Positions 1 through 42,200 of a stretch of 42,200 nt of DNA are shown here, in pieces. The stretch's first letter is position 1, and every line of letters begins with the position of its first letter. Position numbers and translations under genes: made by a program. The notes under the pieces are model-generated. The model saw only the letters and a program-made list of their open reading frames with translations. It made no database searches and had not been told where the DNA came from. Source of the DNA: Propionibacteriaceae bacterium (GTDB taxonomy: Bacteria; Actinomycetota; Actinomycetes; Propionibacteriales; Propionibacteriaceae); contig JAIRYW010000012.1 in the NCBI GenBank assembly GCA_031267645.1, positions 1 to 42,200 of the forward strand. Reading direction: 5' to 3'.

Positions 1-778
1 CATGACCGAGACGGCCGGCGGCGTGGTCTACGACGGCCGCCCCCTGCCCGGCGTCAGCCTCCATCTGACCGATCTGGACCCCTGGGCCGACCTGGCTCCG
101 GACGGCCCCGCTCTGACCGGCCCGGCCCAGGACGACCCAGCCCCGGCCGACCTGACTTCGGCCGGCCCAACCCCGGCTGATCCGGCTCAGAACGGCCTGA
201 CTTCGAGCGGTCCCGATCCAACCTCGGCCGACCCGACCTCGACCCCGGCCGCCCCGGCCTGGGCGGTCCGGCCGGCCCGGCCCCGACCGCCCGGCCAGGT
301 CGGGCGAGTCGTCATCGTCACACCGACCTGTTGTCTGGGCTACCACGGTCGTCCCCGCGACAGCGCCGCCGTCGTGGCCGGCTCGGCCTTCCTGACCTCG
401 GACCGGGGGATGATCGACCCCGACGGCCGTCTCCATCTGGTCGGCCGGGTCGACCAGGTGGTGCAGTCGGGCGGCGTCGACGTCGACCTGGACCGCTTGC
501 AGGACCATCTCGACCAGGTCTTCGGTCCGCACCGCCTGGTCGCTTTCGCCGCCCCCGACCCCCGCTGGGGGGCCCGCGTCTTGGTCGCTTCCCGCCAGGC
601 CATCAGCCTCGACCGGATCGAGCGCGGCCTGGGCCGGCGGGTCTCGGCGGCGGGGCGGCCGCGTGGTCTGTTGACGGTCGAGCGGTGGCCGCGGACCGAA
701 TCCGGTAAGGTCGACCGACGGCAACTGAGCCTGATGTGGGGAGAGGCGGGCGATGGCGACGGCGACGCAATGGATTGA
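1..778 (+). CDS. menE: o-succinylbenzoate--CoA ligase, C-terminal part (cut by window edge)
   Basis: This is the C-terminal part of an acyl-adenylate-forming ligase. The family activates o-succinylbenzoate with ATP and CoA in menaquinone synthesis. The first codon read, at base 2, is the Met of the conserved (Y)GMTET motif, so it is internal and the real start lies left of the window. Visible motifs are MTET, SDRGMIDPDGRLHLVGRVDQ (the Asp-containing hinge region) and the C-terminal PRTESGKVDRRQL, whose Lys is the usual adenylation lysine. The stretch VYDGRPLPGVS after MTET fits MenE. The assignment rests mainly on position directly before menA-menC-menD. Residues of about 27-85 of the visible part (roughly bases 80-260) form an Ala/Pro/Asp/Thr-rich low-complexity insert that is not part of the family core. 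The gene ends 26 nt inside menA. Confidence 0.85.
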   Translation, partial: MTETAGGVVYDGRPLPGVSLHLTDLDPWADLAPDGPALTGPAQDDPAPADLTSAGPTPADPAQNGLTSSGPDPTSADPTSTPAAPAWAVRPARPRPPGQVGRVVIVTPTCCLGYHGRPRDSAAVVAGSAFLTSDRGMIDPDGRLHLVGRVDQVVQSGGVDVDLDRLQDHLDQVFGPHRLVAFAAPDPRWGARVLVASRQAISLDRIERGLGRRVSAAGRPRGLLTVERWPRTESGKVDRRQLSLMWGEAGDGDGDAMD

Positions 779-1688
779 GGGCGCCCGCCCTCGTACCCTG
801 CCGGCCGCCGTGGCCCCGGTCGTGGCCGGTTCGGGGCTGGCCTGGTTCGTCGGCTCCTTCTCGGTCGGGAAGGCCCTGCTCTGCCTGGTCGTGGCCGTGT
901 CCATCCAGATCGGCTGCAACTACGCCAACGACTACTCCGACGGCGTCCGCGGTTCGGACGCCGACCGGGTCGGGCCGTTCCGCCTGGTCGGCTCCGGGGC
1001 GGTGGCGCCGGGTCGGGTCCGGGCCATGGCTTGGGCCTGGTTCGGCTTCGCTTGCCTGGCCGGCCTGGTGCTGGTGGCCGCCTGCGGGCACTGGTGGCTG
1101 ATCGGCCTGGGGGCGGCTTGTGTGGCCGCCGCCTGGTTCTACACCGGCGGCCGGCGGCCTTATGGATACGCCGGCTGGGGCGAGTTCTTCGTCTTCGTCT
1201 TCTTCGGCTTGGTGGCCTCCATCGGCACCGCTTATGTCCAGGACGCCTGGGCCGCCCAGCCGCCGGAGTGGGTCGACCCCGACGCCTGGTCGGCCATGCG
1301 GGCGGCCTTCTCGGGGGCCGCGGCGGCCAGCGCCGTGGCCATGGGCTGCCTGGCCACCGCCATCTTGGTCACCAACAATCTGCGTGATCTGCAGGGCGAC
1401 GCCCGGGTCGGCAAACGTACCTTGGCCACCCGGATGGGCGATCGGGCCACCCGCTGGTTCGACATCGCCTTGGTGGCGATGGCTGGTCTGGCCGTCGTGG
1501 TGGCGGCCGCCTTGTCGACCTGGTGGGTGCTGGTCGGTCTGGCCGGTCTGATCCCCTTGATCCGGCCCAGCGGCCAGGTCCTGGCCCGGGCCAGCGGCCG
1601 CGATTTGATCGCCGTGTTGCGTCTGACCGGGGTGTCGGAGTTCGTCGTGGCCGTCGGTATGACCCTCGGCTGGGTGATCGGGCGCTGA
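753..1688 (+). CDS. menA: 1,4-dihydroxy-2-naphthoate polyprenyltransferase
   Basis: This 311-residue integral membrane prenyltransferase of the UbiA superfamily attaches the polyprenyl chain to 1,4-dihydroxy-2-naphthoate, giving demethylmenaquinone. Two Asp-rich motifs that bind the Mg-diphosphate substrate are visible: NYANDYSDGVRGSD at about residues 56-69 and NNLRDLQGD at about 208-216. The GGRRPYGYAGWGE segment (about 132-144) is typical of MenA. Multiple hydrophobic helices span the protein. The ATG at 753 lies within the end of menE (26-nt overlap) and follows the purine-rich GGGGAGAGGCGGG, which suggests translational coupling. The stop is 1 nt before menC. Length and motifs match the family well. 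Confidence 0.95.
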   Translation: MATATQWIEGARPRTLPAAVAPVVAGSGLAWFVGSFSVGKALLCLVVAVSIQIGCNYANDYSDGVRGSDADRVGPFRLVGSGAVAPGRVRAMAWAWFGFACLAGLVLVAACGHWWLIGLGAACVAAAWFYTGGRRPYGYAGWGEFFVFVFFGLVASIGTAYVQDAWAAQPPEWVDPDAWSAMRAAFSGAAAASAVAMGCLATAILVTNNLRDLQGDARVGKRTLATRMGDRATRWFDIALVAMAGLAVVVAAALSTWWVLVGLAGLIPLIRPSGQVLARASGRDLIAVLRLTGVSEFVVAVGMTLGWVIGR

Positions 1689-1689
1689 C

Positions 1690-2703
1690 ATGTCCAACCG
1701 CCCTCTGGCCCCGCCCGAAGCCGTCGTCTACGACATCCCGTTGCGGCTGCCCTTCCGGGGCCAGACCCGGCGCCGGGGCATGGTTTGGCCCAGTCCGGCC
1801 GGCTGGGTCGAGTGGAGCCCCTTCCCGGACTACGGCCCGGCCGAGGCCGCCCGCTGGCTGCGTTCGGCCACCGAGTCGGCCCGTCGGGGTTGGCCCGCCC
1901 CCCGCCGCCGCCGGGTGCCGGTCAACGCCATCGTGCCGGCGGTCGAGCCCCAGATCGCTCATGATCTGGTGGTCGCCGCCGGCTGCGCCACGGCCAAGGT
2001 CAAGGTGGCCCAGGCCGGGCACCGCCTGGCCCAGGATTTGGAGCGCGTCGAAGCCGTCCGGCAGGCCCTCGGCCCGGCCGGCCGGCTGCGTTTGGACGCC
2101 AATGGCGGTTGGTCTTTGGAGGAGGCCGAGCGGGCCCTGGTCCAGTTGGCCCGCTTCGATCTGGAATACGTCGAGCAGCCCTGCGCCAGCCTGGCCGATC
2201 TGGCCCGGCTGCGCCGTCGCCTGGTCCGCCGCGACGTCCTGATCGCGGCCGACGAGTCGATCCGGCGGGCTCCCGACCCGCTCCAGGTGGTGGCCGAGCG
2301 GGCCTGCGACGTGGCCGTGTTGAAGGTCCAACCGCTGGGCGGGGTCTGGCGTTGTCTGGAATTGGCCGAGCGGTTGGGTCTGCCGGTGGTGGTGTCCTCG
2401 GCGGTCGAGAGTTCGATCGGCCTGGCCGCCGGTCTGGCGCTGGCGACCGCCCTGCCGGAGTTGCCCTACGCCTGTGGGCTGGGCACGGCCAGCCTGCTGG
2501 AGGGCGATCTGGTGGACACGCCTCTGATCCCTCAGCGGGGTTGGCTCGAGCTCCGGCCGGTCGGGCTCGACCCGGTTCGGGCCGAGCTGTGGCGGGCCGA
2601 CCCGGCTCTGGCGGCGGCTTGGTGGGACCGTTTGGCCCGGGCCGGACGGGCCGATCCGGCCGATTTCGACCGGCTGGACGCCGGACCGGGAGGCCAATCG
2701 TGA
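1690..2703 (+). CDS. menC: o-succinylbenzoate synthase
   Basis: This 337-residue enolase-superfamily enzyme dehydrates SHCHC to o-succinylbenzoate, the substrate of MenE. The barrel motifs are all present: TAKVKVAQAG with the catalytic Lys pair (K103, K105), LRLDANGGW (metal ligand D136), LEYVEQPC (metal ligand E162), IAADES (metal ligand D188) and VLKVQPLGG (K212, the opposite catalytic Lys). The N-terminal cap domain is short, as in actinobacterial MenC proteins. The ATG is 1 nt after the menA stop. The stop TGA overlaps the GTG start of menD (GTGA), so all four men genes form one translationally coupled transcript. Confidence 0.94.
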   Translation: MSNRPLAPPEAVVYDIPLRLPFRGQTRRRGMVWPSPAGWVEWSPFPDYGPAEAARWLRSATESARRGWPAPRRRRVPVNAIVPAVEPQIAHDLVVAAGCATAKVKVAQAGHRLAQDLERVEAVRQALGPAGRLRLDANGGWSLEEAERALVQLARFDLEYVEQPCASLADLARLRRRLVRRDVLIAADESIRRAPDPLQVVAERACDVAVLKVQPLGGVWRCLELAERLGLPVVVSSAVESSIGLAAGLALATALPELPYACGLGTASLLEGDLVDTPLIPQRGWLELRPVGLDPVRAELWRADPALAAAWWDRLARAGRADPADFDRLDAGPGGQS

Positions 2704-4367
2704 CCGATCTGCTCAACCAACCGCCCAATCTGGCCATGTTGGCCGGCGCCGTCGTGATCGACGAGCTGATCGCCCTGGGGGTGTCCGAGGTCGTGCTCTG
2801 TCCCGGTTCGCGCAGCGCCCCCTTGGCTTACGCCGCTTGGGCCGGCGATCAGGCCGGCCGCCTGCGTCTGTGGGTGCGGGCCGAGGAGCGTTCGGCCGCC
2901 TACTTCGCCCTCGGCTTGGCCAAGGCTTCGGGCCGGGCCGTGGCCGTGGTCACGACCTCCGGCACGGCCGTGGCCAACCTGGCGCCGGCCCTGTTGGAGG
3001 CCCGTCACGCCGGCCTGCCCCTGGTGGCTTGCACGGCCGACCGTCCGGCCAGTCTGGTCGGCACCGGGGCCAATCAGACCACCGACCAGCTCTCCCTGCT
3101 GGCCCCGCTGGTTCTGAGCACCATCCGGGTGGTCTCGACCGAGGCCGCTCCGGCGGCCTGGCGCCAGGCCGTCCGCCGGGCCGTGGTGACGGCCGAAGGT
3201 CGGCTCAGCCGCCAACCCGGCCCAGTTCATGTCAATGTCGAGTTGACTCCTCCGTTGGTGGGCGATCCGGGGCCGCTGCCCTTGGGCGGCCCTTTCCGGC
3301 TCGATCCGGCTCCGCCGCCCCGCCCGGTCCGGCTCGACTCCGGCCCCCGCACCGTGGTGGTGGCCGGCGACCTGCCGCCGCGGGTGGGACGCGATTGGGC
3401 CGGTCGGGCCGAACGGGCCGGTCTGCCCCTGTTGGCCGAGCCCAGCAGCAACGCCCGTTCTGGAACGGCCGCCATCCGCTTCGCCCGCTTGCTCACCCCC
3501 GAACTGGGCCGCGCCATCGAACGGGTGGTGCTGGTCGGACGCCCCACCCTGTCCCGGCCCATCCTCGGTCTGCTGGCCCGGGCCGATCTGGAGATCGTGG
3601 CGGTGGCTCCCGGGGCCAGCTGGGTCGATCCCGGTTGGGCCGTCTCCCAGGTCGTGCCCGACCTCAGCCTGGCGGTGGGCGACCCGGCCTGGTTGGCCGC
3701 CTGGCGGCGGGCCGACCGCCGTCTGGCCGAGGCCGCCGACCCCTTGGTCTGGGACGGGCCGGAGCTGAACGGCCCCACTCTGGCCGCCATCGTGGCGGAC
3801 GGCTTGACCGACCAGGACAACCTGGTCTTGGGCTCCTCCCAGCCCATCCGGGACGCCGACCTGGCCCCCATCTCGGACCTGCCGCCGCAGGTCTGGGCCA
3901 ACCGCGGCCAGGCCGGCATCGACGGCGTCATCGCCACCGCCTTCGGCTTGGCCGCCGCCAGCGGCCGGGCCACCACCGCCCTGATGGGCGACCTGACCTT
4001 CCTACACGACTTGCCCGCCCTGATCACCCCCACCTTGGAACGGCGCCTCGACCTGCGCCTGGTGGTGGCCGACGACGACGGCGGGTCGATCTTCGCCGGC
4101 CTCGAGTACGGCGCCGGCCCGGCCCGGCTGGGGCACTGGGCGGACGCCTTCGAACGCTGCTTCGCCGTGCCCGTGGGCCAGGACCTGGCCCGCCTCGGGG
4201 CCGCCTTGGGCTGTCGGGTCGAGCGGGTCGACGACCCGTCCGCCCTGCGCCAGGCCCTGGCCGCTCCCAGCTCCGGCAGGCATCTGATCGTGGCCTCCCT
4301 TAGGCGCGACGACCGGCCTGGTTTGGAGGCCCAGCTGACCAGGCTGGCCCACCGGGCGGTCGCCTGA
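2700..4367 (+). CDS. menD: 2-succinyl-5-enolpyruvyl-6-hydroxy-3-cyclohexene-1-carboxylate synthase (SEPHCHC synthase)
   Basis: This ThDP-dependent enzyme adds the succinyl semialdehyde unit from 2-oxoglutarate to isochorismate, the first committed step of the Men pathway. From the GTG at 2700 the protein has 555 residues, the normal MenD length. The frame stays open much further upstream, but that stretch lies inside menC and has no MenD similarity. Visible motifs are CPGSRSAPL (about 34-42), RAEERSAAYFALGLAKASG with the ThDP-activating Glu (about E63), TTSGTAVANL, and the C-terminal cofactor motif GDLTFLHDLPAL. The start overlaps the menC stop by 4 nt (GTGA). A small hairpin follows the stop. 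Confidence 0.95.
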   Translation: MTDLLNQPPNLAMLAGAVVIDELIALGVSEVVLCPGSRSAPLAYAAWAGDQAGRLRLWVRAEERSAAYFALGLAKASGRAVAVVTTSGTAVANLAPALLEARHAGLPLVACTADRPASLVGTGANQTTDQLSLLAPLVLSTIRVVSTEAAPAAWRQAVRRAVVTAEGRLSRQPGPVHVNVELTPPLVGDPGPLPLGGPFRLDPAPPPRPVRLDSGPRTVVVAGDLPPRVGRDWAGRAERAGLPLLAEPSSNARSGTAAIRFARLLTPELGRAIERVVLVGRPTLSRPILGLLARADLEIVAVAPGASWVDPGWAVSQVVPDLSLAVGDPAWLAAWRRADRRLAEAADPLVWDGPELNGPTLAAIVADGLTDQDNLVLGSSQPIRDADLAPISDLPPQVWANRGQAGIDGVIATAFGLAAASGRATTALMGDLTFLHDLPALITPTLERRLDLRLVVADDDGGSIFAGLEYGAGPARLGHWADAFERCFAVPVGQDLARLGAALGCRVERVDDPSALRQALAAPSSGRHLIVASLRRDDRPGLEAQLTRLAHRAVA

Positions 4368-4372
4368 GCGGA

Positions 4373-4387
4373 GCGGCTTCCAGCCGC
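4373..4387 (+). terminator. Possible hairpin terminator after menD
   Basis: A perfect 6-bp inverted repeat, GCGGCT-TCC-AGCCGC, begins 5 nt after the menD stop. No T-run follows, as is common in high-GC actinobacteria. It could end the men transcript or only stabilise its 3' end. The stem is short and GC-rich dyads are frequent at this base composition, so confidence is low. Confidence 0.3.
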
Positions 4388-4464
4388 CGTCCCCACCGCC
4401 TCGCCCGGTCCGCCTTGCCTGGTCCGCCGGTCCGTCCGGCCGGGTCTCACGGCGGGTCGTCTGG

Positions 4465-5424
4465 GTGAGGCAGACTGGGGCGGTGCGCAGCGTCCTCATC
4501 GTCATCTTGGCGGCCGTCCTCTTCGGCACCACCGGCACGACTGGCAGCTTCGCCCCCGCCGGGGCCAGCCCGCTCAGCGTCGGCGCCGCCCGGATGGTGG
4601 CCGGCGGGGCTCTGATGGCACTGGTGGGCTGGCTCAACTGGCGCCGCCGGGCCGCCGTCGCTCCCGGTCCGGCCCGACCCGATCCGACCCGGCCCGATCC
4701 GACCGGGCCGGCCCTTCCCCCTCAGTCGAACCGGGTCGCGCTCCCGACCTGGCTGGCCCTGGCCGGGGCCGGTTTCGGCATGGCGGCCTACCAGTGGACC
4801 TTCTTCGCCGGCGTGCGGGCCAACGGAGTGGCCGTCGGCACCATCGTCACGCTGGGGGCTAGTCCGCTCTGGGCCGGGCTGTTCGAGTGGCTGATCCGAG
4901 GCCGGTCGCCGCGGCGGCCCTGGTTGATCGCCACCGGGCTGGCCGTGGTCGGAGTGGTTTTGTTGTCCGGCGGGTCGGCCGAGGTCGATTTCGGCGGCGT
5001 CGCCCTGTCCGCCACCGCCGGGGCGGCTTACGCCCTCGAACTGGTCATGATGAAGATCCCGCTGGATCGGGGCTGGTCCTCCTCCGACGCCGTCAGCTGG
5101 GTCATGGGCCTGGCCGGCTTGGCCTCGGCGCCGGTCTTGATCTGGACCGACACCGCTTGGCTGGCCACCTGGCGCGGGGCGGCCGTGGTGGGCTGGCTCA
5201 GCCTGGTCACCATCGTAGTGGCGTACCAACTGCTGGCCGTCGGGTTGAAGCGTCTGCCCGCCGCCACCATCACCACTTTGACCTTGGCCGAGCCGGCCAC
5301 CGCCACTCTGCTCGGCCTGATCGTGCTGCAGGAGCGTCTGACCCAGGCCGGGCTGGCCGGCGTCGTCGTCATCGTGGCCGGCTTGGCGGTGCTGGCTCTG
5401 GCCGAACGCCGCCCCCGGCCCTGA
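4465..5424 (+). CDS. EamA/DMT-family transporter
   Basis: This 319-residue membrane protein has about ten hydrophobic segments arranged as two EamA-like halves, typical of the drug/metabolite transporter superfamily. Supporting segments are the N-terminal FGTTGTTGSFAPAGASPLSV, the GTIVTLGASPLWAGLFE region in the first half, and TLTLAEPATATLLGLIVLQE near the C-terminus, a hallmark of EamA repeats. The substrate cannot be told from sequence. GTG at 4465 is used here; GTG at 4483 (18 nt downstream, in frame) is an equally possible start and neither has a strong ribosome-binding site. A loop at about residues 67-85 holds the five-residue repeat RPDPT twice. The gene is separated from menD by 97 bp and converges on menG. 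Confidence 0.85.
   Translation: MRQTGAVRSVLIVILAAVLFGTTGTTGSFAPAGASPLSVGAARMVAGGALMALVGWLNWRRRAAVAPGPARPDPTRPDPTGPALPPQSNRVALPTWLALAGAGFGMAAYQWTFFAGVRANGVAVGTIVTLGASPLWAGLFEWLIRGRSPRRPWLIATGLAVVGVVLLSGGSAEVDFGGVALSATAGAAYALELVMMKIPLDRGWSSSDAVSWVMGLAGLASAPVLIWTDTAWLATWRGAAVVGWLSLVTIVVAYQLLAVGLKRLPAATITTLTLAEPATATLLGLIVLQERLTQAGLAGVVVIVAGLAVLALAERRPRP
4678..4704 (+). repeat. 15-bp tandem repeat in the EamA gene
   Basis: The 12-bp core CCCGATCCGACC occurs twice with a 15-bp period, encoding two RPDPT units in a cytoplasmic or linker loop between the first transmembrane helices. It resembles the low-complexity inserts in menE and nuoJ in this window. Confidence 0.7.
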
Positions 5425-5493
5425 CGGCTGGCCGGCCCCACCGAGTCCGGTCCGGAGGGGCGGCGAGTCCCATGCCAGCCGGTCAGGGCCGGG
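5414..5493. terminator. Long inverted repeat between convergent genes (probable bidirectional terminator)
   Basis: The left arm CCCGGCCCTGACGGCTGGC (5414-5432) and the right arm GCCAGCCGGTCAGGGCCGGG (5474-5493) are reverse complements apart from one extra base. The 41-nt loop contains a possible inner GCCCC/GGGGC stem. The left arm includes the stop codon of the EamA gene. The structure sits between that gene and the oppositely oriented menG, where a bidirectional terminator is expected. No T-run is present. The pairing is seen directly; the function is inferred. Confidence 0.6.
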
Positions 5494-5559
5494 AGAGATG
5501 GGGTCTGAGGACGGGGGAACGCACGCCCCGGGCCACTGGCCCGAGTGGTACCTCGCCGG

Positions 5560-6279
5560 TCAGCCCCGGCGGGCTCGGTGCAGGGCGACCACGCCGCCGG
5601 TCAGGTTGCGCCATTCGACGGCGCTCCAGCCGGCTTGGCTGATCATTTCGGCCACCCCGGCTTGGTCGGGCCAGTCCAGGATCGATTCGGTCAGATAGAC
5701 GTAGGCGGCCGGGTCGGAGGAGGCCAGAGCGGCCAGCTTGGGCATCGCCCGGCGCAACCACCCCTCGTACAACCGCCGCCACAGCGCGTTGACCGGTTTC
5801 GAGAACTCGCAGACCACCAGGCTGCCGTCCGGGCGCACCACCCGTCTCAGCTCGCCCAGGGCCGCCACCGGGTCGACCATGTTGCGCAGGCCGAAGGAGC
5901 AGGTGGCGGCGTCGAAGGTCTGATCGGCGAAGGGCAGGGCCAGGGCGTCGCCCTGCACGAAAGGCAGACGACGGTGGTGGCGCCGCCCCCACTGGACCAT
6001 GCCGAAGCTGAGATCGACCGCCACCACGCGCGCGCCGGCCCGTTCCAGCGGTCGGGCGGAGGCTCCGGTGCCGGCCGCCAGGTCCAGCATCAGCTCGCCT
6101 GACCGGGGCTCCAACGCCCCCACCAGGGCGGCCCGCCAACGGCGGTCTTGGCCCAGGGAGGCCAACGAGTTCATACGGTCGTAGCGCCGGGCCACCGCGT
6201 CGAACATCCCCGCCACTTCGGCCGGTCGTTTGGACAGGTCGGCTCTAGCCGCGTCGGATCCCGGGGAAGGCTGCGTCAC
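5560..6279 (-). CDS. menG: Demethylmenaquinone methyltransferase
   Basis: This 239-residue SAM-dependent methyltransferase of the UbiE/MenG family makes the last methylation, from demethylmenaquinone to menaquinone. It shows the family signature YDRMNSLASLGQDRRWR (about 33-49), the SAM-binding LDLAAGTGASARPLE (about 65-79), VDLSFGMVQWG, and the C-terminal family motifs YVYLTESILDWPDQ and NLTGGVVALHRA. The start is GTG (complement of 6277-6279), in agreement with the conserved family N-terminus. Only MenG activity is expected, because no ubiquinone genes are present and the surrounding genes are for menaquinone. The gene is transcribed alone, against the men operon, and converges with the EamA gene. 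Confidence 0.94.
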   Translation of the reverse strand: MTQPSPGSDAARADLSKRPAEVAGMFDAVARRYDRMNSLASLGQDRRWRAALVGALEPRSGELMLDLAAGTGASARPLERAGARVVAVDLSFGMVQWGRRHHRRLPFVQGDALALPFADQTFDAATCSFGLRNMVDPVAALGELRRVVRPDGSLVVCEFSKPVNALWRRLYEGWLRRAMPKLAALASSDPAAYVYLTESILDWPDQAGVAEMISQAGWSAVEWRNLTGGVVALHRARRG

Positions 6280-6378
6280 GGCTCAAGCCTGCCATGTCCC
6301 AGGGCCCAGACCGGTCAGGACAGGCCCATCGGTTGAGGCGAGTCAGCCAGGTCTGGTCCGATGGGGGAGAATACGGAC

Positions 6379-7023
6379 ATGTCGAAGCCTCGTACGCCGG
6401 TCCTCAAAGTCTCCCATTTGACCAAGGCCTACGGGCCCCACGTCATCGTCAAGGACTTCTCGCTCGAGGTTTTCGGCGGCGAGGCGGTGGCCCTGACCGG
6501 TCGTAACGGGGCCGGCAAGTCGACCATTCTGCGTTGCCTGGTGGGGGCGGACCGGCCCGATTCCGGTCTGATCGAGGTCTGTGGCGAGAAACTGCGCGAG
6601 TCCAGCCCCACCATCCGGCGCCATCTGGCCACCGTCATCGACGACCTCGACTTCTTCCCCGACCTGTCGGTGGTCGAGCACCTCGACCTGCTGGCCCGGG
6701 CCCACGGCCTGCCCGACTGCGAGACCGCCGTCGACGCCGTCTTGCACGAGGTCGCCTTGGTGGCCCAGTCCGGCCAATTGCCCGACACCCTGTCCTCCGG
6801 CCAGCGCCGCCGCCTGGCCCTGGCCACCGCCTTCGTCCGGCCGCGCCAGCTGCTGGTCTTGGACGAGCCGGAGCAACGTCTCGACGTCGAGGGCGTCGAG
6901 TGGCTGGCCCAGCGTCTCAAGGCCGAGCGCGACCAGGGCTTGGCCATCGTCATGGCCAGCCACGAGCCCAGTCTGGTCGAGCGGGTGGCGACTAAGACGG
7001 TCCGGATTCAGGAGCGCCCGTGA
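6379..7023 (+). CDS. ABC transporter ATP-binding protein
   Basis: This 214-residue ABC ATPase has Walker A GRNGAGKST (41-49), signature LSSGQRRRLALA (from 138), Walker B LLVLDEP with the catalytic Glu next to it (158-164), and the switch His in ASHEP (H195). At the usual Q-loop position, VIDDLDFFPDLSV, Asp residues appear where a Gln is normally found, which is unusual. The ATG at 6379 is preferred over the in-frame ATG at 6361, because a GGGGGAGA ribosome-binding site lies about 8 nt before 6379 and conserved sequence starts there. The stop overlaps the GTG start of the next gene (GTGA). The two products therefore probably form one transporter. The substrate is unknown. Confidence 0.88.
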   Translation: MSKPRTPVLKVSHLTKAYGPHVIVKDFSLEVFGGEAVALTGRNGAGKSTILRCLVGADRPDSGLIEVCGEKLRESSPTIRRHLATVIDDLDFFPDLSVVEHLDLLARAHGLPDCETAVDAVLHEVALVAQSGQLPDTLSSGQRRRLALATAFVRPRQLLVLDEPEQRLDVEGVEWLAQRLKAERDQGLAIVMASHEPSLVERVATKTVRIQERP

Positions 7024-8765
7024 GCAAGAGATCGCGCCGGCCCCAGGCCCGTAAGCCGGCTCCGCCCAAGCTCGATCTGAGCGATCTGGCGGCTGAGGAC
7101 GCCGCCGTGGACTCGACTCCGACGGACGACCAGTCGGACGAGTTCGTGGCCCCGGTCTGGCAGCACGACCTGCTCTCGGTCGAACCCGACCCGGTCGATG
7201 AGCGCCAGCTCAAGGCCCTGATGTCCACTTGGCGGCGCGGCCGGGCCACCAAACGGCTGAGCCAGGTCCTGCAGGACGGCTACGTGGCCGTCTTCTCCGT
7301 CATCGTCATCTTGGCCATGCTGGGCGGCGCCGTCTGGCGGGCCCAGGGCAACGCCTCGGCTTGCGAGTCGACCACCTGTCAGGTCGGCCGCACCCTGCTG
7401 CCTTGGGTCATGCTCTGCGCCGCCTTCAGCCTGACCCTGGTCTGCGCCCGTATCTTCGGCCCCGTGGTGGCCTCGGCGGCCGAGGGTTTCTGGTTGATGG
7501 ACGCCCCCATCCGGCGGGCTCGTCTGTTGCGCCGCCGACTGATCGGCGTCTTGGTGGCGGTGGCCCTGGGCGCCACCGCCATGGGCGCCCTGCTGGCCGC
7601 TCTGACTGGGTACGATCCGCCGCGCATCGTCCAGTGGGCGGCCGCCCTCGGTCTGGGCGCGGCCGGTCTGACCGCCTTCTCCGCCTTGGAGCAGACCTTC
7701 GCTCGGACCTGGCTGATCAAGCTGGTGCAGTGGTTGTCCGGCCTGTCCGCCTTCGTGGCCTTGGCCACCATCACGGCGGTGGCGGCCGGTTGGGTCGATC
7801 TGACCTTCGACGACTGGGGCTCGAATCAGATCGTCATCGCCGTGGCCCTGGTCGGGGCCGTCCTGTTGTTGGTTTTCGGGCTGGCCGCCACCTTGCGCCT
7901 GGACCAGATCCACCGCGCCCGTCTGGTCTCCGGCGGCTCCCTGGTCTCCGGCATGCAGGGGGCCATGTTCGCCATGGACCTCGGTTTGATGCGCGACATC
8001 CTGGTGGCTCGCGAGTCCATGGCCAAGGGGCATGTCCGTCCCACCTACGGCGTCGGCCGGGGCCTGTCGGCCTTGGTCTGGCGCGAGGTCCAGCGGCTCT
8101 ACCGCTACCCCAAACGTCTGGTCCTGTGGTTCGTCAGCCTGGGCGTGCCCTTCGCCGTCGGAGCCTTGGGCCTGCGCACTTTCAGCCCCTTCATCTCGGC
8201 CTTGGTCCTGCTGATCGCCTTCGTGCCCCTGTTGGGCAGCTTGCGCGTGGTCACCCGCACCCGGGGCCTGATCCGGGGCCTGCCCTTCTCCAACCCGCAG
8301 ATCCGGATCGCCCTGTCGGCGGTGGCCGCTTTCCTGGCCCTGCTCTGGTCGGTCATCGCTTTCACCGCCTTCTACGGTCTGGGCCAGCCCGTCACCAGTT
8401 TCTCCTCCGCCGCCACCACCTCCGTCCTGACCGCCGCCGCCGGCTTGTTGGCGGCCGTCCGCTGGGTCACGGCCAAATCGGCCGACTACTCCAATCCCAT
8501 GATGCAGGTCGGTTTCGGGGCCATGCCGCCGGGTTTGATGTTCAACTTGATCAAGGGCATCGACATCGTGGTGGTGGTGACCGGTCCGCTGCTGCTGGGT
8601 TGGTCGCACTGGATCTCGGTCTTCATCGTCGGCGTCGTCATCTTCGCCCTGTCCGGTCGCTTCAACACCGAAGAGATGCAGCAGATGCAAGCCGAGTTGC
8701 AGAAGGAGAAGGCCGCCCAGAAGTCTGGCGGTCCGCGCAAAGTCATCGCCCCGCCCAAACGCTGA
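7020..8765 (+). CDS. Large multi-pass membrane protein, probable ABC permease partner
   Basis: This 581-residue protein starts with a basic and acidic soluble stretch of about 85 residues, followed by about 11-12 hydrophobic segments in two clusters (about 90-295 and 365-550). It ends in a short charged tail (EEMQQMQAELQKEKAAQ). Translational coupling to the preceding ABC ATPase (4-nt GTGA overlap) makes it the likely permease. It lacks the FtsX/MacB domain and the classic ABC-2 signature that I would recognise. It resembles uncharacterised actinobacterial DUF families found beside such ATPases (DUF6297 from memory, unverified). Its central region may form an ABC-2-like core. Function and substrate are unknown. 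It converges on menF, with a hairpin between the two genes. Confidence 0.75.
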   Translation: MSKRSRRPQARKPAPPKLDLSDLAAEDAAVDSTPTDDQSDEFVAPVWQHDLLSVEPDPVDERQLKALMSTWRRGRATKRLSQVLQDGYVAVFSVIVILAMLGGAVWRAQGNASACESTTCQVGRTLLPWVMLCAAFSLTLVCARIFGPVVASAAEGFWLMDAPIRRARLLRRRLIGVLVAVALGATAMGALLAALTGYDPPRIVQWAAALGLGAAGLTAFSALEQTFARTWLIKLVQWLSGLSAFVALATITAVAAGWVDLTFDDWGSNQIVIAVALVGAVLLLVFGLAATLRLDQIHRARLVSGGSLVSGMQGAMFAMDLGLMRDILVARESMAKGHVRPTYGVGRGLSALVWREVQRLYRYPKRLVLWFVSLGVPFAVGALGLRTFSPFISALVLLIAFVPLLGSLRVVTRTRGLIRGLPFSNPQIRIALSAVAAFLALLWSVIAFTAFYGLGQPVTSFSSAATTSVLTAAAGLLAAVRWVTAKSADYSNPMMQVGFGAMPPGLMFNLIKGIDIVVVVTGPLLLGWSHWISVFIVGVVIFALSGRFNTEEMQQMQAELQKEKAAQKSGGPRKVIAPPKR

Positions 8766-8776
8766 CCCAGGTCGGG

Positions 8777-8801
8777 CGGGGCCGCTCAGTCGTCGGCCCC
8801 G
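8777..8801. terminator. Hairpin between convergent permease and menF genes
   Basis: CGGGGCCG (8777-8784) and CGGCCCCG (8794-8801) form a perfect 8-bp stem with a 9-nt loop. The structure spans the short gap between the converging genes and includes the menF stop codon. A bidirectional terminator role is inferred from its position. No T-run is present. Confidence 0.45.
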
Positions 8802-10066
8802 AGGGCCTGTCGCATCACCGTCAGCTTGGCCTCGGTCTCGGACCATTCGGCCTCTGGCTGGGAGTCGGCCACGATGCCGCAGCCGGCGTACAGTCTCAGT
8901 TCGCGACGGTCCGGCGTCAGCTGGCCGCAGCGCAGGGCGATACCGATGTCGCCATCGCCGTCCGCGCCGACCCAGCCGACCGGTCCGGCGTAACGGCCCC
9001 GGTCCATTCCCTCCAACTGGCGGATGGCCCGACGGGCCTGGTCGGTCGGGGTGCCGCAGACGGCGGCCGAGGGGTGGACGGCCCGGGCCAGTTCCAGCAC
9101 GCTGACGTCGCCCCGGCAGACGCCGGTGATGTCGCTGGCCAGGTGCATGACGTTGGGCAGCCGGAGCACGAAGGGCGTCTCGGGCACGTTCATGGCCGAG
9201 CAGTACGGCTCCAGCCCGCTCGCCACCGAGGCCACGGCGTACTCGTGCTCGGCCAAGTCCTTGCTCGACTGGGACAGGGCGCGGGCCAGGTCCTCCCCGT
9301 CGTGGGGGCCCCGGCGCAAGATGGTGCCGGCCAGCACGCGCGAGGTCACTAGCCCCCGGTCCCGCCGCACCAGCAACTCCGGTGTGGCTCCAATCAGGCC
9401 CTCCACGGCGAACACCCAGGTGTCCGGGTAGCGCTGCAGCAGACCGGCCAGCAGCCAGCCCGGGGCGATCTCCCGCTCAGCCGTGGCCAGTCGGTCGCGG
9501 GCCAAGACCACCTTGTCCAGGCGACCGGCCCGGATCTCGGCGATGGCCCGTTCGACCGCCTCCAGCCACTGCCGCCGGCTCAGGCGGCCGGGCTGGAACT
9601 GGACCGGGCCGGGTCCGTCCGCGCCACTGCCCCTCGGAGAGGGCGCCGGTTCGGCGAGGCTGGCTCCGGCCGCCTGCCCGGCGGCCACCAAACGCTCCCA
9701 GGCCGGGCCCCAACTGGCCGCCCAGGCCCGGTCGCCTTGGCGGCCCAGCACCGTCTGAGTCACCACCAACTCGACCTGGGACTGGCTGTGGCCGGGGTCG
9801 AAGGGGGCGCTGACGAAGGCCACCGGGCCCATCCCGCGCGGTCGGTCCCGGCGCGCCGGCTCCAGCCGCCCGACCAGGTCCGACCACCATCGCTCGGCCG
9901 CCGCCAAGCCGTCCAGCGAGACCCGCAAAGACCGGCCCAGCCCGACCAGTCCGGTTTGGCGTCTGATCCAACAGGCCGTCAGGTCGGGGCGTCTCAAGCA
10001 GTCCGCCCAATCCAATCCGTCCAGCAAGGTGATTTGTGGGCTGGGGGGGCCGACGGACGAAGACAC
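8786..10066 (-). CDS. menF: Isochorismate synthase (MenF-type)
   Basis: This 426-residue chorismate-binding enzyme makes isochorismate, the entry substrate of the Men pathway. The C-terminal MST fold is well conserved: LDKVVLAR with the conserved Lys (K185), GATPELLVRR, SRVLAGTILRR, SSKDLAEHEYAV, LRLPNVMHLASDITG, HPSAAVCGTPTDQA, and GRYAGPVGWVG near the end. The N-terminal 150 residues are divergent, as usual. Family members also include salicylate and anthranilate enzymes; the men neighbourhood and the lack of a pyruvate-lyase partner support menaquinone. The start is a GTG (complement of 10064-10066) located 6 nt after a -10-like TATCCT, so the mRNA is probably leaderless. The gene is divergent from menJ. 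Confidence 0.92.
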   Translation of the reverse strand: MSSSVGPPSPQITLLDGLDWADCLRRPDLTACWIRRQTGLVGLGRSLRVSLDGLAAAERWWSDLVGRLEPARRDRPRGMGPVAFVSAPFDPGHSQSQVELVVTQTVLGRQGDRAWAASWGPAWERLVAAGQAAGASLAEPAPSPRGSGADGPGPVQFQPGRLSRRQWLEAVERAIAEIRAGRLDKVVLARDRLATAEREIAPGWLLAGLLQRYPDTWVFAVEGLIGATPELLVRRDRGLVTSRVLAGTILRRGPHDGEDLARALSQSSKDLAEHEYAVASVASGLEPYCSAMNVPETPFVLRLPNVMHLASDITGVCRGDVSVLELARAVHPSAAVCGTPTDQARRAIRQLEGMDRGRYAGPVGWVGADGDGDIGIALRCGQLTPDRRELRLYAGCGIVADSQPEAEWSETEAKLTVMRQALGADD

Positions 10067-10072
10067 GGGCCC

Positions 10073-10078
10073 AGGATA
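10073..10078 (-). promoter_or_regulatory. -10 element of a leaderless menF promoter
   Basis: On the minus strand, TATCCT matches the actinobacterial TANNNT -10 consensus and lies 6 nt before the GTG start of menF. Transcription would begin at or next to the start codon, giving a leaderless mRNA. No Shine-Dalgarno sequence is present before the GTG, which fits. No convincing -35 is visible. Confidence 0.55.
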
Positions 10079-10129
10079 GTCCGCCGCCCCCAGCCTCGTC
10101 GTCCGTCGCGGCGCTCCACCCCGGCCCGT

Positions 10130-10135
10130 TAAGCT
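10130..10135 (+). promoter_or_regulatory. Possible -10 element for the menJ-like gene
   Basis: TAAGCT fits TANNNT and stands out in a very GC-rich 95-bp divergent region. It would give a 5' leader of about 20 nt containing the GAGGGAGAGGAG ribosome-binding site before the ATG at 10162. No good -35 is seen at 16-18 bp upstream. Confidence 0.35.
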
Positions 10136-10161
10136 GACGCCCAGCGAGGGAGAGGAGTCCG

Positions 10162-11427
10162 ATGGACCGCAGCGGTCTGACGGCCGACGTCATCGTGGTG
10201 GGGGCGGGGCCGGCCGGCTCCTCCGCCGCCATCCATCTGGCCCAGGCCGGGCTCGACGTCCTGCTGTTGGAGAAGGCCGCCTTCCCCCGGGAGAAGGTCT
10301 GCGGCGACGGGCTGACCCCCCGGGCGGTGCGCGAACTGGCCGCCCTCGGCCTCGACACCAGCCCCCAGGCCGGCTGGCGGCACAACCTCGGTCTGCGCAT
10401 CTGGGCCGGTCGGCCCTACCCCTATCTCATGCCTTGGCCCCGTTTGGCCGATTTCCCGTCTTACGGACTGGTCCGGCGCCGGGCCGACTTCGACGCCCTG
10501 CTGGCCCAGCGCGCCGTCCAGGCCGGGGCTCGGCTGGTCCAGCCGGCCACGGTCACCGGGCCGGTCTTGGACCGGGCCTCGCGGGTGGTCGGGGTGCGGA
10601 CCAAGGACGGGCTCGAGCACCGCGCCCCGGTCGTCTTGGCCTGTGATGGCAATGCGGCCCGTTTGGCCATCGCGGCTGGCCGGGACCGCCGGCCGGACCG
10701 GCCCATGGGCGTGGCGGTGCGGGCCTACTACGCCTCGCCCCGGTCGGACGACCTCTGGCTGGAGAGTTGGCTGGAGCTGTGGGACGGCCAGCCCGGGCGC
10801 TCCCATCTGTTGCCCGGTTACGGCTGGTCCTTCCCGGTCGGCGACGGGACCTGCAACGTCGGGCTGGGCCTGACCGACTCCTCGGCCGCTTTCGGGCGGG
10901 TCGACTATCGCCAGCTCTTGCGTGGTTGGCTCGACACCACCCCGCCCCAGTGGGGTTTCCGGGAGGAGAACCGGCTCGGCCCGATCGGCTCGGCCGCCCT
11001 GCCGATGGGTTTCAACCGGCGGCCGACCTACCGGGACGGCCTGCTCCTGGCCGGCGACGCCGCCGGCTTGGTCAACCCCTTCAACGGCGAGGGCGTCTCC
11101 TACGCCCTGGAGTCCGGCCGTTACGCCGCCGACCAGATCGTGCAGGCCCGCAGCCGGGGCTTCGGCTCGATCGCCGCCGAACGGGCCCTGGCCGCCTACC
11201 CGGACCGTCTGCGGCGGGCTTGGGGCGGCTACTTCCGTCTCGGCGTCGTCTTCGGCCGCCTCATCGGCCACCCGTTGATCATGCGTACCGCCGCTCGCCA
11301 TGGCCTGCCCCTGCCAGTCGTCCGTCAGCTGGTCCATCGGCTCTTGGCCAACCTGTCGGATCAGCGCCCGAACGACGTCTACGACGTCGTGGTCAACACC
11401 TTGTCCCGCCTCACCCCCAGCGCCTGA
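10162..11427 (+). CDS. menJ: Geranylgeranyl reductase family FAD enzyme, probable menaquinone side-chain reductase
   Basis: This 421-residue flavoprotein belongs to the geranylgeranyl reductase/digeranylglycerophospholipid reductase family. It shows the N-terminal dinucleotide fold VIVVGAGPAGSSAAIHLA (about 10-27), the family motif FPREKVCGDGLTPRAV (about 42-57) and the second FAD motif LLLAGDAAGLVNPFNGEGVS. In mycobacteria, MenJ of this family saturates one isoprene unit of menaquinone. The position between menF and nuoA, with menG and a polyprenyl synthase nearby, supports the same role here; that is inference. A strong ribosome-binding site, GGGAGAGGAG, precedes the ATG. Reduction of other polyprenyl lipids is the main alternative. 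Confidence 0.82.
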   Translation: MDRSGLTADVIVVGAGPAGSSAAIHLAQAGLDVLLLEKAAFPREKVCGDGLTPRAVRELAALGLDTSPQAGWRHNLGLRIWAGRPYPYLMPWPRLADFPSYGLVRRRADFDALLAQRAVQAGARLVQPATVTGPVLDRASRVVGVRTKDGLEHRAPVVLACDGNAARLAIAAGRDRRPDRPMGVAVRAYYASPRSDDLWLESWLELWDGQPGRSHLLPGYGWSFPVGDGTCNVGLGLTDSSAAFGRVDYRQLLRGWLDTTPPQWGFREENRLGPIGSAALPMGFNRRPTYRDGLLLAGDAAGLVNPFNGEGVSYALESGRYAADQIVQARSRGFGSIAAERALAAYPDRLRRAWGGYFRLGVVFGRLIGHPLIMRTAARHGLPLPVVRQLVHRLLANLSDQRPNDVYDVVVNTLSRLTPSA

Positions 11428-11448
11428 CCGTCCGCCCCGCCCCCGCCG

Positions 11449-11482
11449 GCTCGCCCGTCACCGCCCCGACCGGCCGGCGAGC
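11449..11482 (+). terminator. Weak hairpin after the menJ-like gene
   Basis: GCTCGCC (11449-11455) pairs with GGCGAGC (11476-11482) across a 20-nt loop, 21 nt after the menJ stop and before the putative nuo promoter. The position suits a terminator, but the loop is long and there is no T-run. Confidence 0.25.
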
Positions 11483-11485
11483 GAT

Positions 11486-11513
11486 TTGGCCCCTCCCAGT
11501 TTGGCGATAGGAT
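11486..11513 (+). promoter_or_regulatory. Candidate nuo operon promoter
   Basis: TTGGCC (11486-11491) and TAGGAT (11508-11513) are separated by 16 bp and resemble actinobacterial -35 and -10 (TANNNT) elements. This would give a nuoA leader of about 140 nt. It lies in the 233-bp gap between menJ and nuoA, the largest non-coding stretch in the window. The rest of that gap holds a dyad (11597-11618) and the nuoA ribosome-binding site; I see no small gene in it. Confidence 0.35.
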
Positions 11514-11596
11514 CGGTCGAGGCGACGATATGTTTCCCCGTCCCGGCCTTGCCTCAGGTTCGAGCCGTGGACGGTGGAATCCGGTCTCGCCCGCCC

Positions 11597-11618
11597 TCGG
11601 ACGTTTCGGAAGTCCGAA
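11597..11618 (+). promoter_or_regulatory. Overlapping dyads in the nuoA leader
   Basis: Two nested inverted repeats share bases here. TCGGAC (11597-11602) with GTCCGA (11612-11617) has a 9-nt loop. TTCGGA (11605-11610) with TCCGAA (11613-11618) has a 2-nt spacer. The second is too tight for a hairpin loop and looks more like an operator for a dimeric protein; the first could form an RNA hairpin. It lies about 43 nt before the nuoA start. No known operator consensus is recognised. Confidence 0.35.
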
Positions 11619-11660
11619 GTGGCGACCACGCAGGTGATCATGGACGGGGGAGACGGGACG

Positions 11661-12020
11661 ATGAGCCTCTACATACCGATCATCGGGCTCTTGGCTCTGG
11701 CGGCGGGGTTCTTGGCCATCGCCATCGTGCTGTCGACCGTGATCGGTCCGGCCCGGCGCAACCGCACCAAGTACTCGGCCTACGAGTGTGGCATCGAGGC
11801 CACTCCGCAACCGGTCGGCGGCGGCCGCGTCCCGGTCAAGTACTACATCACCGCCATGCTCTTCATCGTCTTCGACATCGAGATCGTCTTCCTCTACCCC
11901 TGGGCGGTCTCCTTCCATCAGATGGGCCTGTTCGCCCTGGTCGAGATGGTGTTGTTCATCGTCACCGTGTTCATCGCATACGTCTACGTCGTCCGTCGGG
12001 GCGGCTTGACCTGGGATTGA
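11661..12020 (+). CDS. nuoA: NADH-quinone oxidoreductase subunit A
   Basis: This 119-residue membrane subunit of complex I helps hold the peripheral arm at the quinone site. Three hydrophobic helices and the conserved loop KYSAYECGIEATPQPVGGGR (with the typical YECG) are present, followed by VKYYITAMLFIVFDIEIVFLYP split over helix 2. The frame is open further upstream to a GTG at 11574, but the ATG at 11661 is chosen. It has a GGGGGAG ribosome-binding site 8 nt upstream and gives the standard family length. It is the first gene of a 15-gene operon. Confidence 0.95.
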   Translation: MSLYIPIIGLLALAAGFLAIAIVLSTVIGPARRNRTKYSAYECGIEATPQPVGGGRVPVKYYITAMLFIVFDIEIVFLYPWAVSFHQMGLFALVEMVLFIVTVFIAYVYVVRRGGLTWD

Positions 12021-12041
12021 GGGCAGGAAGGAGGCTGGCCG

Positions 12042-12599
12042 ATGGGACTGGAGGACAAACTCCCCAGCGGGATTCTGCTGACCACTGTCGAGGGCGTCTT
12101 CGGCTGGATGCGGCAGGCCTCGTTCTGGCCCGCCACCATGGGCCTGGCCTGCTGCGCCATCGAGATGATGGCCTTCGGCGCGCCTCGTTTCGACGCCGGC
12201 CGCTGGGGCCAGGAGGTCTTCCGGGCCTCGCCCCGTCAGGCCGACGTCATGATCGTGTCCGGCCGGGTGTCGCAGAAGATGGCTCCCATCGTGCGCACCG
12301 TCTACGACCAGATGCCCAACCCCAAGTGGGTCGTCGCCATGGGCGCCTGCGCTTCCTCGGGCGGCCTGTTCAACAATTACGCCGTCGTCCAGGGCTCCGA
12401 CCACATCGTGCCGGTCGACATCTACATCCCCGGTTGTCCGCCACGGCCCGACATGCTGATCGACGCCATGTTCAAACTGCGTAAGGGCCCGGTCATGCAC
12501 CACCCCATCGGCCGTCACGCCGACCAGCTGCGGGACCAGGCCGAGCGGGACGCTTTGGCCGCCCCCGCCCTCTTGGAGCTGGGAGGTCCGGTCCGATGA
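12042..12599 (+). CDS. nuoB: NADH-quinone oxidoreductase subunit B
   Basis: This 185-residue peripheral subunit carries the terminal [4Fe-4S] cluster N2, which reduces menaquinone. The four cluster cysteines are visible: adjacent C37-C38 in [12 protein letters not shown]103 in GACASSGG, and C132 in [10 protein letters not shown]. The N-terminus and core match the family closely, and the last 35 residues are a variable charged tail. The ATG follows a GGAAGGAGG ribosome-binding site. The stop overlaps the nuoC ATG (ATGA). Confidence 0.97.
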
Positions 12600-13282
12600 G
12601 CCAGACCGTCGACCCAGCCGACCGGGCCTTGGTCCGGCCCCAGCCGGTCCAGCCCCCGGCCGAACGGCGGGGCATGTGGGGCTCCGGCCCCGGCGACGTC
12701 TCCGGTTACGGCGGTCTGCGCCATCCGGTCGTACCCCGACAGCCCTCGGCCCGGCCCTTGGGCGGTTGGTTCGACGAGGTGGCCGACCGCTTGACGACCT
12801 TGGTTCCGGAATTGGGCCCGGACGCCTTCCTGGTCGATCGCGGCGAGTTGACCGTGGCCGTGCCGGGTCGGTTGTTGGTCCAGCTGGTCCGCCACTGCCG
12901 CGACGACGCCTGGTTGCGCTTCGAGAACTGCGTCTCGGTCTCCGGCGTCCACTACCCCGACCAGGTAGGGGCCGAGTTCCACGTCGTCTACCATCTCCTC
13001 TCCATCACCCACAACCGCCGTCTGCGCTTGGAGGCGACCTGCCCGGAGTCCGATCCCCATCTGCCCTCGGTGGTCCGGACCTATCCGATGGCGGACTGGC
13101 ACGAGCGTGAGACCTGGGACATGTTCGGCGTCGTCTTCGACGACCATCCCCATCTCACCCGCATCTTGATGCCGGACGACTGGGTCGGCCATCCCCAGCG
13201 CAAGGATTACCCCTTAGGCGGCGTGCCGATCGAGTTCAAGGGTGCCGAAGTGCCGCCCCCGGACCAGCGGAGGTCTTACTGA
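12596..13282 (+). CDS. nuoC: NADH-quinone oxidoreductase subunit C
   Basis: This 228-residue peripheral-arm subunit corresponds to the mitochondrial 30-kDa subunit. Its hallmark is the C-terminal block with [20 protein letters not shown] and RKDYPLGG. The N-terminal 50 residues are a Pro/Arg-rich variable extension. The ATG overlaps the nuoB stop by 4 nt, and the stop shares one base with the nuoD ATG (TGATG). A rare TTA leucine codon lies at 13214. NuoC and NuoD are separate here, not fused as in E. coli. Confidence 0.96.
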
Positions 13283-14583
13283 TGAGCGCTCCTGAACCTG
13301 TCACCTACATCGCCCAGGGCGGCGACTGGGCCGAGATCACGGCCGCTCAGGCCGAGCGGGGCGACGAGACCATCGTCGTCAACATGGGTCCCCAGCATCC
13401 CTCCACCCACGGCGTCCTGCGTCTGGAGCTGGAGCTAGAGGGCGAGACGGTGGCTTCGATCCGCCCCGGCATCGGTTTCCTCCACAGCGGCATCGAGAAG
13501 AACATGGAGTTCAAAACCTACGCCCAGGGCTCGGCCTTCGTCTCCCGCATGGACTACGTCGCGCCGCTCTTCAACGAGGCCGTCTACTGTCTGGCGGTCG
13601 AGCGTCTGCTGGCGGTCGAGGCCCCGGCTCGGGCCAATGTCTTGCGCGTCTTGGTGATGGAGTTGAACCGCATCGCCTCCCATCTGGTGGCCGTCGGCAC
13701 CGGCGGCATGGAGATCGGCGCTTTGACCCTCATGACCATCGGCTTCCGCGAGCGCGAGATGATCTTGGACTTCTACGAGGCCCTTTGCGGCACTCGCATG
13801 AACCACGCTTACATCCGCCCCGGCGGCGTGTCGATCGATTTGCCGGAGAACGGCTTGGCCCAGTTGCGCACCTTGATCGAGTGGTTGCACAAGCACCTGC
13901 CGGAGTACGCCGGCTTCTGCAACGAGAACCCCATCTTCAAGGGTCGGATGTGCGGCGTGGCCCAACTCGACTTGACCGCCTGCATGGCTTTGGGCGCGTC
14001 CGGTCCGCCGCTGCGCGCCACCGGTTACGCCTGGGACCTGCGCCTCAGCCAGCCTTACTGCGACTACGACACTTACGACTTCGACGTCATCACCTGGGAC
14101 ACTTCCGACGCCTACGGCCGCTTCCGGATCCGGCTGCAGGAGATGTGGGAGTCGCTCAAGATCGTCGAACAGTGCTACGACCGGCTGGAGGCGACTTCGG
14201 GCGATCCGGTCATGGTGGACGACCCGGGGTTGGCCTGGCCGGCCCAGCTGCAGGTCGGGCCGGACGGCCAGGGCAACTCCTTCGGCCACGTCAAGCAGGT
14301 CATGGGCCAGTCGATGGAGTCTTTGATCCACCATTTCAAGACCGTCTCGGAGGGCTTCAAGGTCCCGGCCGGTCAGGTCTACAGCGCCGTCGAGTCGCCC
14401 AAGGGCGAGTTGGGCTGCCATCTGGTCTCGGACGGCGGCACCCGGCCCTACCGTTGCCATTTCCGTGATCCCGGCTTCAACCACCTGCAAGCCGTGCCGG
14501 CCCTGTGCGAGGGCGGCATGATGTCCGACGTCGTGGTGGCGGTGGCCAGTCTCGACCCAGTCCTGGGAGGTGTCGACCGATGA
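13282..14583 (+). CDS. nuoD: NADH-quinone oxidoreductase subunit D
   Basis: This 433-residue 49-kDa-type subunit, with NuoB, forms the quinone-binding pocket. The conserved N-terminal [19 protein letters not shown] contains the quinone-site His, followed by [43 protein letters not shown] and the C-terminal [20 protein letters not shown]. The length is normal. The start overlaps the nuoC stop by one base and the stop overlaps the nuoE start (ATGA). No key residue appears missing. Confidence 0.97.
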
Positions 14584-15341
14584 GCGGCCCGCAGCCCGAT
14601 CCCGTCCCGAGTCCGGCGGACCGTTCCGCCGGCCCGGCCGACGCCCGATCCGACGCCGATCTTTTGACCTCGGACCAGACCTTGGCCGATCTGCGCCAGT
14701 TGATCGAGCGTTATCCCGAGCCCCGTTCCGCCCTGCTGCCCATGTTGCACTTGGTCCAGTCGGTCGAGGGCCGGGTCTCGTCTCAGGGCGTCGAGTTGTG
14801 CGCCCAGCTGCTCGGTTTGACGGCCGCCCAGGTGGCCGGCGTCGCCACTTTCTACACCATGTATAAACGCCGGCCGGCCGGCCGGCACCACATCGGCGTC
14901 TGCACCACCGCGCTGTGCGCCGTCATGGGCGGGGACGCCGTCTTGGCCGCGGTCCAGCGCCGGCTGGGGGTCGAACCGGAGCAGACCACGGCCGACGGCC
15001 TCTTCTCGCTGGAGCGGGTCGAGTGCAATGCGGCTTGTGATTTCGCCCCCGTCATGATGGTCAACTGGGAGTTCATGGACAACATGACTCCGGCCAAGGC
15101 GGAGGCTTTGTTGGACGATCTGGCGGCCGGGCGCGAAGTCCAGTCCAGCCGCGGCGCCACCATCACCTCTTGGCGCGAGGCCGAGCGCGTCTTGGCCGGC
15201 TTCCCGGACGGCCGGGCCGACCAGGGGCCTTCGGCCGGGCCGGCCTCGCTCAGCGGGGTCGAGTTGTCTCTGAAGTCCGGCTGGACGGCTGACGCCTTCC
15301 CGCCGCCGGACCAGCCGACCGCGGGGGGTGAGTCGAGATGA
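14580..15341 (+). CDS. nuoE: NADH-quinone oxidoreductase subunit E
   Basis: This 253-residue NADH-module subunit carries the [2Fe-2S] cluster N1a. Its ligands are C108 and C113 (CTTALC) and C149 and C153 (CNAAC). The thioredoxin-like core spans about 35-190. Both ends are extended: about 30 residues of Ser/Pro/Asp at the N-terminus and about 60 residues at the C-terminus without recognisable motifs. The ATG at 14580 overlaps the nuoD stop (ATGA); the frame is open upstream, but only within nuoD. The stop overlaps the nuoF ATG. Confidence 0.96.
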
Positions 15342-16657
15342 CCCAGCCGTTGGTTCCCGTCCTGACCGCCAACTGGGGTCAGGAGCGGTCTTGGAAGCTC
15401 GACTCCTACGTCGCCCAGGGCGGCTACCGAGCTCTGAGACTGGCCTTGGGCCGTTCCGCCGCCGAGGTCATGGCCGAGGTCAAGGACGCCCAGCTGCGCG
15501 GTCGCGGCGGGGCCGGTTTCCCGACCGGTCTGAAGTGGAGCTTCGTCCCCCAAGACAACCCCAATCCGAAATACCTGGTCGTCAACGGCGACGAGTCGGA
15601 GCCGGGCACCTGCAAGGACGTCCCCTTGCTCATGGCCAGCCCCCACACCCTGGTCGAGGGCGTCATCATCTCGGCTTACGCCATCGGCGCCCACACCGCT
15701 TTCATCTACGTCCGGGGCGAGGTCCTGCATCCCATCCGGCGGGTCCGTCAGGCCGTCGAGGAGGCTTACGCGGCCGGCTATCTGGGCCGTGACGTCCTGG
15801 GCTCCGGCTTCGACCTCGACATCATCGTGCACGCCGGGGCCGGGGCTTACATCTGCGGCGAGGAGACCGCCCTGCTCAACTCCTTGGAGGGCCGTCGGGG
15901 CCAGCCCCGGCTGCGTCCGCCCTTCCCGGCCGTGGCCGGGTTGTACGCCTCGCCCACCGTCATCAACAACGTCGAGTCGATCGCCTCAGTGCCCGCCATC
16001 ATCGCCCGCGGCAAAGATTGGTTCACTTCCATGGGCACCGAGAAGTCGAAGGGCTTCACAATCTACTCCCTGTCCGGCCACGTCGCCCACCCGGGGCAGT
16101 ACGAGGCCCCTCTGGGGTTGACCATGGCTCGCCTGTTGGAGTTGGCCGGCGGGGTCAGGGCCGGCCATCAGCTCAAATTCTTCACCCCGGGCGGTTCTTC
16201 CACCCCCATCTTGACGGCCGAGCACTTGGACACCCGGTTGGACTACGAGGGTTTGGCCGAGGTCGGCACCATGCTCGGCACCAAGGCCATGCAGATCTTC
16301 GACGAGACCACCTCGGTGGTGCGCACGACCTTGCGTTGGGTCGAGTTCTACAAACACGAGTCTTGTGGCAAATGCACCCCCTGCCGGGAGGGCACCTGGT
16401 GGTTGGTCCAGTTGTTGCACAAGCTGGAGGCCGGCCAAGGCCAGGACGGCGACGTGGACAAATTGCTCAGTGTCTGTGACGACATCACGGGCAAGACTTT
16501 CTGCACCCTGGCGGAGGGGGCGGTGGCCTGCGTCACCTCGGCCGTGCGTCACTTCCGCTCCGAGTTCGAGGTCGGTTACACCACCCCGGCCTGGGAGCAC
16601 CTGCCCTACGACGCCAGCGCCTTGTTCCCCGTCGAGTCCGAAGGAGGCCGGGCATGA
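15338..16657 (+). CDS. nuoF: NADH-quinone oxidoreductase subunit F
   Basis: This 439-residue subunit binds NADH and FMN and carries [4Fe-4S] cluster N3. The nucleotide-binding region GRGGAGFPTGLKWSF (about 55-69) and VNGDESEPGTCKD (82-94) is followed by the family motif ICGEETALLNSLEG. The N3 ligands are C343, C346 and C349 in ESCGKCTPCREG, plus C389 in FCTLAEGA. Length and motifs are standard. It is joined to nuoE and nuoG by ATGA overlaps, so nuoB through nuoG are all translationally coupled. Confidence 0.97.
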   Translation: MTQPLVPVLTANWGQERSWKLDSYVAQGGYRALRLALGRSAAEVMAEVKDAQLRGRGGAGFPTGLKWSFVPQDNPNPKYLVVNGDESEPGTCKDVPLLMASPHTLVEGVIISAYAIGAHTAFIYVRGEVLHPIRRVRQAVEEAYAAGYLGRDVLGSGFDLDIIVHAGAGAYICGEETALLNSLEGRRGQPRLRPPFPAVAGLYASPTVINNVESIASVPAIIARGKDWFTSMGTEKSKGFTIYSLSGHVAHPGQYEAPLGLTMARLLELAGGVRAGHQLKFFTPGGSSTPILTAEHLDTRLDYEGLAEVGTMLGTKAMQIFDETTSVVRTTLRWVEFYKHESCGKCTPCREGTWWLVQLLHKLEAGQGQDGDVDKLLSVCDDITGKTFCTLAEGAVACVTSAVRHFRSEFEVGYTTPAWEHLPYDASALFPVESEGGRA

Positions 16658-19059
16658 CCGTCGCTCCCGCTGACAATCTGGTCACGGTCACCATCGACGG
16701 GGTCGAGGTGGCGGTGCCCAAGGGCACCTTGGTCATCCGAGCCGCCGAGCAGGCCGGCGTGGCCATTCCCCGCTTCTGCGACCATCCCTTGTTGGAGCCG
16801 GTCGGGGCCTGCCGCCAATGCCTGGTCGAGATCCCCGACGCCGGCAATGGCCGGGGTTTCCCCAAGCCACAGCCGTCTTGCACCATGACGGTGGCGGACG
16901 GCATGCGGGTCGAGACCCAGCAGACCTCCGAGCCGGCCGCTCGGGCCCAGCGCGACGTCCTGGAATTGATGCTGATCAACCATCCTTTAGATTGCCCCAT
17001 CTGTGACAAAGGCGGCGAATGCCCGCTGCAGAACCAGGCTTTGGAGCACGGCCGGGGCCAGTCCCGTTACGACGGGGTCAAGCGCACCTACGCCAAGCCC
17101 ATCCCGCTGTCGCCCCAGCTGTTGTTGGACCGTGAGCGCTGTGTGTTGTGCGCCCGCTGCACCCGCTTCGCCGAGCAGATCTCAGGCGATCCTCTGATCG
17201 GTTTGCTGGAGCGCGGGGCCAAGCAGCAGATCGGGGCCTTCGACGGCGTCCCGTACAATTCATATTTTTCTGGGAACGTGGTCCAGATCTGCCCGGTCGG
17301 CGCCATCACCAGCCAGGCCTACCGTTTCGCCGCCCGCCCCTTCGACCTGGTCTCGACCGTCACCACCTGCGAGCACTGCGCCGCCGGCTGTCAGCTCCGA
17401 GTCGACCATCGGCATTACGAGGTCAAGCGGCGCCAGGCCGGCGACGATCCGGCCGCCAACCAGGAGTGGAGTTGCGACGTCGGCCGCTTCGCCTTCGCCT
17501 CCGCCCGCGGCGACGACCGTCTGACCCGCCCCTTGCGGCGGGGTCCCGACGGTCTGGAGCCGGCCGCTTGGCCGGACGCCATCGACGCCGTGGCGGCCGC
17601 TCTGAGCCGGGCCCAGGGCCGGGTCGGCCTGCAGACCGGTGGCCGGCTGACTCTGGAGACCGCTCTCAGCTACGCCCGCTTCGCCCATGCCGTCCTCGGC
17701 ACCGCCGACGTCGACTTCCGGGCCCGCCCCCAGTCCCCGGAGGAGGCTCAGTTCCTGGCCGCCGCCGTGGCCGGCCGGGGTCCGGGCCAGGCCGTCTCCT
17801 ACGCCGACTTGGACCGCGCCCGCCGCGTCGTCCTGGTCGGCTTCGAGCCGGAGGACGAGTCGCCCATCGTCTTCCTCCGGCTGCGCCGGGCCGTCCTGCG
17901 TCACGGCCTGAAGGTCCAAGTGGTCGCCCCTCTGCTGTCGCCCGGCTCGCGCAAGCTGTCGGCCCAGCTCATCCCCGCTCCGCCCGGGGCCGAGGCCGCC
18001 GCTCTGGCTGGTTTGGAGGGTTTGGACGCCGACTGCGTGATTCTGGTCGGCGAACGCCTGGCCGGCAGCCCGGGCGCGCTCAGCGCTTTGTTGGCGGTGG
18101 CTCGCTCCAGCGCCGCGGCTTGGGCTTGGATCCCACGTCGGGCCGGCGAGTTGGCCGCTCTCGAAGCCGGTCTGTTGCCGGGTTTGCTGCCGGGCGGCCG
18201 GCCCTGGGACGATCCCGGAGCCCGTGCCCAGTTGGCCGCGGCCTGGGGGATCGAGAACTGGCCCCCAGCCCCGGGCCGTAGCGCCGTCGAGCAGTTCCAA
18301 GCCGTCTTGGACGGCCAACTGTCGGTCCTGGTGCTGGGCGGTCTGGAACTGGCCGATCTGCCCGACCCGGCCCTGGCCCGGCGGGCCATCGAGAAGGCAG
18401 ATTTTGTGCTGAGTCTGGAACAGCGCCGCTCCGAGATCGCCCAGTTGGCCGACGTCGTGCTGCCGGTCGGCCTGCTGGAGGAGACCAGCGGCACTTTCAT
18501 CGACTGGCAGCGCCGGTTCCGCCCGGTGGCCCAGGTGGTCGACCGGCCCCGCTCCGGTTTGACCGAGATCCGCCTGCTGTCAGTCCTGGCCCAAGCCTTG
18601 GGCTCCGATCTGGGCTGGCGCGACGCCGCCGGCGCGGCCGCCGCCTGGGACGGGCTGCCGGCCTGGACCGGCCCTAGTCCGGCCCCTCCCGCCGTCCCCG
18701 TCCCCGCCGCCGACCGCTCCGCCGCCGCTGGCGCTGGGCTCCGCTTGGCCAGTTGGCGCGAGCTGATCGACGATTCGCGCCGGCTCGACCGAGCCGACGA
18801 ATTGGCCGCCAGCGCCCGCCCGGTGGCCGTCCGCCTGTCTCCGGCCACGGCCGCCCGCCTCGGTTTGGACCGGCCCGGCGCCGGGCCGGTCGAACTGGTC
18901 GGTCCGGCCGGTTCGGCCCGCTTCGACCTGGTGCTCGACTCCAGCTTGGTCGACGACGTGGTCTGGGCTCCGGCCCGGGCGCCGGGGGATCGTTCCCTGG
19001 CCGGCCTCGGTCTGGCGCCGGGCGATCCGGTCCGTCTCAGTTCGGGAGGTGATCAGTGA
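16654..19059 (+). CDS. nuoG: NADH-quinone oxidoreductase subunit G
   Basis: This 801-residue electron-wire subunit starts with a [2Fe-2S] ferredoxin domain (ligands C42, C53, C56, C76). A His-Cys cluster motif follows (H110, C114, C117, C123), then a [4Fe-4S] motif (C163, C166, C169 with the CP of QICPVG). A further CX2CX3CX27C site at C239, C242, C246 and C274 matches the ligand pattern of the off-path cluster N7, known in some bacteria. The rest is a degenerate molybdopterin-oxidoreductase domain with an Ala/Pro-rich linker near 690-710. A TTA codon is at 16987. The stop lies next to a strong GGGAGGTG site for nuoH. Confidence 0.95.
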
Positions 19060-20435
19060 TGTTCGAACACGGTCCGACCGTCCTGGAATCAGCTGTCTTC
19101 GGCTCCGACCCTTGGTGGATCATCCTGCTCAAGGTCGTCGTCATGTTCGTCTTCCTGCTCACCTTCACCATCTTCAACGTCTGGTTCGAACGCCGCGTGG
19201 TGGGCAAGATGCAGCAGCGCCTGGGCCCGGTCATGAACGGCCCCTTAGGCCTCGGCCAAGCCCTCGGCGACGGTATGAAATGCCTAGTCAAAGAGGATTT
19301 CCGGCCTCAGGGAGCGGACCGTTGGCTGTTCTCGCTGGCCCCTGTCCTGTCCGGCGCCGCCGCCTTCACGGCCTGGTCCGTCATCCCCTTGGGCGGCGAG
19401 GTCACGATCTTCGGAGTCAAAACCCACCTGCAGCTGACCGACCTGCCGATGGGCGTCCTGTTCGTCCTCTCGGTGGCCTCGGTCGGCGTCTACGGCATCG
19501 TCCTGGCCGGCTGGAGCTCGACTTCCTCGTACTCCCTCTTAGGCGGCATCCGCTCGACCGCCCAGATGATCTCCTACGAGGTCGCCATGGGCCTGTCCTT
19601 GGTCTCGGTCTTCCTCTACGCCCGTTCCATGTCGACGGCCGACATCGTGGCGGCCCAAGCCGAGCCGATGTCGGTCCTGCCCGGGTTGGGCCTGCCCGGC
19701 TGGTACGCCGTCCTGCTGCTGCCCAGCTTCGTGATCTACTTCGTCTCCATCGTGGCCGAGACCAACCGGGCCCCCTTCGACCTGGTCGAATGCGAGCAGG
19801 AGTTGGTCTCGGGCTATTGCACCGACTACTCCGGCTTCCGTTACGCCATCTACTTCCTGGCCGAGTACATCAACATGGCCACGGTCTCGGGCATGGCCAC
19901 CACCCTCTTCCTGGGCGGCTACCACGCCCCTTGGCCGCTGTCTCGGATCGAGGTCTTGGACTCCGGCTGGATGGGCCCGGTCTGGTTCATCGCCAAGGTC
20001 TTGGTCTGCCTCTTCGTCTTCGTCTGGCTGCGGGGCACCCTGCCTCGTTTCCGTTACGACCAGTTCATGGACTTGGGCTGGCGCTGGCTGATCCCGATCT
20101 CTCTGCTTTGGATCGTCTTGATCGCCTTCGTCTCGGTGGCGCGCGATCGGGGTTGGTTCAACAGCCAGTTGATCATCGTCTTGGCCGGCGTCTTGATCGT
20201 CATCTTGTTGGTCTCCCTCTTCTTGGGCCGCAAGTCGGAGCTGCCCGAGGTCCGCTCCGAGGTCTCGCGCGTGCCGGTGGTCGACACCGACGACTTCGAC
20301 CCCTTCGCCGGCGGCTATCCGGTGCCGCCCATGCCGGGCCAGCTGCTGCCGGAGCTGGCCGACGTGGTGGCCGGCGACCCCGTCTTCGGGGACGGCGACC
20401 AACCGGACCGGGCCGCCGATCGGGAAGGAGCTTGA
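19059..20435 (+). CDS. nuoH: NADH-quinone oxidoreductase subunit H
   Basis: This 458-residue membrane subunit links the quinone site to the proton channels. It has about eight or nine transmembrane helices. Conserved segments include [19 protein letters not shown], the loop starting [10 protein letters not shown] at about 233, and ARDRGW near the end. In that loop the usual LPE(A/G)E appears as [18 protein letters not shown], adding two cysteines. The last 60 residues are an acidic, Pro-rich cytoplasmic tail. ATG 19059 is preferred over the in-frame GTG 19056, because the GGGAGGTG site is then 7 nt away. Two TTA codons occur, at 19245 and 19539. Confidence 0.95.
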
Positions 20436-20437
20436 GC

Positions 20438-20995
20438 ATGGGGTTCTTGGACGCCTGGAAGGGCTTCGGCATCACCTTCGCCACCATGTTCCGCAAGCCC
20501 TTCACCCAGGGCTATCCGCGCAAGGGCCAGGAGAAGGTGACGGCGCCGCGCTACCACGGTCGCCATCAGCTCAACCGCTGGCCGGACGGCTTGGAGAAGT
20601 GCGTCGGCTGCGAGCTGTGCGCCTGGGCCTGCCCGGCCGACGCCATCATGGTCGAGGCCGGGGCCAACTCCGAGGCCGAGCGTTTCTCGCCCGGCCCTCG
20701 CTACGGCCGGGTCTACCAGATCAACTACCTGCGCTGCATCTTCTGCGGCATGTGCGTCGAGGCTTGTCCGACCCGGGCTTTGACCATGACCAATGAGTTC
20801 AAGCTGGCCGATTCCTCGCGCGCCAGCCTGATCTACACCAAGGAGGATCTCTTGGCCCCTCTGCTCGAGGGCATGGAGGCGCCGCCCCACCCGCGCCGCT
20901 TGGGCGACGACGAGCGGGACTACTTCCTCGGTCTGCCCGATTCCGGCCAGGCCGACAACCGGACCTGGACCGTGTCCGAGGAGGCCACGGCATGA
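20438..20995 (+). CDS. nuoI: NADH-quinone oxidoreductase subunit I
   Basis: This 185-residue ferredoxin-like subunit carries clusters N6a and N6b. Two classic CX2CX2CX3CP motifs are present: C55-C58-C61-C65 ([12 protein letters not shown]) and C100-C103-C106-C110 ([12 protein letters not shown]). The N-terminal amphipathic stretch and the [15 protein letters not shown] lead-in are normal for the family. The ATG is 2 nt after the nuoH stop with GGAAGGAG upstream. The same reading frame is open across nuoH, but that part is a shadow. The stop overlaps the nuoJ ATG (ATGA). Confidence 0.97.
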
Positions 20996-21978
20996 CCGGC
21001 GCAGTCTGGGCCCCTCTGCTGTCCGGCGTCCAGGTCACCTTCTGGATCTGCGCCGTGCTCGCCATCGTCGGCGCCATCGGCGTGATCGCCTCCAGCAAGC
21101 CGGTCTACTCCGCGCTCAGCCTGGCCTTGGTCATGCTGGCCCTGGCCGTGGTCTACGCCAGTCTGGAGGCCGGTTTCCTCTTCGCCGTCCAGATCATCGT
21201 CTACACCGGCGCCGTCTTGATGCTCTTCCTCTTCGTCATCATGCTGGTCGGCGTCTCCACCCGGGAGACCCTGGTCGACACCTTGCGCGGCCACCGTCTG
21301 GCCGCCGGCCTGGCCGGCGTCGGCCTGGTCGCCTTGCTGACCTTGGGCGTGGGCCAGGCCATCACCGCTCCGGCGGTCGGTTTGGAAGCGGCCAACGCCG
21401 GGGGCAACGTCGAGGGTTTGGCCCAGCTCATCTTCCACCGTTACGTGGTGGCCTTCGAGGCCACCGCCGCCTTGCTCATCACGGCCGCCGTGGCCGCCAT
21501 GGTCTTGGCCCATCCCAAGCGCCTGCGGCCCAAGCCGGACCAGTCGGTCCGACTGCGCCGCCGGGTCGAGGCCTACGTCGAGCAGGGCGTCCACCCGGGG
21601 GCCCAGCCCTCCTCCGGCGTCTTCGCCCGTCACAACTCCATCGCCACCCCGGCCCTGTTGCCGGACGGCTCGGTCGCCCCGGAGTCGATCTCGGCCACCG
21701 TCGCCAGCCGGGTTCCGCCGGCCGATCCGGCCCAGCTCGGCCTGCCCCTGGCCCAGACCCTGGCCGCCATCGAGGGCCGCCCCGGGGCCGGCCCGGTCGA
21801 CGCCGAGGACAGCCCGTCCAGCCCGGCCAGTCCATCCACCCCGTCCAGCCCGGCCAGTCCATCCAGCCCGGCCAGCCCGGCCTCACCGGCCAGCCCGGCC
21901 TCGGCCGTCGACCCACCCGGTCCAGCCCCGGCCGCCAGCCCCGACCGCTCCGACCCGGAGGGAGGATCCGATGACTGA
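20992..21978 (+). CDS. nuoJ: NADH-quinone oxidoreductase subunit J with Ser/Pro-rich tail
   Basis: This is a 328-residue subunit in which only the first 175 or so residues form the five-helix membrane core. The conserved helix [19 protein letters not shown] and the [18 protein letters not shown] segment are clear. The remaining 150 residues are a hydrophilic extension. Its distal part, about residues 265-320, is almost pure Ser/Pro/Ala, including a 9-residue repeat PSSPASPS(T/S). Actinobacterial NuoJ proteins often have a tail, but this repeat-built one is notable. The gene overlaps nuoK by 8 nt. Confidence 0.94.
21814..21910 (+). repeat. Ser/Pro-coding tandem repeats in nuoJ
   Basis: A 25-bp sequence beginning CCGTCCAGCCCGGCCAG occurs at 21814-21838 and again, identically, at 21841-21865 (27-bp period, 9 codons). 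It is followed by degenerate GCCAGCCCGGCC units to about 21910. The repeats keep the reading frame, so slippage by whole units would change tail length without breaking nuoJ. Confidence 0.8.
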
Positions 21979-22267
21979 TCTCTACTTGATCTTGGCCGTC
22001 ATCTTGTTCAACGTCGGCCTGGTCGGCTTCCTGATCCGGCGCAACGCCCTCATCATCTTCATGTCCATCGAGTTGATGCTCAACGCCTCCAACCTGGTCT
22101 TGGTCTCGATGAGCCATGTCCACGGCGTCCTGGACGGCCAGGTGGCGGCCTTCTTCGTCATGGTGGTGGCGGCGGCCGAGGTCGTGATCGGCCTGTCCAT
22201 CATCGTCACCATCTTCCGCGCCCGCCGTTCGACCTCGGTCGACAACGAGATCCTGCTCAAGGGCTGA
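21971..22267 (+). CDS. nuoK: NADH-quinone oxidoreductase subunit K
   Basis: This 98-residue three-helix membrane subunit is part of the antiporter-like E-channel. The two conserved membrane glutamates are present: E34 in [12 protein letters not shown] and E70 in [11 protein letters not shown]. The length is typical. The ATG lies within the end of nuoJ (8-nt overlap) after the GGAGGGAGG site. nuoL starts 10 nt downstream. Confidence 0.96.
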
Positions 22268-22277
22268 GGGGGCTGTC

Positions 22278-24188
22278 ATGACTGTCTTCGCACTGACGCC
22301 GATTCCGGCCTCCGGCTTGCAGGTCTACGCCTGGCTCCTGATCGCCCTGCCCCTGGGCGTGGCCGCCTTGCTCCTGGTCGGCGGCCGGCGCACCAATGGC
22401 TGGGGCCACTTCCTCGCCACCTTGGCCCCCATGGCCAGCTTCGGCCTGGCCCTGGCCTATTTCATCGATCTGCTGGCCCTGGCCCCCGACCAGCGCGCCA
22501 TCACCGTGCCGGTCTACGACTGGATCGCCGGGCCCACCTTCGACGTCTCCGTCACCCTCCTGCTCGACCCTCTGTCCATCCTCTTCGTCCTGCTGGTGAC
22601 CGGCGTCGGCTCCCTCATCCACATCTACTCCCTCGGCTACATGGCCCACGATCCTGATCGGCGCCGCTTCTTCGCCTACCTCAACCTCTTCGTGGCGGCC
22701 ATGCTGATCTTGGTCCTGGCCGACAATTACCTCGTCCTGTTCGTGGGCTGGGAGGGCGTCGGCCTGGCCTCCTTCCTGCTCATCTCCTTCTGGCAGGAGC
22801 GCCCCTCGGCCGCCGCCGCCGGCAAGAAGGCCTTCATCGTCAACCGGATCGGCGACCTCGGCCTGATCATCGCCATCTTCACCATGCTGGCCCTCTTCGG
22901 CTCCTCCTCCTTCAGCTCGGTCAACGCCGGGGCCGACCAGATCTCCGGCTTCTGGGCCTCTCTGCTCGGCTTCCTGCTGCTGCTGGGGGCCTGCGGCAAG
23001 TCGGCCCAGGTGCCGTTGCAGACCTGGCTGTTGGACGCCATGGAGGGCCCCACCCCGGTCTCCGCCTTGATCCACGCCGCCACCATGGTGACGGCCGGCG
23101 TCTACTTGGTGGTCCGCTCCGGGGCCATCTACGCCCAAGCCCCGGCCGCTCAGTTGGCCGTCGCCATCGTCGGGACCGTCACCCTGCTGGTCGGCGCCTG
23201 GATCGGCTGCGCCAAAGACGACATCAAGAAGGTCCTGGCCGGCTCGACCATGAGTCAGATCGGCTACATGATGCTGGCCGCCGGCATCGGCCCGGCCGGT
23301 TACGCCTTCGCCATCTTCCACCTGCTGACCCACGGCTTCTTCAAGGCCAACATGTTCTTGGGGGCCGGCTCGCTCATGCACGCCACCGGCGACGACGTGA
23401 ATATGCGCCACTACGGCGCCCTGCGCCGGCTCCTGCCGGTCACCTTCTTCACCTTCGCGGCCGGCTACCTGGCCATCATCGGCTTCCCCTTCTTCTCCGG
23501 CTTCTACTCCAAGGATCACATCATCGAGGCCGCCTTCGAGCATCAGCCGGCGCTCGGCCTGCTGGCCCTGCTGGGGGCCGGGGTGACCGCCTTCTACATG
23601 ACCCGGCTGATGGCCATGGCCTTCTTCGGCCAGTCCCGCTGGCGCCCCGGCGTCCATCCCCACGAGTCGCCCGCCACCATGACGGCGCCGCTGGTCCTGC
23701 TGGCCTTGGGCTCCTTCGCCGGCGGCCTGGTCTTGAACGGCTGGATCGGCCGTTGGCTGGAGCCGATCGGGGCCGAGGCCCCCGAGCACGCCTCCTGGGT
23801 CCCTCAGATCACGCCGATCGGCCTGGCCACCTTGGCCGTGGTGGCGGCCGGGGTGGTCTTGGGCTGGCTCCTGTTCGGCCGCCGCCCGGTGCCCGACCAG
23901 GCCCCTCAACAGGTCTCGCCGCTGACCCGCTGGGGCCGGCGCGACCTCTACGTCGACGACGCTTACGAAGCCGCCTTGGTCCGTCCCGGGCTGGGCCTGG
24001 CCCAGGCCGTGGCTTGGGTCGACCAGCGGGTGGTGGACGGCGCGGTCGAAGGTTCGGCCGGGCTGGCCCAGGCCGCTGGAACCAAGTTGGGCCGGCTCCA
24101 GAACGGCTACGTCCGTAGTTACGGCCTGACCATGCTGATCGGCCTGTTGGCCATCGGCCTGGCCCTGATCTTGGGCCAGCTGGTCTGA
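22278..24188 (+). CDS. nuoL: NADH-quinone oxidoreductase subunit L
   Basis: This 636-residue antiporter-like subunit forms the distal proton channel and, in the family, carries the long lateral helix at its C-terminus. Conserved features are [17 protein letters not shown] with the channel glutamate E159, [11 protein letters not shown], and the [17 protein letters not shown] helix. The [20 protein letters not shown] region is also typical. It ends with a C-terminal hydrophobic anchor after an amphipathic stretch. A GAGGGGGC site precedes the ATG, and 12 nt separate it from nuoM. Confidence 0.96.
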
Positions 24189-24200
24189 GGGGAGGATGCC

Positions 24201-25730
24201 ATGACGTTTCCTTGGTTGACCGCCCTGGCGGTCCTGCCCCTGCTGGGGGCCTGCCTGATCGGCCTGGTCAAAGCTTGGCCGGGCCGCCTGGTCGGCTTGG
24301 TCACGGCCTTGGCCAGCTTGGCCCTGGGCGGCTGGGTGGCCTGGCTCCAGGTCTCGGACGCCGCCGTCGATCTGTCCGAGCGGGTGGGCTGGTTGGACGC
24401 CCTCGGCTCGGCTTACGCACTGCGCCTGGACGGCATGGGCCTGGCCATGGTCCTGCTCACCGTCGTCTTGGTCCCGCTGGTCTTGATCGCCGAGTGGCGC
24501 ACCGGCGCCGAGCCCGGCCCGGCCCGCTTCTCCTCCGGAACCTTCTCGGCCCTGGTCCTGCTGGTCGAGTCCTGTTCCTTGTTCGTCTTCCTGGCCGACG
24601 ACGCCATCCTCTTCTACGTCTTCTTCGAAGCCAGCCTGATCCCGATGTACTTCTTGATCGGCGGCTTCGGCTCCGATCCGGTCAAGCGTTCGGCCGCCGC
24701 CGTCAAATTCCTCCTCTTCGGCTTGGCCGGCGGCCTGCTCATGCTCTTCGCCCTGGTCGGCACCGGCGCTCTGTCCGCCCGCGACGGCCAGATCACGATG
24801 AGCCTGACCGAGTTGGCGGCCCGCCAGTTGTCCGGTTCGGCCCTGTCCCAGGTCGTCTTCGTCGGCTTCTTCTTGGCCTTCGCCCTCAAGGCTCCGATGG
24901 TGCCCGGTCACACTTGGCTGCCTCAGGCGGCGGCCCAGTCGACCGGCGGCGGGGCCGCCCTCATGGTCGGCGTGCTAGACAAGCTGGGCACCTTCGGCAT
25001 GGTCCGCTTCTGCCTCGTCCTCTTCCCCCAGGAGGCCCACTGGGCCACCCCGGTCATCATCGGGCTGGCCGTCTTGTCCATCCTCTACGGCGCCTTCGCC
25101 GCCCTCGGCCAGCGCGATCTGCTGCGTCTGGTGGCCTTCACCTCGATCAGCCACTTCGGCTTCATGGTGTTGGGCTTGTTCACCCTCACCACCTCTTCTT
25201 TGACCGGGTCGATCTTCTACATGGTCAACCACGGTCTGTCCACCGGCGCCCTCTTCCTCTTGATCGGATACCTGGTGGACCGCCGCGGTTCGGCCCAGGT
25301 CTCGGCCTTCGGCGGCCTGGCCAAGGTCGCCCCGGTCCTGGCCGGATTCACCCTGGTGGCCGGCCTGGGCGGTCTGGCCCTGCCCGGCACCTCCAGCTTC
25401 GTCTCCGAGTTCATGGTCATGGCCGGGGCTTGGTCCCGCTTCCCGCTGGTGGCCGCCCTAGCCGCCCTGGGCACCGTCTTCGCCGCCCTCTACATCCTGT
25501 GGACCTACCAACGTCTGATGACCGGGCCGCTGAACGAGGCCGCGGCCGAGCGCTTCAGCTCGGATCTGCCTTGGCGTCAGCGTTTGGCGGTGGCGCCGCT
25601 GCTCTTCGCCATCTTGGCCCTGGGCTTCTTCCCCCGCCCGGCCCTCGACCTGATCACTCCGACCAGTCAGACGATCATGACCGAGGCCGGCGCGACCGAC
25701 CTGGCCCCCGTCGTGAAGGGAGTCAAGTAG
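24201..25730 (+). CDS. nuoM: NADH-quinone oxidoreductase subunit M
   Basis: This 509-residue antiporter-like subunit has about 14 transmembrane helices. The channel glutamate is E143 in VFFEASLIPMYFLIGGFG. The HTWLPQAAAQSTGGGAALMV segment and VGVLDKLGTFGMVRFCL follow actinobacterial NuoM. The usual Asp after HTWLP is Gln here. The start has a GGGGAGG site. The stop TAG is directly followed by the ATG of nuoN without a gap. Confidence 0.95.
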   Translation: MTFPWLTALAVLPLLGACLIGLVKAWPGRLVGLVTALASLALGGWVAWLQVSDAAVDLSERVGWLDALGSAYALRLDGMGLAMVLLTVVLVPLVLIAEWRTGAEPGPARFSSGTFSALVLLVESCSLFVFLADDAILFYVFFEASLIPMYFLIGGFGSDPVKRSAAAVKFLLFGLAGGLLMLFALVGTGALSARDGQITMSLTELAARQLSGSALSQVVFVGFFLAFALKAPMVPGHTWLPQAAAQSTGGGAALMVGVLDKLGTFGMVRFCLVLFPQEAHWATPVIIGLAVLSILYGAFAALGQRDLLRLVAFTSISHFGFMVLGLFTLTTSSLTGSIFYMVNHGLSTGALFLLIGYLVDRRGSAQVSAFGGLAKVAPVLAGFTLVAGLGGLALPGTSSFVSEFMVMAGAWSRFPLVAALAALGTVFAALYILWTYQRLMTGPLNEAAAERFSSDLPWRQRLAVAPLLFAILALGFFPRPALDLITPTSQTIMTEAGATDLAPVVKGVK

Positions 25731-27353
25731 ATGACCGCCGCCGTCCTGCCTCTGTTGGAGTTCACCCCTCCGACCATCGACTACGTCCGGCTGCTGCCTT
25801 TCCTGATCGTCATGGCGGCGGCCTGCCTCGGCGTCCTGGTCGAGGCCTTCGTGCGGCGGGCCTGGCGCCACGAGGTCCAGGTCGGCCTGGCCTTGGTGGC
25901 CCTGGTCTGCGCCTTGGCCGTCATCGTCACCGGTTGGGGCTCGGACGCCCTGGGCTTGGCCGACCCGATCGGCCCCGACCAGTTGGTCGGTTCGGTCATG
26001 GTGGACGGTCCGACCCAGGTCTTCTGGCTCATGCTGGTGCTGTTCGCCTTGCTGTCGGTCTGTCTGATGGCCGAGCGCCGGGTCTACGCCGGCCGCAACG
26101 CTTTCGCCCCCATGGCCGCCGCCATCCCCGGCTCCCGGGCCGAGGCCGAGGCCGACCAAGCCGGTCTGGAGCACGCCGAGGTCTTCCCCCTGACCTTGTT
26201 CTCCTTGTCCGGCATGATGCTCTTCGTGGCCGCCGACGACCTGCTGCTCATGTTCGTCGGTTTGGAGATCCTGTCTCTGCCGCTCTACGTCCTGGCCGCC
26301 TTGGCCCGCCACCGCCGCCTGGTCTCGCAGGAGGCGGCCCTGAAATACTTCCTCCTCGGCGCCGCCGCCTCGGCCATCTTCCTGTTCGGCGCGGCCCTGC
26401 TCTTCGCTTACGCCGGTTCTTTCGACTTCGACTTGATCGCCTTGCGTTACGACCACGGCGCCGCCGCCGACCGTCTGCTCTGGGCCGGTCTGGGCCTGAT
26501 CCTGGTCGGCTTGCTGTTCAAGATCTCGGCCGTGCCCTTCCACTCCTGGGCCCCCGACACTTACCAGGGCGCGCCCACCCCGGTCACCGCTTTCATGGCC
26601 GTCTGCACCAAGATCGCCGCCGTCGCCGCCCTGCTGCGCCTGCTCTTCGTGGCCCTGGGCGCGGCCCGCTGGACCTGGCAGCCCATCATCGCCGGCCTGG
26701 CCGTCTTGACCATGTTGGTCGGCCCCTTGCTGGGCGCCGTCCAGCACAATGTCAAACGTCTGCTGGCTTATTCTTCGGTCGCCCACGCCGGCTTCCTGCT
26801 GACCGGTCTGGCCGGGGCCCTCACCTTGCAGTCCGGTTTGACCGAGGGCCAGTTCGGCGCCGTCTCGGCCATCAGTTTCTACCTGGTGGCTTACGGTCTG
26901 GCCACCATCGCTTGTTTCGCCGCCGTCACGCTGGTCCAGAGCGGTGGCCGCGAGGCCACCGAGCTGGCCGCTTGGTCCGGCCTGGGTCGGCGCCACCCTT
27001 GGTTCGGCCTGGTCATGTTGGTCTCCCTGTTGTCTTTGGCCGGCATCCCCCTGACGGCCGGCTTCGTTGGCAAGTTCGCTATTTTCACAACCGCTTGGCG
27101 CGGTGGCTATTGGTGGCTGGCCTTGGCCGGCGTCTTGTTCTCCTTGGTGGCGGCTTACGTCTACGTCCGCCTCCTGGTGACGCTCTTCTTCCGTCCTTCG
27201 GACGACCAGGTCGAGCTGCGGCTGCCCGGTCCGGCCACCGCCGTGGTCTTGACCTTGACCGTGATCGGGTCGCTCGCCTTCGGCTTGGTCCCCGGTCCGC
27301 TGGCCGACCTGCTGGGCCAGGCCTCCGTCTTCCTGCGTTCGGTCCACGGCTGA
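25731..27353 (+). CDS. nuoN: NADH-quinone oxidoreductase subunit N
   Basis: This 540-residue antiporter-like subunit is adjacent to NuoK in the complex. It shows the family segments GLEILSLPLYVLAALAR, KYFLLGAAASAIFLFGAALL, the FKISAVPFHSWAPDTYQGAP loop (Lys at about 264) and HNVKRLLAYSSVAHAGF. It is slightly longer than E. coli NuoN because of an N-terminal extension and a hydrophilic insert near residues 115-145. Its ATG abuts the nuoM stop and its TGA shares a base with the next ATG (TGATG). Confidence 0.95.
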   Translation: MTAAVLPLLEFTPPTIDYVRLLPFLIVMAAACLGVLVEAFVRRAWRHEVQVGLALVALVCALAVIVTGWGSDALGLADPIGPDQLVGSVMVDGPTQVFWLMLVLFALLSVCLMAERRVYAGRNAFAPMAAAIPGSRAEAEADQAGLEHAEVFPLTLFSLSGMMLFVAADDLLLMFVGLEILSLPLYVLAALARHRRLVSQEAALKYFLLGAAASAIFLFGAALLFAYAGSFDFDLIALRYDHGAAADRLLWAGLGLILVGLLFKISAVPFHSWAPDTYQGAPTPVTAFMAVCTKIAAVAALLRLLFVALGAARWTWQPIIAGLAVLTMLVGPLLGAVQHNVKRLLAYSSVAHAGFLLTGLAGALTLQSGLTEGQFGAVSAISFYLVAYGLATIACFAAVTLVQSGGREATELAAWSGLGRRHPWFGLVMLVSLLSLAGIPLTAGFVGKFAIFTTAWRGGYWWLALAGVLFSLVAAYVYVRLLVTLFFRPSDDQVELRLPGPATAVVLTLTVIGSLAFGLVPGPLADLLGQASVFLRSVHG

Positions 27354-28339
27354 TGAAGACTGGCCAAACTGACGCCGAGTTCGAAGACTGGGGCAACGCT
27401 CTGCTCCAGCGGGTCGAAGTCGAGTTGCTTTCAGTCCTGCAGTCCGACTCGCCTTTCGTGACTGAGATGGCCCGTCACCTGCCGGCCGCCGGCGGCAAAC
27501 GGTTCCGTCCCATGCTGGTGATCGGCGCCGCCGGGCTGGGTTTCGATCTGTCCGGCTGCCCCGACCAGGAAACCGCTTTGAAAGCCGCCTTGGTGGTCGA
27601 GTTGACCCACGTCGGCAGCCTCTACCACGACGACGTCATGGACGAGGCGGATTGGCGCCGGGGCGCCCCCAGCGCCAATAAGCGTTGGCAAAATTCTACT
27701 GCCATATTGATCGGTGATTTCATTTTCGCCCGTTCCTCGGCCGTCGGGGCCGCCCTGGGCTCGGACTACGTCTCCTTCCAGGCCGCCACCTTCGCCCGGC
27801 TGGTCAGCGGTCAGATCCAGGAGTTGGTCGGCCCCGCCCCCGGCGTCGACCCAGTCCAGCACCATCTGCGCGTGGTGGCGGACAAGACCGCCGCTCTGAT
27901 CGCCGCCTCGGCCCGTTTCGGCGCCATGGCGGCCGGGGCCGATCCGGCCCAGGTCGAGGCTCTGACCCGTTTCGGCGAACGGCTGGGCACCTGCTTCCAG
28001 CTCTCGGACGACCTCTTGGACATCACCGCCGACGACACCGGCAAAGCCCCCGGGGTGGATTTGCGCGAGGGCGTGCCGACCTTGGTCCCGCTGCTGGTGC
28101 GCCGAGCCGCCCGGCCCCAGGACGCCGACTTGATCGAGGCCTTGGCCGGCCCGGTCCCGGCCTCGGACCTGCCCCAGGTCCTGAGCCAGCTGCGCGCCCA
28201 CCCCGTCGTCGACCAAGTCCGGGCCGATCTGGCCCGTCGCAGCGAGGCCGCCTTGGCCGAGTTGGACACCCTGCCCCCCGGCCCGGCCCGCCGCGCCCTG
28301 GCCGGCCTGTGCCAGCTGGCCGTTGACCGTTCAGCCTGA
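27353..28339 (+). CDS. Long-chain trans-polyprenyl diphosphate synthase
   Basis: This 328-residue enzyme condenses isopentenyl diphosphate units into the polyprenyl chain of menaquinone. Both Asp-rich motifs are present: DDVMDEADWRRG (D93, D94, D97) and SDDLLDITADD (D219, D220, D223), as are GGKRFRP (47-53) and ARLVSGQIQEL. The residues four and five places before the first motif are small (G88, S89), which in the family allows a long product, but exact chain length cannot be read. The ATG shares a base with the nuoN stop, so it is the last gene of the nuo operon. Names such as grcC, hepT or ispB would be guesses. Confidence 0.93.
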   Translation: MKTGQTDAEFEDWGNALLQRVEVELLSVLQSDSPFVTEMARHLPAAGGKRFRPMLVIGAAGLGFDLSGCPDQETALKAALVVELTHVGSLYHDDVMDEADWRRGAPSANKRWQNSTAILIGDFIFARSSAVGAALGSDYVSFQAATFARLVSGQIQELVGPAPGVDPVQHHLRVVADKTAALIAASARFGAMAAGADPAQVEALTRFGERLGTCFQLSDDLLDITADDTGKAPGVDLREGVPTLVPLLVRRAARPQDADLIEALAGPVPASDLPQVLSQLRAHPVVDQVRADLARRSEAALAELDTLPPGPARRALAGLCQLAVDRSA

Positions 28340-28347
28340 CCCCGTGG

Positions 28348-28367
28348 ATCCTGCGACCACGCAGGAT
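28348..28367. terminator. Perfect hairpin between convergent polyprenyl synthase and M13 peptidase genes
   Basis: ATCCTGCG-ACCA-CGCAGGAT is a perfect 8-bp stem with a 4-nt loop, located in the 48-bp gap between two convergent genes. It is the best-formed simple hairpin in the window and probably a bidirectional terminator for the nuo operon and the peptidase gene. It has no T-run. Confidence 0.6.
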
Positions 28368-28387
28368 GACGGTGGCGGGGCCGGGCC

Positions 28388-30343
28388 TCACCAGATCGTC
28401 ACCCGGTCGGCCGGGTCCAGCCACATGCCGTCGCCCGGTCGCACGTCGAAGGCCTGGTGGAAGGCGTCCAAGTTGCGGGCCGGTTGGTTGCAGCGGAACT
28501 CGGCCGGGGAGTGGGGGTCGACCGCCAGCTGTTGGGCCACGTATTCGTCGCGGGCCTTGGTGGCCCAACACTTGGCCCAGCTGATGAATAGCCGCTGGCT
28601 GCCGGTCAGGCCGTCGACCACCTGGTCGTCGTCGCCGCTGGCCTGACGCCAAGCCTTCCAGGCGATGCCCAACCCGCCCAGGTCGCCGATGTTCTCGCCG
28701 ATGGTGAGTTCGCCGTTGACCTTCCGGCCGGGGGTCTGGGCCGGGGACAGGGCGGCGTACTGGTCGATCAGCCGGCCGGTCCTGGCCTCGAAGCGCTCCC
28801 GGTCCTGGGGCGTCCACCAGTCGCGCAGACGGCCCTGCCCGTCCGTGGTCGAGCCTTGGTCGTCGAAGCCGTGGCCGATCTCGTGGCCGATGACGGCCCC
28901 GATGGCGCCGAAATTGGTGGCCGGGTCGGCCTCGGGGTCGAAGAAGGGCGGCTGCAAGATGGCGGCCGGGAAGACGATCTCGTTGCGCAGGGGATGGTAG
29001 TAGGCGTTGACCGTCTGCGGGGTCATCAGCCACTCGTCCGGGTCGACCGGCCGGCTCAGCTTGGCCAGCTGATGGGCGCTCTCATTCAGCCCGGCCCGGA
29101 TCACATTGCCCACCAGGTCGCCCGGAACCAGCTCCAGCCCCGAGTAGTCGCGCCAACGCGCCGGGTAGCCCAACTTGGCCCGGAAACCGTCCAGCTTGGC
29201 CCAGGCCTGCTCTTTGGTGGTCTGGCTCATCCAGTCCAGCCGGCCGATCGAGGCTCGGTAGGCCGCCAGCAGATGGTCCACCAACTCCTCGACCTGGGCC
29301 TTGGCCGAAGCCGGGAAATGGCGTTCGACGTAGATCTGGCCCAAAGCCTCGCCCAAGGCCGCCTCGATCAGGTCGAGCGCCCGCTTCCAGCGCGGTTTCA
29401 GCTGGGGGGTGCCCAGCAGGGCCCGGCCGTAGAAGTCGAAGCGGGCCCGCACGAAGTCGTCCGATAGATAAGGCGCCAGATCACTCACCAAGCGGACCCG
29501 GGCCCAGTCCCGCCAGACCTCCAGCCGGTCCGGCTGGAGCAGGGCCGCCACCTCGACGAAGAAGCTGGGCTGGCAATCGACCAGCTCCACCACCGACTGG
29601 TCGATCCCGGCCCGGGTCAGGATCGTCTCCCAGCCCAGCCCGGGGGCGGCCTGCGTCAACTCGGCCCGCTGGCGCAGGTTGTACATCGCCACCAAGTCGC
29701 GCGTCTTGACGATGTCCCAGTGGCAGGCCGCGATCTGGCGCTCCAGCTCCCAGACCGCCTCGGCCCGCTGCTCGCTCTGGTCGATCCCGGCCAATTCCAA
29801 GGCCCGGGCCAGATAGACCCGGTAGGCCTGGCCCACCGCCGCGTGCTCCGGCTGACGGTAGTAAGACTCGTCCGGCAGACCCAGCCCGGCTTGGGCCACG
29901 AATAGGACCTGGCGGCTGGGCCGGCCCGGGTCGACCTCCACCGCCAGGTCGAGCAGAGAGCTCAGCCCGGCTCCGGCCGACCAGCCCAACCAGCTCCGCA
30001 GGCCCTCCAGGTCGGCGATCCGCTCGATCTGGTCCAGCCACTGGGCCAACGGTGCGGCGCCCGAACTCTCAACCTTGGCCTCATCCATGAAGTCGCGCCA
30101 CAGTTGGCCCAAGCGGGCCGTCGCCGGCTGGTCGGCCAGCGCCGGATCCTGTGCCAATTCTTGACAGATCTGACGGCCGGCTTCCAGGCTGGCCTCTTGT
30201 AGACGCTCGAACACCCCGGTCACCGGTTTGTCCTCCGGAATCGTCTGTTCGGCTAGCCAGCGGCCGTTGACGTGGCGGTAGAGGTCGTCTTGGGCGCGGC
30301 CGTTCGAGCGGGTACCATTCTCAGTCAGAGTCGAAGCTGTCAT
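28388..30343 (-). CDS. M13 family metallopeptidase (neprilysin/PepO-like)
   Basis: This 651-residue zinc endopeptidase has the hallmark IGHEIGHGFDDQG (zinc ligands H487 and H491, catalytic E488) and GENIGDLGG with the third ligand E550. The substrate-binding NAYYHPLRNEIVFPAAILQPPFFD region and the C-terminal VTIW are also present. The N-terminal QDDLYRHVNGRWL is the typical M13_N start. There is no signal peptide or membrane anchor, so the enzyme is probably cytoplasmic, as many bacterial PepO-like enzymes are. An ATG at 30361 would add six residues. The ATG at 30343 is preferred because a -10-like TAGGCT lies 7 nt before it, giving a leaderless transcript. The gene is divergent from the giant surface-protein gene. 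Confidence 0.92.
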   Translation of the reverse strand: MTASTLTENGTRSNGRAQDDLYRHVNGRWLAEQTIPEDKPVTGVFERLQEASLEAGRQICQELAQDPALADQPATARLGQLWRDFMDEAKVESSGAAPLAQWLDQIERIADLEGLRSWLGWSAGAGLSSLLDLAVEVDPGRPSRQVLFVAQAGLGLPDESYYRQPEHAAVGQAYRVYLARALELAGIDQSEQRAEAVWELERQIAACHWDIVKTRDLVAMYNLRQRAELTQAAPGLGWETILTRAGIDQSVVELVDCQPSFFVEVAALLQPDRLEVWRDWARVRLVSDLAPYLSDDFVRARFDFYGRALLGTPQLKPRWKRALDLIEAALGEALGQIYVERHFPASAKAQVEELVDHLLAAYRASIGRLDWMSQTTKEQAWAKLDGFRAKLGYPARWRDYSGLELVPGDLVGNVIRAGLNESAHQLAKLSRPVDPDEWLMTPQTVNAYYHPLRNEIVFPAAILQPPFFDPEADPATNFGAIGAVIGHEIGHGFDDQGSTTDGQGRLRDWWTPQDRERFEARTGRLIDQYAALSPAQTPGRKVNGELTIGENIGDLGGLGIAWKAWRQASGDDDQVVDGLTGSQRLFISWAKCWATKARDEYVAQQLAVDPHSPAEFRCNQPARNLDAFHQAFDVRPGDGMWLDPADRVTIW

Positions 30344-30350
30344 GACTTCC

Positions 30351-30356
30351 AGCCTA
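30351..30356 (-). promoter_or_regulatory. -10 element of a probable leaderless M13 peptidase promoter
   Basis: On the minus strand, TAGGCT (TANNNT) is followed by seven bases and then the ATG at 30343. This is the same spacing logic as upstream of menF. No Shine-Dalgarno site is convincing for either candidate ATG. No -35 is visible. Confidence 0.4.
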
Positions 30357-30449
30357 TCCATCCGGTCCGGCCGCTCCGCCTCCTCCAGAGTGGCCGCATT
30401 GACCGGGGTCGACTCGGGCCCGCCGCAGCGGCCCGACTCTCCGGCGGTG

Positions 30450-30478
30450 TTGCCATTGCCGACCTATACCAATAGAGT
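30450..30478 (+). promoter_or_regulatory. Candidate promoter of the giant surface-protein gene
   Basis: TTGCCA (30450-30455) and TAGAGT (30473-30478) are separated by 17 bp and resemble -35 and -10 elements. The leader would be about 85 nt and contains a GAGAGT/ACTCTC pair of inverted sequences. The 208-bp divergent region (30362-30569) is less GC-rich than its surroundings and holds no visible small gene. Confidence 0.45.
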
Positions 30479-30569
30479 CTCCAAGGAGAGTGTGTTGGGG
30501 CCTCGCTAGCTTCTGCCTACTCTCAAACCGGAGTCCACTCCACCAGGAAGCACGAAGAACGGAAAACCC

Positions 30570-33500
30570 ATGACCTCCGCCCCCTCCACCAGGTTCCGTC
30601 ATGTCTTGCAGCGCGTCGGGAAGCCAGTCGCCTGGCTGTCCGCCCTCGCGCTCGCGGTCGGGGGGGTGACAGTCGCCCAGCAGTTCCAAGGAGCGGACGA
30701 GGCCGAAGCCCTCTACCCACCCACTTCCGGCACCGGTGATAAGAAGCTCAGTGTCGGAGTGACTTGGAGCACCAACGCTGTCTACGTCGCGGTCTCTGCT
30801 TCCGACCGCGTCGCTCGCTTCACCACCAACTCCGACGGGCTCATCACCTCGAACGCCCTGACCACGGTGGCGACGATGGGGCGGGCTTGGACCGGGGCGG
30901 GCACCGCCGCCAACGGCGCCGAGTCCATGGCGCTCGACGGTGGCGAGTTCACCGGCACTCCGATGGCTTACTTCTGGGGTTGGAACGCCTACGAAGGCGA
31001 CATCTACGGCGGCTCCGCTCCGGCCACCAGCGGCGACATCCAGGTCCAAGCTTTCCCCAACGGCGCCGTCAACTCCTACGCCTTCCGCATCCTTCAGCCC
31101 TCCGGCACTGGCAGTGGCGGCACCTACGACTACTGGTCCGGCGGCGAGGTCATTCAGCGGACCGGTGAGATCTTTTTCTCCGGTGGCGAGTGCAACCGCA
31201 TCAACGGCAGCTACCGCATGATGATCGTCGACCCCGGCACCAAGGCCTATCGGGCTTCCGGTCTGCTCAGTCCGGCCTCCGCTTCGGATCACCTCTGGGG
31301 GTCTAGCACCGGCAATACCTGCACCGACACCGCTTTGGGTCGAGTCGCCTCCGACATGGCTTTGGACGGCTACGGCAACGCCTACATCCTGGTCCAGGGC
31401 CAGGCCGCGGCCGGCAGCCAGTGGGCCCCGAACGGCGTCTCAGTCCGTCACATCTACCTGGTCCGGGTCGTGCCCGGAGCCAACCTCTCCGGCTGGAAAT
31501 ACAACATCGTCCAGGTGCTGCAAGCCGCCCCTGGCGCTTCCTCCGACGTGTACGCCTGGACTGGCACCGCCACCGGCGCCTCCAACATGGACTTCGTCTT
31601 CGGCATGGCTTTCCTCAACGGCCATCTCTACGCCACCCGCGGCACTGGTCTGACCCCTTCTACGGCCGATCTGATGCGCATCGATCCCCTGAGCGGCTTG
31701 GTCTACCACGTGCCTGAGAACTCCATTGCCGACGTCAGTCCCGCTCCCTACGACCTGGCCTCCGGCCAGACCGCCTATGTCACCGCCGGCCAGGTCTTCA
31801 ACGACGTCAACGCCAACGGCGTGCGGGAGGCCGACGAGCCTGGCTTGGCCAACCAGATCATCACCCTCTACAAAGAGAACGCGGCCGGCGCTTGGGTCTG
31901 GCTCGGCACCCGTCAGACCTCCGGCACCGGCGACTATTCCTTCATCGTGTCCGGCCAGGGGACTTACCACGTCCGCCTGGTCCAACCCAAGATCGGCGGC
32001 GTCAACGCCGTCCAGACTTACGCCAGCTCCGGCGAGTCGCCGCCTTCCTCCCGGGGCCTGAACACGGTCAGCGCTCAGTGCTACGACTACGGGACCGAAA
32101 CGGTCGTGCCCTTGACCGCCTCCGGCGTCTGCCGCGGCGCCCTGCCCGTGCCGTACAGCGACGCTGGCTCGGCCGGCTCTCTGGGTGGGATCCTGTCCGC
32201 TCTGGACCAAGTCGCCATCCACTCCACCATGGTTTTGACGAACGCTTACGACATCCCGGCGGCCGACTTCGGCGTCACCGCGCTGGGCTCCTTCGGCGAC
32301 GCCGGCACCGGCCCGGCCACCGTCGCCGCCGCCGCCCCGGTCCACGTCACCGGTCTGACTCCCAGCATCTTCTTGGGCTCCGTCCAAGGCAGCTACACCG
32401 CCCCCGCCACCGACAACGCCGCCCATAACGCCAGCGACGACGGCGTCTACATGCAGGCCTACAACGGGGCCAGGATCCCGCTCAACCAGGTCGGCGTGCT
32501 GGCCGCCCAGCGCACCTACGACAACCTCAAGGCCCAGGTCTCGGGCGACTTGGCCGGCTCCGCCGACGCCCAGGTCCAAGGCTGGATCACCTCTCCCGTC
32601 GCCTCCGGCAATGGCGCCTGGGCCGCGGCGCCGTCTTGGACGCCCACCATCAGCTCCGGCGTCGCCTCGGGCGGCTTCATCCCCTCCACCGTCAACACCC
32701 TGCTGGCGACCCCGCAGTACGTCAACATGCGGGTCGCGGTCTCGACTCAAGCCACCACTGTGCCCACCAACGCCTCCAACCAATACCAGTCCACCGGCGG
32801 CTCGCCTTGGGTCACCAACGGTGAGATCGAGGATTACCGCTACCAGGTGGCGGACGCCGCCTACCGGGTGGCCGCCCAATCCAACGGTGGCACCGGCACC
32901 TTCACCGTCGACGGCCAGAGCCTGACCACCGTCGCCTCCGCGACGGTCTACGGCGTCGGCTCCGGCCTCGCCGCCGGCTCGGCCAAGACCGTCACGGTCA
33001 CTCTGCCCAACGCTTCCTGGCAGGTCGACCACGTCGAGGTCAGGGACACCAGCGACGGCGCCCTGGTGGCCTCCCCGGTCTACAACGAGAACACCGCCAC
33101 CTCCGGCACCTTCAGCTTCACTCCGGCCCTGAGCCAAGATCTGACCGCCTTGGTCGTCTTCACCAAGGCCCCCGATCCGGTCAAGTCCGAGCTCTCCCTC
33201 AGCGCCGCTACCGCCACGGTCGGTGCCGACATCACCGCCACCGCCACCGTCAAGACGGCCGAGGACGTCCTGCTGCCCAATGTCACGGTCCGCTTCCAGG
33301 CCGCCACCGACCTGGTCGTCCACGCCGGCCAGTCCTCCCAGCCGGTCAGCCAGTGCACCACCAACATCGACGGCGTCTGCTCCGTCCTCGTCACCTCCAG
33401 TGTCGCCGCCAGCTATTCCAACGGCTTGGTGGCCCAGGTCTGGACCGACAACGCCTGGCGCGATCTGACCGGCAGCCCGGCCAGCCTCGCCTTCACGGCC

Positions 33501-36500
33501 GACGCCGGTCGCCCCGGCAGCTCCCAGCTGGTGGTCAGCCCGGCCGGCCCGCTGGTGGTCGGTTCCTCCTCCGCCAACACCTACGCTCTGACCACCACCA
33601 TCCGTGACGGCTCCAACAACCTGGTGCCCGGCGCCGAAGTCACCTTCTCGGTCGACGGCGTCGACGGCTCGCCCATCGACGCCGGTTTGGGCGGCCTGTC
33701 CGCTCTGACCGCCCAGACCGGGTCGGACGGCGTCGCCAGCGTCACCTTCACCTCGACCAAGCCGGGCTCTTTCCGCTTGCACGCCCAGATCCCGAACCCG
33801 GAGGCCGGCAACGTCTTGACCGACGTGGGCGGCTCCGACCCGACTCTGAGCAGTCCCCAGGTCCGGGTCTTCAACCCCGCGCCGACCCGGGGCGACGTCT
33901 CCGCCTTCGTGGTCGCCCCGCTCAACAATCTGCTCGGTGAGACGGCCGTCGCCACCGTGACCTTGAAGGACGGCTACGAAAACGCCATCCCGGGTCGCAG
34001 CCAAGCCAGCCTCAACATCGCGACCGGCTGCTCTGTCGCCAGCGACTTCGCCGAGATCGGCAACGGGGTCTACACCTTCAACCTGACCGTCACCGGTACG
34101 GTCGCCTGCGAGGACACTGTCACGGTCACGCCCGACGTCGGCGTCACCCTGCAGCAGACCGTCCGCTGGGCGGTGCCGCAGCCGACTGAGACCTACTCCG
34201 ACCTGGTCCTGTCGCACAGCTCTCAGACGGTCGGCCAGAACGTCGTCGCCACCGTCACCGTGCGCGACCAGCACGATCGGCCCATCACCGGTCTGACCGC
34301 CGCCCAGGTCGTCTTGAGCTCCGACCCGACCGATGTCACCATCACTGGCTTCCGGGCTCTGACCGCCGCCGGCGACGAGGGCAAGTACGAGTGGGATCTG
34401 ACCTCCACCGTCTCCGGCCTCAAGACCATCACCGCCGTCGTCTCCGGCGTCACCTTCAACGCTGCGGTCCGCCAGGTCACCTTCACCGCGGACGTGCCCA
34501 CCGAACTGAACTCCAGCTTCCGTATCACGCCGGCCAGCTTGCAGGTCCAAGGCGTCGCCCTCGCCAGCTTGGTGGTCAGAGACCAATACGGCAATGGCGT
34601 GCCGGACGTCGCTCCGACGCTCAACTACGGCGCCTTGACCCGTCTGAGCGGTCCGACGGCCGGCACTGGCCCCGGCACCGGCCTTTACACCTGGTTCCTG
34701 ACCACTTCGACCGCCGGCGATTACACCGTCACCGCCACAGTGCCGGTGCCGGGCGACGACGACATCGTCTTGACCGACACGGTCAGCTTCGTCGCCGGTG
34801 ACATCACTGGTCTGGACTTCGACTACTCGCCCGCCTCCGTGCCGGTCTCCGACTCGGCTGGAGCCACCATGGTCGGAGCCGGCCAGGTCTTCGACGACCA
34901 GAACAACGCGGTGCGGGGCCTGACCTTGGACGACTTCGAATTGACCTACCGTCAGGTGGCCGATCCCGACGACTCCACCACCTGGGTCGCCAGCACCGAC
35001 GTCCAGGTCGTCCCCGGCTCCTTCGCCGAGGACGCCAGCGGCAATTACTCCTTCGACGTCTACTCTCAGGTGGCCGGCTCTTACGAGGTCACCGTGGCTG
35101 TCCATGGCGTGGAGCAGTTGCTTGACTACTTGGTCACTTTCACGGCCGAGACGCCCGACCAGGACGGCGCCAGCCTGTCCATCACGCCCGACCCCAGTTA
35201 CGTCGGCACCGAGGCCCAGATGGCTCTGACCGTGACCGACCGCTTCGACAACCCGGTCCCCGGCCTGGCCAGCGGCCTGACCGTCGCCCCGTCGTCCGAC
35301 TACAGCCCGGTCGGGGCCTGGGTCGAGCAGTTCGACCAGTACGGCGCCAGCACCGGCGTCTACCACCGCGGTCTGACCTCCGACAGTTCCGGCACCCACA
35401 CCGTCAGCGTCACGGTGCCGGCCTCGCCCAGCGCTCTGACCGTCACCGACGACATCACCTTCCAGTACGCCATGGGCGGCACCGTCACCTTGAGCTTCAA
35501 CGCTGGGCCGCACTATGTCTCGGAGCAGGCCGGCGCCACCGCCGTCGCCACCGTCAACGTGTTGGACGCCAACAACCAGCCCATCACCAACCTGCTCGAC
35601 GCCGACTTCGACTTCGACTTCGACGCCGACGTCCACCTGGTGCCGGGCAGCTTCGCCAACCTGAGCAACGGCAATTACAGTTATTCTCTCTATTCCACCG
35701 TGGCCGACACCTATGACATCGAGGTCGGCCTCGACCTGGTCGGCTCCGACAGCGAGTCGCTCACCTTCCTGCCCACCGAGCCGGACGACACCAACACCAG
35801 CTTCGTCATCGACCCGGCCACCCAGGTGCCGGGCAGCAGCGTCACCGGCACGGTCACGGTCAAGGACGCCTTCGGCAACCCGATCAGCGGGCTGACGGCG
35901 GCTGGCTTCGACCTCGACGCCGACGGCCTGACCGTCGTCTCCGGGCCGACCGCCGACGCCGGCACGCCGGGCGACTACACCTACGTCTTCAGCTCCAACG
36001 TCACCAACGTCTACGACCCGACCGTCACGGTCGGCCAGGTCACCAAGACGGCCCAGGTCGAATATCTCTTCGGCTCGGTCGACCCCGCTTTCTCGGACGT
36101 CACGGTCAACCCGGCCCAGCAGGTGGTGGACCAGACCGTCGGCATCACGGTCACGGTGCGCGACTCCTCGCCCGGCCACAACCTGATCAACAACCTGACT
36201 CAGGCTGACTTCGAGATCACGGCCGCCTCGCAGACCGCCGGCGCGCCCGACCGCGGCGCCAGCTTCGTCTCCAATAACAACGACGGCACCTACACCTTCA
36301 GCGTCACTTCGCAGCTGATCGGCCAGTTCGCCGTCCAGGCCACTGTCCTGGGCTCCCTCCTGGACGACCATCCGGTCATCACCTTCACCGCCTCCGGCGT
36401 CTGCGTCAACAACTGCCATCCGATCGATCCGACCCATCGCACCCGGGTCGAGATGACTGCCAACGACCAGCTGTCCGACGGCTCCCACCAGGACAAGGCC

Positions 36501-39500
36501 GTGCTCTACGCCTACGACACCAATGGCAACCCGGTCAAAGACGCCCAGGTGGTGGCTCAGGCCGCCGCCGGCAACACCAACCTGACGCCGCAGACCAACA
36601 ACGCCACCACCGGTCCTGACGGCACCGCCGAGCTGGCTTGGACCTCGCTGGTCCAGGGCACTTACACCGCCACCGTCACGGCCGACGGCCTGACCCCGGC
36701 CGTCGGCGGCGTCCTCAGCCAGATCCGCTTCAGCCAGACCCAACCGGCTTCGACCGTCCTGACGGTGACGCCGTCCGGCCCCTTGACGGTCGGCGGCACG
36801 TACACCGCCGAAGTCCAGGTGCGCGACGCCCAGAGCACGCCGCTGGAAGGCATCAATATCAGCTTCTCCGCTCTGGTGTCTTCCTCTGGCGAGCCCAACC
36901 CGTCGGCCAGCCTGTCCGAACAGACCTGCCAGACCGGCCTCAACGGCCGCTGCTCGATCACCGTCACCTCTCAGATCGCTGGCGTCTACAACGTCAACGC
37001 CACCGTGCCGATCGACGGCGTCGCCACGCCGGCCACCGACAGCCCGACGCCGATCACCTTCAATCCGGGCCCGGTCTGCGTCCAGGACTGCCAGCCGGTC
37101 GATCCCACCCGGGTCACCCGGGTCGAGGTGACCAAGAACGGTCAGCCGCCCTCCGGCGTCGACGAGGCCACGCTCCACGCCCATGACACCTACGGCAACG
37201 CCGTCTCCGGCGCCACCGTCACCACCAGCACGACCGACTCCGGTCTGACCGTGCTGACGCCCAATGTCCAGACCGCTGCCGACGGCAGCGCCGTCCTGCA
37301 GTACACCTCGGTCGTGGCCGGGGCCCATCCGGCCCAGGTCCGAGTCGACAGCCAGACCCCGAACGGCTCGCCCGTCTCGCTCGTCTTCGTGTCCAACCCG
37401 GGCGATCCCGGTCAGTCCTTCCTGACCGCCACCCCGGCTGGTCCGCTGGCCGCCGGCGGCATGTACACCATCACCGCCACGGTGCTCGACTCGACCGGTC
37501 TGAACCGGGTCAACGGCATCCCGATCAGCTTCACCGGCCAGTCCGGCCTGACTTTCGTCAACGGCGTCGACTCTTGTGAGACCGCCGGTTCCGGGGCCAC
37601 CGCCGGCACCTGCTCGGTCCTGGTCACCAGCCGTTTGGCCGGCTCGTACCAGGTCGGCGCCACCATGCCGGACTCCGGCGGTGTCACCCAGTCGCTGAAC
37701 AATAGCCCGATCGAGGTCGAGTTCGTGGCCAGCACGATCTGCATCACCGGCTGCGACCCGATCGACCCGACCCATTACAGCCACGTCGAAATCATCAAGA
37801 ACGGCGCCGATTTCAATGGCGTCGACCATGACATCGTGCGGGTCTTCGCCTACGACTACAGCGGCAACCCGGTCTCCGGGGCCGCCGTCTCCGCCGCCAC
37901 CACGGACGCCGATCTGACCGTCCAGCCCACCATCGATTCCACCGGCCCGGACGGCGTCTCGACCGTCTGGTTCGCCTCGACCGTGGCCGGCCCCCATGAC
38001 GCCACCGTCACGGTCGGCGGACTGCCGGCCGGCGGCTGGCCCGTCACCTTGGCCTTCGGCGAAGGTAAGGGCGATCCCGACCATTCCAGCTTCGCCATCG
38101 TTCCGGATGGTCCGCTGGTGGTGGGCGACGGCGCGGCCAACACCTACACCGTCACCGCCACCGTCAACGACATCTTCGACAGCCCGGTCACCGGCGCGGT
38201 GGTGGCCTTCACGGTCACCCCCGCCGTCGCCGACGGTCCGGTCTTCGGCGGCGGTCAGGACACCTGCACCACCGTCTCCGGCACCTGCCAGGTGACGCTG
38301 TCCTCGACCAAGTCGGGCACCTACGCCATCGGCGCCGAGCTGTCTTCCGGCGCCATCGGCACCGCTCAGACGCGGGCTTGGCAGGCCGACGAGGTCTGCG
38401 CCCAGTCGGCTGGCTGCACGCCGGTCGATCCGACCTCGCCGCGCACCCGGGTCGAGGTCGAGATCGACAACCAGCTGGCCGACGGTTCGACGCCTGACAT
38501 CGCTCTCCTCTACGCCTACGACAAGTGGGGCAACCCGGTGCCCAGCGTCTTGGTCGAGTCCGCCACCACGGACTCCGCCCTGACCATCCTGCCCGGCACC
38601 GAGGGCACCAACGAGCAAGGCCAGTCCAGAATCCGTTACACCTCGACCGTCGCCGGCGCCCATGAGGCCACGGTCACGGTCCAGGGCAAGACGCCGAACG
38701 GCTCGCCCATCACGCTCAACTTCAAGCCCGGCCCGATCTCGCCCGACACCACCAGCTGGGCGATCGATCCGGTCACCCAGGTGCCCGGCAACACCGTCAC
38801 CGGCACTCTGACCGTCAAGGACGAGTTGGGCAACCCGGTCGACGGCATCCCGGCGGGCGACATCAGCCTGGTTCCGGACGGTCTGACCGTGGTCTCCGGA
38901 CCCACCGCCCAGGGCGACGGCCAGTACACCTACGTCTTCAACGCCACCGCCGCCGACACCTACGACCCTGAGGTGACGGTCCGGGGCGTCGTCAAGACCG
39001 CCTCGGTCACCTACGGCTACGGAGAAATCGACGCCAGCGCCTCGACCGTCGTCATCAGCCCGACCGAGCAGCGGGCCGGTCAGAACATCCAGGTCATCAT
39101 CACGGTCAAGGACGTCTCGGCCTCGCACAATCCGATCCCGGATCTGGCTCCGTCCGCCTTCACCGTCACGGCCACCTCGCAGACGGCCGGCGCGCCCGAC
39201 CTGACCGGTTCCTTCGTCTCCAACAACAACGACGGCACCTACACCTTCAACATCTCCTCGCGGCTGGTCGGCCAGTTCGCCGTCCAGGCCACGGTCCAAA
39301 GCGTGCTCTTGGCCAACCATCCGGTGGCGTCCTTCATCGCCGGCGGCGTCTGCGTCACCAACTGCACCCCGGTCGATCCGACCCACGTCACGCGGCTCGA
39401 GATGATCCAAAACGATCAACTGTCCGACGGTTCCAGCCCGGACAAGGCTCGGGCCTACGCCTATGACACCTATGGCAACGCGGTCAATCTGGCTCAGGTC

Positions 39501-42200
39501 CGGGCTCAGGCCGCCGCCGGCAACGCCGCTCTGACACCGCAGATCAACCAGGCGCAGACCGGCCCCGACGGCACCGCCGAGCTGGCTTGGACCTCGCTGA
39601 CCCCGGGCGTTTACACCGCCACCGCCACGATCGACGGTCTGGAGCCGGCCACCGGCGTGCTGAGCGCGATCCGCTTCAACCAGACCCAGCCCGATCCGGA
39701 CCAATCGACCCTGACCGTGACCCCGGACAGCCCGATCACGGTGGGCAACTCGTACACCGCCCGGGTCGAGGTGAGGGACGCCCAGGGCACTCCGTTGGCG
39801 GGCGTCACGGCCAGCTTCTCGGCTCTCGTCTCCTCCTCCTCCGAACCGAACCCGGTCGCCAGCCTGTCTCAGCAGACCTGCTACACCGGTCTCAACGGCA
39901 CCTGCTCGATCACGGTCACCTCTCAGATCGCCGGCGTCTACGCCGTCACCGCCACGGTGCCGGTCCAAGGTCAGGCCACCAACGTCCAGAACAGCCCGGC
40001 CCAGGTCGCCTTCACTCCCGGCCCGGTCTGCGTCAGCAACTGCCAGAACGTCGATCCGACCCGGCACACCCGGGTCGAGGTGACCCGGAACGGCCAGCCG
40101 CCCAACGGCGTCGACGAGGCCATGGTCTACGCCCATGACACCTACGGCAACGCCGTCAGCGATGTCGTCGTCACCACCAGCACGACCGATCCGACTCTGA
40201 CCGTGCAGACGCCCAACGTTCAGACCGGTCCCAACGGCAGCGCCGTCCTGCGCTTCACCTCGGCTGTGGCCGGAGCCCATCCGGCCCAGGTCACGGTGGC
40301 CTCGCAGGCCATCACCGGTTCGCCCGTCACCCTCAACTTCGTCGAGGGCGACGTCGATCCCAGCCAGTCCTTCCTGACCGTCACGCCGACCGGTTCATTG
40401 GCCGCCGGCGGCTTGTACACCGTCACCGCCACAGTGCTGGATTCGACCGGTCTGAACCGGGTCAACGGCGTGCCGATCAGCTTCTCCGGCCAATCCGACT
40501 TGACCTTCGTCAACGGTCTGTCCACCTGCACCACCGCGGGCGTCGGCTCCACCGCCGGCACCTGCTCGGTCCAGGTCAGCAGCAAGGTGGCCGCCTCCTA
40601 CCAGGTCGGCGCCACCATGCCGGACACCAGCGGCGTCTCTCGGCCGCTGAGCAACAGCCCGGTCACGGTCTCCTTCATCGCCGGCCCGATCTGCGTCACC
40701 AACTGCACGCCGATCGACCCGGCCGACGTCACGCGGGCTGAGGTGATAACGAACGGGGCCGCCTTCGACGGCAACGATCACGATGTCGTCCGGGTTTACG
40801 CCTATGACACTTACGGCAACCCGGTCTCCGACGCCGCAGTCGCCTCCACCACCAGCGACGCCGACCTGTTCATCCAGCCGGCCGGCACCATCCAACCGAC
40901 TGGCGCCAACGGCACCGTCACGGTCTGGTACGCCTCGACCGTGGCCGGCGACCACAGCGCTAACGTCACGGTCGGCGGTCTGACGCCGAACGGTTCTCCG
41001 GTCACCCTGGGCTTCGGCTCCGGCACCGGCGATCCCAGCCGCTCCAGCTACACCATCGCGCCGGCCGGCCCGCTGGTCGTCGGCACTGAAGCGGTCAACA
41101 CTTACACCATCACCGCCACCGTCAACGACGTCTTCGGCGCTCCGGTCATCGGTGAGGTGGTGACTTTCAAGGTCGACCCGGCCGGTCCGGTCTTCGGCGG
41201 CAATCTGAACTCCTGCACCACGGCCGCCGGCGGCACCTGCCAGGTGACGTTGTCCTCGACCAAGTCGGGCACGTACTCGATCACGGCCAACCTCAAAGCC
41301 GGTCCCATCGGCACCGGCCAGTCGCGGGCTTGGCAGGCCGACGAGGTCTGCGCCCAGTCGGCCGGTTGCATCCCGGTCGATCCCAACTCGCCGCGCACCC
41401 GGGTCGAGGTCACGCTCGACGACCAGCCGGCTGACGGCTCGACGCCTGACAAAGCCATCCTCTACGCCTACGACAAGTGGGGTAACCCAGTTCCCGGCGC
41501 CCTGGTCGAATCCGTCACCACGGACTCCGATCTGACCATTCAGCCCAGCATTCCCGGCACCAACGATCAGGGTCAGTCCGAAATCCTCTACACCTCGACC
41601 GTCGCCGGCGCCCATCAGGCCACGCTGACGGTCCAAGGCAAGACGCCGACCGGCTCGCCCATCACGCTCAACTTCAAACCCGATCAGATCTCGGCCGCCA
41701 ACACGACCTGGGTCATCGAGCCGTCCAACCAGATCCCGGGCAATCCGGTCACCGGCACCCTGACCGTCCAGGACGCCCAGCACAACCCGATCGACGGCAT
41801 CCCGGCCGGTGAGATCAATCTCATCCCCGGCGGTTTGACCGTCGTCTCAGGTCCGACCGCCCAGAGCGACGGGCAATACGTCTATGAGCTGACCGCCACC
41901 CAGACCAACACCTACGACACTGAGCTGACGGTCCGCGGCGTCACCAAGACCGCCTCGGTCACCTACGGCTACGCGCCCATCGACGCCAACGCCTCGACCG
42001 TCGCCATCAACCCGGCCGAGCAGACGGCTGGTCAGAACATCCAGGTCATCGTCACGGTCAAGGACTCCTCGGCTTCGCACAACCCGATCCCGAACCTCGA
42101 CCCGTCCGCTTTCACTGTCACGGCCACCTCGCAGACGCCCGGCGCGCCCGACCTGACCGGTTCCTTCGTCTCCAACAACAACGACGGCACCTACACCTTC
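30570..42200 (+). CDS. Giant secreted Ig-like repeat surface protein (SdrD_B and GEVED domains), 3' end beyond window
   Basis: The frame is open from ATG 30570 to the last base: 3,877 codons with no stop, so the protein is larger still. The order is as follows. Residues 1-47 are a signal peptide (Arg/Lys start, hydrophobic 20-36, likely cleavage after EAEA). Residues about 48-400 look like beta-propeller blades (MALDGYGNAYILV, LMRIDPLSGLVYHV). An SdrD_B-like domain at about 407-490 begins GQVFNDVNANGVREADEPG. A GEVED-like domain covers about 535-757 and ends GEIEDYRYQV. About eight single Ig-like domains follow (871-1743), then a tandem 984-residue super-repeat from 1744 on. The repeated YAYDTYGNPV and LTVTPxGPLTVG blocks resemble bacterial Ig-like (Big_1/invasin) domains. 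A surface adhesin or stalk is likely; a wall anchor would lie outside the window. The ribosome-binding site is weak. Confidence 0.9.
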   Translation, partial: MTSAPSTRFRHVLQRVGKPVAWLSALALAVGGVTVAQQFQGADEAEALYPPTSGTGDKKLSVGVTWSTNAVYVAVSASDRVARFTTNSDGLITSNALTTVATMGRAWTGAGTAANGAESMALDGGEFTGTPMAYFWGWNAYEGDIYGGSAPATSGDIQVQAFPNGAVNSYAFRILQPSGTGSGGTYDYWSGGEVIQRTGEIFFSGGECNRINGSYRMMIVDPGTKAYRASGLLSPASASDHLWGSSTGNTCTDTALGRVASDMALDGYGNAYILVQGQAAAGSQWAPNGVSVRHIYLVRVVPGANLSGWKYNIVQVLQAAPGASSDVYAWTGTATGASNMDFVFGMAFLNGHLYATRGTGLTPSTADLMRIDPLSGLVYHVPENSIADVSPAPYDLASGQTAYVTAGQVFNDVNANGVREADEPGLANQIITLYKENAAGAWVWLGTRQTSGTGDYSFIVSGQGTYHVRLVQPKIGGVNAVQTYASSGESPPSSRGLNTVSAQCYDYGTETVVPLTASGVCRGALPVPYSDAGSAGSLGGILSALDQVAIHSTMVLTNAYDIPAADFGVTALGSFGDAGTGPATVAAAAPVHVTGLTPSIFLGSVQGSYTAPATDNAAHNASDDGVYMQAYNGARIPLNQVGVLAAQRTYDNLKAQVSGDLAGSADAQVQGWITSPVASGNGAWAAAPSWTPTISSGVASGGFIPSTVNTLLATPQYVNMRVAVSTQATTVPTNASNQYQSTGGSPWVTNGEIEDYRYQVADAAYRVAAQSNGGTGTFTVDGQSLTTVASATVYGVGSGLAAGSAKTVTVTLPNASWQVDHVEVRDTSDGALVASPVYNENTATSGTFSFTPALSQDLTALVVFTKAPDPVKSELSLSAATATVGADITATATVKTAEDVLLPNVTVRFQAATDLVVHAGQSSQPVSQCTTNIDGVCSVLVTSSVAASYSNGLVAQVWTDNAWRDLTGSPASLAFTADAGRPGSSQLVVSPAGPLVVGSSSANTYALTTTIRDGSNNLVPGAEVTFSVDGVDGSPIDAGLGGLSALTAQTGSDGVASVTFTSTKPGSFRLHAQIPNPEAGNVLTDVGGSDPTLSSPQVRVFNPAPTRGDVSAFVVAPLNNLLGETAVATVTLKDGYENAIPGRSQASLNIATGCSVASDFAEIGNGVYTFNLTVTGTVACEDTVTVTPDVGVTLQQTVRWAVPQPTETYSDLVLSHSSQTVGQNVVATVTVRDQHDRPITGLTAAQVVLSSDPTDVTITGFRALTAAGDEGKYEWDLTSTVSGLKTITAVVSGVTFNAAVRQVTFTADVPTELNSSFRITPASLQVQGVALASLVVRDQYGNGVPDVAPTLNYGALTRLSGPTAGTGPGTGLYTWFLTTSTAGDYTVTATVPVPGDDDIVLTDTVSFVAGDITGLDFDYSPASVPVSDSAGATMVGAGQVFDDQNNAVRGLTLDDFELTYRQVADPDDSTTWVASTDVQVVPGSFAEDASGNYSFDVYSQVAGSYEVTVAVHGVEQLLDYLVTFTAETPDQDGASLSITPDPSYVGTEAQMALTVTDRFDNPVPGLASGLTVAPSSDYSPVGAWVEQFDQYGASTGVYHRGLTSDSSGTHTVSVTVPASPSALTVTDDITFQYAMGGTVTLSFNAGPHYVSEQAGATAVATVNVLDANNQPITNLLDADFDFDFDADVHLVPGSFANLSNGNYSYSLYSTVADTYDIEVGLDLVGSDSESLTFLPTEPDDTNTSFVIDPATQVPGSSVTGTVTVKDAFGNPISGLTAAGFDLDADGLTVVSGPTADAGTPGDYTYVFSSNVTNVYDPTVTVGQVTKTAQVEYLFGSVDPAFSDVTVNPAQQVVDQTVGITVTVRDSSPGHNLINNLTQADFEITAASQTAGAPDRGASFVSNNNDGTYTFSVTSQLIGQFAVQATVLGSLLDDHPVITFTASGVCVNNCHPIDPTHRTRVEMTANDQLSDGSHQDKAVLYAYDTNGNPVKDAQVVAQAAAGNTNLTPQTNNATTGPDGTAELAWTSLVQGTYTATVTADGLTPAVGGVLSQIRFSQTQPASTVLTVTPSGPLTVGGTYTAEVQVRDAQSTPLEGINISFSALVSSSGEPNPSASLSEQTCQTGLNGRCSITVTSQIAGVYNVNATVPIDGVATPATDSPTPITFNPGPVCVQDCQPVDPTRVTRVEVTKNGQPPSGVDEATLHAHDTYGNAVSGATVTTSTTDSGLTVLTPNVQTAADGSAVLQYTSVVAGAHPAQVRVDSQTPNGSPVSLVFVSNPGDPGQSFLTATPAGPLAAGGMYTITATVLDSTGLNRVNGIPISFTGQSGLTFVNGVDSCETAGSGATAGTCSVLVTSRLAGSYQVGATMPDSGGVTQSLNNSPIEVEFVASTICITGCDPIDPTHYSHVEIIKNGADFNGVDHDIVRVFAYDYSGNPVSGAAVSAATTDADLTVQPTIDSTGPDGVSTVWFASTVAGPHDATVTVGGLPAGGWPVTLAFGEGKGDPDHSSFAIVPDGPLVVGDGAANTYTVTATVNDIFDSPVTGAVVAFTVTPAVADGPVFGGGQDTCTTVSGTCQVTLSSTKSGTYAIGAELSSGAIGTAQTRAWQADEVCAQSAGCTPVDPTSPRTRVEVEIDNQLADGSTPDIALLYAYDKWGNPVPSVLVESATTDSALTILPGTEGTNEQGQSRIRYTSTVAGAHEATVTVQGKTPNGSPITLNFKPGPISPDTTSWAIDPVTQVPGNTVTGTLTVKDELGNPVDGIPAGDISLVPDGLTVVSGPTAQGDGQYTYVFNATAADTYDPEVTVRGVVKTASVTYGYGEIDASASTVVISPTEQRAGQNIQVIITVKDVSASHNPIPDLAPSAFTVTATSQTAGAPDLTGSFVSNNNDGTYTFNISSRLVGQFAVQATVQSVLLANHPVASFIAGGVCVTNCTPVDPTHVTRLEMIQNDQLSDGSSPDKARAYAYDTYGNAVNLAQVRAQAAAGNAALTPQINQAQTGPDGTAELAWTSLTPGVYTATATIDGLEPATGVLSAIRFNQTQPDPDQSTLTVTPDSPITVGNSYTARVEVRDAQGTPLAGVTASFSALVSSSSEPNPVASLSQQTCYTGLNGTCSITVTSQIAGVYAVTATVPVQGQATNVQNSPAQVAFTPGPVCVSNCQNVDPTRHTRVEVTRNGQPPNGVDEAMVYAHDTYGNAVSDVVVTTSTTDPTLTVQTPNVQTGPNGSAVLRFTSAVAGAHPAQVTVASQAITGSPVTLNFVEGDVDPSQSFLTVTPTGSLAAGGLYTVTATVLDSTGLNRVNGVPISFSGQSDLTFVNGLSTCTTAGVGSTAGTCSVQVSSKVAASYQVGATMPDTSGVSRPLSNSPVTVSFIAGPICVTNCTPIDPADVTRAEVITNGAAFDGNDHDVVRVYAYDTYGNPVSDAAVASTTSDADLFIQPAGTIQPTGANGTVTVWYASTVAGDHSANVTVGGLTPNGSPVTLGFGSGTGDPSRSSYTIAPAGPLVVGTEAVNTYTITATVNDVFGAPVIGEVVTFKVDPAGPVFGGNLNSCTTAAGGTCQVTLSSTKSGTYSITANLKAGPIGTGQSRAWQADEVCAQSAGCIPVDPNSPRTRVEVTLDDQPADGSTPDKAILYAYDKWGNPVPGALVESVTTDSDLTIQPSIPGTNDQGQSEILYTSTVAGAHQATLTVQGKTPTGSPITLNFKPDQISAANTTWVIEPSNQIPGNPVTGTLTVQDAQHNPIDGIPAGEINLIPGGLTVVSGPTAQSDGQYVYELTATQTNTYDTELTVRGVTKTASVTYGYAPIDANASTVAINPAEQTAGQNIQVIVTVKDSSASHNPIPNLDPSAFTVTATSQTPGAPDLTGSFVSNNNDGTYTF
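35799..38753 (+). repeat. Super-repeat copy A (985 codons)
   Basis: This is the first complete unit of the large tandem repeat in the giant gene. It runs from SFVIDPATQVPG (residue 1744) to just before SWAIDPVTQVPG (2729) and contains about nine Ig-like domains. Cysteine-containing linkers mark four of them, at codons 36402, 37077, 37740 and 38397. Alignment by eye with copy B is in frame and nearly gap-free. Confidence 0.9.
36402..38753 (+). repeat. Four ~220-residue Ig doublets inside copy A
   Basis: Each doublet starts with a CX3C linker (CX5C in the fourth) followed by (P)xDPT and a first Ig-like domain with YAYDxxGNPV. A second Ig-like domain starting LTVTPxGPL then carries its own Cys pair, for example C2120 and C2128. 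The fourth doublet lacks the second domain before copy B begins. The equivalent set in copy B spans 39351-41705. Confidence 0.8.
38754..41705 (+). repeat. Super-repeat copy B (984 codons)
   Basis: This is the second complete unit, beginning SWAIDPVTQVPG. Its cysteine linkers fall at 39351, 40029, 40692 and 41349, with spacings of 226, 221 and 219 codons against 225, 221 and 219 in copy A. The same domain order is kept throughout. Confidence 0.92.
41706..42200 (+). repeat. Super-repeat copy C, start only (cut by window edge)
   Basis: The third unit begins TWVIEPSNQIPG and is cut after the shared SFVSNNNDGTYTF block, which starts at 36261, 39210 and 42162 in the three copies. Its beginning looks closer to copy B than to copy A, judging by shared GTLTV, DGIPAGEI and TASVTYGY blocks. 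Confidence 0.9.

Follow-up and report, generated by a model that had tools for sequence, protein, structure and literature searches.

A giant Ig-domain protein of a Propionibacteriaceae bacterium as a probable wall-anchored fibrillar adhesin

The gene on the plus strand at 30570..42200 of the DNA analysed here (the window, 42,200 nucleotides from a Propionibacteriaceae bacterium) probably encodes a wall-anchored fibrillar adhesin of about 6000 residues, the first 3877 of which lie on the contig. In the window, this reading builds on a secreted-type start, a conserved head, an SdrD_B domain, a GEVED-type region and a stalk of Ig domains; the anchor-type tail was found in relatives.

Reading frame and selection on the gene

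The window is the whole of contig C12 (42200 bases) of a 2.85-Mb genome in 76 contigs, designated G000, and its genus (g1) is represented by 19 genomes. From the ATG at 30570 to the last base, one frame of 3877 codons runs without a stop, complete at its 5′ end and ended at its 3′ side by the contig edge. The single uninterrupted 11.6-kb frame of the original prediction was confirmed, and it leaves the window only at the end of the assembly, because the window is the entire contig. Upstream of the ATG, the same frame remains open for only 20 further codons without ATG, GTG or TTG, a good argument for the assigned start. The protein begins with MTSAPST in the window and likewise in its nearest relative, that of the congeneric genome G184. 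The predicted signal peptide was also recovered by eye: the signal-peptide-like region (residues 1–45; 30570..30704, plus strand) shows a basic start and a hydrophobic run at about residues 19–36, with AEA near residue 46. A promoter-like site, TTGCCA-17-TAGAGT (30450..30478, plus strand), carries 9 of 12 consensus bases, a match that does not by itself speak for function.

The length of the frame alone is no proof of a gene, because the antisense strand is also open in the same place, with a frame of 2946 codons over the repeats (31440-40280, minus strand). The GC content of the stretch is 66–70%, and the codon-position GC of the giant frame is 0.60/0.53/0.90. The antisense openness results from third positions that are 90% GC (mirror effect), and the antisense frame was rejected as a gene on this ground. 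A comparable antisense open frame, of 5288 codons, was observed in G187. Judged by homology, by its coding-type codon-position GC and by a dN/dS below 1 against G184, the giant frame is a real gene. The ratio was 0.58 over 3633 codons (dN 0.244, dS 0.417), compared with 0.20–0.25 for NuoN, NuoM, NuoL and the M13 peptidase in the same pair of genomes. The giant is under purifying selection, yet, relative to silent change, its protein evolves at two to three times the rate of these four neighbours. The values for two parts of the head were 0.67 and 0.49, regional ratios that rest on few codons each. Faster evolution than that of the neighbours would fit a surface protein, where it is common.

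Queried by DNA and protein search with the contig end, with the super-repeat and with the final 700 residues of the relative in G184, the genome yielded no continuation of the gene; apart from the window, the matches were one of 31 bases on C61 and a differently built anchored protein on C76. When the genome was searched with the anchor alignment, two matches were obtained, and the one listed was a separate gene of 2541 codons on C11. The missing 3′ end may be absent from the assembly or lie beyond the reach of these searches. A plasmid-borne origin was rejected, residues 46–769 having no match in 72,556 plasmid records; an assignment of the window protein to TIGR03436 was rejected with a score far under the cut-off.

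Head, SdrD_B and GEVED-type regions

The head domain, residues 46-400 (30705..31769, plus strand), was called propeller-like by motif and by a weak internal repeat. No Pfam family was matched by these residues in the window protein. The alignment of 21 relatives revealed the motifs WSGGEVIQxTGEI, MMIxDPxTGxY, SDMALDxxGNAYI, and GMAFxNGxLY, together with invariant D, W and Y positions. Among 29 N-termini, single rows gave weak Pfam matches to Kelch_6 (E=0.0072), a beta-propeller repeat (E=0.084) and a cellulose-binding family (E=0.057). Internally, residues 118-170 resembled 262-308, about 143 residues apart, with a best pairwise E of 1e-4 and a probability of 57% among 300 segment pairs. A PDB profile search with the head gave no match below E=0.02; the best two matches, LMO4/LDB1 fusion proteins, were taken as chance, and the next were glutamine cyclotransferase (E=0.14) and YjiK (E=0.42), both of which we take to be propellers. 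The motifs, the two weak single-row propeller-type Pfam matches and the weak internal repeat are suggestive of a beta-propeller, and the propeller-like head of the original prediction keeps this standing only. Two AlphaFold2 models built from two-row alignments (window and L056, described below) were poor, reached a mean pLDDT of 41 for residues 46-400 and 30 for 401-769, and were not used as evidence.

The head might have carbohydrate as its target and be either a propeller-type lectin or the remnant of an enzyme that keeps plant or host polysaccharide close to the cell. This would be a narrower form of the adhesin reading, with which its odds overlap, and we consider it possible but doubtful. 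The invariant D, W and Y positions, the three single weak matches among the 29 rows and the gut setting inferred for one relative (described below) are in its favour, whereas Pfam gave no match to a CBM or a glycosidase in the window protein and the propeller fold is only suggestive.

The head is followed by an SdrD_B-like domain at about residues 408-480 (31791..32009, plus strand), which was supported, as originally proposed, by a Pfam match with E=1.2e-7 over residues 408-474 and by profile matches to solved chains of SdrD and Uro-adherence factor A. The NCBIfam SdrD match sits on this same part, with 20.3 bits against a cut-off of 2500. The ligand-binding Ig pair of staphylococcal Sdr-type proteins, N2-N3, is of the SdrG_C_C type; no Pfam match to this pair was found in the window protein or in the 29 N-termini.

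The GEVED-type region spans residues 568-768 (32271..32873, plus strand), with the motif GEIEDY at 32820-32837. Its Pfam match in the window (E=0.0084, 17.3 bits) lies under the Pfam cut-off of 24.4, and GEVED was matched at E<=0.1 in 8 of the 29 N-termini. The G, E, E, D and Y of the motif are invariant in 29 aligned rows. The GEVED-like domain that had been predicted is thus upheld by its motif and these invariant residues but not by the Pfam threshold. CshA_NR2 was absent from the Pfam matches of the 29 N-termini at E<=0.1, and a PDB profile search with the GEVED region yielded a nanobody (E=0.089) as its sole match.

Ig-like stalk and super-repeat

The remainder of the frame, residues 911-3877 (33300..42200, plus strand), is an Ig-like (Big_1) stalk of 27-28 domains. 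Big_1 was matched by Pfam over 19 stretches (E=2e-166). When the protein was searched with a profile of its own repeats, 27 Ig-like domains reached E<=1e-3, the first at about residue 911, and a 28th had E=0.002, in agreement with the earlier count of at least 26. A stray match of this profile within SdrD_B (E=0.5) was dropped from the Ig count. One Ig domain is about 4 nm long; on this value, 27 domains would give a stalk of about 110 nm, and the length of the G184 relative would give about 200 nm.

Much of the stalk is built from a super-repeat of nine Ig domains with a unit of 983-984 residues. Copy 1 covers domains 10-18 of 28 (residues 1861-2844; 36150..39101, plus strand), copy 2 covers domains 19-27 of 28 (residues 2845-3827; 39102..42050, plus strand), and the third copy starts with domain 28 (42051..42200, plus strand), which is cut by the contig end. 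At the protein level, copies 1 and 2 share 65-74% identity per domain in eight of nine pairs and 62% in the pair 10/19, and domain 28, which opens the third copy, is 91% identical to domain 19. The 32 cysteines of the stalk fall by spacing into 16 pairs: eight in linkers, seven within domains and one wider. Between 36402 and 41369 (residues 1945-3600), CxxxC linkers followed by DP were observed before every second Ig domain, and the Ig domains between these linkers carry an inner cysteine pair, which gives a two-domain rhythm within the super-repeat.

It is highly improbable that decay or mis-assembly of a repeat array accounts for the gene. The frame does end inside a repeat at the contig end, where the final 150 bases share 92% identity with the preceding copy. 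The 3877 codons nevertheless contain no stop, the dN/dS against the syntenic relative is well below 1, copies 1 and 2 have diverged by 26-38% per domain, and an independent genome, G184, has nearly the same domain order. A copying artefact in the repeats, which the original prediction had named as a result that would speak against it, is unlikely for the last two of these reasons.

Complete relative in G184 and gene neighbourhood

The relative in G184 is complete, with 5995 codons from stop to stop and about 5980 residues. In the 27-domain count, window domains 10-27 best matched G184 domains 9-26 one for one in 16 of 18 cases; for window domains 9, 13 and 22 the G184 match was hidden by a free-end-gap alignment artefact. 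The earlier window domains had their G184 matches in about the same order, with domains 6 and 7 as exceptions. Identities of 100% in this comparison were rejected as short-overlap artefacts of the free end gaps. Beyond the part shared with the window, G184 domains 27-33 resemble a third super-repeat copy and domains 34-40 are other Ig domains; these are followed by a Big_6/Big_13 section and then by an anchor-type tail consisting of the motif PVPTGA, a membrane helix and arginines.

Upstream of the giant lie three nuo-type genes of the NuoL, NuoM and NuoN types (22278..27353, plus strand) and, as its divergent neighbour, a gene for an M13-family metallopeptidase (28388..30361, minus strand); none of these is part of the adhesin. 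The order of nuo genes, small reverse gene, M13 peptidase and giant is common to the window and G184. The nuo and M13 neighbours were not found beside the giant in any of 15 other contig stretches, a limited test, several stretches being short upstream. A functional link between the giant and the nuo genes was rejected on this comparison, and the association with the respiratory locus that had been pointed out earlier looks like plain neighbourhood.

Anchor-type tails

Relatives that have the head and a stop inside the contig were treated as complete (n=13; 2655 to 6953 codons from stop to stop). An anchor-type tail, defined by a motif, a membrane helix and basic residues, was present in 11 of the 13, with TG in ten and SG in one. 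The exceptions were the relative in G164, which lacks such a tail, and that in G178, which stops directly after VVPTGGTVVGQ. The G178 frame (L076, on C2, 2655 codons) has no helix behind TGG, reflecting either real shortening or an assembly error. The G164 relative (L065, on G164:C93, minus strand) has 5645 codons and the same head, with only one match to the window's Ig profile; it has no terminal membrane helix, and its tail appeared dockerin-like by eye, unconfirmed by Pfam.

When the genus was searched with the 11 tails, all 19 genomes gave matches, several of which were inner Ig domains of the same protein. A set of 51 tails was compiled from the 11 and 40 better matches reaching near the profile end, and is biased to the tails that built the profile. 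A hydrophobic helix was present in all 51, TG[GAS] preceded the helix in 44, TGG occurred in 32, and [VI]xTGG in 27. Canonical LPxTG or LAxTG was found in seven of the 51, after exclusion of a regular-expression match inside the helix of L154. Five of the 11 tails matched LPXTG_anchor (TIGR01167) at E<=5, the best with 0.0017; the G184 tail scored 14.2 bits against this profile, under the cut-off of 15.9, and its PVPTGA departs from a strict LPxTG.

The window's genome encodes two more large surface proteins. L104 (G000:C76:22872-30491, minus strand; 2539 codons) ends in LPPTGA, a helix and RRRR, and gave no match to the window's Ig profile. L121 (G000:C11:31475-39100, plus strand; 2541 codons) has a spacer rich in threonine, proline and glutamate, followed by an LPQSGS tail. 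A tail of the LPPTGA or LPQSGS type would be expected for the window giant, because its own genome has a class E sortase together with two such proteins. The original prediction had proposed looking for a stop, a sorting signal and a sortase; stop and tail were located in relatives and a sortase elsewhere in the genome, with none of them in the gene itself, whose end is unassembled.

Sortases and tail types

The sortase family PF04203 was detected in all ten genomes searched, eight of them of the window's genus. The class E sortase on G000:C32 scored 177 bits against a cut-off of 160 and has the catalytic H, C and R, with TLITC at the cysteine; by these residues, the window's genome holds an active-type class E sortase. 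G184, G185 and G186 likewise have a cysteine-bearing class E sortase, and these three and G000 each have in addition a paralogue without the catalytic cysteine (TLVTA or TLVTR), in which Q or R replaces the histidine and a cysteine stands at another nearby place. G175, G178, G181 and G189 have a class E-like protein without the catalytic cysteine (TLTTA or TLVTA), which in G181 also lacks the histidine, and no class E sortase with the catalytic cysteine was found in these four. A class E-like paralogue of the cysteine-less kind was thus observed in all eight genus genomes scanned (L082-L093, L163-L173).

The same two families flank this paralogue in G000, G175, G184 and G186, with one extra frame called between paralogue and neighbours in G184 and one neighbour on the other strand in G186. 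G185 and G189 have one of the two families beside it, G178 and G181 none. In G175 the neighbours are pyrE and a spermidine-synthase-type gene. Because of the shared neighbour families, the protein of G175 seems to be this old paralogue and not a decayed active copy.

Across these eight genomes of one genus, the tails come in two dialects: xPxTG[AS]-like where the cysteine-bearing class E sortase is present, and [VI]xTGG where it was not found. By hand count, TGG was found in 12 of 12 tails in the four genomes without the cysteine-type enzyme and in 0 of 11 in the four with it, an association that counts as one or a few events because of shared ancestry. A simple rule linking tail and sortase is also doubtful, since G175 and G189 have further cysteine-bearing sortases (class B-like and class D/F-like by eye) and the genomes G160 and G162, of genus g24, combine a cysteine-bearing enzyme with SGG or TGG tails.

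A more speculative and rather unlikely interpretation is a home-grown display system, in which large anchored proteins would number from several to many per genome, some of them sharing one undescribed head, and some species would have moved off classical anchoring, with no cysteine-type class E sortase, a retained cysteine-less paralogue and [VI]xTGG signals. The paralogue might then be a receptor, a chaperone or a differently working enzyme.

Distribution of the family and habitat

In a protein search with residues 1-812, the N-terminal region was found in 27 of 198 genomes of the family: 17 of the 19 in g1, eight in g24 and two in g29. A profile of the whole N-terminus, with the two best candidates per genome scored, matched in 85 of 391 genomes of the order. 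Long matches covering the head were confined to 23 genomes, all of g1, g24 and g29; a fourth genus, represented by G121, gave a weak partial head match (profile positions 99-265, E=8.2e-6), and the remaining matches start at position 307 or later, on or beside SdrD_B. A head-only profile matched one of 396 genomes of the phylum, the window's own, with up to five candidates scored per genome.

Within the genus, 40 copies of the GEVED region occur in 16 of 19 genomes, with a maximum of eight per genome, and 18 of the 19 have Big_1 domains. Open frames several thousand codons long are recurrent, and G184, G175 and G162 have tandem giants. The rarity suggested for a protein of this size does not hold within its group.

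The several copies per genome and the very long, variable stalks could also point to a structural role, the giants serving as fibres of a coat or matrix, or as spacers that fend off other cells, with the head as a cap or assembly piece; a head without a recognised binding family would agree with this. We regard a structural role as quite unlikely, because each complete relative has one head region, and 11 of the 13 have one anchor-type tail, unlike a self-assembling coat protein, and because the dN/dS of the two head parts is about two to three times that of the four neighbours.

A clue to habitat came from L056 (GenBank JAIRXC010000065.1, bin Gsp477_bin141), which is contained letter for letter in a contig of G186. 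Another bin coded Gsp477 is reported from the lower termite Glyptotermes (PMC11707648). From the shared code, G186 is probably from the same termite sample as the Gsp477 bin; this concerns G186 and not the window's genome. A term search of the main text of a termite survey (PMC9137090) found neither Propionibacteriaceae nor Gsp named there.

Discussion

Under the preferred reading of the giant as a fibrillar adhesin, the rest of the gene, judged from G184, would continue with more Ig domains and a Big_6/Big_13 section and end in a sorting-type TG motif, followed by a membrane helix and arginines. The chain would be exported by Sec and held at the membrane by the tail helix, and the class E sortase would then join the tail to the cell wall. 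The row of Ig domains, partly stiffened by paired cysteines, would place the head 100 to 200 nm away from the cell. There the head may bind a ligand carried by gut material, by a protist or other microbe, or by host tissue. Several points stand against the adhesin reading: the gene's own C-terminus lies beyond the contig, the head has no recognised binding family, the GEVED match is under its cut-off, both AlphaFold2 models were poor, the nearest tail, PVPTGA, is non-strict and under the TIGR01167 cut-off, and the complete relatives in G164 and G178 have no anchor-type tail. The original idea of a binding head held far from the wall on an Ig stalk remains the best reading, although no known binding domain was recognised.

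The giant resembles several described systems. Mobiluncus is actinobacterial, and its giant adhesin is, like the window giant, a surface protein of comparable size composed mostly of Ig-like domains. That adhesin, from Mobiluncus mulieris, is given as 7651 residues with 51 Ig-like domains (PMC10619420). Each of its domains is reported to be cross-linked, by ester, isopeptide, disulfide or thioester bonds (PMC10619420), whereas for the window giant the analysis covered cysteine spacing, the two being compared by description. Fibrillar adhesins are a well-described class in which Big_1 is named as a stalk domain (PMC8286594, PMC9210967). The window giant shares with them a tip region, tandem stalk domains and great length, as well as the anchor-type tail in relatives, but differs in having no recognised adhesive domain and in being far above the average of 1196 residues given for the positive training set (PMC8286594, PMC9210967). 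GEVED was defined from CshA, and SdrD_B-like repeats are described as stalks in Actinobacteria (PMC10952558). As in CshA-type adhesins, a GEVED-type region is followed by stalk domains; unlike in these, there is no CshA_NR2 match, the head in front is another one, and SdrD_B lies ahead of GEVED. With the staphylococcal Sdr adhesins (MSCRAMMs) the giant has the SdrD_B domain in common, but it has no N2-N3 match, and the one SdrD_B found stands between the head and the GEVED-type region.

Long rows of bacterial Ig domains are also shared with SiiE of Salmonella, for which 53 BIg domains and 595 kDa are given, and with invasin/intimin, Big_1 being given as an intimin-type stalk domain. SiiE and invasin/intimin rely on export by type I secretion or on an outer-membrane barrel that holds them, the barrel being N-terminal in intimin/invasin. 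The window giant differs from them in its Sec-type start and its actinobacterial host, and no outer-membrane barrel was matched by Pfam at E<=0.01 across the 3877 residues. Huge proteins have been surveyed (PMC11573180). In titles and abstract openings, among the matches listed, no report was found on this protein family or its composite head; subscription journals lay mostly outside this scope. Giant surface adhesins of the Ig type are a known kind, and the composite head would be the new part among the literature matches listed. The stronger suggestion that the gene represents an undescribed surface system is not supported, because giant fibrillar adhesins with Ig domains have already been described.

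According to these results, actinobacteria of a little-studied group, one of them probably from a lower termite gut, regularly carry adhesin-type surface proteins of very large size in several copies. Close relatives differ in signals and sortases and so provide a natural experiment on the change or loss of sortase recognition, and the conserved head is named as a target for a ligand search. Binding of the heads to protists, wood or the gut wall, if it occurs, would explain how these bacteria keep their place.
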